From assembly GCA_029250925.1 (NCBI GenBank), contig JAQXEH010000049.1, positions 1 through 64,000 on the forward strand: DNA of 64,000 bases. The letters run 5' to 3'. Below are positions 1 through 64,000 of the stretch, piece after piece. The notes under the pieces were generated by a model. That model was not told the origin of the DNA and did no database searches. It saw only the letters and a list, made by a program, of their open reading frames with translations. The stretch's first letter is position 1, and each line of letters opens with the position of its first letter. A program made the position numbers and the translations under genes. This stretch comes from Hellea sp. Lineage in GTDB: Bacteria > Pseudomonadota > Alphaproteobacteria > Caulobacterales > Maricaulaceae.

Positions 1-653
1 GATGTACGAAGTGATAACTTTCCTTTAATTTCAGGCGCTGTAAAACCTTTCATTCCTTTTTCGAGAATGAACCCACGAATAACTCCTTCTAATTTAGCCC
101 AAACAACTGCTATGTCAGCTACTGGTGAGTTAGTAATCCACATTTTTGAACCATTAAGGATATATCCATTTTGGACTGCTTCAGCCTTGGTCCGCATAGA
201 TCCTGGGTCAGACCCCCCATCTGACTCTGTTAGACCAAAACAACCAATTAGTTCTCCCGTAGCAAGCTTAGGTAAAAATTTTATTTTTTGCTCTTCTGAA
301 CCAAATGCTTCAATTGGGTACATAACTAAAGAGCTTTGTACGGACATCATCGACCTATAACCACTATCAACTCGTTCCACTTCACGTGCCACTAAGCCAT
401 ATATTACATGACTAGCACTAATTCCTCCATAACGCTCATTCACCATAGACCCAAGCAACCCTAATTCCCCCATCTCAGTGAATATTTCTTTATCGAAACG
501 CTCTTCACTATAGGCAGATTGAACTCTGGGCATTAATTTTTCAGTACAATAGCTTCTTGCCATATTTCTTACTAACACCTCATCTTCAGAAAGGCATCTA
601 TCAAAGAATAATGGGTCTTCCCAGTTGTGTCTTAATTTGTTGTCAGAAGTCAT
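1..653 (-). CDS. gcdH: Acyl-CoA dehydrogenase, glutaryl-CoA dehydrogenase-like (3' end truncated by window edge)
   Basis: Minus-strand translation from ATG at 653 reads [36 protein letters not shown]...[36 protein letters not shown]...[21 protein letters not shown], characteristic of GcdH-type acyl-CoA dehydrogenases. Absent from the ORF track because it runs off the edge. Confidence 0.85.
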
Positions 654-754
654 AAATACCTTATTTTATTAATACCCACTGTAGAGTTCGGATAATTCTT
701 AAACAGCAAAAACACCTAAACTAATCCATTCTTTTAATTTTACCAGTAGAACAT

Positions 755-1819
755 CTATATGTGTTCAAATGCCCTATGACTTATATCGTTTGATTGCTCA
801 AATCCAATCATATTTTTTTCATCTGTTTGCCAATATCTTACGGTATTGTTTTTTTCTAACTTTAATAAATCAAAAGCCTCAAAAGAAATATTTACTTTAT
901 CGTCATTCAATTTTGTTTTACTAATAATAGCTCTAAAGTTTTTACAAGTTCCTGAGGTAACTATACTGTAAACACCTCCTTTTATTTTCTCTTGCTTGTT
1001 AGCCCTAAGTACTTTTGAATTCATTATAGTTCTGATGGTATCTCTATGTACTGACATAATTGGACCCCCATCAAATAAGTCTACAGTTCCTGTAAAAATA
1101 AAACCTTCACTTTGTAGCAGCCTCATTGCAGCCCGGCCTGATACATTAGGCTGACCAAGTGAAGCCCTAACGTTGATGGGCATATCACAAGTATTAAGCT
1201 TGCCAATTGGGACTATATCACCCAAGGATTCTGGGTTTCGGTCAAAATATTCGGTATCGGCTTCTATGAAATTTTTTTCTAATTTATCTTTAAAAATGTG
1301 ATCATAGAGGGGACTTCCATTTATACCGCAAATACCGCGAAGTTCTGCGATTACACAATCATCAAACCTCCACGGCTCAGTCGCCATTAATAAATATCGA
1401 ACTCTTGCAAGATAACTACCCAAACCTAATGAGCGGTAATCAGGATCTAAATAAAGTGATCCAACTTCAGTTGACCCCATAAATCTACTCGAAGCCTTTA
1501 AGTGCTGATCATCACCTTCACCTAATATGTCAAAGTTTATAAAGGGAGTATTTATACCAGTTTTAGTTTTTACAGCTGCGCAACCTATTAACTTACCACC
1601 CACACCTTCATACATGCCAAGTAAATATTTACATGGCTGATCTGAATTGTGTTTCTGAGAAAAGCTTTTTTCTGATGCCTTAATATAGTCTTTTAAAAAG
1701 TTTAGCCTAGGCTGAAGGCTTGATAGGCCACCACTAGACTTAACCACAAGAGACAATAATGATTCTGCATCTTTTGTCTCGATGGGCCGTATTATATATA
1801 AATCTTTTTTGCGATTCAA
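755..1819 (-). CDS. astA: Arginine N-succinyltransferase (AstA family)
   Basis: Family-typical segments: RPIETKDAESLLSL, GSTEVGSLYLDPDYRSLGLGSYLARVRYLLMA, VIAELRGICGINGSPLYDHI, LPINVRASLGQ-type region, FDGGPIM. Confidence 0.85.
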   Translation of the reverse strand: MNRKKDLYIIRPIETKDAESLLSLVVKSSGGLSSLQPRLNFLKDYIKASEKSFSQKHNSDQPCKYLLGMYEGVGGKLIGCAAVKTKTGINTPFINFDILGEGDDQHLKASSRFMGSTEVGSLYLDPDYRSLGLGSYLARVRYLLMATEPWRFDDCVIAELRGICGINGSPLYDHIFKDKLEKNFIEADTEYFDRNPESLGDIVPIGKLNTCDMPINVRASLGQPNVSGRAAMRLLQSEGFIFTGTVDLFDGGPIMSVHRDTIRTIMNSKVLRANKQEKIKGGVYSIVTSGTCKNFRAIISKTKLNDDKVNISFEAFDLLKLEKNNTVRYWQTDEKNMIGFEQSNDISHRAFEHI

Positions 1820-1907
1820 AATAAAATCTTCCCACTCTACTTATTAATATAATCAAATCATTCTAAACATAATTAATACATGAAATTTTATTGGTTTATA
1901 GTAGCAT

Positions 1908-1938
1908 ATTGATCAATTTGATGTAATAATTACATCAA
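1908..1938. promoter_or_regulatory. Adjacent dyads ATTGATCAAT + TTGATGTAATAATTACATCAA (perfect 10-1-10), candidate Lrp/AsnC operator
   Basis: Read directly; lies in the astA/Lrp divergent intergenic region, ending 14 bp before the Lrp ATG. Confidence 0.6.
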
Positions 1939-1952
1939 TATGAAAGGTAAAT

Positions 1953-2390
1953 ATGCCAATTAGATTAACTCATAAAGACAAAAAGCTACTTCACATATTA
2001 AGAGGTAACGCGCGGGCAAGTATAACTGAGATTGCAAAGTTACTCGGTGTTTCCAGGTCAACAATACAAAAAAGGCTAGAGCGCCTTGAGGGTGGAGGAG
2101 TTATTTCAGGGTATACAGTACAATTGCACTCTAATTATCTCGACCAAGAAATTAAAGCACAAGTAATGATTACTGTTAGCCCTAGCATGACTTCTTCTAT
2201 TATAAACTCAATGAGTTTAATTGAAGGCGTACGAACTATTTATTCAGTTTCAGGCCCCCATGACTTAATTACTGAAGTAGCAGCTTTGAATATGGCTGAA
2301 CTAGATGCTACGATAGATAGTATTATTGAAATTGATGGAGTAGAAAGAACCGTGTCCTCTGTAATACTATCAACAAGGTTAAAACGATAA
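1953..2390 (+). CDS. Lrp/AsnC family transcriptional regulator
   Basis: N-terminal HTH (LLHILRGNARASITEIAKLLGVSRSTIQKRLERLEGGGVISGY) plus C-terminal RAM domain. Confidence 0.9.
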   Translation: MPIRLTHKDKKLLHILRGNARASITEIAKLLGVSRSTIQKRLERLEGGGVISGYTVQLHSNYLDQEIKAQVMITVSPSMTSSIINSMSLIEGVRTIYSVSGPHDLITEVAALNMAELDATIDSIIEIDGVERTVSSVILSTRLKR

Positions 2391-2396
2391 ATTTCA

Positions 2397-3356
2397 ATGA
2401 AAATTAAAAAGGAACATAGAAAAACCACTGTTGGTTTGGCATTGGGCGGAGGTGTTGCAAGAGGTTGGGCGCATATAGGCGCGATAAAGGCCTTAATGGA
2501 AGAAAATATAGAAATTGATATAATTGCAGGTACCTCTATTGGCGCGTTAGTTGGCGGATATTATGTAACGGGAAAGATTGATACGCTAGAAAAGTGGGCC
2601 CTCACCCTCAATAAGAATAAAGTTTTTAACTACTTAGATATCCAATGGGGTGGCACGAGTATTATTAAGGGTCAGAGATTATCACGTGTTTTGAAGTCAC
2701 ATTTTAGAAACGTAAATATTGAAGATATTCCACAAAAATTTATTGCTGTCAGTTGTGACTTAAAAACGGGTGAAGAGATATGGCTCCAAAGCGGATCGAT
2801 ATTAAAAGCTATTAAGGCATCTTACGCCCTACCCGGTATTTTTGAACCAATTCAAATAGATGGAAAATACTTGATAGATGGTGCTCTGGCTAATCCAGTG
2901 CCTGTATCAGCATGTAGATCATTGGGTGCTAATATTGTTATAGGTATCGGGTTAAATGACTACGGCGGCAACACAACGTCATCAAATAATGAGACTTCTA
3001 ATCCGGAGGCTTTAAAAAAAAGTAAGGGAAACTTTATTGGAAAATTAATACAAAAAGTTCATAATTTTAGACCTGAAAAAATATTAACGGATACATTCTT
3101 CAAAAAAAATACGAAAAATAAAAAGCCTAAATTAGGTATGGTTATGATAGATGCTCTCGATCTAACCATGGATAGATTAGCCAGGAACTGTTTGGCAAAA
3201 AATCCAGCTGATATATATATCACACCCAAAATAAGCCATATTGGCATGCTTGAATTTACTAAAGTAGAAGACTTAATTAATCTAGGATACGAAGCAGTTA
3301 AAAAAGAGATTCCTCATATTTTAAAAGTGTTAAACAATTCATCAATAATTCAATAA
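2397..3356 (+). CDS. Patatin-like phospholipase (RssA/YchK-like)
   Basis: GLALGGGVARGWAHIGAIKAL oxyanion motif, GTSIG nucleophile elbow, DGALANPVPV (catalytic DG). Confidence 0.88.
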   Translation: MKIKKEHRKTTVGLALGGGVARGWAHIGAIKALMEENIEIDIIAGTSIGALVGGYYVTGKIDTLEKWALTLNKNKVFNYLDIQWGGTSIIKGQRLSRVLKSHFRNVNIEDIPQKFIAVSCDLKTGEEIWLQSGSILKAIKASYALPGIFEPIQIDGKYLIDGALANPVPVSACRSLGANIVIGIGLNDYGGNTTSSNNETSNPEALKKSKGNFIGKLIQKVHNFRPEKILTDTFFKKNTKNKKPKLGMVMIDALDLTMDRLARNCLAKNPADIYITPKISHIGMLEFTKVEDLINLGYEAVKKEIPHILKVLNNSSIIQ

Positions 3357-3367
3357 ATATATTTTAA

Positions 3368-4327
3368 TTAGTAGCGAAGCAATGAAGCCCCCCAAGTAAA
3401 GCCACCACCAAACGCTTCTAACATTATTAAATCTCCACGTTTAATTCTTCCGTCTTTAATTGCAAAGTCCATAGCTAGTGGGACCGATGCCGCAGATGTA
3501 TTTGCGTGAATTGAAACAGTAGAGATTACTTGCTCATCATTTAAGCATAGCCTTTTAGCTACACCATTCAATATCCTTTGATTAGCCTGATGCGGCACGA
3601 ACCAGTCAATATCTGAGATAGCAACACCATAGGACTCCGCACACTCCTTCATAATAGACGCTATATCCTTCACTGCATGTTTAAACACTTGATTGCCGAT
3701 CATACGTAGCTTGCCTACATATTCTGACTTAGAGGGACCTCCATCAACATATAATAACTCTCTATGCTCTCCATTAGATCTTATTAAGGTGTTTAGTATA
3801 CCAAAGTCTGACACATTATCAGAAGACAAAATAAAGGCCCCTGCCCCATCTCCAAAAAGAACGCACGTCGACCTATCGTTCCAATCTAAAATTCTCGAAA
3901 ATGTTTCTGCTCCGATCAATAATATATTTTTGGCTGATCCAGATTTAAGCATAGAATCGGCAATGCTCATTCCATAGATAAAACCCGAACAAACTGCTTG
4001 AATATCAAAAGCCGCACCATGTTTAATTCCGAGTTTCTTTTGAACAATAGTCGCCGTAGACGGAAAGGTATAATCTGGTGTAGTTGTGGCAACTATTATT
4101 AGGTCTATATCTTGTGTGGACATTTCAGCATCATTAAGTGCTTTCTTAGCGGCAATTACTGCCAAATCAGATGTATATTCATTCTGGGCAGCGACATGTC
4201 TTTGATTTATACCCGTACGCTCTTTTATCCACTCATCAGTCGTCTCGATAGTTTCTTCTAAGTCTTTATTAGTTAATATCTTTTCAGGTAAATAACTACC
4301 AACTCCTCTTAAAATAGACTGTGTCAT
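3368..4327 (-). CDS. fabH: 3-oxoacyl-ACP synthase III
   Basis: GSYLPEKILTN..., AVCSGFIYGM catalytic Cys region, VPHQANQRI, HANTSAASVPLA; overlaps plsX by 4 bp. Confidence 0.95.
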   Translation of the reverse strand: MTQSILRGVGSYLPEKILTNKDLEETIETTDEWIKERTGINQRHVAAQNEYTSDLAVIAAKKALNDAEMSTQDIDLIIVATTTPDYTFPSTATIVQKKLGIKHGAAFDIQAVCSGFIYGMSIADSMLKSGSAKNILLIGAETFSRILDWNDRSTCVLFGDGAGAFILSSDNVSDFGILNTLIRSNGEHRELLYVDGGPSKSEYVGKLRMIGNQVFKHAVKDIASIMKECAESYGVAISDIDWFVPHQANQRILNGVAKRLCLNDEQVISTVSIHANTSAASVPLAMDFAIKDGRIKRGDLIMLEAFGGGFTWGASLLRY

Positions 4328-5373
4328 TTATTAGAGCCTTCCACCCCATTTTCATGGAGCATATTTAATGAAATATCAATTTCAGACATAAAAGAGCTCT
4401 CGGCAAGATCTAGAGCAACTCCAACGGCATTCGCAAATCCAATATGGTCTGTTCCTCCATGACTTTTAATTATTATACCATTTAAACCAAGGAAGACTCC
4501 ACCATTTGCTCTTCTAGGGTCTATTTGCCTTTTTAATCTCAAAAGTGAATAGCTATTAGCAAATGTTGTAATTTTTGACCAAAGGTTACCAAACAAAGCT
4601 TGATTAAAAAAATAACCAATTAACTTAGCAGTACCCTCGGCTGTTTTAAGTGCAATGTTACCTGTAAACCCATCTGTAACAACTACATCGATGTTACCAT
4701 TAGATATATCAGTGCCCTCTACATAGCCTTTGTAGTTAAGATTAAGGTGACCATTAGATAATCGTTCATGAGCTGCTTTTATAACAGCGTTACCCTTTAA
4801 TTCCTCAGTTCCTACGTTAAGTAAACCTACTGATGGCTTATTTTTTTTATGCAGGGCTCGGTAAAAGGCTTCCCCTAAAATAGCAAATTCTGTTAACTGT
4901 AATGCATCACATTCAATATTTGCTCCAACATCCAAAACTACACACCAATTATTTTTTTGCGGCCAAGTAGCGACTATAGCTGGGCGAGTTACTCCAACCT
5001 TCATTCTTAATTGTAATTTTGACATAGCCATTAGTGCGCCGGTGTTTCCAGCTGATACAGCTACACATGCCACTCCATCTTTTACGGATGCTATTGAATT
5101 CCACATACTAGAATTTTTACCGCGCCTCAATGCTTGTGAAGGTTTTGCATCCATTTCTATTAACTTTTCGGTATGAATAATATCTGAGCAATTTTTTGTA
5201 AGAAGTGCTTTTTTTAAAAGCGGTGATAAAACACCTTTATTGCCATGTAGCAAAAATCTAACATCACGGTTTTTACCTTCATGTTTAAGATAGTACTCCA
5301 CACCTTTAATAACTATTTCTGGTGCGTTATCACCACCCATAGCATCTATCGATATAGTCAAGTCTTTGCGCAT
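4324..5373 (-). CDS. plsX: Phosphate acyltransferase PlsX
   Basis: SIDAMGGDNAPEIVIKG, AVSAGNTGALMA, DVGANIECDA, VVTDGFTGNIALKT. Confidence 0.95.
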   Translation of the reverse strand: MRKDLTISIDAMGGDNAPEIVIKGVEYYLKHEGKNRDVRFLLHGNKGVLSPLLKKALLTKNCSDIIHTEKLIEMDAKPSQALRRGKNSSMWNSIASVKDGVACVAVSAGNTGALMAMSKLQLRMKVGVTRPAIVATWPQKNNWCVVLDVGANIECDALQLTEFAILGEAFYRALHKKNKPSVGLLNVGTEELKGNAVIKAAHERLSNGHLNLNYKGYVEGTDISNGNIDVVVTDGFTGNIALKTAEGTAKLIGYFFNQALFGNLWSKITTFANSYSLLRLKRQIDPRRANGGVFLGLNGIIIKSHGGTDHIGFANAVGVALDLAESSFMSEIDISLNMLHENGVEGSNK

Positions 5374-5437
5374 AAAATTCTCTGTAACAAAGGTTTGAAG
5401 TCTCTATACAGCATACAACTTATGAATCTATCGATAA

Positions 5438-5971
5438 TTAGAAGTCTTTAAAAACAAATTTAGCTTTTGCAATTTCCCCTAAACTCAGGCCGGCACAGTG
5501 TGAATTAAATGCAAATGCGTATTCAGATATTTTGTTTGGAAATTTAACTGATTTTATTGAATAGTTTTTTTTAAAATTATCGCGAAGTAATTTAGGGTCA
5601 TCAGCCTCAAAAGCCCCTACGTATGACTTAACCCTCGTATAGAAAAGTTGCATCATGGGTTTTATCCTTCTTTTGATACCCGTATCAGAAAGACCCTCTT
5701 CTCGCATTGCAATTTCAAAATCATCTCGCATAACATCAAACAAAGCTTGAGACAATAATTTGCCGTTTATATCATGCCCTCTCAATGCTGTTAGCACTAT
5801 GGCCATATGCAATGTTAGGATGTCTATTCTACCATCATAATTATCTCTTACTTTTCCAGATCCATAAAACATTTTTTTGCGTGATTGCTTCATTAACAAT
5901 GAATACATAAGTTTTGCATCTATTACTGCAGAGTTGTTACGAGAGAATAATTTTTTAATTCCATTTAACAC
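5438..5971 (-). CDS. Ubiquinol-cytochrome c chaperone family protein (CBP3/UQCC-like)
   Basis: YGSGKVRDNYDGRIDILTLHMAIVLTALR...LFDVMRDDFEIAMREEGLSDTGIKRRIK; usual alphaproteobacterial neighbour of bamE and plsX. Confidence 0.8.
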   Translation of the reverse strand: MLNGIKKLFSRNNSAVIDAKLMYSLLMKQSRKKMFYGSGKVRDNYDGRIDILTLHMAIVLTALRGHDINGKLLSQALFDVMRDDFEIAMREEGLSDTGIKRRIKPMMQLFYTRVKSYVGAFEADDPKLLRDNFKKNYSIKSVKFPNKISEYAFAFNSHCAGLSLGEIAKAKFVFKDF

Positions 5972-6062
5972 TAATAATTCCGCCTATATCCATATAGTCT
6001 ATTGCAAGACCATTAACCATTCGCTATTTCATAGAGAATTATCAACTAAATTAAAGATATAT

Positions 6063-6569
6063 ATGTTAAGTAACAATGCCAAAACTGTCGCAGTTATAAT
6101 TATTTCTTTATTAGCTGTTGCATGCAACCCAATTCTCAGAACTCATGGGTATATTCCAACTAAAGATGCAAAACCTCAGGAGGTTAATGCTGATACCGAC
6201 ACAAAAGCAACTATTTTGGCTCGACTTGGAAATCCTTCAGTCAAATCAACATTTGACGAGGACATAGATAATGACACATGGTTTTATATGAACTCAGTAA
6301 GGCAAAGGTACGCGTACCTACGACCCCAAATTGAAGAAAGAACAATTACTGCAATAAGCTTTAATATAGATGGTCAGGTAATAAAAGTTGGTAAATACGG
6401 TATAGAGGATGGCCGGTATGTAAACTACGTAGACCGCAAAACACCAACTCGTGGTCGTGAACTATCTGTATTAGAGCAGATATTTGGTACTATAGGAAGA
6501 ATACCAACTGAACAGATTGGTGGACAGCAAGATATACCTGGTGGTGGCGGCGGACCAGGCGGAAGATAA
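6063..6569 (+). CDS. bamE: Outer membrane protein assembly factor BamE (SmpA/OmlA lipoprotein)
   Basis: Start set at internal ATG 6063 (MLSNNAKTVAVIIISLLAVAC lipobox); HGYIPTKDA, ILARLGNPSVKSTFDEDTWFYMNS-like SmpA/OmlA signature. The ORF track start at 5877 extends into the antisense of the chaperone gene. Confidence 0.85.
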   Translation: MLSNNAKTVAVIIISLLAVACNPILRTHGYIPTKDAKPQEVNADTDTKATILARLGNPSVKSTFDEDIDNDTWFYMNSVRQRYAYLRPQIEERTITAISFNIDGQVIKVGKYGIEDGRYVNYVDRKTPTRGRELSVLEQIFGTIGRIPTEQIGGQQDIPGGGGGPGGR

Positions 6570-6572
6570 TAA

Positions 6573-7601
6573 TTACGATAATTTATTGTTTACAAACATA
6601 TGCTTGTGACCAGTTTCATCAAATCTAATCGACTTTGAAGCTTTTACCACATTAACTCCCTTGCCTTCACAAACTCGTCCTATTTTTGTTAATCTTAATC
6701 CTAGATTAGAAGAAACACGTTTAAAAAAATCATCATATTTACTATTAATTGTGAACAAAAGCTCGTAATCATCACCCCAATTTAAAAATTTCTTTAAGGC
6801 TTCATCATAATCTGACTGCAATAACAACCACCTCTGCGATTGATCTGAAATAGGAATATCATCAATATTTACAGTAATATTCACATTGCTCGCATGTGAT
6901 AAGTGTAAAGCATCAGCAACAAGACCATCAGATATATCGATACACGAGGTAGCGTATCTACGCAATTGATTCGCAATTAGCAATCTAGGTACAGGACTAT
7001 AGTAAGCTGATCTAAAGTGCTTTATGTCGTTTTTATTTATATTTAGACACGCGTTAACTTCAAAAATCGTTTTTAAACCTAAATATGCATCACCAAGTGT
7101 CCCTGACACCCAAACACTATCTCCGACTTTGGCTCCATCCCGTTTTACCATGCTACCTGTAGGTACTTCACCAATCATAGTGGCAGTTATAACAATTTGT
7201 CCTTCAGTTACTACTGTGTCGCCCCCCAAGAGGTTGAAATCAAATAAATTTTGAATTTCCCTTAAACCATCTCTGAAATCTTTAAAAAATTTACCTCCTA
7301 CTGTTTTAGGCAATGCAACCGACAATAAATAACCGACAGGAATTGCGCCTTTTGCTGCTAAATCAGATAAATTAACTCTTAATAATTTACTTGATAAAGA
7401 AGTTCCGTAGTCATTAGTAGGGAAATGCACACCCTCAACCATGGTATCTTTAGTTAATATAAGGTCCGTACCGTCGCGCGGTTTTAAAATTGCGGCATCA
7501 TCCTTAAGACCCAACCCTCCAGGGCCTGCAAGGGGAGCAAGATATTCACTTATAAAGTCAAATTCATTCACCAACCAAACCAAACTCTGCTTTTCTAACA
7601 T
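6573..7601 (-). CDS. thiL: Thiamine-monophosphate kinase
   Basis: EFDFISEYLAPLAGPGGLGLKDDAAIL, LTKDTMVEGVHF, GGDTVVT, DISDGLVADALHL. A GTG at 7571 overlapping the nusB stop is the more likely start. Confidence 0.93.
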   Translation of the reverse strand: MLEKQSLVWLVNEFDFISEYLAPLAGPGGLGLKDDAAILKPRDGTDLILTKDTMVEGVHFPTNDYGTSLSSKLLRVNLSDLAAKGAIPVGYLLSVALPKTVGGKFFKDFRDGLREIQNLFDFNLLGGDTVVTEGQIVITATMIGEVPTGSMVKRDGAKVGDSVWVSGTLGDAYLGLKTIFEVNACLNINKNDIKHFRSAYYSPVPRLLIANQLRRYATSCIDISDGLVADALHLSHASNVNITVNIDDIPISDQSQRWLLLQSDYDEALKKFLNWGDDYELLFTINSKYDDFFKRVSSNLGLRLTKIGRVCEGKGVNVVKASKSIRFDETGHKHMFVNNKLS

Positions 7602-8037
7602 CTTTTGCGATAGAGTCTAATGTGCCATTAATAAAACCTATTTCTTTACCCGAAAAAAAATCAGAGGAAATAGAGACATACTGGTCAATAATAACTAATG
7701 CAGGGACATCGGGCCTGAAATGAATTTCAAAGCAAGCAGACCTTAATATAGCCCTCACGGTAGAATCTATCAGATAAAGTGGCCATCCTTTTGAAAGTTT
7801 ATCGGATAAACGCTTATCTAAAATTTCTTGATTTTTAACTACACCTTCTACTAACTCCGTAAAAAAAAGCTCATCGACTTTTGATTTATTCTCGATATCA
7901 ACTACGCCAAACCTATGATCAATAAACTCTTTCACTACAGTTGTTGACAGCCCGCCGCCGATATCCATCTGATACAAAGCCTGTATTGATGCGAGCCGCG
8001 AGGCACGCCGAGTTAGAGAATGTACTGGTTTAGACAT
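7564..8037 (-). CDS. nusB: Transcription antitermination factor NusB
   Basis: ASRLASIQALYQMD...; IGFINGTLDSIAKD C-terminal motif; located between ribH and thiL. Confidence 0.92.
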   Translation of the reverse strand: MSKPVHSLTRRASRLASIQALYQMDIGGGLSTTVVKEFIDHRFGVVDIENKSKVDELFFTELVEGVVKNQEILDKRLSDKLSKGWPLYLIDSTVRAILRSACFEIHFRPDVPALVIIDQYVSISSDFFSGKEIGFINGTLDSIAKDVRKAEFGLVGE

Positions 8038-8479
8038 TAGTTGCTTTCATTTCATCTCTTATAGATATCATTCTCAAAGCTGTTTCGGCAGCAAAACCAC
8101 CTTTATTTTTCTTTTTTAAATCAGCTCTGGCCCATGCTTGATCAGAATTCTCAACTGTAATTATACCATTACCTATAGCTAACTGATTATTTATAGCCAA
8201 ATCCATTAATGCCCTAGCGCTCTCAGTACACACGTAATCATAATGAGTAGTTTCACCACGTATAACACAACCTAGAGCAACGTATCCATCGTACCCCGCA
8301 GTTTCTTTTTCAGCGATTGAAATTACATGCGGTATTTCCAACGCCCCTGGTACAGTAATTGTAGTGATTTCAAGTCCTTGGAATTTCTTTAAAGCATCCA
8401 TAGCCCCATCAAGAAGCGCATTAGATATATCTTCGTAGTAACGTGCTTCAATAATAAGTATTCGCATATCAGCGTCCAT
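8030..8479 (-). CDS. ribH: 6,7-dimethyl-8-ribityllumazine synthase
   Basis: VPGALEIPHVI, GYVALGCVIRGETTHYDYVC, GIITVENSDQAWARA. Confidence 0.95.
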   Translation of the reverse strand: MDADMRILIIEARYYEDISNALLDGAMDALKKFQGLEITTITVPGALEIPHVISIAEKETAGYDGYVALGCVIRGETTHYDYVCTESARALMDLAINNQLAIGNGIITVENSDQAWARADLKKKNKGGFAAETALRMISIRDEMKATNV

Positions 8480-9617
8480 TACTTAATAATGGAGTGATTC
8501 CAACCAATTCGATGTCATAAGCCTCTAATCCAATGAGTTTTGGCATCGTGTTTGTTATCAATCTCATTTTACGTACGCCTTGATCTACTAGAATTTGTGC
8601 ACCAACACCATATTCACGAATATTTTGTTCTTTTGAATCAATCTCACTTTTGCGAGCACCAAGACGCTCAAGCAAAGTATCTATTGAACCCTCACGGATC
8701 AACACCAAAACTGAATGACCATTATGTGCTGCTAACTGTTTCATGGCATCCCATATTAATCCAGACCTATCACTGTCTTCATATAATATATCACCCGCAA
8801 AATCCACTTTATGAACACGGACTAAACTTTCTTTTCCTTTTTCTGCTGTACCCTTGGACAACGCGACATGCTCTTTCCCATCTAAAAAATTTCTATAAAC
8901 ATGAATTTTAAAATTATCGCCATTTTGGGAAGTAAAGTTCGAAGTAGCAACATGTCTAATGAAGTGATCTTTTTTCATTCTGTAAGCGATAAGATCTTCA
9001 ATAGTACCAATTTTTAACCCATGTAGCTTAGCAAACAAAACAAGATCATCTAAACGGGCCATTGTGCCGTCATCGTTCATTATTTCACATATCACAGCGG
9101 ATGGATTTAAGCCTGCTATACGAGATATATCTACAGAAGCTTCTGTATGACCAGTGCGAACTAATACGCCACCGTCTTTGGCAATAATTGGGAACATATG
9201 ACCAGGTGAAACTATATCATCCTCTCGGCTTTGCGGATCTATTGCTGTTTGAATAGTATGGGAACGGTCCCCCGCGCTTATACCAGTAGTTACGCCTTCC
9301 CTCGCTTCGATTGACTGAGTAAAAGCAGTTTCAAACCTAGATCTGTTATCAGCTGACATATTCGAAAGACCTAAAACTTCAGCTTTAGCATTATCAATTG
9401 CTAGACAAACTAAACCCCGTCCATATTTAGCCATAAAATTTATAGCATCGGGTGTAGCGAATTGCGCAGGTATAATGAGGTCACCTTCATTTTCTCTGTC
9501 TTCTGCATCAACCAATATATACATTCTACCATTACGAGCATCATCAATTATCTCTTCAGGTGAAGCTAAATTATATGATACTTTAGGCTTTATTTTCTTT
9601 GATATCATATTTGACAT
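8469..9617 (-). CDS. ribB: 3,4-dihydroxy-2-butanone-4-phosphate synthase fused to a degenerate GTP cyclohydrolase II-like domain
   Basis: RibB domain intact (VDAEDRENEGDLIIPAQFATPDAINFMAKYGRGLVCLA; VSPGHMFPIIAKDGGVLVRTGHTEASVD). C-terminal GCHII-like fold ends GVGAQILVDQGVRKMRLITN but lacks the zinc-Cys motif. Confidence 0.92.
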   Translation of the reverse strand: MSNMISKKIKPKVSYNLASPEEIIDDARNGRMYILVDAEDRENEGDLIIPAQFATPDAINFMAKYGRGLVCLAIDNAKAEVLGLSNMSADNRSRFETAFTQSIEAREGVTTGISAGDRSHTIQTAIDPQSREDDIVSPGHMFPIIAKDGGVLVRTGHTEASVDISRIAGLNPSAVICEIMNDDGTMARLDDLVLFAKLHGLKIGTIEDLIAYRMKKDHFIRHVATSNFTSQNGDNFKIHVYRNFLDGKEHVALSKGTAEKGKESLVRVHKVDFAGDILYEDSDRSGLIWDAMKQLAAHNGHSVLVLIREGSIDTLLERLGARKSEIDSKEQNIREYGVGAQILVDQGVRKMRLITNTMPKLIGLEAYDIELVGITPLLSNGR

Positions 9618-9618
9618 T

Positions 9619-10227
9619 TTAGGCTTTCTTATTTTCGAAATAACGAGCTAAATACCTTGCTATAAGGTCTATTTCTATATTTACCTTCATACCTAACTGC
9701 AAATCTTTAATTGTGGTAACATTCCATGTATGAGGAATAATATTAACTTCAAAAATATTATTTTGAACATCGTTAATTGTTAGTGATATCCCATCGATAG
9801 TAATTGAGCCCTTTGGAGCAATCCCAAAAGATATTTCATCAGGTACCACAAAGCTTATTTTGTGGGACCCTGCAATTTCATTTATAGATGCAACAGAAGC
9901 AACAGCATCAACATGACCAGTAACCAAGTGCCCGCCCATTTCTGAATCACCCGTAAGTGGTCTCTCTAAATTAACTCTGGTACCCTCAGACCACTGGCCC
10001 ATTGTAGTTTTTGAAATACTTTCATCTGAAACGTCTATTGAATACCAGTTTTTTCCTTTTTGAATTACTGTCATACATGCACCTGAATGTGCAATTGAAG
10101 CTCCAATGTTTATTGTAGAGGTATCGTAGTTAGTTGTAACAACCATTCGCGTATCGCCCCACTCACCACCGCCTCCTCGGGTTATTTTTTTTATTACCCC
10201 CACATCCGTTATGATTCCCGTAAACAT
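9619..10227 (-). CDS. ribE: Riboflavin synthase (alpha subunit)
   Basis: MFTGIITDVGVIKKI, IGASIAHSGACMTV, duplicated lumazine-binding domains, GSITIDGISLTIN. Confidence 0.95.
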   Translation of the reverse strand: MFTGIITDVGVIKKITRGGGGEWGDTRMVVTTNYDTSTINIGASIAHSGACMTVIQKGKNWYSIDVSDESISKTTMGQWSEGTRVNLERPLTGDSEMGGHLVTGHVDAVASVASINEIAGSHKISFVVPDEISFGIAPKGSITIDGISLTINDVQNNIFEVNIIPHTWNVTTIKDLQLGMKVNIEIDLIARYLARYFENKKA

Positions 10228-10886
10228 TATATCAGTCTTTCATATGTTTCATGAATATCTTCGCCTAACTCATTAATCTGTATACGATTAAAACGCTTAA
10301 CGAAATCCATACTACTAAGTCCTAAATCGGAAATAGAATCTCTTGAGTCACCCCCCAGTATTAAAGGAGCCCTGAACCATTCTATAACATCTACTGCATC
10401 TATTCTGAGAAAACTAGAAGCTAAAACCCCTCCACCTTCAAGTAAAAGAGACTTAACCCCGTTCTCGCTTAGTAATTGCATAGCTGAAGTTAGATTTATA
10501 TTTGACGGTGAGCTGTTTTTGATAATTCTTACTCCATTTTCTCTTAATTCTTCAAACTTATTTCCCGATATTATATTACTAAAAATCCATACAGGAGTTT
10601 TTTTTGCAGTAAGAACTAAATTTGATTTTTCAGAGATACGCAGATTTGTATCAAAAACTATACGTATTGGATCTTTCTCACCGTTAATTCTTGTAGTTAA
10701 CTGGGGGTTATCGAGCACTGCTGTATTAGATCCAATCAATATAGCATCATATTTTGACCTTAATTTCCTACTGTACTCCCTTGATTTACTTCCAGTAATC
10801 CATTCAGATATACCATTTTTAAGCGCAATTTTTCCATCTAAGGAAGTCGCAAGCTTTAGAGTGATTTGTGGACGTGCCAAGATCAA
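10227..10886 (-). CDS. ribD: RibD reductase domain only (5-amino-6-(5-phosphoribosylamino)uracil reductase)
   Basis: RPQITLKLATSLDGKIALKNGISEWITGSKSREYSRKLRSKYDAILIGSNTAVLDNPQLTTR; SLLLEGGG. No N-terminal CDA-type deaminase domain; ORF abuts nrdR directly. Confidence 0.88.
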   Translation of the reverse strand: MILARPQITLKLATSLDGKIALKNGISEWITGSKSREYSRKLRSKYDAILIGSNTAVLDNPQLTTRINGEKDPIRIVFDTNLRISEKSNLVLTAKKTPVWIFSNIISGNKFEELRENGVRIIKNSSPSNINLTSAMQLLSENGVKSLLLEGGGVLASSFLRIDAVDVIEWFRAPLILGGDSRDSISDLGLSSMDFVKRFNRIQINELGEDIHETYERLI

Positions 10887-11360
10887 TTATTCCTTCTGAT
10901 CAGTTTCAGAATCGAGTTTTTCCTCTTCTATGAAAGTCTCAAAATCAGCTGTGGCCCTAAAGTCCTTATATACAGAAGCGTACCTAACGTAAGCCACTTT
11001 ATCCAGACCTGCTAACCCTTCCATGGCTAGAGCGCCAATTTGGTCTGATGTAATATCGGAATTACCTGCACTCTCAAGCTGTCTAATGACACCACTTATC
11101 ATCTGATCTACTCTTTCAGGGTCAACCGGTCTTTTTTGCATTGCAATCATTATAGACCTTGTCATCTTGTCTCTGTCGAAAGGAGTTCTCCTACCCGATT
11201 TCTTTACAACTATTAATTCGCGTAGCTGAACCCGTTCAAATGTTGTAAATCGTCCAGCACAGTTACCACATAATCTTCTCCGCCTAACAGCAGTATTATC
11301 TTCTGCTTGGCGGCTGTCTTTGACTTGTGTGTCCTCTGAACTACAAAATGGGCAACGCAT
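10887..11360 (-). CDS. nrdR: Transcriptional repressor NrdR
   Basis: [58 protein letters not shown]: zinc ribbon plus ATP-cone. Confidence 0.96.
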
Positions 11361-11420
11361 ATAATTTACTTATCACGATTATTTAAAGGAGCAAATGGGT
11401 TATATAAAAAGGTATGAAGG

Positions 11421-12710
11421 CTAATAAATTGGAAATCTCTCAGTCAATGCCTTAACTCTCTCGCGTACTGAACTCTCTATTTCTTCGTTACCATCAGGGT
11501 TATTCACAAGTGAGTCTAATATCTCTGCCATTAGCTCGCCTATTTCTTTAAATTCTTTTACACCAAAACCCCTAGTAGTTCCAGCGGGAGAACCGATCCT
11601 TATACCCGAGGTAATAGTGAACTTTTCCTTGTCAAATGGAATACCGTTTTTATTACATGTAATATATGCCCTACCCAGAGCTTTTTCAGCTAAATTTCCT
11701 TTAACTCCCTTCGGTGATAGGTCGATCAAAGCCAAGTGCGTGTCTGTACCGCCGGTTACCACTGCATAGCCAGCTTTTTCAAGAGCACTTGCCATAGCTT
11801 TACAATTTTCTATCACTTTTTTAGTGTAGTCCTTAAATTCAGGTTGCAGAGCATCTCTAAAAGCAACAGCCTTCCCTGCAATTACATGCATTAAGGGACC
11901 ACCTTGCAGCCCCGGAAAAATTGCTGAGTTAAACTTCTTTGCTAACTTAGGATCGTTGGTAAGTATTATACCCCCTCGAGGCCCCCTCAAAGTTTTGTGA
12001 GTAGTGGATGTTACTACATCCGCATAAGGAAATGGCGATGGATGGACTCCGCCGGCAACTAATCCAGAAAAATGCGCCATATCTACGTGAAGATAAGCAC
12101 CCACCTTATCAGCAATAGCACGAAATTTACTAAAATCTATTTGGCGCGAATAAGCCGATCCCCCACAAATAATAATTTTAGGGTTATGTTTAACAGCCAG
12201 AGCTTCTACCTGATCATAGTCAATTAAATTAGTATCCTCTGTAACCCCGTAAGATACAGCATTGAACCATTTACCAGATAAATTAGGTGGTGCACCATGA
12301 GTGAGGTGTCCTCCCGACGCTAGATCCATACCAAGTATAGTATCTCCTGGCGATAACAAAGCTAGGAAGACACCTTGGTTGGCCTGAGAGCCTGAATTTG
12401 GTTGTACGTTTGCATATTCACAGTTAAATAGTTCACAGACACGATCTATTGCCAACTGCTCCGTTATATCGACATGCTGACAACCACCATAATAGCGCTT
12501 ACCGGGGTAACCTTCGGCATATTTATTAGTTAAAACAGATCCTTGCGCCTCTAGAACAGCATGAGAAACGATATTTTCCGAAGCGATTAATTCTATTTCG
12601 TGCTTTTGCCGCTCCAGCTCATCAAACATTGATGCGTAAACTTCAGGGTCTCTGATGCTTAGTTTTTCAGCAAAATATTTCTCAGTGTAAGTATTTCTCA
12701 GACCGCTCAT
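11421..12710 (-). CDS. glyA: Serine hydroxymethyltransferase
   Basis: [54 protein letters not shown]. Confidence 0.97.
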
Positions 12711-12776
12711 TTTGAGACTCCAATAAAAGAAATTTTTCTTATGTTATTAAAAATTTAATTCAACAAAAAAAGCTCG

Positions 12777-14003
12777 TTATGCAACCCTTTTTTTATCTAA
12801 ACCAAACTCTTTCCAGACCGAGTCAAGAGCAACCATTAATTCATCTATCATTAGGTCATCGTGGAACGGACTAGGTGTGAACCTAAGCCGTTCTGTACCA
12901 CGCGGGACAGTAGGATAATTAATTGGCTGAGCATAAATACCAAAATTCTCAATTAAACTGTCGGATATAGCTTGGCATTTTACTGGATCACCGACCATAA
13001 GAGGAACTATATGCGTGTCACCATCAATAAAATCATAATTAGCTGATCTAAAACGTTGTTTTAGAGCTTCAGCTCTCTCTTGGTGTTTAAACCGTTTTTC
13101 TGGTGTTACTTTTAAAATTTTTACAGATCTCAAAGCACCGGCAGCAGTGCTAGGCGGAATAGAAGTAGTGAAAATAAATCCAGAGGCCATAGACCTTACC
13201 GCATCGATAATGACTTCATCAGCTGCTATATAACCACCAACCATGCCATAAGCTTTAGCTAAAGTTCCCTGAATAATATCTATCCTATCGGATAAACCTA
13301 ATTCCTCGCAGATACCTCCCCCCGTGTGCCCGTACATTCCTACAGCATGTACTTCATCGATATAGGTTAAGGCATTGTATTTGTCAGCTAAATCACATAT
13401 TTTCTCAACTGGGGCAATATCTGCGTCCATTGAGTAGACAGACTCGAAAGCTATAATTTTGGGTGTGTCTAAGGGAAGTGTTTTTAATTTAGATTCAAGA
13501 TCATAGAGATCATTATGATTAAAAATAATTTTATCACATCTTGCTCTCTGAATTCCTGAAATCATTGATGCATGATTTTTTTCATCAGATAGTATCACCA
13601 AGCCAGGAAGTATCTTGCTCATTACTCCCAATGTAGCTTCATTGGCTACGTAACCAGAGGTTAAAACAAGAGCCCTATCTTTGTTATGCAGATCAGCTAA
13701 CTCGGTTTCTAATTGAACGTGGTATCGCGTAGTTCCAGAAATATTTCGCGTACCACCAGAGCCAGTTCCCGCACTCTCGACAGCGGATTTAACAGCTTCA
13801 ATTACGCACTCATTCTGGCCCATACCTAAGTAATCATTTGAGCACCAAACAACTATATCCTTTTCACTATCTTCTCTAAACCATGTTGCATGAGGAAAAG
13901 ATCCTGATTTTCTTCGAATGTCTCTAAATATACGGTACCTACCCTCTTCACGTACGGAATTTACAGCAGTATCGAATTCTTTTCTGAATTTTTTATGTGT
14001 CAA
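12777..14003 (-). CDS. hemA: 5-aminolevulinate synthase
   Basis: [66 protein letters not shown]4-pathway ALAS. Confidence 0.96.
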
Positions 14004-14073
14004 TTACTCGCCTCAAATGAGAATATGTTGTATTACTAGCAAAACATATATATCAAAAAGTGAATATTACTAC

Positions 14074-14119
14074 TGCACAATCGTCGCAATCATTCAATTT
14101 TAGATGCACAATCGTCGCA
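14074..14119. repeat. Two direct copies of TGCACAATCGTCGCA, 31 bp apart start to start, in the hemA/hemB divergent intergenic region
   Basis: Exact 15-mer at 14074-14088 and 14105-14119, read directly. Confidence 0.75.
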
Positions 14120-14168
14120 TATGAACAAGAAGTTATAATGTTATAATTAACAAAGCGAGGTTTTTTTA

Positions 14169-15155
14169 GTGTCGACATATCCATTTACAAGGTTGCGCAG
14201 AACAAGAGTTTCTGGCTGGTCCCGTAGAATGGTGAGTGAAAACGTAATTATGCGAGATGACCTCATCTGGACAATAATAATAACTGACGCAAAAGAAAAA
14301 AGAACTTCCATACCATCAATGCCAGGAGTTGATCGTGTGAATCTTGATGAAGTTGTATCAGAAGCAAAAAAAGCACGCGATTTAGGTATTCCGGCAATTG
14401 CTTTATTTCCACATATAAATCCGAAATACAAATCAGATTGCGCTTCTGAAGCATTGAATCCAAACGGACTGATACCACAAGCGGTTAGTGCTATAAAATC
14501 TGCCGTCCCTGACCTAGGCATCATAGTTGATGTGGCACTAGACCCTTACACAATTCATGGTCATGACGGCTTACTAGAAGGTAACAAAATTCTAAATGAC
14601 GCTTCAGTGGAAATATTAGCTCAAAGCGCAGTCATTCTCGGTAACGCTGGAGCTGATATCGTTGCTCCATCTGATATGATGGATGGACGGGTCGCAAGCA
14701 TAAGGGAGTCATTGGAGAGAGCCCAACTTAACGATGTAATGATAATGTCCTATGCCGCCAAATACGCTTCATCATTTTACGGGCCTTACAGAGATGCTAT
14801 AGGAACATCGTCAAGCCTTATTGGTGATAAAAGAACATATCAAATGGACCCTGCCAATAGTGATGAGGCGCTAAGAGAGGTTGAACAAGATATTATTGAA
14901 GGTGCAGATATGATAATGATTAAACCAGGAATGCCATATCTAGACATAATCAAAAGAATAAAAGACGAATTTAGAATGCCAACTTACGCTTTTCAGGTCA
15001 GCGGTGAGTATTCCATGTTGAAAGCAGTATCCCAAAATGGATGGCTTGATGAGAAAAAAATTGTGCTGGAAAGCTTAACAAGCTTTAAACGGGCTGGTTG
15101 TGATGGCATACTAACATATTTTGCACCTCAAGTTGCCGATTGGTTAAGCCACTAA
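14169..15155 (+). CDS. hemB: Delta-aminolevulinic acid dehydratase (porphobilinogen synthase)
   Basis: GTG start; YPFTRLRRTR, VDRVNLDEV, ALFPHINPKYKS, DVALDPYTIHGHDGLL, AADIVAPSDMMDGRV-type segment, MIKPGMPYLDII. Confidence 0.96.
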   Translation: MSTYPFTRLRRTRVSGWSRRMVSENVIMRDDLIWTIIITDAKEKRTSIPSMPGVDRVNLDEVVSEAKKARDLGIPAIALFPHINPKYKSDCASEALNPNGLIPQAVSAIKSAVPDLGIIVDVALDPYTIHGHDGLLEGNKILNDASVEILAQSAVILGNAGADIVAPSDMMDGRVASIRESLERAQLNDVMIMSYAAKYASSFYGPYRDAIGTSSSLIGDKRTYQMDPANSDEALREVEQDIIEGADMIMIKPGMPYLDIIKRIKDEFRMPTYAFQVSGEYSMLKAVSQNGWLDEKKIVLESLTSFKRAGCDGILTYFAPQVADWLSH

Positions 15156-15178
15156 TAAAGCAACAACAAATTAAGAAT

Positions 15179-16033
15179 TTATTTAAGTCGCTTAAGAAGA
15201 CTAGATGTATCCAATCGGCCACCTCCAGAGCTTTGAAGTTCAGCATAAAATTCATCAACCATTTCCACCACCGATAAACTAATATCAAATTTTTTTGATG
15301 CCTTTAAAACTATATTTAGGTCTTTACGCATGTGGTCAACAGCAAAGCCAAAATTATACTCGCTCCTACTCATTGTAATCGCCCTGTTATCCATTTGCCA
15401 ACTTTGAGCCGCGCCTTTTCCTATAGCCTTAATTACTTTTTCAATATCTAAATCTGCTTTTTGAGCAAAATAAACACCTTCCGCTAAACCTTGTAATACG
15501 CCCGCTATGCAGATTTGATTTACCATTTTTGTTAATTGCCCTGAACCCGAACCGCCCATTAGATTGATGGATTTGCAATAATTGGAAATTACAGCAAGGG
15601 ATCTAGAAAATACTTCTTCATCACCTCCACACATTGATGTTAGAGTTCCATTAATCGCCCCTGACTCACCACCTGATACCGGAGCATCAATAAAGCTACA
15701 TGAATTTTTAAGAGCGACGTTATAACAATATTCTGCACATTTTTCTGAAGTTGTCGTATGGTCTATTATTATCGTTTCTGGTTTAACATATTTAATAACC
15801 TGATCAAAGACCGAATAAACATCGCTATCATCACCAACACACATGATAACAAAGTCAGCACCGGTAACTGCACCTTTAATACTTGATGATACAATACCTT
15901 TAAAAGTCTCACCCCACTTATCTCTTTTTTTTGGGCTTCTGTTCCAAACCCGCAATTCATCAACAGCTACATCCAAATGACCAGCCATATGGTAGCCCAT
16001 AATACCTAAACCTAAAAAAGCACACGTAGTCAT
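15179..16033 (-). CDS. NAD(P)-dependent beta-hydroxyacid dehydrogenase (3-hydroxyisobutyrate dehydrogenase / GarR-like)
   Basis: FLGLGIMGYHMAGHL Rossmann motif, DAPVSGGESGAINGTLTSMCGG substrate loop, GQLTKMVNQICIAG (catalytic Lys region). Confidence 0.88.
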   Translation of the reverse strand: MTTCAFLGLGIMGYHMAGHLDVAVDELRVWNRSPKKRDKWGETFKGIVSSSIKGAVTGADFVIMCVGDDSDVYSVFDQVIKYVKPETIIIDHTTTSEKCAEYCYNVALKNSCSFIDAPVSGGESGAINGTLTSMCGGDEEVFSRSLAVISNYCKSINLMGGSGSGQLTKMVNQICIAGVLQGLAEGVYFAQKADLDIEKVIKAIGKGAAQSWQMDNRAITMSRSEYNFGFAVDHMRKDLNIVLKASKKFDISLSVVEMVDEFYAELQSSGGGRLDTSSLLKRLK

Positions 16034-16123
16034 GCAGAATCCCCAAAAAACTCTTGATTTATATACATCTATTCAATCAAAAGGAATTATGAAAGAATTA
16101 TTCAAAAAAATAAATATCTAGAT

Positions 16124-17965
16124 ATGGAATTGGTTTCGATATCGTCAAGCTGGCAAATGTGGATGACTATGTTGTTTGTATTGGTAGCTGTATATTTATA
16201 TGTAACAGAAAAATACTCAATAGAATCAATATCTGTTGGAATTGTTACAGCATTGATGATATTTTTTCATTTCTTTAAACCTGAGGTTTCTGCTAATTTT
16301 AACAGCACATCTTTATTGTCAGGATTTGCTGCCCCTGCACTGATAACAATAATGGCATTGTTGGTTGTCGGGCAAGGGTTATTCCAAACCGGTGCATTTG
16401 AGGGCCCAATACTACGTATAAACAATGAATTAGATAATTCCCCAAGACGCACCCTATCAATTGTTTTCATATTAGCATTCTCAGTTTCTATGTTTATGAA
16501 CAATACTCCAGTTGTTGTAATGTTTATTCCAATAATATCCGCTATGGCTCTTCGTTTAAGACATTCAACATCCATTTACATGATGCCACTAAGTTTTGTT
16601 TGTATATTAGCGGGTATGACAACCCTTATAGGTTCGTCGACTAACATGTTAGTTAATGATGTTTTAATTCGTTCTACAGATTTATCTTTAAAGTTTTTTA
16701 CTCAATTTCCGTTTGGTATAATTTTGGCCGCAATTGGATCCATCTACATCATAATAGCTGCTCCAATTTTATTACCTAATAAGAGAAAACAAAAAAATAA
16801 AAACCAAGCCTCAGGTCAACAGTACATTGCACAGATAAGAATTACAGAACACCACCCATTAAATACTTCAATACCAATAGCTGGATTATACCCAAAACTT
16901 AAAGATGTAACCGTTAGGATGGTACAACGGGGAGACCAAGTGTTATTACCTCCTTTTGAACATGCATTAAAAGAAAACGATATATTAATTGTAGCGGCCA
17001 CAAGAAAATCATTATCAAATTTACTAACCTCAAGTCCCGAATACCTAAAGGGTATGCTTAATATAACTGGCTTTCAAAAAAATCAAAAAGATGGTGATCA
17101 TAATCAGTCAATAGTTATCAGCGAAGCAGTGATTGCTCCTAGCTCGCGAATGATAGGCAGAAATATTGAACAAATAGGGTTTCGTCGCCAAACTGGCTGC
17201 TTAGTTTTAGGTATTCAAAGACGGTCGAGAATGATCAGAAAAAGTATGCTTGATATAAGACTAGAGGCAGGTGATATATTGCTACTATTTGGGTATGAGT
17301 CAGAAATAAGAGAACTTCGCGACAATAGAGATTTATTACTCTTAGATTGGTCTACGAAAGAACTCCCAGATATAAGGAAATCAATATTAGCGCAGCTAAT
17401 ATTCATTGGAACAGTGGCTTGCGCGGCTACAGGCTTTTTACCCATTGAAATAGCGGCTTTATCGGGGGCAATCGGAATGATAGCTGCAGGTTGCTTGAAT
17501 ATACGCCAAGCTGTTAGAGCACTGGATATGCGAATATTTCTGTTGATTGGCGCAGCATTCGCTATGGGTCTCGCGTTAGAGAAAACAGGTGGAGCTGAGT
17601 ATATAGGGCTGACTGTAGTAAACACATTTCAACCCTATGGAGATCAAATACTTTTAAGCTCTGTGTTTTTAATTATAGCTATTTTAACAAACATTATCTC
17701 CAATAGCGCTGCCGCATTATTGTTTGCTCCAATTGGATTAGCAATTAGCCAGCAAACAGGTATTGATCCAATATCAATAGTTTTAACTGTAATATTCGCA
17801 ACAAATTGCTCTTTTGCTACTCCAATTGCTTATCAAACAAATTTATTAGTCATGGGCCCTGGTCATTATAAATTTTCAGATTTTGCCCTTTTCGGTATCC
17901 CATTAATAATCATTCTATGGCTAAGTTTTAGCCTGCTTTCACCTTATTTTTTACTGTATAAGTAG
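16124..17965 (+). CDS. SLC13/DASS family permease with central RCK_C (TrkA-C) domains
   Basis: Hydrophobic termini (FMNNTPVVVMFIPI; TNIISNSAAALLFAPIGLAI) flanking soluble RCK_C-like repeats (VLLPPFEHALKENDILIV; RLEAGDILLLFG). Confidence 0.85.
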   Translation: MELVSISSSWQMWMTMLFVLVAVYLYVTEKYSIESISVGIVTALMIFFHFFKPEVSANFNSTSLLSGFAAPALITIMALLVVGQGLFQTGAFEGPILRINNELDNSPRRTLSIVFILAFSVSMFMNNTPVVVMFIPIISAMALRLRHSTSIYMMPLSFVCILAGMTTLIGSSTNMLVNDVLIRSTDLSLKFFTQFPFGIILAAIGSIYIIIAAPILLPNKRKQKNKNQASGQQYIAQIRITEHHPLNTSIPIAGLYPKLKDVTVRMVQRGDQVLLPPFEHALKENDILIVAATRKSLSNLLTSSPEYLKGMLNITGFQKNQKDGDHNQSIVISEAVIAPSSRMIGRNIEQIGFRRQTGCLVLGIQRRSRMIRKSMLDIRLEAGDILLLFGYESEIRELRDNRDLLLLDWSTKELPDIRKSILAQLIFIGTVACAATGFLPIEIAALSGAIGMIAAGCLNIRQAVRALDMRIFLLIGAAFAMGLALEKTGGAEYIGLTVVNTFQPYGDQILLSSVFLIIAILTNIISNSAAALLFAPIGLAISQQTGIDPISIVLTVIFATNCSFATPIAYQTNLLVMGPGHYKFSDFALFGIPLIIILWLSFSLLSPYFLLYK

Positions 17966-17973
17966 ATATTGTA

Positions 17974-18699
17974 GTGACACATCCGTTTAATCCAAATAAA
18001 ATTCAATTTTTCTTAACTGTGCCAGCTCCTTGTCCATATTTACCTAACTTAATGGAAAGGAAGGTTTTTACTCAACTAGACCCTATAGATGGTCCGATAA
18101 TTAACAACCATTTAACTCAGTTAGGCTTTAGAAGATCGCAAAATGTAATATATAGACCTGCTTGCGAAAATTGTAATTCATGTAAATCACTGCGAATAAG
18201 AGTTACTGATTTTATCACCAGAAAAAGCTTTCGAAGAGTAAATGGTATAAATGCTGATATCAGAGTATCAATTATGCCTCCCATGGCAACAGATGAACAA
18301 TTTGCATTACTTCAACAATATTTAACAACCCGGCATAATGGCGGTGGAATGTCAGATATGGATTTTTCTCGCTATCAAATGATGGTTGAGGAATGTGCAT
18401 CAGAAACTGATGTTATTGAATTTAGGGATACAGATAATAATCTAATAGGTGTTACATTAATCGATAATCTTTTTGATGGTTACTCTATGGTTTATAGTTT
18501 TTATGATACAAGCTTAAAAGCAAGAAGTTTGGGAACTTTCATGATACTAAGTCAAATAAACCGTTGTAAAAATGATGGTTTACCGTACCTATATCTGGGG
18601 TACTGGGTAAAAGGTAGCACGAAAATGCAATATAAATCTCGTTTTCAACCTCATGAATTACTTAGTAAAAATGGTTGGCATGAAGGAGGGAGTACTTAA
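17974..18699 (+). CDS. bpt: Aspartate/glutamate leucyltransferase (Bpt, arginyl/leucyl-tRNA-protein transferase family)
   Basis: PCPYLPNLMERKVFTQL, YRPACENCNSCKSLRI, YSMVYSFYD, GTFMILSQI, LYLGYWVKGSTKMQYKSRFQPHELL. Confidence 0.93.
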   Translation: MTHPFNPNKIQFFLTVPAPCPYLPNLMERKVFTQLDPIDGPIINNHLTQLGFRRSQNVIYRPACENCNSCKSLRIRVTDFITRKSFRRVNGINADIRVSIMPPMATDEQFALLQQYLTTRHNGGGMSDMDFSRYQMMVEECASETDVIEFRDTDNNLIGVTLIDNLFDGYSMVYSFYDTSLKARSLGTFMILSQINRCKNDGLPYLYLGYWVKGSTKMQYKSRFQPHELLSKNGWHEGGST

Positions 18700-19839
18700 A
18701 TGAAAAGACGCCAAATTTTAGGGGCTGTTGCCGCTGTGGCGACTGGAACCACTGTTACAGCCATACTGGGCAATAAGGATAATAAAAAACAAATTATTAA
18801 AAAAGAGTCTAAAGTTTGTATGCCAAATATTTCAAAAGGCGTTAAACGCTTTAGAATGGTTACAACCTGGCCAAAAGATTTTCCCGGGTTAGGCCAAATG
18901 CCCAACCGATTTGCTAAAGCATTAAAAGATATGACTTCAGGATTAATGGAGGTGAAAGTTTATTCAGCTGGTGAACTAGTAGGGGCAATGGAGAGTTTTG
19001 ATGCTACAGCTTCAGGTGCTGCAGACATGTATCATGGTGCTGAATACTATTGGCAAGGTAAGTCTAAAGGCTTTTCATTTTTTACATCCGTTCCAATGGG
19101 AATGACGGCGGCAGAGATAATGGGTTGGATAGATCATGGTGGCGGTCAAAAGCTGTGGGATAACCTCTCAGCAAACTTTAATATAAAACCATTCCAGGCA
19201 GGAAATACAGGTCATCAAACAGGAGGATGGTTTAAGAAAAAAATAAATACTTTAGATGACTTTAAGGGACTTAAGATACGTATGCCAGGTTTAGGCGGTG
19301 AGGTAATAAGACGCCTCGGTGGTGCTGCAGTGCAACTGTCAGGTGGAGAAATCTACCAAGCCCTACAATCAGGCTCTATAGATGCAACAGAATGGGTTGG
19401 ACCCTGGAATGATTATGCTTTTGGTTTCTATCGTGAAGCTCCTTATTATTATGCACCAGGTTTTCATGAGCCAGGTGCATCTTTAGCAGTGGGTATCAAT
19501 CTGGACATATGGAATAACTTATCAGATTCTGAACAGTCTATCATTAGGTATGCTTGCAAATCAGCTAATGATTCAAGTCTTGGTGAATATACTCACGAGA
19601 ACGCAAAAGCATTAGAAATATTAAAAATCAATCATGGCATTTACCCGCGTTACTTCACAGATGAAATCATGAAAGAAATAGGAAAAATTAGTAATGATGT
19701 AGTATTTGAATTAGGAAATTCAGATTCCCAAACAGCTACAATCTATGAATCATACATAAAGGCGCGTAATTCATATAATAAATGGACTGAAATGAGTGAT
19801 GGTCTTTATATCAACGCAAGAAAAATATCAGCTGAATAA
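18700..19839 (+). CDS. TRAP transporter substrate-binding protein (DctP/TakP-like), Tat-like signal
   Basis: MKRRQILGAVAAVATGTT signal; FRMVTTWPKDFPGLGQMPNRFA, GLKIRMPGLGGEVIRRLGGAAVQLSGGEIYQALQSGSIDATEWVGP. Confidence 0.9.
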   Translation: MKRRQILGAVAAVATGTTVTAILGNKDNKKQIIKKESKVCMPNISKGVKRFRMVTTWPKDFPGLGQMPNRFAKALKDMTSGLMEVKVYSAGELVGAMESFDATASGAADMYHGAEYYWQGKSKGFSFFTSVPMGMTAAEIMGWIDHGGGQKLWDNLSANFNIKPFQAGNTGHQTGGWFKKKINTLDDFKGLKIRMPGLGGEVIRRLGGAAVQLSGGEIYQALQSGSIDATEWVGPWNDYAFGFYREAPYYYAPGFHEPGASLAVGINLDIWNNLSDSEQSIIRYACKSANDSSLGEYTHENAKALEILKINHGIYPRYFTDEIMKEIGKISNDVVFELGNSDSQTATIYESYIKARNSYNKWTEMSDGLYINARKISAE

Positions 19840-19840
19840 T

Positions 19841-20530
19841 ATGATAGAGAATGCTGATATAATTTTTATTTTATCTGAAGTATTACAGTTACTTGGGTGG
19901 GTTTTCTTACCCTTACTAACGCTTCCAATTATTTATTTTTTATTTTCTAACAATCAATTCCTTAAGAGTTTATCATTTGGTATAGTCAACATTATAGATA
20001 CTTTAAATTATTACATAGGAGAAATAGTCAAATGGCTTCTACCGTTAATGGTTTTGACTATATCATTTTCAATATTTGCATTATCGATATTCGGTAAAAG
20101 CTGGACTAAACTTTTTGAAACTAGTGAGTATTTTCATGCATCAATTATAATGTTAGGCGCAGCTTCCACTTTATTGGCAGGCAAGCATGTTCGAGTTGAT
20201 ATTTTCTATAGTAAAATGAATAGCATAAGTCGGTCGCTAGTGGAAATTATTGGCTTTTATTCACTTTTACTACCCGTTTGTATAATAATTTTATGGAACT
20301 CTCAATCATTTGTTAGATCTTCATGGATGATACTAGAAGGCTCTTCTGAAATTGATGGTATCAAAGGTGAGTTTTTACTTAAAACTCTAATACCAATCTT
20401 TTCATTGCTCATGATTGCCCAAGGGTTATCTATATCACTGAGGGCAGTTATGCATATTTTCCGACATGAAAAGCCATTATTACCATCGAATTTTGATAAT
20501 ACCTTCATCAATGAAAATAATTACAATTAA
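19841..20530 (+). CDS. TRAP transporter small permease (DctQ)
   Basis: Small four-TM protein between DctP and DctM; start set at ATG 19841 (MIENADIIFILSEV) rather than ORF-track 19796. Confidence 0.85.
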   Translation: MIENADIIFILSEVLQLLGWVFLPLLTLPIIYFLFSNNQFLKSLSFGIVNIIDTLNYYIGEIVKWLLPLMVLTISFSIFALSIFGKSWTKLFETSEYFHASIIMLGAASTLLAGKHVRVDIFYSKMNSISRSLVEIIGFYSLLLPVCIIILWNSQSFVRSSWMILEGSSEIDGIKGEFLLKTLIPIFSLLMIAQGLSISLRAVMHIFRHEKPLLPSNFDNTFINENNYN

Positions 20531-22104
20531 TGGCTGATATTTTAGCTATATCGATGTTTGCTATTACCTGCATCGCACTTATGGGTGGTTACAATGTTGC
20601 CTTTACGTTAAGCGGAGTATCACTTTTATTTGCGTCCATAGGGGTAATAACAGGTGCATTTGAAGTGGAATTCTTACTTTCTCTACCAGGAAGAATTTAC
20701 CCGCTTATAACTAAAGAAATACTGATAGCGGTACCATTATTTGTTTTTATGGGGGTAATGTTAGAAAAATCACGAATTGCAGAAGACCTTCTTGAAGCTA
20801 TGGGCAACCTATTTGGTCCGTTAAGTGGGGGTTTGGGTATTTCTGTTATTTTTGTTGGTGCATTATTAGCCGCATCAACAGGAATAGTCGGAGCAACAGT
20901 TGTCACTATGGGATTGTTATCTTTACCAACTATGTTGAAAAGAAATTACTCCCCTGCATTATCATCTGGGGCTATAGCTGCATCAGGAACATTAGGGCAA
21001 ATAATACCCCCGTCTATAGTTTTGGTGATACTCGGTGACCAGATGAGTAATGCGTATCAAGAAGCACAACGTTCTTTGGGTCTTGAAGGAACTGGTGTTA
21101 TATCTGTTGGTGATTTATTTGCTGGTGCATTAGTTCCTGGCCTCATATTAGTTTTTTTATATGCAACCTACATATTTATAACAGCATATTTTAAACCTAA
21201 TTTAGCACCATCACAATCATGGCCCGAAGGTCCATCTCCATGGGTATTTATAAAACAAACAGTTATAGCAATGCTGCCACCAATATTGCTAATAATAGCT
21301 GTTTTAGGTTCAATACTTTCTGGCTATGCAACTCCAACCCGCGGAGCTGCTTTAGGAGCATTAGGAGCTATATATCTTGCATCTTATAAAACATCTGAAT
21401 CTTGGATATATAAGCTTTCTTCTATTTGTGCCGCAACAAGTTTAGTTTTTTTAATAATTATAGATTTAACAGGAATCGATATTAGGTTTAATCAGACACT
21501 TTGGAGCAAAACTGAAAGCTTTACTCATTTAGTCGGTCTTTCATTTGCTGGTATTGCAATTTTGGCAACATTTTTATCTATGTTTTCACTGATAAAAAGA
21601 AAACATCTGCATGATGTTTCAAGATCTACAATGCAAATAACATGTATGGTGTTTGTAATATTAATAGGCGCAACAGTATTTAGCTTAGTATTCCGTGGAT
21701 TAGGTGGCGACGAATTAGTAAACAATCTATTAGAGTCAGCGCCATTTGGAAAATGGGGTGCATTAGGTTTGGTGATGCTCGTAATGTTTATACTGGGGTT
21801 TTTTCTTGATTTTATCGAAATAACTTTTGTAGTTGTTCCTCTTGTAGCACCCCCACTGCTAGCCACGGGTATGGATCCAATATGGTTAGGTGTATTAATG
21901 GCATTAAACCTACAAACCAGTTTTCTTACTCCACCTTTTGGATTTGCTTTGTTTTATTTAAGGGGAGTTGCTCCAAAAGAAGTTCGCACTGGAGATATTT
22001 ATAGAGGAGTTATTCCATTCATATTTATTCAAATTATTGTTATATTACTCGTGGTAAGCGTTCCAGGCATTGCTACATGGCTACCATCAGCCACATTGAA
22101 GTAG
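20530..22104 (+). CDS. TRAP transporter large permease (DctM)
   Basis: VPLFVFMGVMLEKSRIAEDLLEAM, GATVVTMGLLSLPTMLKRNYSPALSSGAIAASGTLGQIIPPSIVLVILGD. Confidence 0.93.
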   Translation: MADILAISMFAITCIALMGGYNVAFTLSGVSLLFASIGVITGAFEVEFLLSLPGRIYPLITKEILIAVPLFVFMGVMLEKSRIAEDLLEAMGNLFGPLSGGLGISVIFVGALLAASTGIVGATVVTMGLLSLPTMLKRNYSPALSSGAIAASGTLGQIIPPSIVLVILGDQMSNAYQEAQRSLGLEGTGVISVGDLFAGALVPGLILVFLYATYIFITAYFKPNLAPSQSWPEGPSPWVFIKQTVIAMLPPILLIIAVLGSILSGYATPTRGAALGALGAIYLASYKTSESWIYKLSSICAATSLVFLIIIDLTGIDIRFNQTLWSKTESFTHLVGLSFAGIAILATFLSMFSLIKRKHLHDVSRSTMQITCMVFVILIGATVFSLVFRGLGGDELVNNLLESAPFGKWGALGLVMLVMFILGFFLDFIEITFVVVPLVAPPLLATGMDPIWLGVLMALNLQTSFLTPPFGFALFYLRGVAPKEVRTGDIYRGVIPFIFIQIIVILLVVSVPGIATWLPSATLK

Positions 22105-22123
22105 ACATTGAGAAACTCAATGT
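22105..22123. other. Inverted repeat ACATTGAG-AAA-CTCAATGT immediately after the dctM stop codon
   Basis: Perfect 8-bp stem, 3-nt loop; no clear downstream U-tract. Confidence 0.5.
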
Positions 22124-22186
22124 GTAATGTTAAATAATTACCTCAAACACCGAACATATACTTTAAAATTTTTGAAAAGATTGAAA

Positions 22187-25063
22187 ATGAGAACTATAAT
22201 TAAATTACTATTACCCGCCTTGATAGTTGGATGTCATGGAGGAAATACAGATATTCTCAGTGACTTACCAGAAGGCGTAACATTAATTGACAGAGTATCA
22301 GCTAAAAACGATGAAATCGTAATACCATTTAATAAGTATGAATTAGATAATGGATTAACAGTAGTGCTCCACAAAGATAACTCTGACCCATTAGTGCACG
22401 TGGATGTAACCTATCATGTAGGATCTGGTAGAGAAGAAATTGGGAAATCAGGATTCGCACATTTTTTTGAGCATATGTTATTTCAAGGGTCAAAAAATGT
22501 TAAAGATGAACAGCATTTTTCTTTAATAACAGAATCTGGTGGCACCCTCAATGGTAGTACAAATTCTGATAGGACTAATTATTATGAAACAGTTCCCTCT
22601 AATCAACTAGAGAAGATGTTGTGGCTTGAGTCAGACCGAATGGGTTATCTACTTAATGGACCCGCTGTAACAGACGAAGCATTCGAAGTTCAGAGAGAAA
22701 CGGTAAAGAATGAACGCGGTCAACGCGTTGATAATCAACCATATGGACTTTTAAGTGAAAGAGTTGATGAAGCGATGTATCCAGAAGGTCATCCTTACAG
22801 TTGGTCTACAATAGGATATTTGGAAGATTTAGACCGCGCTCAAATTGACGATTTAAAACGATTTTTTTTAAAATGGTATGGACCAAACAATGCGACCTTA
22901 ACAATTGGCGGTGATATCAATGAAATTGAAACTTTGGAATGGGTTAAAAAATACTTTAGTCCAATCCCAAGTGGCCCTGAAGTAACAAAGCCTGTGTATA
23001 ATCAAGTAACCATTGATAAAGATAGATACACATCATTAGAAGACAAGAATGCACGAATTCCATTAATTTTTATGTCATGGCCTACTGTCCACGGTAATCA
23101 CCCTGATGAAGCACCTCTTGACGTACTGCAAGATATCATAGGGGGAGGAGAAACATCATTACTGTATAAGAACTTACAAAAACCTGGAATTGCTATCCAG
23201 TCATCTGCGGGTCATCCATGCGGTGAAATATCATGTACTTTCAATATATTTGCACTGGCTAATCCACAACGTAATTTAAACCTAAAAGAAATAGAGATAA
23301 ACATTAGAGATACACTCAGTGAATTTGAAGTACGAGGAGTTAATGATGATGATTTAATACGCGTCAAGTCCAGTATAGTTGCTGGAATGATATACGGATT
23401 AGAAAGCGTAAGTGGTAAGGTTTCTCAACTAGCAGCTTATCAAACCTATCGTTCTGACCCTAACGGCATAACCGGTGATATAAAAAGATATGAAAATGTT
23501 ACAAAAAAAGACGTTTTAAGGGTTTATAATAAATACATTAAAAATAAGCCTTCCGTTATCATGTCTATTGTACCTGAAGGGCAAAAGGTAAAAATTGCAA
23601 GTAGTGATACATGGAAACGCTATGAAAGAAGTATACCAGAGGATAAACCAGCAGAAGAATTCAATTGGGCACCTCCGGAAGATAATTTTGACAGATCAGT
23701 TATACCAAATGCTGGTCCAAATCCCAATGTGAAAACCCCAACTGTTTATACAAGTGACATAAAAGGCATACCACTTATGGGTTCAATTAACAGCGAGGTT
23801 CCGACTACCACCATTAGAATTAGAATTAAATCAGGTCAGTCAAATGAAAGCTTGGATAAACTTGGGCTTGCATCACTAACAGCGACCATGATGAATGAGT
23901 CTACTAAAAAATTGAGTATAGAGGATATATCAAATGAACTAGCAAAATTAGGAGCAAGCTACAGCTGGTCGTCTGGCGATACATATACAATTCTTAATAT
24001 AAGAAGCTTATCTAAAAATGCTGATAAAGCTATAAAATTAGCAATTAACTCACTACTGGAACCTAAGTTCGATGAGAGCGACTTTTTAAGAAATAAGAAC
24101 AATGTTATTCAAAATTTAAAGCAGTCGAAGAAACAACCTAGCAGGACTGCTAGCGAGGTATTTAACAAGCTATTGTACGGTACTAATAACAGCTTTGCTT
24201 ACAGTTCGTCAGGTACCGAAAAGACTGTTCCAGGCATAACTTTAGATGATGTTGTAGATTTCTACACCGCAAACTATTCACCAAAAATTGCAAGTATAGT
24301 TGCAGTTAGTGATCTTGGAAAAACAGAGCTGGTAAAACTATTGGCCCCGCTAAATCAATGGGCAGGAGGTGATGTACTTACCCCTGCGATTAAACCTTTT
24401 CCTGTAATCAATGGTCAAACAGTTTATTTCCTCGATCAGCCTGGAGCACCACAGTCAGAAATTCGCATAGGGCAACGTGCTTTAGCCTATGATGCTAAAG
24501 GTGAGTACTTCAAGGCAGGCATAATGAACTATATGCTAGGAGGAGCTTTTAACTCTCGAATTAACTTAAACTTAAGAGAGGATAAAGGCTATACCTATGG
24601 AGCTCGTTCTTTTTTCAATGGCAATGAACTATATGGTTATTACCGAGCAGGAGCAGGTGTAAGAGCTGACTCAACAGCCGACTCACTTAATGAATTCATG
24701 AAGGAAATGAATGAATACCGAAATAATGGTATAACAGATAATGAGTTAAAATTTACTAAATCTGCTATAGGCCAGAGTGATGCTAGGGCCTATGAAACAC
24801 CAAGTCAGAAACTAGGTTTCTTAAGCAGAATGATGACATATGACTTAGATCCCTCTTTTGTCGATGAGCAAGCTAATATATTAAAAAAAATAGATGTTGC
24901 TGAAATAAATGATCTAGCAAAGAAATATCTAAATACAGATGAAATGGTCACAGTAATAGTTGGAGATAAGAAGAAGTATATGAGTGAAATAAAAGGCTTA
25001 GGTTATTCTGTCATAGAAATTGATGCAGATGGAGCAGCAATTGATATTAATAATACTAATTAA
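22187..25063 (+). CDS. M16 (pitrilysin) family zinc peptidase, predicted lipoprotein
   Basis: GFAHFFEHMLFQGS (HxxEH); duplicated M16 halves; MRTIIKLLLPALIVGC lipobox supports ATG at 22187. Confidence 0.9.
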   Translation: MRTIIKLLLPALIVGCHGGNTDILSDLPEGVTLIDRVSAKNDEIVIPFNKYELDNGLTVVLHKDNSDPLVHVDVTYHVGSGREEIGKSGFAHFFEHMLFQGSKNVKDEQHFSLITESGGTLNGSTNSDRTNYYETVPSNQLEKMLWLESDRMGYLLNGPAVTDEAFEVQRETVKNERGQRVDNQPYGLLSERVDEAMYPEGHPYSWSTIGYLEDLDRAQIDDLKRFFLKWYGPNNATLTIGGDINEIETLEWVKKYFSPIPSGPEVTKPVYNQVTIDKDRYTSLEDKNARIPLIFMSWPTVHGNHPDEAPLDVLQDIIGGGETSLLYKNLQKPGIAIQSSAGHPCGEISCTFNIFALANPQRNLNLKEIEINIRDTLSEFEVRGVNDDDLIRVKSSIVAGMIYGLESVSGKVSQLAAYQTYRSDPNGITGDIKRYENVTKKDVLRVYNKYIKNKPSVIMSIVPEGQKVKIASSDTWKRYERSIPEDKPAEEFNWAPPEDNFDRSVIPNAGPNPNVKTPTVYTSDIKGIPLMGSINSEVPTTTIRIRIKSGQSNESLDKLGLASLTATMMNESTKKLSIEDISNELAKLGASYSWSSGDTYTILNIRSLSKNADKAIKLAINSLLEPKFDESDFLRNKNNVIQNLKQSKKQPSRTASEVFNKLLYGTNNSFAYSSSGTEKTVPGITLDDVVDFYTANYSPKIASIVAVSDLGKTELVKLLAPLNQWAGGDVLTPAIKPFPVINGQTVYFLDQPGAPQSEIRIGQRALAYDAKGEYFKAGIMNYMLGGAFNSRINLNLREDKGYTYGARSFFNGNELYGYYRAGAGVRADSTADSLNEFMKEMNEYRNNGITDNELKFTKSAIGQSDARAYETPSQKLGFLSRMMTYDLDPSFVDEQANILKKIDVAEINDLAKKYLNTDEMVTVIVGDKKKYMSEIKGLGYSVIEIDADGAAIDINNTN

Positions 25064-25064
25064 T

Positions 25065-27314
25065 CTAAAAAAGCCTTTTATCTGGAGAAAAAAGACCCTG
25101 CCTAGAAAAACCTCGTGGTGCTAAGCGACCGGCTCCAGCCCGCTTTCCTTGAAGCACTTTCCAGTCTGCAACCGCATTAGTTCTCCCAGCGCTATCAATA
25201 AAGCTGAGGCCTTCAATATCTTTAAATGTAGTTAAATCAGCAAGACCACCATCTTTAAACTTTTGAAGCCTTACACCCTTCCCTCGTGTCATTTCAGGAA
25301 GCTCATCAATATTAAAAACTAATATTTTACGGTTTTCTCCAATAGTTGCAATTTTCCCTCCCACTATCTCAACACAGCGAATGGCTTCAGAATCTCCTTT
25401 TACATTTAATGTTTTTCTACCCCCTTTGGTAGATGCAATAACATCAGACTCCTTTACTTTAAAACCATACCCCTCAGAACTTGCTACCAAAAGATTTCTA
25501 TCCGGATTATGCACAAACATTCCAACAGGCTCATGATCATTCTCTAAATCAATAAGAAGCCTTATAGGGTCTCCATTGCCCCTACCTCCAGGCAATTTAT
25601 CAGCTCCGATTGTATAAAATTTTCCATTTGATGCAAAAACAATTAACTTATCAGTAGTTACACATGTCAAAACAAAACCTTCTTTGTCTTCATCCTTATA
25701 TTTTATAGCACTTACATCATGACTGTGGCCTTTCAGAGCTCTTATCCAGCCTTTTTCGGACATAACAACAGTGATTGGTTCTTTCTGGATGAAAGCTCGA
25801 CTTAAATCTACTTTAATTTCGGGAAGCGATGCAAATGAAGTTCGCCTAGCACCTAAAACAGTTTTTAAATTATACTCACTTTTAATTGCCTTAACCTGAT
25901 CAGATATTCTGCTCCATTGCGCATCAGGAGATGAAAGTAAGGTTTCAATGGTTTCTTTCTCAGAAATTAAAAGATTATTTTCATTGCTGATTTCAATTTC
26001 TTGCAGTTTATTTAACGCACGTAACCGCATGTTTAAAATAGCATCAGCTTGCCTGTCAGTGAGCTGAAAAACATTTATTAGTTCGGCTTTAGGCTTATCC
26101 TCATATCTTATAATTCTTATGACTTCATCAAGATTTAGAAATGCTTTCATATAGCCATCTAAAACTTCTAAGCGGTCATTAATTTTTTTTAAGCGCTGTC
26201 TAGACCTTCTGAGTAAAACTTCACGTAGATGATCTAAATAGCTTTGAATAACCTCCTTGAGGTCCATAACGCGTGGTGTACGCGTAGCATCTAGTACATT
26301 CATATTAAGTGAGGTTCTGCTCTCAAGCTCAGTAACTTTAAATAAGCTTTCCATTAATAAGTTAGGGTCTATATTTTTACTCTTAGGCTCAAGAATGATG
26401 CGAACATCTTCAGTAGACTCGTCTCTCACATCTTCTAACCACGGGGCCTTTTTAGTCTCAATAACTTCTGCTAATTTCTCTATTAAACGTGATTTTTGAA
26501 CTTGATATGGTATCTCAGTTACAACAATTTGATACATACCACGGCCTAGGTCTTCAGTTGACCATTTTGACCTTACTTTAAAGCCACCCTTACCCGTTTT
26601 ATAGGTTTCCAACATAGATTCTTTCGTTTCTACAATAACACCGCCTGTTGGTAGATCTGGCCCTTTTATGTATTCCATCAGTGTGGACACACGCGCATTG
26701 GGTGTTTTAATTAAATGTAAAGCTGCAGAACAAATTTCTGATGCATTATGCGGGGGTATAGAAGTTGCCATCCCAACTGCTATACCATGAGAACCGTTCG
26801 CTAAAAGATTTGGGAATCCAGCTGGTAATACATCAGGTTCCTCATCTTCTTCATTATAAGTCGATGAAAAATCAACTGAGTTTTCGTCGAGTCCATCTAA
26901 TAAAGCAACCCCAGCAGAAGTCATTTTAGCCTCTGTATACCTCATTGCAGCAGGACTATCCCCATCAATATTTCCAAAGTTTCCTTGCCCGTCAACTAAT
27001 GGATACCTTGTTGAAAAGCTTTGACTGAGTTTTACAAGAGCATCATATATAGATGCATCACCATGTGGGTGATATTGCCCCATAACATCGCCAACTATCC
27101 TTGCTGATTTTTTATAAGCATTTTCAGGGTTAAGTTTTAGTTGACGCATTGCATATAAAATACGCCTATGGACAGGCTTTAAGCCATCTCTAACATCTGG
27201 CAGGGCTCGTTGAGTAATAGTAGATAATGCGTACGCAAGATATCGTGAAGAGAGTGCGTCATCGATATGCTCATCGATAATCATAGTTTTTTCACTATTT
27301 TTATTATCAACCAT
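25065..27314 (-). CDS. parC: DNA topoisomerase IV subunit A
   Basis: [76 protein letters not shown]; short CTD consistent with ParC. Confidence 0.94.
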
Positions 27315-27419
27315 TTAATCTTACCTAATTCATGTACTGCTATAGTTAATAAAATTAAAATACATGTAAGGAAAATCAATAAAGCAAAAATTAATATTTG
27401 TCATATTAGTAGCCGTAAT

Positions 27420-27836
27420 TTATTTTTTTAGAGACTGCGCAAGAGGCGCTCTGATTTGTTCTAAATTAAATCCTGCTTCACTTAATGCTTTCATTACCTC
27501 ATCAACTCCCAAAAATTTGACATTAGCGAAAGCCCACAGAACAGAACTTCTCATACCACTGGCACAAAACGCTACTATGGGTCTAGGACAATCAGAAAAT
27601 ACAGTTTTAGAAGCTTCTATTAAGCCCTCTGATACACTGCCAGACATGGGTATATGATGATAGTCAACCCCTCGGTCACTAGCAATTTTCTCTAATTCCT
27701 CAGATAATGGCTGTAATGGCACTTCCATATCCGGCCTATTATTTACGAATGTCATAACGCCCTGATCAATTAAAGTTGCCATCTGCGTTGCCAGAAGCTG
27801 ACCCGTTATAAAAACATCTCCAGGTAACTCCTTCAT
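27420..27836 (-). CDS. TIGR01244/DUF442-type phosphatase/sulfur-transferase family protein (BLH-like)
   Basis: DVFITGQLLATQMATLIDQGVMTFVNNRPDMEVPLQP; catalytic loop FCASGMRSSVLWAF (CxxGxRS). Confidence 0.82.
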   Translation of the reverse strand: MKELPGDVFITGQLLATQMATLIDQGVMTFVNNRPDMEVPLQPLSEELEKIASDRGVDYHHIPMSGSVSEGLIEASKTVFSDCPRPIVAFCASGMRSSVLWAFANVKFLGVDEVMKALSEAGFNLEQIRAPLAQSLKK

Positions 27837-29830
27837 TATAAATCTAACATTTTTCGAGCTTTTTTGATAATTTCATTAGTTGTAATACCAAAATGATTAA
27901 ACAATTCGTTTCCAGGAGCGGAAGCACCAAAACTATCCATACCCACGAAACTATCCCCGCGATTAATTAACCCTTCCCAGCCCTGTCTTATACCTGCCTC
28001 GACAGCCACTTTTGGAAGATTATGGCCTATTACCTCATTAATATAGCTTTCATCTTGCTCAAGAAATAAATCAAGGCAAGGAACAGATACTACTTTAGAG
28101 GAAATACCCAATAAATTTAACTTATCGTACGCCTCAACAGCTAAGTGGACCTCTGAACCACTAGCTAACAGAGTTATCTGACATTGCCCTTTACTCTGTC
28201 TTAGTATGTACGCGCCGTATTTAGACTTATTTTCATTAACTGAATTTCGCACTGGAGGAAGACCTTGACGCGTTAGAGCGTGCAATGATGGACCAGATGT
28301 TCTTTCAACTGAAATCTCCCAGCATTCGGCTGTTTCGATAGCATCAGCAGGACGAAAAACATAAAGGTTAGGAATGGCGCGTAAAGAAGCGACATGTTCA
28401 ACAGGTTGGTGGGTAGGACCATCTTCACCCACACCTATAGAGTCATGCGTCATCACATAAATAACTCTTATACCCATTAGTGCTGATAATCGAATTGCGG
28501 GACGACAATAGTCTGCAAAAACTAGAAAGGTTCCTGAATAAGGTATTATGCCGCCATGAAGTGCCATTCCATTCATGGCCGCGCCCATTACATGCTCTCT
28601 GATCCCATAGTTAATATACCTACCACCGTAATTATCATGTTGAATTTCTGATGATGTAGAAGGAGTTTTTGTTTTATTAGATCCTTCAAGATCAGCAGAT
28701 CCAGAAATCATATCAGTTAATGAAGAAGTCAATATTTTCAATGCATTACCTGAAGATGCTCTAGTTGCTAATGTTGGTGAACTATCAAGTAGCTGCGTTT
28801 TGTATTCCAGCATGTCTTTTTTCCAGCCTTCATTAAGCTTTCCGCTAATAGCCCTATTAAATTCACTCTCGTTTACAGAACCCTTAAGTCTTCTTTCCCA
28901 TGCATTTTGAGCCGAACGACCTTTTCTTCCTGGTCTTTTCCAGAGTTTATAAACCTCATCAGGAATTACGAAAGAGTCGTAGTCCCATCCAATAGCTTTT
29001 CTCGTTTCAATTATTTCCTCAGCACCAAGAGGAGCGCCGTGAACTTTTGATGTGCCAGACTTTGCTGGTGATCCCTTTCCAATAATGGTTTTACAAGCAA
29101 TCAATGTTGGTTTCATTGATTTTTTAGCCCTTCTTAGAGCACTAGCAACCTTTTTAGCATCATGACCGTCAACTTTTATTACATTCCAGTTACAGGCTTC
29201 AAACCTCTTTTTTTGATCAGTACTATCAGATATACCAACAGTACCGTCTATTGTTATGTTGTTATCGTCCCAAAGTACAATGAGTTTATTTAATTTTAGA
29301 TGCCCAGCCAATGAAATTGCTTCCTGGGAGATCCCTTCCATAAGACAACCGTCGCCAGCTATAACGTAAGTGTGATGATCAACTATCTGATCACCAAATC
29401 GTGCATTCATATGTCTTTCTGCTAAAGCAAAGCCTACAGCATTAGATATGCCCTGCCCTAAAGGTCCTGTCGTAGTTTCAACCCCTGGAACATGTCCATA
29501 TTCAGGATGACCAGCGGTTATTGAGCCTAATTGCCTGAAATTTTTAATCTGCTCCATGTCAACAGCTTTATACCCAGTCAAATGGAGCAAACTATATATA
29601 AGCATCGATCCATGGCCAGCTGATAGAATAAAACGGTCACGATCTGGCCAATTAGGGTCTTTTGGGTTAAATTTGAGAAACTTTGCGAAGAGCACAGTTG
29701 CTGCATCAGCCATCCCCATTGGCATTCCTGGATGTCCTGAATTTGCAGCCTGAACAGCATCCATTGATAGCGCCGTAATTGCATTACTCATTAGTTTGTG
29801 TTCAAACTCAGATTTTGATGTTTCAGTCAT
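27836..29830 (-). CDS. tkt: Transketolase
   Basis: AANSGHPGMPMGMAD, HGSMLIYSLLHLTGY, GPLGQGISNAVGFALAE, GDGCLMEGISQEA, THDSIGVGEDGPTHQPVEH. Confidence 0.97.
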   Translation of the reverse strand: MTETSKSEFEHKLMSNAITALSMDAVQAANSGHPGMPMGMADAATVLFAKFLKFNPKDPNWPDRDRFILSAGHGSMLIYSLLHLTGYKAVDMEQIKNFRQLGSITAGHPEYGHVPGVETTTGPLGQGISNAVGFALAERHMNARFGDQIVDHHTYVIAGDGCLMEGISQEAISLAGHLKLNKLIVLWDDNNITIDGTVGISDSTDQKKRFEACNWNVIKVDGHDAKKVASALRRAKKSMKPTLIACKTIIGKGSPAKSGTSKVHGAPLGAEEIIETRKAIGWDYDSFVIPDEVYKLWKRPGRKGRSAQNAWERRLKGSVNESEFNRAISGKLNEGWKKDMLEYKTQLLDSSPTLATRASSGNALKILTSSLTDMISGSADLEGSNKTKTPSTSSEIQHDNYGGRYINYGIREHVMGAAMNGMALHGGIIPYSGTFLVFADYCRPAIRLSALMGIRVIYVMTHDSIGVGEDGPTHQPVEHVASLRAIPNLYVFRPADAIETAECWEISVERTSGPSLHALTRQGLPPVRNSVNENKSKYGAYILRQSKGQCQITLLASGSEVHLAVEAYDKLNLLGISSKVVSVPCLDLFLEQDESYINEVIGHNLPKVAVEAGIRQGWEGLINRGDSFVGMDSFGASAPGNELFNHFGITTNEIIKKARKMLDL

Positions 29831-29930
29831 AAATTTATCCGCATAACTAATGATTCTTTATAACAAGGATTACATGATACCCAATCCAAGGCTAGCTTTA
29901 AGAAACTAGAATTTGTGGATTAGAATAAAA

Positions 29931-31778
29931 TTATAATCCTAAATTAGCGGCAACTTGGTATGTAATACCAGCCATAAGATAAGCTAACGCGAATAAATAG
30001 AAAAAAGCAAAAAGAGGCCATCTCCAACTGTTAGTTTCTTTTCTCATTATTGCTAATGTTGAAAGACACTGAGGAGCGAAAACGAACCACACCAAAAATG
30101 AAAGTGCTGTTGGTAAAGACCAACTATTTTGTAGGGTTTCTTTTAGTGGCCCATCTATAGACTCACTATCAAGCGAATAAATGGTAGCCAACGCTCCAAC
30201 AACAACCTCACGGGCGGCCATTCCTGGTATTAAACTTATCGCTATTTCTAAATTGAATCCTATAGGCCTTAAAATAGGTTCTATAAGTGTTCCAATTTTA
30301 CCTGCAAAAGTACCGACTATTCCATTTGATTTAGTAGGGTAGCTTGCAAGAAACCAAATAATAATTGACGCAGGTAAAATAATACGACCAGCACGGTTAA
30401 TAAAGATTAATGCTCTATCCCATAATCCTATAAAATAATCTTTTATGACTGGTAATTTATAACTAGGGAGTTCGATTAACAAGATTGATTTTGTATTGTT
30501 CATTAAGGTTTTTTTAAAAATAAAAGCCATTATCATAGCAAATATAATACCACCCAGAACCAAGCCAAAAGCTATTAAACCTTGGAGACCTAAAAAACCA
30601 ATATTTATATCTGGTATAAAAGCGCCGATAATCATAATATATACAGGCCAACGTGCTGAACATGTCATCAAGGGTGCTATAAGTATTGTTGTAAGCCTAT
30701 CCTTTTCTTGCTCGATGCTTCTTGCTGCCATAATTCCTGGTATTGCGCAGGCAAAACTCGATAGAAGCGGTATAAATGCTCGACCATTCAAACCAACTTT
30801 AGCCATTAGTGAGTCTACTAGGAATGCTGCACGTGTCATGTAACCGGATGCTTCTAATAACAAAATAAAAGCAAATAATATAATAATTTGAGGTAAGAAA
30901 ATAATTACACTGCCGACCCCAGCAATGATACCATCTGATATGAGAGACTTAAGCCAAGTTTCAGATAAATTTGAGTCTACCAGTAGTTGAAGTCTTGAAA
31001 AAATAAAGTCTATTCCATCCATAAAAGGCGCGGCCCACCAATAGACGGCTTGAAACATAAATATCAACAATCCAGCGAGAATAATAACTCCAAAAAATGG
31101 ATGCAAAACTATGTTATCTATTTTTTGAGTAAGACTTACGGTTTTATTTATCTGACTAACTGCGCTACTAGTAATTAGTCTAGCCTTTGACTGTAAGTCT
31201 TTGAGGCTATTTTTCTCAATCGCTGGTATTGAAATTGAATCATTTAATATGTCAGACGTCCATTCGTTTAAAAACTCTATTAAATGTGCTCTTCCAGTAT
31301 TTCTAACAGCTACGCATCTTATAACTGGTATATCTAAGAGAGACTCAAGCTCTGCTATATCGATATCAATCCCATCTCTGGCTGCCATATCCATCATATT
31401 TAATACTAAAATTATGGGCAAACCATAACTCTTTGCCTGAAGGATATTATGTAGATGAGTGGTAATATGCGAAGCATCCATCATAAAGATTAAGCCATCT
31501 GGCGCTCTCTCTCCAACTAGATTGCCTTTTATAGCATCTATCGCCACTCTTTCATCCATCGAATGGCCGCAGTCACCGTAGACCCCTGGTAAGTCTAGCA
31601 ATTCAATCGACTCTAAGCTTGAAAGAGAAAAATTCCCTTTTCTGTACTCGACAGTAACTCCTGGGTAATTAGCCACTTTAGCCCGCCCACCAGTTAAAGC
31701 ATTAAAAAGAGATGTTTTACCGCAATTAGGCGCACCAAGAAGAGCTAATCGAATATTTCTGTCCTCAATCACCGACAT
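29931..31778 (-). CDS. feoB: Ferrous iron transport protein B
   Basis: G1 motif LLGAPNCGKTSLFNALTGG, LDLPGVY (G3), NMMD (G4), Gate-type membrane domains. Confidence 0.95.
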   Translation of the reverse strand: MSVIEDRNIRLALLGAPNCGKTSLFNALTGGRAKVANYPGVTVEYRKGNFSLSSLESIELLDLPGVYGDCGHSMDERVAIDAIKGNLVGERAPDGLIFMMDASHITTHLHNILQAKSYGLPIILVLNMMDMAARDGIDIDIAELESLLDIPVIRCVAVRNTGRAHLIEFLNEWTSDILNDSISIPAIEKNSLKDLQSKARLITSSAVSQINKTVSLTQKIDNIVLHPFFGVIILAGLLIFMFQAVYWWAAPFMDGIDFIFSRLQLLVDSNLSETWLKSLISDGIIAGVGSVIIFLPQIIILFAFILLLEASGYMTRAAFLVDSLMAKVGLNGRAFIPLLSSFACAIPGIMAARSIEQEKDRLTTILIAPLMTCSARWPVYIMIIGAFIPDINIGFLGLQGLIAFGLVLGGIIFAMIMAFIFKKTLMNNTKSILLIELPSYKLPVIKDYFIGLWDRALIFINRAGRIILPASIIIWFLASYPTKSNGIVGTFAGKIGTLIEPILRPIGFNLEIAISLIPGMAAREVVVGALATIYSLDSESIDGPLKETLQNSWSLPTALSFLVWFVFAPQCLSTLAIMRKETNSWRWPLFAFFYLFALAYLMAGITYQVAANLGL

Positions 31779-32011
31779 TATATTATCTCAACTACAATAG
31801 CTTGGGCTTCACGTCTTCTAAGCGCAATAAGGGCGCCATTTAATTTTAATGACATAGGGTTTTTGCCGAATGGTCCAAAATGAAGTACTGTTACTTGATC
31901 GCCCTCAGCAAAACCTATTTCTCTCAATCGTGTTTCAAGCACTAGATCATGCGAATCAAAATCTATAATTCTGGCTTTTTGATTTAAAGAAAGTTCACTC
32001 AAGGTCATCAC
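31778..32011 (-). CDS. feoA: Ferrous iron transport protein A (FeoA, SH3-like)
   Basis: Small protein overlapping feoB start; ETRLREIGFAEGDQVTVLHFGPFGKNPMSLKLNGALIALRRREAQAI. Confidence 0.92.
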   Translation of the reverse strand: MMTLSELSLNQKARIIDFDSHDLVLETRLREIGFAEGDQVTVLHFGPFGKNPMSLKLNGALIALRRREAQAIVVEII

Positions 32012-32021
32012 GAGTTCTTAA

Positions 32022-32036
32022 TGCGAATAGTTCGCA
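32022..32036. promoter_or_regulatory. TGCGAATAGTTCGCA dyad upstream of feoA; candidate iron-responsive (Fur-superfamily) operator
   Basis: Near-perfect 7-1-7 dyad; 11 bp upstream of the annotated feoA start. Confidence 0.45.
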
Positions 32037-32152
32037 AAAGCAAAGACTATATTTATCTGTTATTATATAAATTAGATTAAAAAACAGGATAGACAGTTAC
32101 AAATGCTTTCACTATAACGCCGTCTGTTGGCGATCTATGAATCGTACTAAAC

Positions 32153-32228
<76 letters not shown>

Positions 32229-32287
32229 TTTCCTGTAATTAAATTTTTCAAGCCTCTAAATCTATATTAGCTATTAATAGAAAAACT

Positions 32288-32650
32288 TTAACTAAAATCA
32301 AAGAAACAAAGCTTATTTCCATCCGGGTCTTTAACGTAGGCCCCGTAGAAAACACCTTCTATACGCTGACCTGGCGCACCATCACAAGTAGCACCTAGTT
32401 CTATAGCTTTGTTATAAAACTCGACCACTCCTTCTCTTGAACCTCCAGGAAACGCCACCATAACTCCATTACCAGGGCTTGGGTCATTGTCATCAAAAGG
32501 AATGCATACCGCTATCTTGGGGTGTGCCATGTCTTTTCCTATCATGACTAGGCGCCCTACATCCACTAAGACTTTAGAATTTAATAATGTTGTATAAAAT
32601 TTCTTTGAGACCTCTAGATCTCGAACCCCTAAAGTTACATATCCAATCAT
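32288..32650 (-). CDS. VOC (glyoxalase/bleomycin resistance) family protein
   Basis: MIGYVTLGVRDLEVSKKFYTTLL; GAYVKDPDGNKLCFFDFS. Confidence 0.85.
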   Translation of the reverse strand: MIGYVTLGVRDLEVSKKFYTTLLNSKVLVDVGRLVMIGKDMAHPKIAVCIPFDDNDPSPGNGVMVAFPGGSREGVVEFYNKAIELGATCDGAPGQRIEGVFYGAYVKDPDGNKLCFFDFS

Positions 32651-32833
32651 ATATTTCTGCCTTTATAAAAGTTAATTACATTAATCCATCAACGTTATAA
32701 TGATTTAATAGCCATAAGCTAATATGGAAACTATTCTTTATTCTAATTGTTTCATTTAAATCTTACTAATCCAATATAAGAATGATTGAGGCTTTGCTTT
32801 TTTAGTTTAAATGTGTGTACGAAAGATAATTGC

Positions 32834-34084
32834 ATGACTTATTCGGCACTGAAAATATTTAAAGAGGCATTGACGGGTCATAAAGGCTGGAAACCAGTAT
32901 GGCGAAAATCTATCGCTCAAAATAGCTATGACATAATCATAATTGGTGGTGGAGGTCATGGATTAGCAACAGCCTTTTATTTAGCTAAACAGTTCAAACA
33001 AAAAAAAATTGCCGTTTTAGAAAAAGGATGGGTCGGCGGAGGAAATGTTGGCAGAAACACTACAATTATAAGATCTAACTATATGCTTAATAAGAACCAA
33101 GCTTTTTATGAATTTTCCTTAAAGCTATGGGAACGCATCGAAAAAGACATAAATTATAATGCAATGGTAAGCCAACGAGGTATTATTAATTTATTTCATT
33201 CAGATGCACAAAGGGACTCCTATATCCGCCGAGGAAACACCATGAGAATACACGGAACGGATGCTATCTTATTGAACCAAGACGAAGTAAAAAAGAAATA
33301 TCCTTTCCTTAATTATGATAATGCAAGATTTCCTATTAAAGGAGGGTTATGGCAACCACGTGGAGGAACAGTAAGGCACGATGCTGTTGCATGGGGTTAC
33401 GCGCATGCAGCAGATAAATATGGTGTTGATATTATCGAAAATTGTGAAGTAGTCGGCTTTGACATCGCCAATGGTAAATGTCTCGGCGTTAAAACAAATA
33501 AAGGCAATATAAAAGCTAATAAGATAGGCGTAGCAGTGGCGGGAAACAGCTCCAAAGTAATGAATATGGCTGGAATGAGGCTCCCTATAGAAAGTCATGT
33601 TCTTCAAGCATTTGTTAGTGAGGGATTAAAACCCATACTACCTGGCGTGATAACATATGGAGCTGGACATTTTTACGTTAGTCAGTCTGATAAAGGCGGG
33701 CTTGTTTTTGGTGGTGATATCGATGGCTATAATAGTTATGCGCAAAGGGGGAACCTACCCGTAGTCGAAGATGTATGTGAAGGAGGAGTTTCCCTTATGC
33801 CCATGATTGGAAAGGCTAGGCTGCTAAGGATGTGGGGAGGAATAATGGATATGTCTATGGATGGATCACCAATAATAGATAAAACACATATATCTGGTTT
33901 ATATTTTAATGGTGGTTGGTGCTACGGCGGATTTAAAGCGACTCCTGCAAGTGGATATAGCTTCGCTCATTTACTAGCAACCGACACGCATCATGAAGTT
34001 GCGAAAAACTATACACTAGATAGATTTAAATCTGGACTTACGATAGATGAAAAAGGACAAGGCGCTCAGCCTAATTTACATTAA
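32834..34084 (+). CDS. soxB: Sarcosine oxidase beta-subunit-like FAD/FMN oxidoreductase
   Basis: DIIIIGGGGHGLATAFYLAKQ; GGTVRHDAVAWGYAHAADKYGVDI (covalent-FMN His region); GGWCYGGFKATPASGYSFAHLLA. Start set at ATG 32834. Confidence 0.9.
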   Translation: MTYSALKIFKEALTGHKGWKPVWRKSIAQNSYDIIIIGGGGHGLATAFYLAKQFKQKKIAVLEKGWVGGGNVGRNTTIIRSNYMLNKNQAFYEFSLKLWERIEKDINYNAMVSQRGIINLFHSDAQRDSYIRRGNTMRIHGTDAILLNQDEVKKKYPFLNYDNARFPIKGGLWQPRGGTVRHDAVAWGYAHAADKYGVDIIENCEVVGFDIANGKCLGVKTNKGNIKANKIGVAVAGNSSKVMNMAGMRLPIESHVLQAFVSEGLKPILPGVITYGAGHFYVSQSDKGGLVFGGDIDGYNSYAQRGNLPVVEDVCEGGVSLMPMIGKARLLRMWGGIMDMSMDGSPIIDKTHISGLYFNGGWCYGGFKATPASGYSFAHLLATDTHHEVAKNYTLDRFKSGLTIDEKGQGAQPNLH

Positions 34085-34362
34085 TGATAATAAATCACCC
34101 ACTATTAGGACCAAGAGACTCTTCTGAATTCACATACCGTGGTGATGCAGTTTTATTAAATCGGCCAGATCCAAACTCTGAATCGTTATTGAATGATTAT
34201 TACGAGTACCAATACATTCGTAATAATACACACGGCTTTATGAAAGAGCTTTGGTTTCATGAACAAGGAGATAGATCTTGGCTTGTAGTTACAAGAAATA
34301 CCTTAACTCATGAAATAATAAAAGTAGAGCTAGCTTCAGAATATAAACGAGAAAACAAATGA
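34084..34362 (+). CDS. soxD: Sarcosine oxidase delta-subunit-like protein lacking most zinc ligands
   Basis: HPLLGPRDSSEFTYRGDAVLLNRPD...WFHEQGDRSWLVVTRNTLTHEI, collinear with SoxD; position between soxB and soxA. Confidence 0.85.
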   Translation: MIINHPLLGPRDSSEFTYRGDAVLLNRPDPNSESLLNDYYEYQYIRNNTHGFMKELWFHEQGDRSWLVVTRNTLTHEIIKVELASEYKRENK

Positions 34363-37184
34363 TTCTTGTTAATTATGATAAAATATTGAAGTTTCAATTC
34401 AATGGTAAGCATTATGAAGGTTACGAGGGTGACACTTTAGCATCAGCGCTACTTAGAGAAAATGTAAAAGTAGTTGGCCGAAGTTTTAAGTACCATAGGC
34501 CCAGAGGTATTTTCGGATCCGGTTCAGAGGAGCCAAATGCTCTTGTAAAACTTGAGGGTTCAAACACACATGAGCCAAATAGAAGGGCTACCTCTATTAA
34601 ATTATATGATGGGCTTAAGGCTAATTCACAGAATTACATCGGTAATGTTAAGTTTGATATTCTTGCATTAAACGATTATATACACCCATTTATTTCAGCT
34701 GGGTTTTATTACAAAACATTTATGTGGCCAAAATCATTTTGGGAAAAAGTCTATGAACCAATAATTAGACGTGCAGCAGGTCTCGGAACACTATCCACGG
34801 AACCCGATCCAGATAGATATGATAAAGGTTACCTGCATTGTGAGTTGTTAATTGTTGGATCTGGCCCAGCAGGTTTGAAAATGGCCCTTGATGCATCAAG
34901 GAATGGTAAAAAAGTAATTCTTGTTGATGAAGATTTCATTATGGGCGGACAGCTTCTATCAAATGAAATAGATATAAATGGAAGTTCGTCCCTACAGTGG
35001 GTAGAGCAGACACTTAGTGAACTCAGAAATTCTTCGAATGTTAGAATTATGACACGCACATCAGTTTATGGAGTTTACGATCATGGTATCTATGGAGCAT
35101 TGGAAACTGTTACTGATGAAATTGAAAGACCAGGAGCCAGACAAATTTTATGGCGTATATATGCAAATAAAAGTGTCTTAGCGTCAGGAGCCACGGAACG
35201 GCCGATTGCATTCCCAAATAATGACAGGCCTGGGGTTATGCTTGCTAGTGCAGTTCAAACATATAACAAAAGGTTTGATGTTAAGTGTGGAGATAATATA
35301 TCATTATTTACTAACAATAGCGGTGCTAATTTAAGTAAAATATCAAACCTTATCGATACCAGAGATGGCTCACACATAGTCAATGTCCATGGAAGAAATC
35401 TGATTAGAAGCATTACGCTTAATTCTGGCAAAAAAATAAATTCAGATTGTTTGGCAGTATCAGGAGGGTGGAACCCCAACTTGCAACTAACATGCCACAA
35501 AAGAGGTAGACCAAAATGGAATGAAAAGCTTTCCTGCTTTGTTCCAGACAACTCAAATTTACCGAATAATATGTATGTAATTGGATCAGCAAATGGTTCT
35601 TTTTCAACACAAAGTGTTTTCAACGATGTATCAGATTTATCTGAGCAACTAGGTTATCGAATTACAGAAAAAATTAAAACAGAGGATAACCCCCTTAACT
35701 TAAAACCCTTTTGGTTTGTAAAAAGTAAAAAAAGAAGTTGGGTTGATTTTCAAAATGATGTCACCGTTAAGGATATAACTTTGGCTCATCAAGAAGGGTT
35801 TTCATCTGTTGAGCATGTAAAACGATATACAACACTAGGCATGGCGACCGATCAGGGCAAAACCTCCAATGTAATAGGACTCGCTGTGCTTGCTGATGCA
35901 ACAAATAAAACTATTCCTGAAACTGGAACAACTATTTTCCGACCACCTTATACCCCCATATCTATCGGGGCTTTTGCTGGCGCTCATAAAGGTAAACACT
36001 TCAAACCAATTCGCCTAACACCAAGCCATGAGTTTGCAAGTGAAAATGGAGCAACTTTTGTTGATACAGGCTACTGGAAAAGAGCTCAGTGGTTTTCTCA
36101 AGATAAAGAAGTCACATGGCGTGACTCAGTGGACAGAGAAGTTTTGATGACTAGAAATTCTGTTGGAATTTGTGACGTATCGACATTAGGAAAAATAGAC
36201 ATTCAAGGTAAAGATGCAGGCAAGTTTTTAAATAAAATATATATCAATACATTTAGCACATTAAAAGTAGGTAAATGTAGATATGGTTTAATGTTGCGCG
36301 AAGATGGCATTGCTATGGACGATGGCACATCAGCAAGATTATCAGAAACCCATTATATTATGACAACAACAACAGCAAAAGCTGGTAGTGTCTATTCACA
36401 TTTAGAATTTTGTCGGCAAGTTTTGTTTCCAAACATGGATGTACACATTATATCAACTACAGATCAATGGGCACAATTTTCAATTGCAGGACCAAATGCT
36501 CGAAACCTTTTAAGTAAAATAATTGACCCAAGTTTCAACATATCTAATGAAACATTTCCCTATATGGCGTGTGCAGAAATAACTATTTGTTCAGGAGTCA
36601 GAGCGAGAATATTTCGTCTCTCATTTTCTGGAGAACTTGCCTATGAAATATCTGTTCCCTCACGTTATGGCGATGCATTAATACGTAAGCTAATATCGGC
36701 AGGTAAAGAGTTTAACGTTACTATGTACGGCACAGAAGCTTTAGGAGTAATGCGTATTGAAAAAGGGCATGCAGCGGGTAATGAATTAGATGGTCGTAAC
36801 ACACCAGTAAACCTCGGGCTTAGCGGACTAATGGCAAAGAAAAAAGATTATATTGGAAAAACTCTTTCATCTCGTGAAAAACTTTCTGGAAATGAAACTA
36901 TGGTTGGTTTTTTATCAGTTAATCCTTCAGACAAACTTACTAACGGATCCCACTTTGTGAATATAGGTGATAAAATATTACCTGAAAATGATCAGGGGCA
37001 TATGAGCAGTGTAGCTTATTCTCCAATTCTCGAACGCTATATTGGAATTGGTTTTTTAAAAAATGGCAAAGATAGATATGACGAAACCTTGAAAGCGATT
37101 GATTTTTTACAAAATAATCATGTTGAAGTTAAAGTAGTAAGCCCTCACTTCATAGATCCGAATGGAGACCGTCTACGTGCCTAG
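34359..37184 (+). CDS. soxA: Sarcosine oxidase alpha-subunit-like protein
   Basis: GDTLASALLRENVKVVGRSFKYHRPRGIFGSGSEEPNALV; LIVGSGPAGLKMALDASRNGKKVILVDED; TTLGMATDQGKTSNVIGLAV; C-terminal GCV_T domain. Confidence 0.92.
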   Translation: MILVNYDKILKFQFNGKHYEGYEGDTLASALLRENVKVVGRSFKYHRPRGIFGSGSEEPNALVKLEGSNTHEPNRRATSIKLYDGLKANSQNYIGNVKFDILALNDYIHPFISAGFYYKTFMWPKSFWEKVYEPIIRRAAGLGTLSTEPDPDRYDKGYLHCELLIVGSGPAGLKMALDASRNGKKVILVDEDFIMGGQLLSNEIDINGSSSLQWVEQTLSELRNSSNVRIMTRTSVYGVYDHGIYGALETVTDEIERPGARQILWRIYANKSVLASGATERPIAFPNNDRPGVMLASAVQTYNKRFDVKCGDNISLFTNNSGANLSKISNLIDTRDGSHIVNVHGRNLIRSITLNSGKKINSDCLAVSGGWNPNLQLTCHKRGRPKWNEKLSCFVPDNSNLPNNMYVIGSANGSFSTQSVFNDVSDLSEQLGYRITEKIKTEDNPLNLKPFWFVKSKKRSWVDFQNDVTVKDITLAHQEGFSSVEHVKRYTTLGMATDQGKTSNVIGLAVLADATNKTIPETGTTIFRPPYTPISIGAFAGAHKGKHFKPIRLTPSHEFASENGATFVDTGYWKRAQWFSQDKEVTWRDSVDREVLMTRNSVGICDVSTLGKIDIQGKDAGKFLNKIYINTFSTLKVGKCRYGLMLREDGIAMDDGTSARLSETHYIMTTTTAKAGSVYSHLEFCRQVLFPNMDVHIISTTDQWAQFSIAGPNARNLLSKIIDPSFNISNETFPYMACAEITICSGVRARIFRLSFSGELAYEISVPSRYGDALIRKLISAGKEFNVTMYGTEALGVMRIEKGHAAGNELDGRNTPVNLGLSGLMAKKKDYIGKTLSSREKLSGNETMVGFLSVNPSDKLTNGSHFVNIGDKILPENDQGHMSSVAYSPILERYIGIGFLKNGKDRYDETLKAIDFLQNNHVEVKVVSPHFIDPNGDRLRA

Positions 37185-37758
37185 TTTAAACAAAAAAACT
37201 GCAATTAATAAGTATAAAAAAACATTTAAAAACATTGAAATATATGAAGGATACCCAGAAGAAATTATATCTTTATCAATCTCATTAAATGATGATGAGG
37301 CATTTAATATAAAATTTAAAAATATATTTGGTATATATCCACCAAAACCAAACGAGATGAAAGACTTTAAAGATGGCCAAGTTTTATGGTCAGGACAAGG
37401 TCAGTATTTTTTATTTATGAATACTGACGACCAATATCTAGATACACGCATAGCAAAAGAATTTGATGGAACCGCCTATTCCACTCTTCAATCCGATGCG
37501 TGGGCAACAATAATAATTGAAGGATCAGAAATTTTTAAATTACTGGAACGAACAATTCCATTAGACCTATGTAATGCACAAGATTATTATGCATCAAGAA
37601 CAAGTAGTTTTCATGTTTCAGTTATAGTTGTCAAACTTGATAAAAATAAAGTAAAAATAATTACTCCAAGAACCTCATCAAATTCGTTTCTAGAGGCATT
37701 AGTACAAACCGCGGAAAACGTATCACTCCCCTGCCCCAAGTCTGGAGGATTCAGTTGA
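37162..37758 (+). CDS. soxG: Sarcosine oxidase gamma-subunit-like protein
   Basis: GQVLWSGQGQYFLF, TAYSTLQSDAWATIIIEGSEIFKLLERTIPLDL; follows soxA. Confidence 0.75.
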   Translation: METVYVPSLNKKTAINKYKKTFKNIEIYEGYPEEIISLSISLNDDEAFNIKFKNIFGIYPPKPNEMKDFKDGQVLWSGQGQYFLFMNTDDQYLDTRIAKEFDGTAYSTLQSDAWATIIIEGSEIFKLLERTIPLDLCNAQDYYASRTSSFHVSVIVVKLDKNKVKIITPRTSSNSFLEALVQTAENVSLPCPKSGGFS

Positions 37759-38424
37759 TGGTACCAAAATACGATCAGCGATTAGATTTAATTTTTCATA
37801 ATTCAACATTGAAATACTTAGACCATTATTCAATGCCACCTCATAAAATGATTTTTGTTTAATCGAATCAATCCTAGGTTCATGGTTCTTGATATGGGAC
37901 ATATCAATTAGGTCCTCATGTTTAGAGCATGTCCATTCAATTTTCTTACAACTTAAAGCGCTATATATTATTGGATAAGAGCTTCCAGGAAAAATAAAAG
38001 CTGTAAACTTATCAGTTATTAAATGAGATGAAAGGTTATTGTTAAAAGCGCTTCCTAAGTAACCAATGAGTGCATAAGGATCGTTTGCATTAATAATAGC
38101 AACTTTTGTAATACCATAATTTTCAGTCTCAGAAAAAACAAAATCGCAAATCAAATGTGCATTTGTAAATAAACTACCACCACAGCAATCAATAGTTATA
38201 ATTTCTTTCGTTATGCAAGGCGGTGGTAAATATATATTTTTAACTGCATCAAGTTCAGGAAGTTTTTCTATTAATTTATTTATTCCCGAATGACCATGAG
38301 ATTCAAGCCAAAATACAGTTTGAGCCATTTCTTGATAATCATGTTCATGACCATATACCGCTTCAAAAACTCGAGAAAGTAACGAGAGAAGTTCGTTAAA
38401 CGAGATATTAATTAAGTTTTTCAC
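37723..38424 (-). CDS. DUF3726-like uncharacterised protein
   Basis: INISFNELLSLLSRVFEAVYGHEHDYQEMAQTVFWLESHGHSG resembles the DUF3726 N-terminal pattern. GTG at 38424 overlaps the upstream stop; ORF track start is 38475. 3' end overlaps soxG by 36 bp. Confidence 0.6.
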   Translation of the reverse strand: MKNLINISFNELLSLLSRVFEAVYGHEHDYQEMAQTVFWLESHGHSGINKLIEKLPELDAVKNIYLPPPCITKEIITIDCCGGSLFTNAHLICDFVFSETENYGITKVAIINANDPYALIGYLGSAFNNNLSSHLITDKFTAFIFPGSSYPIIYSALSCKKIEWTCSKHEDLIDMSHIKNHEPRIDSIKQKSFYEVALNNGLSISMLNYEKLNLIADRILVPSTESSRLGAGE

Positions 38425-40129
38425 TAGACTTAGGCCTGATAGGAAAACACCAAGTATCATTGTATTCATTACCAATATCAGAAACTAAAGGCGCTCCTTG
38501 AAACATAGTATTTCTAACCCACTTCTTTGAACGGGGATCAAATTTACCAACTCCAAAAAAAGAAAGTTTACAACGCAGTAAATGGATTGGCAAAACATCA
38601 GCATCAAGAAGATTAGCTCTAATTTCTCCATATTGGGTCAACCCCATCGTCTGAATTCGGCGAATGATATAACGTAAATGTGGCCGAGAAAAGGCAAAAT
38701 GAGCAACTGTGATTGATGTATTACTACCCTCAATTTCGCATATCTCGTCAAAACAACTTCTCACATCCCTAGCAATGCACATCATCATTTCTTTTTCAAT
38801 GCCGGAGTCTAGAGACTTTTTACCAAGACGTGGTTCTTGTTTTTCTTCCGACCTGTACCAAAAAGTTTCTGTAGATGAGCTCTTGGTGAAATCATATCTC
38901 AAAGCCCATTTGTAATTTTTTTCAATTAAGGATTTCAGCGTATTAAGTTTCATCATCGGTTGCATTCGATAATTCTCATCTATATTTAATTCACTTTCTA
39001 AGTCCAATATAAATTTCGCATAAACCTCTGTTAAAATTGCGTTTATTAACTCTTGAGTTTCAACATGATAATTTTGAGATGCATGATCAATCAATTCCTG
39101 CCAGTTAACAAGTGTTTCATTATTAGCTTTAATCCACTCTAAACATTTATTTACTTCATTAACCGCACGATTATTTAGCACATTTTGTTCAGGATTATCC
39201 GTTGATATTTCATCTAAATGTTGAGCTGCTTTCATGATTAAACATTCTAAATTACCCAGGCTATCCCTATCGGGTGATTTATATTGTATAATACGAGCTA
39301 AAGATGTCTCCCTCACTTCTATCCAATTAGCGATTAACATGGGGTGCTTTATCAAATATGGTGCCATACCTAAACCAGTAGCATTACCAATTCCTATATA
39401 ACGTTTAATTCCATCATCTAGCTCTACAGCAGCTTCAGGAGACCTACCCCTAGCAACCCAATTGGCTAATTCGAGACTGAAATGCCTTATCATATAACAA
39501 GAAAACATCTCAGCTGAAAAAGGTTTTGCAAAATCAACGTACTTTTTACGCAAATTATCCCAATCAGACATCCCAAATTTACCGCTTCCATAAACAGCAG
39601 TTGTTCTGAATATGTAACCAACCTTTGCTATTTTATCCAGATCTGGTTGTTTTCCATTGGATAAACAATCAATGACATATTCAAAATTACGCATACTTTT
39701 GTTTGCACGCGATAATACTAAACATTTACTATCAACACGTCCTTTTTCTTGCAAAGGGACATTTTTTCTGAGAAATTCTAATCTATCCTGATCAATTTGA
39801 CCTTCACATAAAGTGACTGTCATGTCCCAATCTTCCGCAATTACCCTATCACTTCTTTTACTATCAGATAATTTTTTCGAAAATATAACATAGCTGTAAA
39901 CAGCATTTGGCGTTGTAATTTCATACACAACCTCCCCAAAACCTTCTTCATCTAAATTGAAAATAGTGCCATTAATTTCCCACATTTCACTCATTACTCG
40001 CCTAAGCAAGCAACGCATAAAACTCAGTGGATATGGGTAGAGGCACCCCAGCCTAGGTAATTCCATGACTGTTTTAGGGTTTCGCATAGGTAAATCAGTA
40101 TTTTTACTTAAAGGTTTGAGCTCAGCCAT
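38408..40129 (-). CDS. Conserved-looking protein of unknown function (~573 aa)
   Basis: Long ORF; ATG at 40129 (MAELKPLSKNTD) lies in ATGGCTGA overlapping the stop of the M19-like gene; ORF track start is 40156. No family recognised. Confidence 0.65.
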   Translation of the reverse strand: MAELKPLSKNTDLPMRNPKTVMELPRLGCLYPYPLSFMRCLLRRVMSEMWEINGTIFNLDEEGFGEVVYEITTPNAVYSYVIFSKKLSDSKRSDRVIAEDWDMTVTLCEGQIDQDRLEFLRKNVPLQEKGRVDSKCLVLSRANKSMRNFEYVIDCLSNGKQPDLDKIAKVGYIFRTTAVYGSGKFGMSDWDNLRKKYVDFAKPFSAEMFSCYMIRHFSLELANWVARGRSPEAAVELDDGIKRYIGIGNATGLGMAPYLIKHPMLIANWIEVRETSLARIIQYKSPDRDSLGNLECLIMKAAQHLDEISTDNPEQNVLNNRAVNEVNKCLEWIKANNETLVNWQELIDHASQNYHVETQELINAILTEVYAKFILDLESELNIDENYRMQPMMKLNTLKSLIEKNYKWALRYDFTKSSSTETFWYRSEEKQEPRLGKKSLDSGIEKEMMMCIARDVRSCFDEICEIEGSNTSITVAHFAFSRPHLRYIIRRIQTMGLTQYGEIRANLLDADVLPIHLLRCKLSFFGVGKFDPRSKKWVRNTMFQGAPLVSDIGNEYNDTWCFPIRPKSSEKLN

Positions 40130-41105
40130 TTTTTGTCGCTCCAAAACTATTGTCAAAAAAGTTTAACCAATTCAAACCCATAATTTTCTCAACATCAGCA
40201 TTAGACATACCCTTAGAAATTAATCCCTCTGAAATATTACTAAAATCACGACTGCTTTTAAACCATTCTGGTTGCTCAGGCCAATCAGAGTTCTCAGAAC
40301 TGCCTTCGCCAAAATCTGGTTTAAATGTCCATGTTCCACTGCGCATCCATTCTAGTGTATCATAACCCCAATTTTGACAGAGATCAGAACCAATACCAAT
40401 ATTATCAATTCCCATTAATTCAGCAGTATCTAAAATCATTCCGCAGAAATCATCTAGTGTGCAACTTGAATTATTGTTTAAGTGAAATGGGTACATCGAA
40501 AACCCAAGCATCCCTTTGGACTCCCCTAAAGCTTTAAGAACATCATTAGATTTATTTCTTAATGCATGATGCCATTTAGATGGATTGGCATGAGTAATAG
40601 CTATGGGTCTTTCAGAATAGTCAATTGCCTGTAAGGTTGATTTCTCTGCACTATGAGACATATCTATAACCATTCCCACACGATTCATTTCCTTTATAAC
40701 CTCTCTTCCAAACCGTGTAACCCCGCTATCAGCATTTTCATAGCATCCTGTAGCCAATAAACTTTGGTTGTTATAGGAGAGCTGCATAATTCGAACGCCT
40801 TGCTCATGAAGCATTTCTACTTTTCTTAAATCATCTTCGATAGGAGAACAGTTTTGAAACCCTAATATAATACCAACTTTATTTAAGGCTTCCGCTTTGC
40901 GAATATCATTACCTGTGCGGACGGGCATAATTAAATCTGAATTCTCGCGAAAACGACGTCGCCAATCACCTATATTGGCTAATGTGGACTCGGTGTTTTC
41001 CCAATAACTAATTGTAACATGTATAGCGTTTACGCCTCCATCGCGTGCCTCGGCAAATAAGTCACGGTTCCAGTTTACGTATTGCAGTGCATCTATAATC
41101 AACAT
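40122..41105 (-). CDS. M19 (renal/membrane dipeptidase) family homologue with divergent metal site
   Basis: IDMSHSAEKSTLQAIDYSERPIAITHANP, GIGSDLCQNWG retain M19 signatures; N-terminal IDALQYVNWNRDLF lacks HxD. Confidence 0.85.
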   Translation of the reverse strand: MLIIDALQYVNWNRDLFAEARDGGVNAIHVTISYWENTESTLANIGDWRRRFRENSDLIMPVRTGNDIRKAEALNKVGIILGFQNCSPIEDDLRKVEMLHEQGVRIMQLSYNNQSLLATGCYENADSGVTRFGREVIKEMNRVGMVIDMSHSAEKSTLQAIDYSERPIAITHANPSKWHHALRNKSNDVLKALGESKGMLGFSMYPFHLNNNSSCTLDDFCGMILDTAELMGIDNIGIGSDLCQNWGYDTLEWMRSGTWTFKPDFGEGSSENSDWPEQPEWFKSSRDFSNISEGLISKGMSNADVEKIMGLNWLNFFDNSFGATKNG

Positions 41106-41108
41106 AAA

Positions 41109-42542
41109 TTAACCTGGGTTAGTGTAAGAGGTTTTCATAATTGTATAAAAATCTTTCGCATGCTCACCTTGTTCACGCGGACCGTAACTTGATGCATTTC
41201 TTCCGCCAAACGGCACATGATAATCCAAACCTGCAGTAGCTAGGTTGACAAGAACACTTCCAAATTTAGCATTGCGCTTGTAATGTTGAGCTTCTTTTAC
41301 AGAATTTGTAATGATAGATGCAGATAAACCATATTCAGTGTCATTTGCTAATGAAAGGCCCTCTTCATAACTATCTACACGCATTATGCAGGTCATTGGT
41401 CCAAAAACTTCTTCTTTATTCACACGCATTTGATTATTAGTATCTGTGAAAATAGTAGGCGCTAAGTAATATCCTTCATGCTCAGATTCAGCTCTTCCGC
41501 CACCGGTTAGAAGTGTTCCACCTTCAGATTTAGCGAGATCCATGTAGGATAAAATTTTATTCATTTGTCCTTCTGATACCACTGGGCCAAGCTCAGTACC
41601 TTCAGCTAGAGCATGCCCAACCTTTTTAAGTTCAGCGGCTTTTACAAATTTTTCAACAAACTCATCATGTATTGAATCTTCTACAATCAAACGCGAAGAG
41701 GCCGTACACTTTTGACCAGATGCTCCAAAAGCGCCGTGTATGGATTGAGCTACAGCCAAGTCTATGTCTGCATTTTTTGTAATTACTATTGGGTTTTTAC
41801 TTCCCATCTCGCATTGAACTCGGGCCATGTTTTTAACAGCTGCCAAAGCAATTTTTTTACCGGTGGGGACTGATCCTGTAAATGATATAGCATCTACTTT
41901 TGAGGCAGATAACGCCGCGCCAACATCACCAGCACCCTGTACCATGTTAAAAACACCCTTGGGCAAGTGCTTATCAAGTACTTCTGCTAACGAGTGTGCT
42001 GTTGCTGGAGTTAATTCAGAGGGCTTTAATACAACTGTGTTTCCATAGGCTAATGCTGGTCCCATTTTCCAAGCTGCTATAGCTATCGGAAAATTCCAAG
42101 GAGTAATTAATCCAGCTACTCCAATCGGCTCTCTAGATATCTCAATATCAATATTGGGACGTACTGATGCTGCACTTTCTCCAATTTGACGCAAACATTC
42201 AGCAGCATAATATTGGTAAAATTCACCCGCCCGAAAGACTTCGCCCCTACCCTCAGCGAATGGTTTTCCTTCTTCCGAAGATAGAATCTTTCCTATCTCG
42301 TCCGAGCGGTCCATAAGTTCCTGTCCTATAGCATAAAGAATATTTTTTTTATCCTCAAGCTTAACAGCGCTCCAAAGTGGCTGGGCATGACGGGCAGACG
42401 ATACAGCATCATCTATTTGACTGGAATTAGCACTTATCAGGTGACCAAGCACTTGTGACGATTCTGATGGATTTATGTTGGCTATTTCATTTCCAACATT
42501 GTGCCATTCGCCGTTGATGAGACTTCCATATATATTTGTCAT
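41109..42542 (-). CDS. NAD(P)-dependent aldehyde dehydrogenase (succinate-/alpha-ketoglutarate-semialdehyde dehydrogenase-like)
   Basis: ITPWNFPIAIAAWKMGPALAYGNTVVLKPSELTP, SFTGSVPTGKKIA, CEMGSKNPIVI, GQKCTASSRLIV catalytic Cys. Confidence 0.92.
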   Translation of the reverse strand: MTNIYGSLINGEWHNVGNEIANINPSESSQVLGHLISANSSQIDDAVSSARHAQPLWSAVKLEDKKNILYAIGQELMDRSDEIGKILSSEEGKPFAEGRGEVFRAGEFYQYYAAECLRQIGESAASVRPNIDIEISREPIGVAGLITPWNFPIAIAAWKMGPALAYGNTVVLKPSELTPATAHSLAEVLDKHLPKGVFNMVQGAGDVGAALSASKVDAISFTGSVPTGKKIALAAVKNMARVQCEMGSKNPIVITKNADIDLAVAQSIHGAFGASGQKCTASSRLIVEDSIHDEFVEKFVKAAELKKVGHALAEGTELGPVVSEGQMNKILSYMDLAKSEGGTLLTGGGRAESEHEGYYLAPTIFTDTNNQMRVNKEEVFGPMTCIMRVDSYEEGLSLANDTEYGLSASIITNSVKEAQHYKRNAKFGSVLVNLATAGLDYHVPFGGRNASSYGPREQGEHAKDFYTIMKTSYTNPG

Positions 42543-42591
42543 AAATTTTCCTTATTGCACACACTAACTGTGTATAATGTAATACTCTAGG

Positions 42592-43593
42592 TTAAAGAGA
42601 GCTTATCTTATCAAGTAATATATCTGCCACCATAACACCGGACTTATTACTCTCAATTCTGTTCTTATGTCTTCTATCACTTGGTAATCTTGCGTCCTTT
42701 TGTTCTTTAATTTTATCAAACAATTTTTCAGAGTGATCAGACCAATTATCTGCATCACCAAGTAAATTTGGGTCTATAGCAATCATAAGCTCACCACCCT
42801 GAGGAGGTCCACCGTCAGCATTGTCGCGGACTGCCGCTTCAAAGCTAAAACTCTCCCCAATCAATCCACCCGCTAATAATTCAACCATCATGGCAATAGA
42901 TGATCCCTTATGTCCGCCAAAAGCTAATAATGCTCCCTTCAAGACTTCATTAGGATCGTTTGAAGGTATTCCGTTTATATCAACACCTACACCATCAGGA
43001 AGCTTATGACCTTCACGAGCCGCTAACATAACTTCGCCTCGCGCCATTACAGAGCTAGCTTGATCAAAAACCATAGGAAAGCTATTTTTTCGGGGCCATC
43101 CGAATGCAATTGGATTTGTTCCGTAAAGAGCTTTAGTGCCACCCGCTGGAATCACTGCCGGCTTATAAGATGTACAAGCAAATGCCACCAAGCCAGCTTT
43201 CGCGATTGGCTCTACTTCAGTCCAAAGCGCTGCAAAATGATGAATGCCAACTAATGACATAACTGCAATTCCACATTTATTTGCGGCCTCAATTAAGTGA
43301 TTACGGCCTTGCTGCAAAGCATACGGAGCAAAACCATTATGGCCATTAACTTTTACAACAGCAGGCGCTAAACTTTCTATGGTAGGTCTTGCCTTACCAT
43401 TTACTTTACCAGATTTAAGTGTTGCAACATAACCTGGCAACCTCATCAATCCATGCGAATGGCAACCAGCTGCTTCAGCAGATTCAATTACATTAGCGAC
43501 AGCTGATGCATTTTCATTGTCACAACCATATTTTAATAGAACTTTAGTTGCTAAATTATTGATTTCATTTAATTTTAAATTTGTATTAGACAT
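42592..43593 (-). CDS. Ldh (malate/L-lactate/ureidoglycolate) family oxidoreductase, DpkA-like
   Basis: AEAAGCHSHGLMRLPGYVATLKSGKVNGKARP; GIHHFAALWTEVEPIAKAGLVAFACTSYKP; GTNPIAFGWPR; GGHKGSSIAMMVELLAG. Confidence 0.88.
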   Translation of the reverse strand: MSNTNLKLNEINNLATKVLLKYGCDNENASAVANVIESAEAAGCHSHGLMRLPGYVATLKSGKVNGKARPTIESLAPAVVKVNGHNGFAPYALQQGRNHLIEAANKCGIAVMSLVGIHHFAALWTEVEPIAKAGLVAFACTSYKPAVIPAGGTKALYGTNPIAFGWPRKNSFPMVFDQASSVMARGEVMLAAREGHKLPDGVGVDINGIPSNDPNEVLKGALLAFGGHKGSSIAMMVELLAGGLIGESFSFEAAVRDNADGGPPQGGELMIAIDPNLLGDADNWSDHSEKLFDKIKEQKDARLPSDRRHKNRIESNKSGVMVADILLDKISSL

Positions 43594-43602
43594 ATTTTTT
43601 TC

Positions 43603-45597
43603 CTACAGTGAACCATAATTTTTTAATATATTTTTACCCAAGGCTACTTCGAGTGGCATCAAAAAGTCCTCATAGTTACGCCATTGATCAACACCGCTGC
43701 TATAAATAGGCTGTCGAACTTGTTCCGAGCTCGCCGTACGAACAGAACGCTTGGTTTTATAAAAGTCCAAACATTCTTTTTCAAAAGGCAACTCGAGAAA
43801 TTTAAATAATTTTCTTACTTCAGTTTCTGTATTAGAGACTACATTCTCATATTGAACTTTATAAATCTTACCTGGCAGCACCTTATTCCAGTGACTCATT
43901 AAGTTTATATAATCTTTATAATAAGTACCAATTTCGTCGAGACCGTAAGTGAATTCCTGACCGCTAGCAAATAATTGTTTAAATCCCGAAAAACAACATG
44001 CCATAGGGTTCCTACGCGCATCAATTATCTTAGCGTTGGGCAATATTAGACTTATAAGACCTATATGACGAAAATTATTAGGCATCTTATCAATAAAATA
44101 AGGAAGTGGTCTTCGGTGCACCATAGTATCAGATATATAGGCGTCACCAAATTTTTTCATTTGTTCACCTGACAATTCACTGAGACAAGCAGGATATTTC
44201 GGCTCCTCGTTCTTTTTTCGTCGACCACCAAGTTCATAAGCAATCGCAGCTATATTTGGTAGCTCATATGTTCCTTCAATTTTAGAGTGTGATGCAAGAA
44301 TTTGCTCTATTAATGTAGAACCCGCTCTTGGCAACCCTACTATAAATATAGGGTCTTTTGCTAAAGACCCCATATCAATTTTGGAATTAAATAATTTTTT
44401 ATCACAAACCTTTTTTTGAGCTTCAAATCTTTGGCTCATCAAAGCTGGCGTATAATCTAACTGACTTTTTCTAAGGTCGTTACCTCTAGTAAAGCAATTA
44501 AAGGCATCCTTATATAAGCTATTATCTTCATAGTGTTTACCAAGCGCAAAACAAAAATGAGCTTGGTCATCAATACTTGTGTTAGGGTCATCCATATAAA
44601 CTTTCATTGTATCAACTTCAGTATCTAGAAATTTATAAGTTTTCAGATTTGCTAAACTCCAATATGCGTCACCAAAATTATTTCTCGCTGCATAAGCGCT
44701 GCGATAAGACAGTATAGCATCCTCAGTCTTACCTATGGTTTTCAAGGCATGCCCGTAGACTAGGAAAAGGTCTGATCTATTTTTAACTTTGGACAGTGCT
44801 TCTTCGTAGATCAATAGTGCCTGATCATAATTACCTACTGCCACTGATTGATTCGCAAAGCCAATCTTATAGTCAAGGTTATTGGGTTCACTTTTCAGTA
44901 ATAGAGTTGCTTGGTTTAATGCCTCTTTATACTTTTGCCGTCGGTAAAGGACATTCATATAATCAAATCTAGCTAAATTATTCTCAGGCTCAAATTCTAC
45001 AGCGCTTTCCAAAATAAATTCAGCATCATCTAACACATTAGTTTTAACGCCTAAGTCAGCTAATAACCGCATCCCCTCTACATGAGTTGGGTTTTCTATC
45101 ATAAATGAACGGCAAACATTTTCCGCTTTCAGATAACGTTTTTCTGCCATCATGTTTCGAACTGTTAATAACTTGGATGGCAGTTTAGATAATTTTTTAT
45201 ACGATTCTAAAGCAGAGTTTGCCTCTATTAGGTCACCCCGCTTACCAAGTAATCCAGCCAATGTTCTTAAACTCGTAGTTAGTGAGTTATTATGAATTAA
45301 AGCCTTACGGTATTCACTTATAGCCTTATCATTGTCACCTAAGTGGAAGTATATATTACCTTTTTCCTGATAAGCCCGTCCAAAGTCAGGCCTAATTTTT
45401 ATAATTTTCTCAAGGTTTTCTAGTGAAATATCGAAATTTCCATTAATTCGTTGAGTGACTGCCAACGCATATAGTGCGTCGCTATTTTCTGGGTCTTTCT
45501 TTACGAGATTTTCAGCCATTTCTTTAGCTTTTATAATTTCCCGTGACTGAACTAGCTCCATTATATTGTCTACAGAAACCATTATTGTTTCACTCAT
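43603..45597 (-). CDS. TPR-repeat protein with C-terminal sulfotransferase domain
   Basis: Multiple N-terminal TPRs; PAPS loop DPIFIVGLPRAGSTLIEQILASHSKIEGTYELPN; 3'-phosphate region NAKIIDARRNPMACCFSGFKQLF. Confidence 0.88.
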   Translation of the reverse strand: MSETIMVSVDNIMELVQSREIIKAKEMAENLVKKDPENSDALYALAVTQRINGNFDISLENLEKIIKIRPDFGRAYQEKGNIYFHLGDNDKAISEYRKALIHNNSLTTSLRTLAGLLGKRGDLIEANSALESYKKLSKLPSKLLTVRNMMAEKRYLKAENVCRSFMIENPTHVEGMRLLADLGVKTNVLDDAEFILESAVEFEPENNLARFDYMNVLYRRQKYKEALNQATLLLKSEPNNLDYKIGFANQSVAVGNYDQALLIYEEALSKVKNRSDLFLVYGHALKTIGKTEDAILSYRSAYAARNNFGDAYWSLANLKTYKFLDTEVDTMKVYMDDPNTSIDDQAHFCFALGKHYEDNSLYKDAFNCFTRGNDLRKSQLDYTPALMSQRFEAQKKVCDKKLFNSKIDMGSLAKDPIFIVGLPRAGSTLIEQILASHSKIEGTYELPNIAAIAYELGGRRKKNEEPKYPACLSELSGEQMKKFGDAYISDTMVHRRPLPYFIDKMPNNFRHIGLISLILPNAKIIDARRNPMACCFSGFKQLFASGQEFTYGLDEIGTYYKDYINLMSHWNKVLPGKIYKVQYENVVSNTETEVRKLFKFLELPFEKECLDFYKTKRSVRTASSEQVRQPIYSSGVDQWRNYEDFLMPLEVALGKNILKNYGSL

Positions 45598-45646
45598 ACT
45601 TATACTTCCATATATGATTAGTTTAAAACACTATTTCTCAAAACAA

Positions 45647-45672
45647 ACAAGGCAGACCGAGGTCTGCCTTGT
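45647..45672 (-). terminator. Rho-independent terminator downstream of the TonB-dependent receptor gene
   Basis: ACAAGGCAGAC-CGAG-GTCTGCCTTGT, 11-bp stem with tetraloop, followed on the minus strand by TTGTTTTGAG. Confidence 0.75.
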
Positions 45673-45694
45673 AAAATTGATATGATTTTAAATG

Positions 45695-48382
45695 TTAATT
45701 AAAATCGTAACGTACTCTAACACCGACTGTCCTTGGTCGGTTAGTAGTGGTACGTTGGATAAAGTCTTGTCTATTAATATTTAGTTGAGCTCGAGTGTTT
45801 GTGATATTTGTCGCAAACAATTCTGCTTTCCAACCCATATCTGAGTCACCAATACCAATAGCTCCATCCAGTATGAAGTATTTTTTCTGGTCCAATTGAG
45901 GCTCTGTAACTGTATCTACAAGAGAGTTCACTGATTTACCTGCGTACTTACCACCTAGCTGCCAGAATGCATCATAATCGTTGATAGCCCACTCATATCT
46001 AGCTCTACCACTGAGCTGGACTTTAGGAGTTAACGGCAATGATGAACCAGCATCAGCTAATAAGAAATCAAGAGCTGGGTCGATCCTAACTAGTTCAGTA
46101 TCATTAAATGATCCAGCCGCATAAAGAGTAAGATTATCCGTTGGAGCATAAGCTATGTCCCCTTCAAATCCTTTAATCTCAGCATCTCCGCCATTAACAA
46201 TAAATGTTAATACACTTACGTTTTGAGAGTCGAACTGAGAAACCTGTATGTCTTTCCAGTCAGTTTTATAAAATGAACCATTAAAACGCATTCTTCCGTC
46301 TAGAAGAGTTGCTTTCCAACCTAACTCCATACTTTCAAACGTGTCTGAGTTGAAAGCAAATGGAAGGCAAAATCCTGGGAAACCATTTCCGCGGGGGTTA
46401 ATTGCAACGGATTCACCGCATTCAAGTCCTGCTGTATTGGTGTTATTTGCTCCAGGAACATATAAGCCCTCTCCTGCTTGACTACCGATAGCGGTAGCCG
46501 CTGCTCGGTTAACTCCAGGCGGACGATATCCATCAGACCAAGAAGCGAATACTAGTAAATCATCAGTAGGAGTCCAAGAACCTGTGAATTTCAATAGAAC
46601 ATCATCGCGTTTCAGAGGAGTTAAGTCATTATAAACACCATCATATGATCGACCGCCTGTAACACTTGGTCTTATATCGTTTGTTGGGTCATTATCATCC
46701 ACGAACAAAGGACGGTTACCATATCTCCAAGCACCTATTCCGGTAAAATCGTATTCCAAATCATAGTAACGAGCACCTGCTTCAAGGTTAAACTGGTCTG
46801 TAACATCCCAATTTACTGAACCATAGAGGGCCATTTGCTTTTCAGACCGGTCATTATCATTACGGAACTGAGTAGCGTCATTTAATTCAAAAGTATTTAA
46901 CGTCTCTTGAGGAAAATCTGAGCGTGTAGTCACATCAATTGCCGCAAAGCCTAGGTCTGCAGGCGCCTGGTAGTTAAAACGTCCAATATGTTCGATTTTG
47001 AAATCTTCGTAGTAACCACCAACAGTGAAGTTAACAGGACCATCAAAATCTGATACTACGCGAAACTCTTGAGTAAATCGCGTGTTCTTATTTGTGATAT
47101 GTGCACTGTTAGATGGATCCCCACATTCAATAACTTCTGGGTCACCGCCAATTGTCGGGTCCAAACCATATACAGTTGAAGCATTGCTTCCTACACCGTT
47201 ATAATAAGAACCAACTAAATATTCACATGCATACCCTGGAATAAATCCACCAATATTTGTGTAACCAGTATAATCAATTTTGGCTTCAACATCACGGTCT
47301 AAATAAGCACCCGTGTATACTAAATCTAACTGACCCATGCGGCCATTAACAGTCCATGCCGTCTGATTGAAAGCATCATTATTGGAATCTTCCTGAAAAC
47401 GAGATACGTTTAAATCGCCTTTGGTTGGATCAAAATCCCAAACACCAGTTGTATCCAAAGTCTGACGCGAATGCTGTAGTAATACATCCCAATCATCATT
47501 TATGTTATATTTTGCACCAATTCTCATACCCGTATAAGTCGCATCGTTGAAATCATCTTCAACAAGCGCAGCGTTATTAGCTGTTGCAAAGTTAACCGGC
47601 ACAGTTACTCCGCCAGCCGGTACGACAGTTCCGTTAACAAAAGTAGTGCCTCCGGCGAATGTAACACTGCTTGCAGGAAAAGCTGGGTTTACGGCATTAC
47701 TTGCTGTAAACGTTCCTGCGACGTTATCAATGTAGCCGCCTTTTTTATCAGTGTAGAATACACCACGTAAAGCTAGCTTATCTTCAATTACAGGCACATT
47801 AAGAACCGCTTCTAAAGCCGTGCTATCTTCGCCGCCTTTAGTAAATGCATAGCTAGCAGATGCGCTAGCGGAATATTCATTCATAACTGGCTTATTTGTA
47901 ATAAGGCGAACAGTACCAGCCATTGAGCTTGCACCGTATAGTGTTCCTTGAGGTCCAGGAAGTACTTCGATACGTTCCATATCAGCAATATAGACATCTA
48001 AATTACGACCGCCTTGAGTTACAGGCTGTTCATCAAGATATAGAGAAACGTTCGGGGCTGAACCCTGTGATTCAGCAACTGTTATGTTAATCGCATCAAT
48101 AGCTGCTCCGCGAATATATAATTCGTTTTGACCTGGTCCTCTACCACCTGCATTTACACTGGGAAGGTATTTCACATAATCTTCAAAGCTATCAATATTT
48201 TGCTCTTCTAATTGTTCCGCATTAAAAGCCTGAACTGCTATAGCAACGTCTTGCATACTTTGCGTTCTTTTGGTTGCTGTAACAACAACTTCATCATCAA
48301 GCTGAGCAAAAGCTGGTGACGATAAACCGACAGCAGCAATTGCACCGATAGCAGTGCAGCTTAGTAGATTTAGTTTCTTCAT
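45695..48382 (-). CDS. TonB-dependent outer membrane receptor
   Basis: Signal peptide, DDEVVVTATKR TonB-box region, plug (YLPSVNAGGRGPGQNELYIRGAA; IEVLPGPQGTLYGASSMAGTVRLITNKP), C-terminal GVRVRYDFN. Confidence 0.93.
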   Translation of the reverse strand: MKKLNLLSCTAIGAIAAVGLSSPAFAQLDDEVVVTATKRTQSMQDVAIAVQAFNAEQLEEQNIDSFEDYVKYLPSVNAGGRGPGQNELYIRGAAIDAINITVAESQGSAPNVSLYLDEQPVTQGGRNLDVYIADMERIEVLPGPQGTLYGASSMAGTVRLITNKPVMNEYSASASASYAFTKGGEDSTALEAVLNVPVIEDKLALRGVFYTDKKGGYIDNVAGTFTASNAVNPAFPASSVTFAGGTTFVNGTVVPAGGVTVPVNFATANNAALVEDDFNDATYTGMRIGAKYNINDDWDVLLQHSRQTLDTTGVWDFDPTKGDLNVSRFQEDSNNDAFNQTAWTVNGRMGQLDLVYTGAYLDRDVEAKIDYTGYTNIGGFIPGYACEYLVGSYYNGVGSNASTVYGLDPTIGGDPEVIECGDPSNSAHITNKNTRFTQEFRVVSDFDGPVNFTVGGYYEDFKIEHIGRFNYQAPADLGFAAIDVTTRSDFPQETLNTFELNDATQFRNDNDRSEKQMALYGSVNWDVTDQFNLEAGARYYDLEYDFTGIGAWRYGNRPLFVDDNDPTNDIRPSVTGGRSYDGVYNDLTPLKRDDVLLKFTGSWTPTDDLLVFASWSDGYRPPGVNRAAATAIGSQAGEGLYVPGANNTNTAGLECGESVAINPRGNGFPGFCLPFAFNSDTFESMELGWKATLLDGRMRFNGSFYKTDWKDIQVSQFDSQNVSVLTFIVNGGDAEIKGFEGDIAYAPTDNLTLYAAGSFNDTELVRIDPALDFLLADAGSSLPLTPKVQLSGRARYEWAINDYDAFWQLGGKYAGKSVNSLVDTVTEPQLDQKKYFILDGAIGIGDSDMGWKAELFATNITNTRAQLNINRQDFIQRTTTNRPRTVGVRVRYDFN

Positions 48383-48442
48383 ATTATTCCCCTTTAGTGA
48401 AATACAGTTTTATTCATGACCCTCATCATAAGAAAAGTTTCT

Positions 48443-48515
48443 ACAACATCAATACTAATGTAGTATTTGTATCGCTAATGTTATGGTCTTAATACGATTG
48501 TGTGACATTATCACA
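48443..48515. promoter_or_regulatory. Two dyads upstream of the TonB receptor: ACAACATCAAT|ACTAATGTAGT (imperfect) and TGTGA-CATTA-TCACA (perfect 5-5-5)
   Basis: At 48443-48464 and 48501-48515 in the intergenic region 5' of the receptor start. Confidence 0.4.
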
Positions 48516-48541
48516 ACAAAATAACTCTATCAGTTAGGTGA

Positions 48542-50143
48542 TTAACCTATTTTTCTAAATAACAACGACCTTATTAGCGCAACTGACATAAACGCCATTA
48601 CAAGTGAAAAAGGTAGAGCACCAATTATCATAACAGACTTTAACGCCTCCATACCACCGCTAGCCAAAAGAGCGCCGGTTGTAGATGTCAAAATTAAACC
48701 CCAGATAACAATATGCTTGATATGTTTTTTTTCTGAGCTACCGGCTGATGATATAGTGTTTATGATAAGTATAGCTGAATCAGCGGAGGTGACTAAGTAT
48801 GTTAGGAGTAGTACGACGATTAAAAGAGACATTAAAACAGAAAAACTGGGTGATAATATTAAATTTATTGTCTCATAAAGCTGTGCGGATATATCTGCAT
48901 TAACTATCGCTCCTTTTGCGATGCCAACAAGCTCTAAATTTATAGCAGTGCCCCCAACAAGAGCAAACCAAGTAAGGGCCATTAATGTTGGGACCAACAT
49001 TGCTCCAAATATATACTCCCTTACAGTCCTTCCTCTTGAGACTCTGGCCAAAAACAAACCAACAAACGGCGCAAACCCAATCCACCATGCCCAATAAAAC
49101 ACAGACCAAGAAGACTGCCAAGAAGCTAATGCTTGTTCAGTTTCGTTACCATTTGCATTCCAAACGGATAGCGACATAGCAGGAAGAGCAAGTAAGTAAT
49201 CCCATATAGTTATGAAAAAAGACTTGAATGCAAAAAGAGTAGCACCAAAAAAAACAAAGAAAGATAATAATAAAATTGAAAAAATCATATTTATATTTGA
49301 TAGCCACTTAATACCTCTTTTAACACCAGAGGCCGCAGACAGTGTTGACGCAAGCATAATTATTACAAGTGCAATTAATTGAGCATTCAAAGTTGGCTTT
49401 CCATCAGCGTCACTTATCCATTCAGCCCCAGAGATATTGAATATACCAGCTGCAAACTGAGAAACCCCAAAGCCAATAGTAACACCAACACCAGAAATTG
49501 TGGCTATAATAGCCACTATATCAACAATATGTCCAAAAGTTCCATTTAAGCGATTTCCAAAAATAGGAAACAATCCAGAACGTATTGTTAATGGCAACCC
49601 CTTGTTGTAAGCAAAGTAGCCCAGCGATAAGCCCACAATACCGTAGCATGCCCAAGGCGTTAGCGCATAGTGAAACGCTGCCCACTTATATGCATATCTA
49701 ACATTTTCTGCTGATTGCCCCTCAACCAGACCCTTTATTACATCAGGATTATTTGCAAAATGAAAAATTGGTTCCGCAGTTGAGTAAGTCATCATACCTA
49801 CCCCAATGCCCGCCCCAAACATCATAGAAAACCAAGAAAAGTTTGAAAACTCCGGCTTTTCTTCAATGTGACCTAACCTAACAGCACCCGATTTAGGTAT
49901 TATTGCAAGGCTCAAACAGACTATTACAAAAAAGAAAGTAATATACATATACCAAGCACTAAAGTAGTGCACGGTATCAGTTTGAATTACAGATAAAATT
50001 TCGTTAGCATTTTGTGGCTTCAAAACGACCCAAATTGTAAATATGATTAAAGCGATCATTGCACCAAATGTAACCACTTTGTTAAAACCAGAATAGTATC
50101 CAGAATTAGCTACTTTAATTTCCAATTGTTTTGGTTTCAGCAT
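48542..50143 (-). CDS. BCCT family transporter (betaine/carnitine/choline type)
   Basis: FSWFSMMFGAGIGVGMMTYSTAEPIFHFANNP; SVFYWAWWIGFAPFVGLFLARVSRGRTVREY. Confidence 0.93.
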   Translation of the reverse strand: MLKPKQLEIKVANSGYYSGFNKVVTFGAMIALIIFTIWVVLKPQNANEILSVIQTDTVHYFSAWYMYITFFFVIVCLSLAIIPKSGAVRLGHIEEKPEFSNFSWFSMMFGAGIGVGMMTYSTAEPIFHFANNPDVIKGLVEGQSAENVRYAYKWAAFHYALTPWACYGIVGLSLGYFAYNKGLPLTIRSGLFPIFGNRLNGTFGHIVDIVAIIATISGVGVTIGFGVSQFAAGIFNISGAEWISDADGKPTLNAQLIALVIIMLASTLSAASGVKRGIKWLSNINMIFSILLLSFFVFFGATLFAFKSFFITIWDYLLALPAMSLSVWNANGNETEQALASWQSSWSVFYWAWWIGFAPFVGLFLARVSRGRTVREYIFGAMLVPTLMALTWFALVGGTAINLELVGIAKGAIVNADISAQLYETINLILSPSFSVLMSLLIVVLLLTYLVTSADSAILIINTISSAGSSEKKHIKHIVIWGLILTSTTGALLASGGMEALKSVMIIGALPFSLVMAFMSVALIRSLLFRKIG

Positions 50144-50179
50144 ATATTCATATCCATTTACAAGAAATTGGTAAGTAGC

Positions 50180-51646
50180 TTACTTAGCCATATTAATTTG
50201 AGCAGGCTTCATCCAGCATGCGTGAAAACCAACAGGTATTGCGTGTGGCAAACTAATTCTCGCCACTGGCCCTCTAGATATGTTTTGGGCGTCAAAAATT
50301 TGAAGCTCTTGTTTTTGTAATTTATTATTCCACATAAAACAAATAACATAACCATGGTCTTCCGATGCTTGGTTATCCGCTGGTGCAAACCAAGGTTCAC
50401 TGTACCAGCAATGCGCAGGACCATCACTCCAGCTGCCTAAGCTTTCACCAGAATCAGTGTCAAACTTTCTTAAACCTGTCCAGTGTAAAGTCTTCGGGTT
50501 ATGATCGACTAGATAGGCATATTGACTATGCATTCCTGTTAGCTGAGTGTCGTAACTTGGAAACTCACAATTGTAATCAGTATTTAAACACTCTTCTTGG
50601 CATTCACCCGATTTTAAGTTCATCCTGTATCTCCAAAGACGTGCTTCCATACCTAGGTTAGCAATCATCTTTGCGGTTTTTATCTCATTAATTTCCCCGT
50701 TAGTGTCTTTCGTTGGCATGAAACGACAAGCCGTCATTACAATCTCATCTCCTTCCTCCCAACAATTAATAACGTGATAAAGAAAACAAGGAGTGAATTC
50801 GAACCACTTGATTTCTTCAGATTTTCCATATCTAGGAATAACACCAAATCGGGAGTTCATGGATGAATTAAATCTAATCTTATGCCTGCCCGCCGCTAAA
50901 GCGTCTTCATCGTGGTATACAGGCAAATCATGCAATATAGAATAATTTTGCGTTATTCCCATATCGTGCGGCAATCTATTTCCAGGCAGTACAATGGGGA
51001 CATGATGAATGAGTTTCCCTCCTTTGTCGATTACACCATAAGCCATAAAAGGGGCATAATCGAAATAATCAAAAAACATCATTTCACCAGTAACCTCGTC
51101 AACTTTCGGGTGGGCCGACATACCTTGCCCAGGAGAACGTGAATAATCTTTTGATCCAATTGTATCCAAAGTTACCGGGTCTAAAAAATAAGATTTTCCT
51201 GCGAGGTACCACGTTGCAACAGCATTTCCAGCATGCCCAATAACATCTGTATTAGCTGCATCTGCCATAGGCCTATCTTTTCTACCTTTAAGTGAATTCA
51301 TAATTCCCCAGTGCGACTCTTGACCTTGGCGATCATTCTCCAGCCACCCTTCAGTCCGGATCCATTTATTGCGGTAAGTTAGTTTCCCATTTTCGAAGTG
51401 AGCAGAATGTATCATTCCATCGCCATCAAAAGGATGATAGGAACCTTTTGGTTTAAAACGCGGATTCGGTCCATTTCGTAAGTAGACGCCATTAAGATCT
51501 TTGGGAATTTTTCCTTCTACTGGAAGGTCAGTTAAGCACTCTTCACTCAAAACCGGAGCAAATACACCAGTAAGCATTGGTCCATGTGAATTCCCGAATG
51601 GAGCTTTATCATGATTAAAAGGTGAGTTCATAGTGTTCCCTAACAT
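50180..51646 (-). CDS. Carotenoid oxygenase (RPE65/CCD/lignostilbene dioxygenase) family protein
   Basis: DLNGVYLRNGPNPRFKPKGSYHPFDGDGMIHSAHF; apparent iron His ligands in SAHPKVD, ILHDLPV, LYHVINCWE, GFHACW. Confidence 0.92.
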   Translation of the reverse strand: MLGNTMNSPFNHDKAPFGNSHGPMLTGVFAPVLSEECLTDLPVEGKIPKDLNGVYLRNGPNPRFKPKGSYHPFDGDGMIHSAHFENGKLTYRNKWIRTEGWLENDRQGQESHWGIMNSLKGRKDRPMADAANTDVIGHAGNAVATWYLAGKSYFLDPVTLDTIGSKDYSRSPGQGMSAHPKVDEVTGEMMFFDYFDYAPFMAYGVIDKGGKLIHHVPIVLPGNRLPHDMGITQNYSILHDLPVYHDEDALAAGRHKIRFNSSMNSRFGVIPRYGKSEEIKWFEFTPCFLYHVINCWEEGDEIVMTACRFMPTKDTNGEINEIKTAKMIANLGMEARLWRYRMNLKSGECQEECLNTDYNCEFPSYDTQLTGMHSQYAYLVDHNPKTLHWTGLRKFDTDSGESLGSWSDGPAHCWYSEPWFAPADNQASEDHGYVICFMWNNKLQKQELQIFDAQNISRGPVARISLPHAIPVGFHACWMKPAQINMAK

Positions 51647-51704
51647 AATTAGCTGATTTAAACTAATAGTCTCAGACTAGTTTTTTAAAGTAATCAAGTA
51701 AAAT

Positions 51705-52622
51705 TTATTTGCAAGCTACTTCATATTCCAATTTTAAATTGTCTATAATAGCGGATACACTTTCAATTGATTTCACTGAACCCACACCGTGCCCTGCAGA
51801 CCAAATATCACGCCAAGCTTTTATTTTTTTATCAGAACCACTGAGATCCATACCGGAGCCTGAACCTATATTATTAAGATCAAAACCCATTTTTAATAAT
51901 GACTGTTTTAAATATAGAGCATTTGCTCCAGTTAATTTATCAGATAAAATGAGATCATTAAAGGTAGCCTGAGTAATCATTTTCTTATATTCAGTAGTCG
52001 CTATACTTTCATCTGATGCAATAAAACTAGTCCCCATATAACAACAATTAGCTCCGGCTATTTGCGCAGCTCTGATGGATGCCCCAGAGCTTATACCTCC
52101 AGCTAATATTACAAAACCATTATAAAAACTGCGAACTTCACTTACAAATGAATACCCATTCATATGCCCTGTATGCCCACCTGCCCCGAAACTGACTAAA
52201 GCAAGACCGTCTACGCCTGCAGATATAGCTTTTTTTGCAAGTTCAATCGAATTAACATCAGCAATTACAAACCCTCCATAACTATGAACAATATCTATAA
52301 CTGGAATAGGAGACCCTAATGCAGTTATCACAATCTTAGGTTTGTATTTTTTCAAAAGAATTAACTCCTCCTCCAATCTATCATATGTTTTATGTGTAGT
52401 GAGGTTTACTGCATATGGAACGTTGTTGCCGGAAAGGTTTTTATTTATGTCAAATAACCACTTATCAAGAGTGGTCAATTTTCGAGCATTTGGAAAAGGA
52501 AAGGAACCTACAACACCGGACCTACAGCACGCAGTAACCAATTCAGGACCTGAAACCAAAAACATCGGTGCAACTATGACCGGTAAGGATAATTCATTCA
52601 AAAAATGTAAACTTTTAATCAT
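51705..52622 (-). CDS. Nitronate monooxygenase / 2-nitropropane dioxygenase family
   Basis: LPVIVAPMFLVSGPELVTACCRSGVVGSFPF; LVSFGAGGHTGHMNGYSFVSEV; LAGGISSGASIRAAQIAGANCCYMGTSFIAS. Confidence 0.9.
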   Translation of the reverse strand: MIKSLHFLNELSLPVIVAPMFLVSGPELVTACCRSGVVGSFPFPNARKLTTLDKWLFDINKNLSGNNVPYAVNLTTHKTYDRLEEELILLKKYKPKIVITALGSPIPVIDIVHSYGGFVIADVNSIELAKKAISAGVDGLALVSFGAGGHTGHMNGYSFVSEVRSFYNGFVILAGGISSGASIRAAQIAGANCCYMGTSFIASDESIATTEYKKMITQATFNDLILSDKLTGANALYLKQSLLKMGFDLNNIGSGSGMDLSGSDKKIKAWRDIWSAGHGVGSVKSIESVSAIIDNLKLEYEVACK

Positions 52623-52704
52623 TATATTCAGTACCCCAATATTTTTACTGTACTATAGCTTGAAGTGATGCTTTTCAATGGATAGAATAAATCAGGGGAT
52701 TTGT

Positions 52705-53937
52705 ATGAACAAAAAAATATATATATTAGGTGGTTCGCAAACAGACTTTGCAGTCAACTGGAGCCGTTCAGAAAAAACTTTATATGACCTATTTTCGAAG
52801 GTGGTTCTGGACGGGCTTGAAAGTGCTAAGATGGAGGCGAAAGATATCGATGTTGGTCACGTTGGAAATTTCGTTGCAGAGCTATTCACCGGTCAGGGCA
52901 TGTTAGGCGGATATTTTGGTCATGTTCATAAAGATTTTTCAGGAATGCCTTCCTCTCGCCATGAAGGAGCTTGCGCTTCAGGATCCTTAGCAATTTTGGC
53001 TGCTATGTCAGACCTTGAAAGTGGAAGATATGAAACGGCTTGTGTGGTTGGAATTGAATTAATGAAAAACGTCCCCGGAACCACAGCTGCTAAAAACCTA
53101 GGTGCTGCCGCATGGGTTGGCCGTGAAGCAGTCGGTGCTAAATATTTATGGCCAGCGATGTTTTCAGATCTATGTGATGTTTATAATAATAGGTATGGCT
53201 TAAATTACGAACACCTTAACAAAATATCTAAAATAAATTTTTCTAATGCAAAAAATAATCCAAATGCTCAAACAAGAAATTGGTCATTTTCAGATAAAAG
53301 TTTTTCAACAAATGATGAATTCAATCCTGTCATTGAGGGATGGATGCGAAAACAAGATTGCGGACAGGTAACAGATGGAGGAGCAGTTATTATATTAGCC
53401 ACGGAAACATATGCGCATGATTACGCTTTAAAAAATGATATTAATATTGATAGCCTTCCCTATATCAAAGGCTGGGGCCACACCACAGCGCCATTATTGA
53501 TGAGTACAAAACTTACAGAAAATTCAGGGTCTGACTACGTATTTCCATGGACACGTAAAGCAATAACAGATGCTTACAAGCGAGCAGGAATAAGGGGGCC
53601 AAAAGATCTGGACGCCATAGAAACGCATGATTGTTTTTCTATAACTGAATATATGGCAATCGAACATTTTGGCATAACCAAACCGGGAGAGGCCTGGAAA
53701 GCGATTGAGGAGGGAATTATTGAAAAAAGTGGAGCATTGCCGATCAATCCTTCTGGCGGCCTAATTGGTCTGGGTCACCCTGTTGGAGCAACCGGAATAC
53801 GAATGGTTTTAGATGGAGCAAAGCAAACAACTGACAATGCCGAAGACATGCAAATCAATGGAGCCAAAACTATAGCTACCTATAATGTTGGAGGCTCTGG
53901 AACTACGAATGTATCTTTTATAGTAAGTACTAAATAA
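52705..53937 (+). CDS. SCP2-type thiolase / acetyl-CoA acetyltransferase
   Basis: SSRHEGACASGSLAILAAMSDLESGRYETACVVG; DAIETHDCFSITEYMA; INPSGGLIGLGHPVGATGIRM. Start set at ATG 52705. Confidence 0.88.
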   Translation: MNKKIYILGGSQTDFAVNWSRSEKTLYDLFSKVVLDGLESAKMEAKDIDVGHVGNFVAELFTGQGMLGGYFGHVHKDFSGMPSSRHEGACASGSLAILAAMSDLESGRYETACVVGIELMKNVPGTTAAKNLGAAAWVGREAVGAKYLWPAMFSDLCDVYNNRYGLNYEHLNKISKINFSNAKNNPNAQTRNWSFSDKSFSTNDEFNPVIEGWMRKQDCGQVTDGGAVIILATETYAHDYALKNDINIDSLPYIKGWGHTTAPLLMSTKLTENSGSDYVFPWTRKAITDAYKRAGIRGPKDLDAIETHDCFSITEYMAIEHFGITKPGEAWKAIEEGIIEKSGALPINPSGGLIGLGHPVGATGIRMVLDGAKQTTDNAEDMQINGAKTIATYNVGGSGTTNVSFIVSTK

Positions 53938-55172
53938 TGTTATCAAAAAATATTTATATTTATGATGCAGTGCGAACACCAAGAGCAAAAGGCAAGTCAG
54001 CAAGTTTAAAGAAACCAGGGGGGGCACTCTCAAAAGTATTACCGCATGATTTAATAAAGTATCTTGTAGAGGCGATAGAACAACGTAACCCTAATTCTGC
54101 AACAAATATAAATAGGTTGGCTCTTGGATGCGTAGGCCAAATAGGGCCCCAAGGCGGACACATTGCGCTTGTAAGTCGCTTGGCATCATCATTGTTAAAA
54201 AATGACATAACAGTGCGTACTCTTAATAACTACTGCGTATCAGGATTGAGTGCAGTATTTGAAGCTGCTCTATGGGCCCAAAATAGTTTTCAAGGTTTAA
54301 GTTTAGCAGGTGGAGTAGAAAGTTTATCTCAAGTTGGCTTTCTAGAAGATAAGGCTTCGTATTATAACGATCCCGATTTAATTAAAAAATTAAACTGGGC
54401 ACCCCCAGTAATGGGAGCAGAACTTATTGCTACAATTGATGGGTTAAAGAAATCTGATTTAGATGATATAACTTTACTATCACATCAAAGAGCAGAAAAT
54501 GCCTGGAATAAAGGTTTTTACGATAAAAGTGTCATCTCAATTCCTTACAATAACGGTGAGGAAATTCTGAAAAAAGATGCTCTCATAAAGCCTAACCTTA
54601 CGATTGAGAAATTAACACAGCTTAAACCATTTTTTGGAGCACAAGGTACACTTGGTTATGATGCTATGATGCTGAATCATTACCCTTACTTAAAAGAAAT
54701 AAAACATTTACACTCAATAGCAAATTGCCCAGGAATGGCAGACGGAGCATCCCTAATATTATTGGGAACAAAAGAGGCAGGTGATAAAATAGGGTTAAAA
54801 CCTCGGGCCAGAATAGTTGACTTTACTGAAACTGCTGATAGCCCAGTTATACAGTTGAGCGCTGGCTTTAAAGCCATGGAAAAACTTTTACACAATCAAA
54901 AAATGAATGTAAATGATATTGATAGATATGAATTTATGGAAGCCTTTGCCGCTCTCCCAGTGAAATTTTTAAATACCTATAATGTCGATATTAATAAAGT
55001 TAACGTTAATGGGGGGCATCTAGCTATGGGTCACCCCATGGGTGCAACTGGTGCCATACTAATTACTACGTTACTAAATGAATTAGAATATTCTAATGCT
55101 CAAAAAGGAATGGTTGTAGCACAAGCTGGCGGAGGCATTGGTGCGGCAATGATAATTGAGCGCGTTAATTAA
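53937..55172 (+). CDS. Thiolase family acetyl-CoA C-acyltransferase (C-terminal catalytic Cys replaced)
   Basis: YDAVRTPRAKGK; TLNNYCVSGLSAVFEAA; VNGGHLAMGHPMGATGA; C-terminal GMVVAQAGGGIGAAM. Confidence 0.88.
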   Translation: MLSKNIYIYDAVRTPRAKGKSASLKKPGGALSKVLPHDLIKYLVEAIEQRNPNSATNINRLALGCVGQIGPQGGHIALVSRLASSLLKNDITVRTLNNYCVSGLSAVFEAALWAQNSFQGLSLAGGVESLSQVGFLEDKASYYNDPDLIKKLNWAPPVMGAELIATIDGLKKSDLDDITLLSHQRAENAWNKGFYDKSVISIPYNNGEEILKKDALIKPNLTIEKLTQLKPFFGAQGTLGYDAMMLNHYPYLKEIKHLHSIANCPGMADGASLILLGTKEAGDKIGLKPRARIVDFTETADSPVIQLSAGFKAMEKLLHNQKMNVNDIDRYEFMEAFAALPVKFLNTYNVDINKVNVNGGHLAMGHPMGATGAILITTLLNELEYSNAQKGMVVAQAGGGIGAAMIIERVN

Positions 55173-55185
55173 AGGAAGATTTCAT

Positions 55186-56694
55186 ATGCATGCAATCTTG
55201 ATATTACTCATATCTTTTTTTGTTTTTTTAAATAATCAGGGGATTGAAACAAAACAACCGGTTGATCTCACAATAAAAACCTCATGCATAAACCTAGGTG
55301 ACGGTGAGCTAAGCACTATTGCAATAAATTTAAAGTCATCAATTATCGAAAAAAAAGATGGACTGCCTGAATATTGTAAAGTCACGGGTACAATATTACC
55401 GAGTATAGGTTTCGAGGCACGGTACCCTATTGCGAACTGGAATAAAAAATACTTTCAAGCCGGCTGCGGAGGGTTTTGCGGCGTTGTTTTACCCGATAAA
55501 AAAACAAGATCAAATTCAATAAATCATGCTCTTAAAAAAGGATATGCTACTATTACAGCAGACTCTGGGCATCAATCACCTCATATTGGCGATGCTAGCT
55601 GGGCAAAAAATAATCTAGAGGGTCAGGAAATTTATGCCCATAAAAATTTACCCCTAACCTATAATTTTGGACAACATCTTGTCGATGTTATTTACAATAA
55701 GAGAACTACTTTTTCATATTTTTCAGGTTGTTCTAATGGAGGAAGAATTGGCGCTATTGCAGCTCAACGTTACCCAGAACTCTTTGACGGTATAATAAGT
55801 GGCTGTCCTATCGTCAATTTATCAATGAATGGTGGGGTTTTCGGAGCATGGGTATTGCAATCAATGACAAGAAAAGATGGAAGCTTGAAAATAAATCATG
55901 AATTTATATCAAAATTAAGGCTTCTCGAAGATAATGCACTTTACGAATGCGATTATATTGACGGCTATAAAGATGGAATTATTGCTGAACCAGAAAACTG
56001 TAAACTTACACTAGAAAGAATAAACTTATGCGTTCAAACTGAGAAGGAGGATTGCTTAACTCATGAAGAGTTAAGTGTTGTAAAAAAATGGTACAAGGGG
56101 CCAACAGACAATAAAGGGAAACAAATATTTCCTGGAATGCCCCCTGGTAGTGAACGTTATTGGGGATATTGGTACCTCGGTACTAACAAAAGTCCAGGGC
56201 CCGGAACATTATTAGCAGATGGTTATGGAAAATATCTAGCTTATCCTTCAATTAATGATGATTTCAACTCATTAACTTTTGACTTCAGTAATGATGTGAA
56301 CTCGTTGAATGAACGCGGAAAACTCTACAATGCATTAGATCCAGATTTAGAAAAGTTCAAAAAATCGGGCGGTAAAATGATAATGTGGCATGGCTCGGCA
56401 GACCCCCTTGTCATTCCTAAACAAAGCATAAATTATTATGTTTCAGTTGTAGATAAAATGGGAAGTTATCAAAACGTTAATTCATTCTTTCGTTTATTTA
56501 TGGCTCCAGGTTTGGGTCATTGCTGGGAGAAGCCAGCAAATGCCCCTGATACACTAAACATGCTTGAGGCCCTTGAGGATTGGGTTGAACTTGATAAAGC
56601 CCCTGATGTCATCATCGCAAAACAGTATGATGATAGTGAACTCGCAATCAGAACAGCCCAACTGAGGCCCTACCCCCTGAAACCTTCCTACTAA
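55186..56694 (+). CDS. Tannase/feruloyl esterase family protein, signal peptide
   Basis: Hydrophobic N-terminus MHAILILLISFFVFL; YFQAGCGGFCG; FSGCSNGGRIGAIAAQRYPELFDGIISG (CS motif); WHGSADPLVIP; GLGHCW (HC motif). Confidence 0.9.
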   Translation: MHAILILLISFFVFLNNQGIETKQPVDLTIKTSCINLGDGELSTIAINLKSSIIEKKDGLPEYCKVTGTILPSIGFEARYPIANWNKKYFQAGCGGFCGVVLPDKKTRSNSINHALKKGYATITADSGHQSPHIGDASWAKNNLEGQEIYAHKNLPLTYNFGQHLVDVIYNKRTTFSYFSGCSNGGRIGAIAAQRYPELFDGIISGCPIVNLSMNGGVFGAWVLQSMTRKDGSLKINHEFISKLRLLEDNALYECDYIDGYKDGIIAEPENCKLTLERINLCVQTEKEDCLTHEELSVVKKWYKGPTDNKGKQIFPGMPPGSERYWGYWYLGTNKSPGPGTLLADGYGKYLAYPSINDDFNSLTFDFSNDVNSLNERGKLYNALDPDLEKFKKSGGKMIMWHGSADPLVIPKQSINYYVSVVDKMGSYQNVNSFFRLFMAPGLGHCWEKPANAPDTLNMLEALEDWVELDKAPDVIIAKQYDDSELAIRTAQLRPYPLKPSY

Positions 56695-56725
56695 ACAAAA
56701 AAAACCGAGGTAAACCTCGGTTTTT
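56695..56725. terminator. Bidirectional Rho-independent terminator between convergent tannase-like and TonB receptor genes
   Basis: AAACCGAGGTAAACCTCGGTTT stem flanked by A-run and T-run. Confidence 0.85.
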
Positions 56726-56750
56726 CAATAAATATAAACTTAAATTTAAA

Positions 56751-59045
56751 CTAGAAATTATAATCTAATTTAAATGTAATATTCCTGGGACGTGCATAAA
56801 TGGCATCGTAACCAATACCATCCAGTGCACCTCCAGATGCTAATTGAACAAATGTTCTGGCTAAAGGTAAAGTCCCGCCAATTACCTTTATTCTTTCATT
56901 CGTAAGGTTATCTGCAATAACTGATAAACGCCAGTTTCCGTCTTTACTAGCTAGACCAAGAACACCACTAAGCTTAGTAAAACCATCTTCGACTAAGTTA
57001 TTATCTAAATTGGTTACAAGAAAATAGCTTGAAGATGTATCTACATTCACATTAAAATCCATTTCTAAGCCATCAGAAATATCTCTAGTGTAATCCAAAC
57101 CAAAATTAGTTGAAAACTCTGGAGCATAAGGAACTGTAAATCCGCTTCTATCACAAAAAGTACCATTTGTTGGCGCTTCTTGATATGCACACTGGCTATC
57201 TGGGAAATTAGTATATTTATAGTCGAGATATGCTGCAGATCCATAAAACTCGAGATTATCACTTATTAAGAACCTCGCGTCAGCTTCAATACCTTTTACC
57301 TTAGCCGCAGATGCATTTTGGACTAAAAAGCCTAATACTCCATCAAAAATATTTGTTTGCAAGTCATCATAATCTGTTTGGAATAAACTAACATTCATTC
57401 TAGCTCGATCCGAATTAAACTTCATACCTAATTCGTAGTTTGTAGCTTTTTCCCCATCGAACTCAAAGGTTCCAGGATTGCCAATACCCGGTGTCCCTGG
57501 AATAGAGTTACTACGAATATCAAATCCACCAGCTTTAGAACCCTGAGTATATGAGGCATGTAACATCATATTATCAGAAGCCTTATATTGCAATCTTACT
57601 AAAGGATCAAAACTATCCTCCTTACGATTGCCTGAAATCTCATGAGCACCAACATTTAAGACGCCTGCCCATAAAGCAGCTAATGTAGGCGCATTTGGTG
57701 CTGGGTTACTTGGTAATGCTTCAATATCAAGATCACGTGAACCAGATTTGCTTTCATGAGAAAATCTTGCACCGGCCGTTAAAGTTAATTTATCAGATAT
57801 ATTATAATCACCCTGGGCAAACGCAGAAAATAAGTCCGAAGATTGCTCATATTCACGATCCCAATAAGAATCCACTAGTAACGATACTGGGGGACCCGCG
57901 AGATTAAGAAAGCTACCTAAAAAGACTTGGTCAGTAACATCAACTTTTCCATTTTGATAGAAAACACCTGCAATATAATCAAAAGTTTCTCCGCCGGGAG
58001 AAGCAATTCTGAATTCTTGGGAAAACTGACTATATTTTTCAGTCTGATTAGTACCATCAAGAATTTCCAGCCCTACATAATCAACATCCACTATTTCTTT
58101 GGTGTCATACTCAACAAATCCAGTAACAGAAGTTAAGGTGTGATCTCCGTAGTCATAATTAGCTGTTAAAACACCATTATACATTTCGTTGTTACTCTCA
58201 ACATCACCGCTAGATCTGACCCAATCTTCATCTGTTTCAACTGCTATAGGACCAGCAAATACAAGGCCATAGCCATCTTGAGGGTTTAGCGCTTCCATTG
58301 CATAACCAAAGCTATCAAAAGAAGCATATTCAGCTTTAAAGTGAACATCTAAAGGGCCACCATCATCATATGCCAGCTGACCGCGAAGATAAAACTCTTC
58401 TCTTGCTGGCTCATTTCTTTGCAGACGAGTATTTTCTATCCAGCCATCCATATCACGATAAGACGCCGTTAAACGTCCATTAAGATTTTCGGATAAAGGT
58501 CCAGACACAACCCCTAGTATTTGAGTTTCTTCTTGTTCAATTTCATAGGAAGCCGATAACTTTCCCTCAAACTCATCAGTAGGCTTCGCAGAAACAACAT
58601 TTACAGCACCAGCAATTGCATTTTTACCAAACAATGTAGGCTGAGGACCTCGTAATACTTCAACTCTTTCCAAATCAACTAATGGAGTTCTAACAAGCTG
58701 GCTTCTTCCATAAGATATACCGTCGAAATATAATCCAACAGATTGCTCGAAACCCTTATTATTACCTGTAGTAACGCCCCGTATCATGAGTGTTGTATCA
58801 ATTTGGTTCTCTTGAATGTTAAAATTAGGGACAGAGGCAGACAAATCCATCATACTATCTATACTTCTATTTTCTATAGTAGCTCCTGTTACAGCCGAAA
58901 TAGAAATAGGCACTTCTTGAAGCCCCTGCTCTCGCTTTTGAGATGTAACAATAATTTCATCAAGTGTTTGTGCAAATACCGTTTGAGATGGAACTGCTAT
59001 TGAAAGCGCTAATATGGATGCACTAATTAAATTGGATTTTGTCAT
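56751..59045 (-). CDS. TonB-dependent outer membrane receptor
   Basis: Signal peptide MTKSNLISASILALSIAVPSQTVFAQ; LDEIIVTSQKREQGLQEVPISISAV; VEVLRGPQPTLFGKNAIAGAVNVVSAKP; C-terminal NITFKLDYNF. ORF track start is 59072; ATG 59045 preferred. Confidence 0.93.
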   Translation of the reverse strand: MTKSNLISASILALSIAVPSQTVFAQTLDEIIVTSQKREQGLQEVPISISAVTGATIENRSIDSMMDLSASVPNFNIQENQIDTTLMIRGVTTGNNKGFEQSVGLYFDGISYGRSQLVRTPLVDLERVEVLRGPQPTLFGKNAIAGAVNVVSAKPTDEFEGKLSASYEIEQEETQILGVVSGPLSENLNGRLTASYRDMDGWIENTRLQRNEPAREEFYLRGQLAYDDGGPLDVHFKAEYASFDSFGYAMEALNPQDGYGLVFAGPIAVETDEDWVRSSGDVESNNEMYNGVLTANYDYGDHTLTSVTGFVEYDTKEIVDVDYVGLEILDGTNQTEKYSQFSQEFRIASPGGETFDYIAGVFYQNGKVDVTDQVFLGSFLNLAGPPVSLLVDSYWDREYEQSSDLFSAFAQGDYNISDKLTLTAGARFSHESKSGSRDLDIEALPSNPAPNAPTLAALWAGVLNVGAHEISGNRKEDSFDPLVRLQYKASDNMMLHASYTQGSKAGGFDIRSNSIPGTPGIGNPGTFEFDGEKATNYELGMKFNSDRARMNVSLFQTDYDDLQTNIFDGVLGFLVQNASAAKVKGIEADARFLISDNLEFYGSAAYLDYKYTNFPDSQCAYQEAPTNGTFCDRSGFTVPYAPEFSTNFGLDYTRDISDGLEMDFNVNVDTSSSYFLVTNLDNNLVEDGFTKLSGVLGLASKDGNWRLSVIADNLTNERIKVIGGTLPLARTFVQLASGGALDGIGYDAIYARPRNITFKLDYNF

Positions 59046-59177
59046 AAATTTCCCCCTTAGAATCTTTGACATGTATATATACCACAGAAAGCTATTTCAG
59101 ATCTTTCGTTCATGCAAGTAAGAAGTGACAATTTAATAATAACTGTTATATTATTGCCACAATAATTATGATTGATT

Positions 59178-60845
59178 TTAAAGCTTTATTAATTTTGCTA
59201 ATTCACTTCGAACTACTTTATTCATAGCATTTCGTGGCAATGATTTTATTATAAGTAATTTTTCTGGCCATTTAAATTTAGCAACTTTTAACTCTTCTAA
59301 ATATGAGCAAATATCTAACAATGTCAGTATTTGACCTTCATTTAGTACAATAACTGCACATACCTTTTCGCCCATTATATTATCAGGATATGCAACCACA
59401 ACCGCTTCAGAAATTTTCTTATGGGAAGAAATTAATTCATCGAGTTCCTCAGGAGAAATATTTACTCCGCCGCGGACTATAAGAGATTTACATCTACCTA
59501 CAAATTTATAGAACTGATTATTTTCACCGCTTATCTCAAAAAGATCACCACTTCTGAAGTATCCATCTAAGCTAAAAGCTTTTTTATTGTCTTTAGGCGA
59601 ATTATAATACCCATCAAAAACGGTAACACCCGATATAAGTAATTCTCCCGGAACATTAGGCTTAACAATCTCGGATCCTGTTTCAAGGTCTATTAATTTT
59701 GTCTTTATTTGTTTGGATATTCTATTATCCCATTCAAATTCATCTCGACCAAATCTTGGGAAAAATGAAGCTCTTAATTCAGGCTCTAGCACATCACTTG
59801 AGCTACTTAAAATTGCCATGCCTTCATTTGAACCAAATATATTTATTATATTAACATCAAATTCATCTTCAAACCCTTGTACCATTTCCTTGCTTAGAGG
59901 AGCACTACCTGATCCAATGACACGCAAAGAGGATAAATCAAAGTTAGCTTTAATTTGCTCTTTGGTTTGTAACAAACGTGTGAGAACAGCTGGTGGAGCA
60001 ATGGTATATTCAACTTTTTCATTTTGAATTTGTGATAAATAAACTTTTGGATCAAACGGATGATGAAGTATTAACCTACCCCTAATTTTTAGCCAATAAA
60101 ATAAAAATCCACCTATGGCTGCCATATTAATAAAGGGAAATGGGTTTAGCATCACAGCGCCAGTTTTTAGTTTAATTGCATCTTCACTTGCGAGGGTTGA
60201 TGACAACCAGTGATTATGACTACGGGGAACGCCCTTAGATCTACCTGTGGTACCAGAGGTCCAGCAAATAGTCATAATGTCGTTAGCATTAATATTTATG
60301 GATTTCTTATATTTCGAATAATCATTTGACCCTTTATCTTTAAATTCAAATGCACCTCCAGTACCAAATAGTAGTTTTTTACAGTTCTTATCGAATATAG
60401 CACCTTGAGTACTCCCAAACTCTGTATTCTTAAATTCTTTGAAAGAAATATATGCCTTTGGTTTTATAGTATCACCGATAAACTTTAATTCATGATGGCC
60501 ATATTCCATTGCTACTGGGCTTATTATTAAGCCAAGCCTTGATGCAGCTAGATAAACTAGTACAATTTCGACGACATTGGGCATTTGCAAAATTATTTTA
60601 TCATTTTGTCGCAAACCGTTAACATATAAGCAATAAGCTATATGATCTACATGTGCCTCCAATTCAGAAAAGGATAAGCGCAATAAATCGCCTGAAACCA
60701 TATTATCTCGATTAAACGGATCACATATTGCTAATGAATTAGGGCTTTCTTTAACAGCAGAAGCAAATAAAGAATTTAGAGTAACCTCACCCCACCATCC
60801 AGCTTTAACGTATTTTGATATAATATCTGGGGCTGTTGTTTGCAT
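59178..60845 (-). CDS. AMP-dependent acyl-CoA synthetase/ligase
   Basis: MTICWTSGTTGRSKGVPRSHNHW (A3), IINIFGSNEGMA (A5), FRSGDLFEISGENNQFYKFVGRCKSLIVRGGVNISPEELDELI. Confidence 0.9.
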   Translation of the reverse strand: MQTTAPDIISKYVKAGWWGEVTLNSLFASAVKESPNSLAICDPFNRDNMVSGDLLRLSFSELEAHVDHIAYCLYVNGLRQNDKIILQMPNVVEIVLVYLAASRLGLIISPVAMEYGHHELKFIGDTIKPKAYISFKEFKNTEFGSTQGAIFDKNCKKLLFGTGGAFEFKDKGSNDYSKYKKSININANDIMTICWTSGTTGRSKGVPRSHNHWLSSTLASEDAIKLKTGAVMLNPFPFINMAAIGGFLFYWLKIRGRLILHHPFDPKVYLSQIQNEKVEYTIAPPAVLTRLLQTKEQIKANFDLSSLRVIGSGSAPLSKEMVQGFEDEFDVNIINIFGSNEGMAILSSSSDVLEPELRASFFPRFGRDEFEWDNRISKQIKTKLIDLETGSEIVKPNVPGELLISGVTVFDGYYNSPKDNKKAFSLDGYFRSGDLFEISGENNQFYKFVGRCKSLIVRGGVNISPEELDELISSHKKISEAVVVAYPDNIMGEKVCAVIVLNEGQILTLLDICSYLEELKVAKFKWPEKLLIIKSLPRNAMNKVVRSELAKLIKL

Positions 60846-60910
60846 TGATAATATCCACAGGTTCTCTAATTTTTGTCCTACTATACACTAAACATCATAT
60901 TAAATAATTT

Positions 60911-62458
60911 TTATAAATTTAAATCAATAATATAATTATATCCCGACTCATGTGAAAACTTAGCATGTTTTCCAACGACATCTATATTTTTAGAAAGTAA
61001 ATTTAACATATTGTAATTATTAGATTTTATCTTAGCTAAAATTCTTCCTTGATCATTTTTAGCAATAACATAACCGGACTCAGGGGTATCTCTGTTATAC
61101 CGAATACAAAAGCCTTCAATCTTGGCTTCGCAGTCTTCCTCAAGCAAATTAACGAAAGGTCTGTTATCAATAAACCTTTGATCATCACGATTATCAATTA
61201 TAGCCCAATCAGCGGGAGCATTTGTGGAGTATATTCCAGATGACTCTTTACTCATAAATCCACCATTTGCTAAAACTAATCCGTAAGATCCTCTATCCTT
61301 GCGTAGACTTTGGACCAATGAGGCTATTCCATGCGAAGAATAATTATTTCCTGGTCCACCAAAAAAAGGAAGGCCGCCCGTCACAGTTAAGCACTCTTGA
61401 GTTGGATCAATTCCCAATACCTCAGCAGCTAAAATTAATACTATTGGAAAACAACTATAAATTTCTTTGTAATCAATATCGTTTGCATTTAGTTTTGAGC
61501 TTTCCAAAGCCTTATTAATAACCAAATTTATTGCATCAGATTTAGATATATCAGGCCGATGTGTTACAAATGTATCCTCAATGTTAGAATATCCATGCAA
61601 ATAAACCCATTTCTCCTGAGGTATAGATAATTTTTTCGCTTTTCTAACCGTAGTTAATATTATAGCTGCAGATTGGTTTACGGCGTCTTGAGCCATACTC
61701 CATTTAAAATAATTATTATATAACCTGTAGTTTCGCCTTGAGGGTGTTGAGAGAAATGATGGTGACAGATGTTTTGGAAACTGAGCGTATTCATTTTTAG
61801 AAGCAACTTCAGATAATTTAGAAAGAATTTTGCTCGTATATTCCGCATAGTCAGTAACAGACACCTTGAGCCTAGATCTTAACCCCTCCTCCATACTTGC
61901 GTATGTTTGAGGTGGCAGGCCCAAACCATTTTTCAACTCGTATTCAGTTATGAAGTCTGTTTTTGGACCACTATCAGATATACTGAAATCTTCATTCGAT
62001 GCCCAGTTTAGCTTTTCTCCCAACTTAATGGCTCTTTTAAGTGCTCCGTTTACTTCTCCTCCAGCTATAACAGCGAACTCTATCTCGTTATTATATAGCT
62101 TTTCTGAAATTCTTGAAACTTGAAATTGGGGCTGTTCTCCGCCTGCACTTGTATACAATATATTTTTAGGTTTAATTTTTAAGCCCCGCATAACAGCAGC
62201 AGGCAAATTAATAATTTTTCCAAAGGGATCATAGGACATTGGTAGAGAGTCTGGAAATGTTCGAATTATAGCAGCATAGTCTATCTCTTCTTTTAAATCG
62301 ACATCAGAAGCATCACAGAGTGCAACTTCAATTGCTTCTTTTATAATTTCTACTGGGTTTGGGGCTTCGTTTAATTCTAAACCGTTCCAATGCTTAACAA
62401 CTTGTCCTACACCAACAATAATTGGAAGATTATCATTTATATCAAAACTTTCTTTCAA
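60911..62458 (-). CDS. Thiolase-like protein (TLP/acetyl-CoA acetyltransferase-like, no apparent nucleophile Cys)
   Basis: LPIIVGVGQVV; ILYTSAGGEQPQFQVSRISEKLYNNEIEFAVIAGGEVNGALKRA; YSCFPIVLILAAEVLGI; TVTGGLPFFGGPGNNYSSHGIASLV; C-terminal extra domain. Confidence 0.82.
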   Translation of the reverse strand: MKESFDINDNLPIIVGVGQVVKHWNGLELNEAPNPVEIIKEAIEVALCDASDVDLKEEIDYAAIIRTFPDSLPMSYDPFGKIINLPAAVMRGLKIKPKNILYTSAGGEQPQFQVSRISEKLYNNEIEFAVIAGGEVNGALKRAIKLGEKLNWASNEDFSISDSGPKTDFITEYELKNGLGLPPQTYASMEEGLRSRLKVSVTDYAEYTSKILSKLSEVASKNEYAQFPKHLSPSFLSTPSRRNYRLYNNYFKWSMAQDAVNQSAAIILTTVRKAKKLSIPQEKWVYLHGYSNIEDTFVTHRPDISKSDAINLVINKALESSKLNANDIDYKEIYSCFPIVLILAAEVLGIDPTQECLTVTGGLPFFGGPGNNYSSHGIASLVQSLRKDRGSYGLVLANGGFMSKESSGIYSTNAPADWAIIDNRDDQRFIDNRPFVNLLEEDCEAKIEGFCIRYNRDTPESGYVIAKNDQGRILAKIKSNNYNMLNLLSKNIDVVGKHAKFSHESGYNYIIDLNL

Positions 62459-62460
62459 TT

Positions 62461-64000
62461 TTAATCTTTTGCTAATTTAATAGCGCGGTCCCGGAGGGAT
62501 TTTTTTTGAATTTTACCTGTTGCAGTAAGCGGCAACTCACCAAAAATAACTTTCTTAGGTCGCTTAAAACGAGCCATTTTATCTAAACAAAAGTCAATAA
62601 TTTCAATTTCAGTGGTAATCTCCTCTTTTGTTAACTCAACAAATGCGCAAGGAACTTCACCCCATTTCTTATCAGGCATTGCAACAACAGCTACTTCATT
62701 TACAGATGGATGCATATGGATTACTTTTTCTATCTCCACAGATGAGATATTTTCTCCTCCAGAAATAATTATGTCTTTAGCTCTATCCTTTAGCTCAATA
62801 TATCCATCTGAGTGAATCACTCCAAGATCACCTGATCCGAAATATCCTGACTTAAACGCCTGTGCAGTTGCTTCTTTATCCTTAAGATAACCCTTCATAA
62901 CTGTATTTCCCCGTATAAATATCTCACCCATAGTTTCTCCGTCATGCGGCACAGGTAAACCAAGGTCATCAATAACCTTAACTTCTTCTGTCATGCTAAA
63001 TCGAACGCCTTGACGAGATTTCAAACTCGCTTGTTCAGTTATGGTCTTTTCAGACCAATCATCCTGTTGAGCGGACAGAAGAATATGACCATATGTTTCT
63101 GTTAATCCATAAACGTGACTAACATTAAAATTAAATTTAGACATCTCCTCAAGAACACTGGCGGGAGGCGGGGCTCCTGCGGTCATTACTTCAACAGTAT
63201 TATTAAATATAATTTGTTGTTCTTTTGGCGCATTAGCTAACATATTCAATACAATAGGCGCTCCTCCAAAATGAGTAACATTATGCTTTTCTATAAGTTT
63301 AAAAACTTTCTCAGGTTTAAATGCCCGCAAACAAATAGTAGTTCCCGCCATTAATGTAATAGTCCAAACATGCCCCCAACCATTACAATGAAACATAGGT
63401 ACAGTGTATAAATATTGAGGGTGCATAGGAAGACCCCATGAAGCTGCAGTACCCATGCTCATAAGAAAAGAGCCACGATGGTGATATACAACTCCTTTAG
63501 GGCGACCTGTTGTGCCTGAGGTGTAATTTAATGAAAGTGCTTGCCACTCATCATCTACAGTGAAACAAGAATTACCTTCATAATTATAGTCCAGGAGGTC
63601 AGCGTATGGGGTAAATACTTTTGGTAATTCAGGCTTATTTAAAGCTTCTGGATCATCGATTATAACAATTTCAGGTTTAGTCTTGCAAATTAACAAAGCC
63701 TCTTTCAGGATAGGCCATAACTCTCTATCCACTATAAACAATTTACTTTCAGCATGGTCTATTATGTATCCAACTGTGTTAGCATCCAAACGTGTATTAA
63801 TTGTGTTTAGCACAGCTCCAGACATTGGAACAGCATAATGGGCTTCAAACATTTCAGGCGTGTTAAATGTTAGTAGAGATACAGTATCACTTTTGCCTAT
63901 ACCTCTGGACTTAAGGTAAGCCGCTATACTTAAGCATCGTTTACGTACCTCTTCCCAATTATATTTAATATCATTATAAATTATTGCAGGTCTGTCCGGA
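62461..64000 (-). CDS. AMP-dependent acyl-CoA synthetase (fatty-acyl/MMPA-CoA ligase-like), 5' truncated by window edge
   Basis: LSLNYTSGTTGRPKGVVYHHRGSF, HVYGLTETYGH, KDIIISGGENISSVEIEK. Frame is open upstream of the ORF-track ATG to the window edge (PDRPAIIYNDIKYNWEEVRKRCLSIAAYLKSRGIGKSDTVSLLTFNTPEMFEAHYAVP), so 63852 is an internal Met. Confidence 0.92.
   Translation of the reverse strand, partial: PDRPAIIYNDIKYNWEEVRKRCLSIAAYLKSRGIGKSDTVSLLTFNTPEMFEAHYAVPMSGAVLNTINTRLDANTVGYIIDHAESKLFIVDRELWPILKEALLICKTKPEIVIIDDPEALNKPELPKVFTPYADLLDYNYEGNSCFTVDDEWQALSLNYTSGTTGRPKGVVYHHRGSFLMSMGTAASWGLPMHPQYLYTVPMFHCNGWGHVWTITLMAGTTICLRAFKPEKVFKLIEKHNVTHFGGAPIVLNMLANAPKEQQIIFNNTVEVMTAGAPPPASVLEEMSKFNFNVSHVYGLTETYGHILLSAQQDDWSEKTITEQASLKSRQGVRFSMTEEVKVIDDLGLPVPHDGETMGEIFIRGNTVMKGYLKDKEATAQAFKSGYFGSGDLGVIHSDGYIELKDRAKDIIISGGENISSVEIEKVIHMHPSVNEVAVVAMPDKKWGEVPCAFVELTKEEITTEIEIIDFCLDKMARFKRPKKVIFGELPLTATGKIQKKSLRDRAIKLAKD

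Follow-up and report, generated by a model that had tools for sequence, protein, structure and literature searches.

Homarine (N-methylpicolinate) is an abundant alkaloid of seawater and a nitrogen-containing metabolite of marine phytoplankton. For the related compound trigonelline, the TgnABCDE pathway involves C5-C6 cleavage of an N-methylpyridinium carboxylate, an N-formyl intermediate, an aldehyde dehydrogenase and a hydrolase. R. pomeroyi takes up homarine rapidly (PMC12817926), and a 2026 report of a "conserved pathway for homarine catabolism", in which N-methylglutamate dehydrogenase (Mgd) takes part, is cited in PMC13390433 (Ferrer-Gonzalez et al. 2026, Nat Microbiol 11:1531, doi 10.1038/s41564-026-02313-7). 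Mgd of the methylamine pathway and the heterotetrameric sarcosine oxidase SoxBDAG (PDB 2gag, 1vrq) are the enzymes closest to one half of the locus described here. We interpret this locus, with a probability of about 0.78, as a homarine catabolic island with a putative route to glutamate.

The window is a 64,000-nt stretch of DNA from Hellea sp. All ten predicted ORFs of the island at 32834-45597 were confirmed; they are given below with two further genes that lie upstream of its minus-strand operon.

32834..34084, plus strand: SoxB-like (MgdA-like) FAD/FMN subunit of a predicted N-methylglutamate dehydrogenase (TIGR01373, 643 bits; tree clade)
34084..34362, plus strand: SoxD-like (MgdB-like) small subunit (Pfam SoxD, E 2e-26, passing Pfam)
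34359..37184, plus strand: SoxA-like (MgdC-like) subunit with a GCV_T folate domain (TIGR01372, 1185 bits; Mgd clade in the SoxA tree)
37162..37758, plus strand: SoxG-like (MgdD-like) subunit (TIGR01375, a weak match at E 9e-4; position after soxA conserved)
37723..38424, minus strand: DUF3726 protein, 233 aa, GTG start (PF12525, 21.3 bits)
38408..40129, minus strand: 573-aa protein, proposed ring-opening subunit (homologue alignments and AF2 model; matches no family)
40122..41105, minus strand: M19-family amidohydrolase variant, proposed N-formyl amide hydrolase (Pfam, E 2e-76)
41109..42542, minus strand: aldehyde dehydrogenase, ALDH (Pfam Aldedh, E 6e-150)
42592..43593, minus strand: Ldh_2-family imine reductase, DpkA-like (Pfam, E 2e-98)
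43603..45597, minus strand: TPR-sulfotransferase, accessory gene of a TonB-type operon subset (Pfam)
45695..48382, minus strand: TonB-dependent receptor encoded ahead of the operon, with a possible role in uptake (related operons likewise have it upstream of the TPR-sulfotransferase)
48542..50143, minus strand: BCCT (betaine/carnitine/choline) transporter, candidate for inner-membrane uptake (strand and distance)

These coordinates confirm the anatomy given by the first-pass annotation, in which sox-like genes converge on six minus-strand genes with short gaps and overlaps. The sox-like genes overlap by 1 bp (SoxB/SoxD), 4 bp (SoxD/SoxA) and 23 bp (SoxA/SoxG-like). On the minus strand, the order of transcription is TPR-sulfotransferase, Ldh, ALDH, M19, the 573-aa gene and the DUF3726 gene, with gaps of 9, 49 and 3 bp between the first four and overlaps of 8 bp (M19/573-aa gene) and 17 bp (573-aa gene/DUF3726 gene); the 3' ends of soxG and of the DUF3726 gene share 36 bp. 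A sister species has the same convergent layout with proteins that are 79-96% identical, and a TPR-sulfotransferase gene also lies between a TonB receptor gene and Ldh in five other loci. The BCCT gene may belong to the operon, as its strand and distance suggest.

Ldh, ALDH, M19, the 573-aa protein and DUF3726 form a five-gene core that occurs in at least 584 stretches of public genomes, including those of marine alphaproteobacteria, rhizobia, Burkholderiales, Vibrio, Marinobacter, Halomonas, Campylobacterota, Bacillota and SAR11-type genomes, and hundreds of bacteria have betaine-type transporters (ABC or BCCT) beside it. Among 56 homologous loci with long flanks, the 573-aa, DUF3726 and M19 genes are each present in 56, ALDH in 51, a LysR-type regulator in 47 and a BCCT transporter in 43. 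The expectation that these genes are linked in other genomes is thus borne out, and core recurrence together with the sister-species layout indicates that the arrangement is not a chance one. The window has no match to a LysR-type regulator, unlike the 47 loci above. Five core genes plus the LysR of most relatives fit the gene count of the published homarine operon, which we take to be homABCDER. The homarine pathway as cited in PMC13390433 and the present system have Mgd in common, and both are conserved in environmental bacteria; in comparison with the published set, represented here by that citation, the window copy has no linked LysR and carries additional TonB receptor and TPR-sulfotransferase genes.

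The sox-like operon shares family, domain composition and gene order with heterotetrameric sarcosine oxidase, and its SoxA and SoxB exceed the NCBIfam TIGR cut-offs, but the phylogenetic position of the window copy is different. In both the SoxB and SoxA trees the window proteins join a gmaS/dmm-linked Mgd clade (supports 98-100), outside which lie the crystallised sarcosine oxidases 2gag and 1vrq (SoxB tree) and the glyA-linked sarcosine oxidases (SoxA tree). A sarcosine oxidase identity is ruled out by these trees, as anticipated when the genes were first read as a different Sox paralogue. The window operon and the gmaS/dmm-linked copies have the B-D-A-G subunit order in common as well as the clade, although the match of the window gamma subunit is weak. 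The order dmm-regulator-soxBDAG in Paracoccus yeei equals the named order dmm-tmaR-mgdABCD of R. pomeroyi (PMC13390433) and was counted in favour of Mgd identity. Members linked to gmaS and members linked to the core also occur together in a second SoxBA lineage that is distant from this one. Sequence evidence thus supports the prediction that the soxBDAG-like operon encodes MgdABCD. This grouping replaces the original view of the complex as an entry oxidase and points to N-methylglutamate as a late intermediate. Unlike methylamine-pathway systems, the genome that contains the window (93% complete) has no detectable gmaS, hence no methylamine feed through GmaS/Mgs, so that N-methylglutamate must come from another source.

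Association of Mgd with the core bears on whether the two halves of the island are simply unrelated convergent neighbours, with Mgd serving methylamine nitrogen and the other operon serving peptides or amino acids. Most homologous cores are not directly beside mgd, and in several other family members the core adjoins a sarcosine-type sox operon instead, so direct mgd adjacency is confined to few genomes. However, Mgd-type SoxB is found in 19 of 21 family genomes with the core versus 5 of 116 without it (Fisher 9e-17, uncorrected), or by genus in 6/6 versus 2/13, and Ruegeria TM1040, Aliiroseovarius, Shinella and a single-cell genome of an alphaproteobacterium provide independent cases of linkage between the core and Mgd. 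Together with the missing gmaS, this makes unrelated neighbours a most unlikely explanation.

The individual core enzymes suggest what such a joint pathway would do. The M19 variant lacks the HxD motif and the bridging Glu; among about 100 aligned relatives, all 96 with a residue at the Glu position have Gln, and the two His and a later Asp are retained; with three of five metal ligands missing (HxD, bridging Glu), an ordinary membrane dipeptidase was rejected. The ALDH resembles 2-oxoglutarate semialdehyde dehydrogenases at scores below the NCBIfam equivalog cut-offs (NF052305, 497.5 versus 750 bits; a second model, 478.9 versus 770). Ldh has the SHG, GTNP and GGHKG motifs, and its best PDB match is the delta1-piperideine-2-carboxylate reductase DpkA (1wtj, E 2e-83), which is its nearest solved relative and belongs to the same imine-reductase class. 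DpkA acts on a cyclic imine, whereas the predicted substrate of the window Ldh is an acyclic N-methyl-imine; DpkA has been employed for reductive methylamination of 2-oxo acids (PMC6237917). Across proteobacteria, the imine-reductase-type Ldh and the imine hydrolase RidA substitute for one another, with Ldh in 13, RidA in 33 and both together in none of the 56 well-flanked loci, which suggests an N-methyl-imine intermediate; NMGDH-like SoxB occurs in 11 of 12 Ldh-type genomes versus 5 of 20 RidA-type genomes. The first-pass annotation is supported in its view of a single island for catabolism of an N-methylated betaine-type compound via an imine and a semialdehyde, in the linkage of the core genes and in a Sox paralogue distinct from sarcosine oxidase. 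Breakdown of proline betaine or N-methylproline would also finish at Mgd, from N-methyl-pyrroline through N-methylglutamate semialdehyde (by hydrolysis) and (by ALDH) N-methylglutamate to glutamate, and is consistent with the semialdehyde dehydrogenase-like ALDH and with the betaine-type ABC or BCCT transporters that accompany the core. We regard it as very unlikely, in that it gives no role to the amidohydrolase, to the imine reductase or RidA, or to the 573-aa/DUF3726 pair, and a Rieske or other N-demethylase is not a constant neighbour of the core.

The 573-aa protein has no family match in Pfam, NCBIfam or PDB sequence searches. Its AF2 model is confident (pLDDT 89, pTM 0.91), yet a fold search against the PDB returned no match at E<=0.001; a protein that models well and matches no solved fold is new here. 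The window DUF3726 protein scores just below the PF12525 cut-off (21.3 versus 22.1 bits), although 51 of 52 aligned members of its alignment match PF12525, and 29 of the 52 also have a Pfam Ldh_2 match. Its AF2 model (pLDDT 92) matches Ldh_2 structures in Foldseek (E 6e-9). DUF3726 is a shrunken Ldh_2-family paralogue without the catalytic and nucleotide-binding motifs of that family, which is also new here, and is an obligate partner of the 573-aa protein. Extension of the pair to rhizobia and a haloarchaeon, the latter with distant relatives, is likewise new. A distant 573-aa/partner pair in Sinorhizobium meliloti is accompanied by genes for M19, RidA, succinate-semialdehyde dehydrogenase and an aminotransferase, and similar sets occur elsewhere, so that several substrates are probably handled by the superfamily.

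N-methylglutamate as a late intermediate and the 2026 report as cited in PMC13390433 together point to homarine, a substrate proposed here from that citation plus background knowledge. Proline, hydroxyproline, stachydrine and pipecolate, which were suggested originally, are superseded by the Mgd grouping and by this citation, and routes for pipecolate or hydroxyproline were discarded, since N-methylglutamate is not their end point. Likewise, the system can no longer be called undescribed as a whole, given the homarine pathway that PMC13390433 cites. Another N-methylated N-heteroaromatic or betaine, such as trigonelline, could also give N-methyl-imine intermediates, and the gene sets around distant pairs in S. 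meliloti and elsewhere are compatible with this. Such a substrate is unlikely for the window: for Mgd to be the endpoint, nitrogen must sit on the alpha-carbon of a glutamate skeleton, a placement that picolinate offers but nicotinate lacks, and homarine is the compound named in the report as cited.

Gene content and linkage of the island are supported by the sequence itself, and the proposed homarine route would run as follows. Homarine would be taken up by the BCCT carrier, perhaps following TonB-dependent import (step 1). The 573-aa/DUF3726 pair may then cleave the N-methylpyridinium ring at C5-C6, so that C6 becomes an N-formyl group and C5 an aldehyde (step 2), and ALDH would oxidize the semialdehyde to the acid (step 3). 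Release of the N-formyl group as formate by the M19 variant would leave an enamine/N-methyl-imine of 2-oxoglutarate (step 4), which the DpkA-like Ldh could reduce to N-methylglutamate (step 5). MgdABCD would finally demethylate N-methylglutamate to glutamate and pass the C1 unit to folate (step 6). Carbon balance constrains the order and chemistry suggested for steps 2-5, in that homarine (C7) equals formate (C1) plus N-methylglutamate (C6). This scheme shares its logic with the trigonelline pathway, but a TgnA/TgnB-type flavin monooxygenase is absent from the window core, and the hydrolase and end product differ. Ring opening would be without mechanistic precedent because no recognisable oxygenase or flavin domain is present in the core enzymes. 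We tentatively suggest that the pair could represent a new enzyme class built from two subunits, whose fold is absent from the PDB and which cleaves N-methylated heteroaromatic rings although no flavin, haem or metal domain can be recognised in it. Such an enzyme would act on various ring compounds in proteobacteria, Bacillota, Chloroflexota and haloarchaea, and the steps that follow would be interchangeable (Ldh or RidA; M19 or alpha/beta hydrolase).

These side-by-side genes most likely break homarine down to glutamate, and a protein pair, of which the 573-aa member matches no solved fold, is singled out as the probable ring opener. The core extends far beyond marine alphaproteobacteria, and two pathway endings are predicted, either Ldh and Mgd via N-methylglutamate, or RidA yielding 2-oxoglutarate and methylamine. 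Identifying homarine users matters for marine carbon and nitrogen flow.

The island is best read as a route from homarine to glutamate, within a system that as a whole has already been reported (Ferrer-Gonzalez et al. 2026, on conserved homarine catabolism using N-methylglutamate dehydrogenase (Mgd, also NMGDH), as cited in PMC13390433). It lies in a 1.84-Mb draft genome (completeness 93%) and comprises two gene sets:

32834-37758, + strand: soxBDAG-like operon, the candidate Mgd
37723-43593, - strand: core of Ldh, ALDH, M19, 573-aa protein and DUF3726 genes

Coordinates, strands, overlaps and gaps given for the sox-like and minus-strand genes in the first-pass annotation were all borne out on re-check. 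Pfam and NCBIfam matches support SoxB, SoxD, SoxA, M19, ALDH, Ldh_2 and the TPR-sulfotransferase; the SoxG match is weak, the 573-aa protein has no family match in either database, and the DUF3726 protein scores slightly below the Pfam cut-off. A Hellea sp.-labelled relative of the locus has a 573-aa protein 92% identical to the window copy. A tRNA-Phe gene (32153-32228, + strand) precedes the soxB-like gene by ~600 bp and is a possible integration point of the island. Upstream of the island, window positions 50180-63999 carry, as judged by eye, carotenoid-oxygenase-like, nitronate-monooxygenase-like, two thiolase-like, tannase-like and AMP-ligase-like genes and a second TonB receptor, which looks like a separate catabolic cluster.

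The island is a real, conserved catabolic unit. When 84,980 species genomes were scanned with an alignment of the 573-aa protein, at least 584 relatives came up, and 168 plasmid records carry one. In annotated genomes (for example Aminobacter, Pararhizobium, Shinella, Aliiroseovarius and Ruegeria TM1040) the recurring unit is LysR, then ALDH-M19-573aa-DUF3726-Ldh, then a betaine ABC or BCCT transporter; soxBDAG lies inside the same cluster in Aliiroseovarius, TM1040 and another Shinella. The proposed linkage of the 573-aa, DUF3726 and M19 genes held in all 56 loci flanked by 8 kb or more on both sides, with ALDH in 51, LysR in 47 and BCCT in 43. The 80 loci scanned are those most closely related, which makes the sample biased and its loci non-independent. 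The TonB receptor and TPR-sulfotransferase upstream of the core, shared by the window, Hellea, its sister genomes and Woeseiaceae and Porticoccaceae MAGs, are tied to a subset of operons and are probably linked to uptake.

On sequence grounds, the sox-like operon is a predicted Mgd. Window SoxB shares ~75% identity with its core-linked counterparts in TM1040 and Aliiroseovarius; for the dmm-linked copy in Paracoccus yeei the figure is 72%, and for one linked to gmaS in Aminobacter it is 70%. In maximum-likelihood trees SoxB and SoxA both fall, with strong support, inside the gmaS/dmm/core-linked clade, outside which lie the glyA/sdaA-linked copies and the crystallised sarcosine oxidases (the latter present in the SoxB tree only). 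On this placement a sarcosine oxidase identity is rejected, in line with the first-pass annotation. The P. yeei order, dmm-regulator-soxBDAG, equals the R. pomeroyi order dmm-tmaR-mgdABCD named in PMC13390433. Because a second, distant SoxBA lineage mixes gmaS-linked and core-linked members, the core is tied twice to N-methylglutamate-dehydrogenase-like enzymes. Within the window's family, SoxB at ≥75% identity occurs in 19/21 genomes with the core vs 5/116 without (Fisher 9e-17, genomes counted regardless of kinship); by genus the figures are 6/6 vs 2/13 (hypergeometric about 0.001, hand calculation). gmaS has no match in the window's genome (93% complete), and methylamine is therefore not a likely source of N-methylglutamate.

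The family also tends to have a separate sarcosine-type sox operon, often directly behind the core, which is taken as a neighbouring glycine-betaine function. Outside the window, the stretch L230 carries soxBDA genes of the sarcosine type in one operon with a dimethylglycine-dehydrogenase-like gene (11421-18393), and related genomes have a similar block directly behind a homarine-type core. A few kb away on the same contig (L230 1-7530; G000:C4:83001-90530), translations read by eye suggest a corrinoid methyltransferase cluster of trimethylamine-methyltransferase-like, corrinoid protein, methyltetrahydrofolate methyltransferase and iron-sulfur activator genes.

Of the seven carbons of homarine, C6 would leave as formate, and what is left would be exactly N-methylglutamate; after C5-C6 cleavage the remaining tasks would be those of an aldehyde dehydrogenase, an amide hydrolase and an imine reductase. 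This proposed route is patterned on trigonelline degradation. Five core genes plus LysR fit the gene count of the homarine operon homABCDER. R. pomeroyi clears homarine from its medium within hours (PMC12817926).

The M19 variant is unlikely to be a dipeptidase. In the alignment of relatives the family HxD motif and bridging Glu are absent, the latter position being Gln in 96/96 relatives with a residue there, and of the site two His and one Asp remain; the nearest solved relative, 2i5g, was deposited as an amidohydrolase. We propose amide hydrolysis with an altered metal site. The genome also has a further M19-family gene (L002, G000:C15:2393-3394), which is 23% identical to the first and has one conserved metal-site His replaced by Gln.

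Among the 56 loci, Ldh-family genes occur in 13 and RidA genes in 33, never together (Fisher 6e-7, loci counted regardless of kinship). RidA loci are mostly gammaproteobacterial; in the full locus set Ldh also occurs in several gammaproteobacteria (HTCC2148, Marinomonas vulgaris, an Arenicella MAG). Sox genes stand at 7/13 Ldh loci vs 1/43 others, and genome-wide NMGDH-type SoxB occurs in 11/12 Ldh-type vs 5/20 RidA-type genomes (Fisher 6e-4; SoxB classed by tree for fetched loci and by identity for others). Most simply, Ldh and RidA replace each other on a shared N-methyl-imine/enamine, which Ldh would reduce to N-methylglutamate, Mgd then being needed, and RidA would hydrolyse to 2-oxoglutarate and methylamine. 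The solved structure nearest to the window Ldh is that of DpkA, an enzyme used in reductive methylamination of 2-oxo acids (PMC6237917).

The AlphaFold2 model of the 573-aa protein is confident (pLDDT 89, pTM 0.91); no PDB fold matches it at E ≤ 0.001, and the best listed hits have query TM-scores near 0.1. Arg and Trp are frequent among its near-invariant residues, which also comprise three Asp, four Glu and a single His, and no Cys. The DUF3726 model (pLDDT 92) resembles Ldh_2-family dehydrogenases (E 6e-9, query TM 0.7), and 29/52 aligned members match Pfam Ldh_2. The GTNP and HKG motifs occur in 0/52 and SHG in only 5/52, and DUF3726 is therefore probably not a dehydrogenase. In Poseidonibacter ostreae (Campylobacterota; L101 7916-10378) the two proteins are fused in one 821-aa ORF, which suggests that they act as one enzyme. 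More distant pairs (about 25-30% identity), the two genes still neighbours, occur in S. meliloti, Alloyangia, Mesorhizobium, Bosea and the archaeon Natrinema and point to a wider enzyme superfamily; two have M19 and Rid genes alongside and others alpha/beta hydrolase genes. The former, in S. meliloti (L236) and Alloyangia (L238), also include genes for an aminotransferase or GABA transaminase, for succinate-semialdehyde dehydrogenase and for RidA, and may form a pathway that acts on a different N-heteroaromatic compound; those of Mesorhizobium (L239) and Bosea (L240) lack M19 and have alpha/beta hydrolase, ALDH, amino acid synthesis family and ABC transporter genes. The candidate novelties, which the 2026 homarine report may already cover, are the unknown-fold pair with its Ldh-family partner and the switch between Ldh and RidA.
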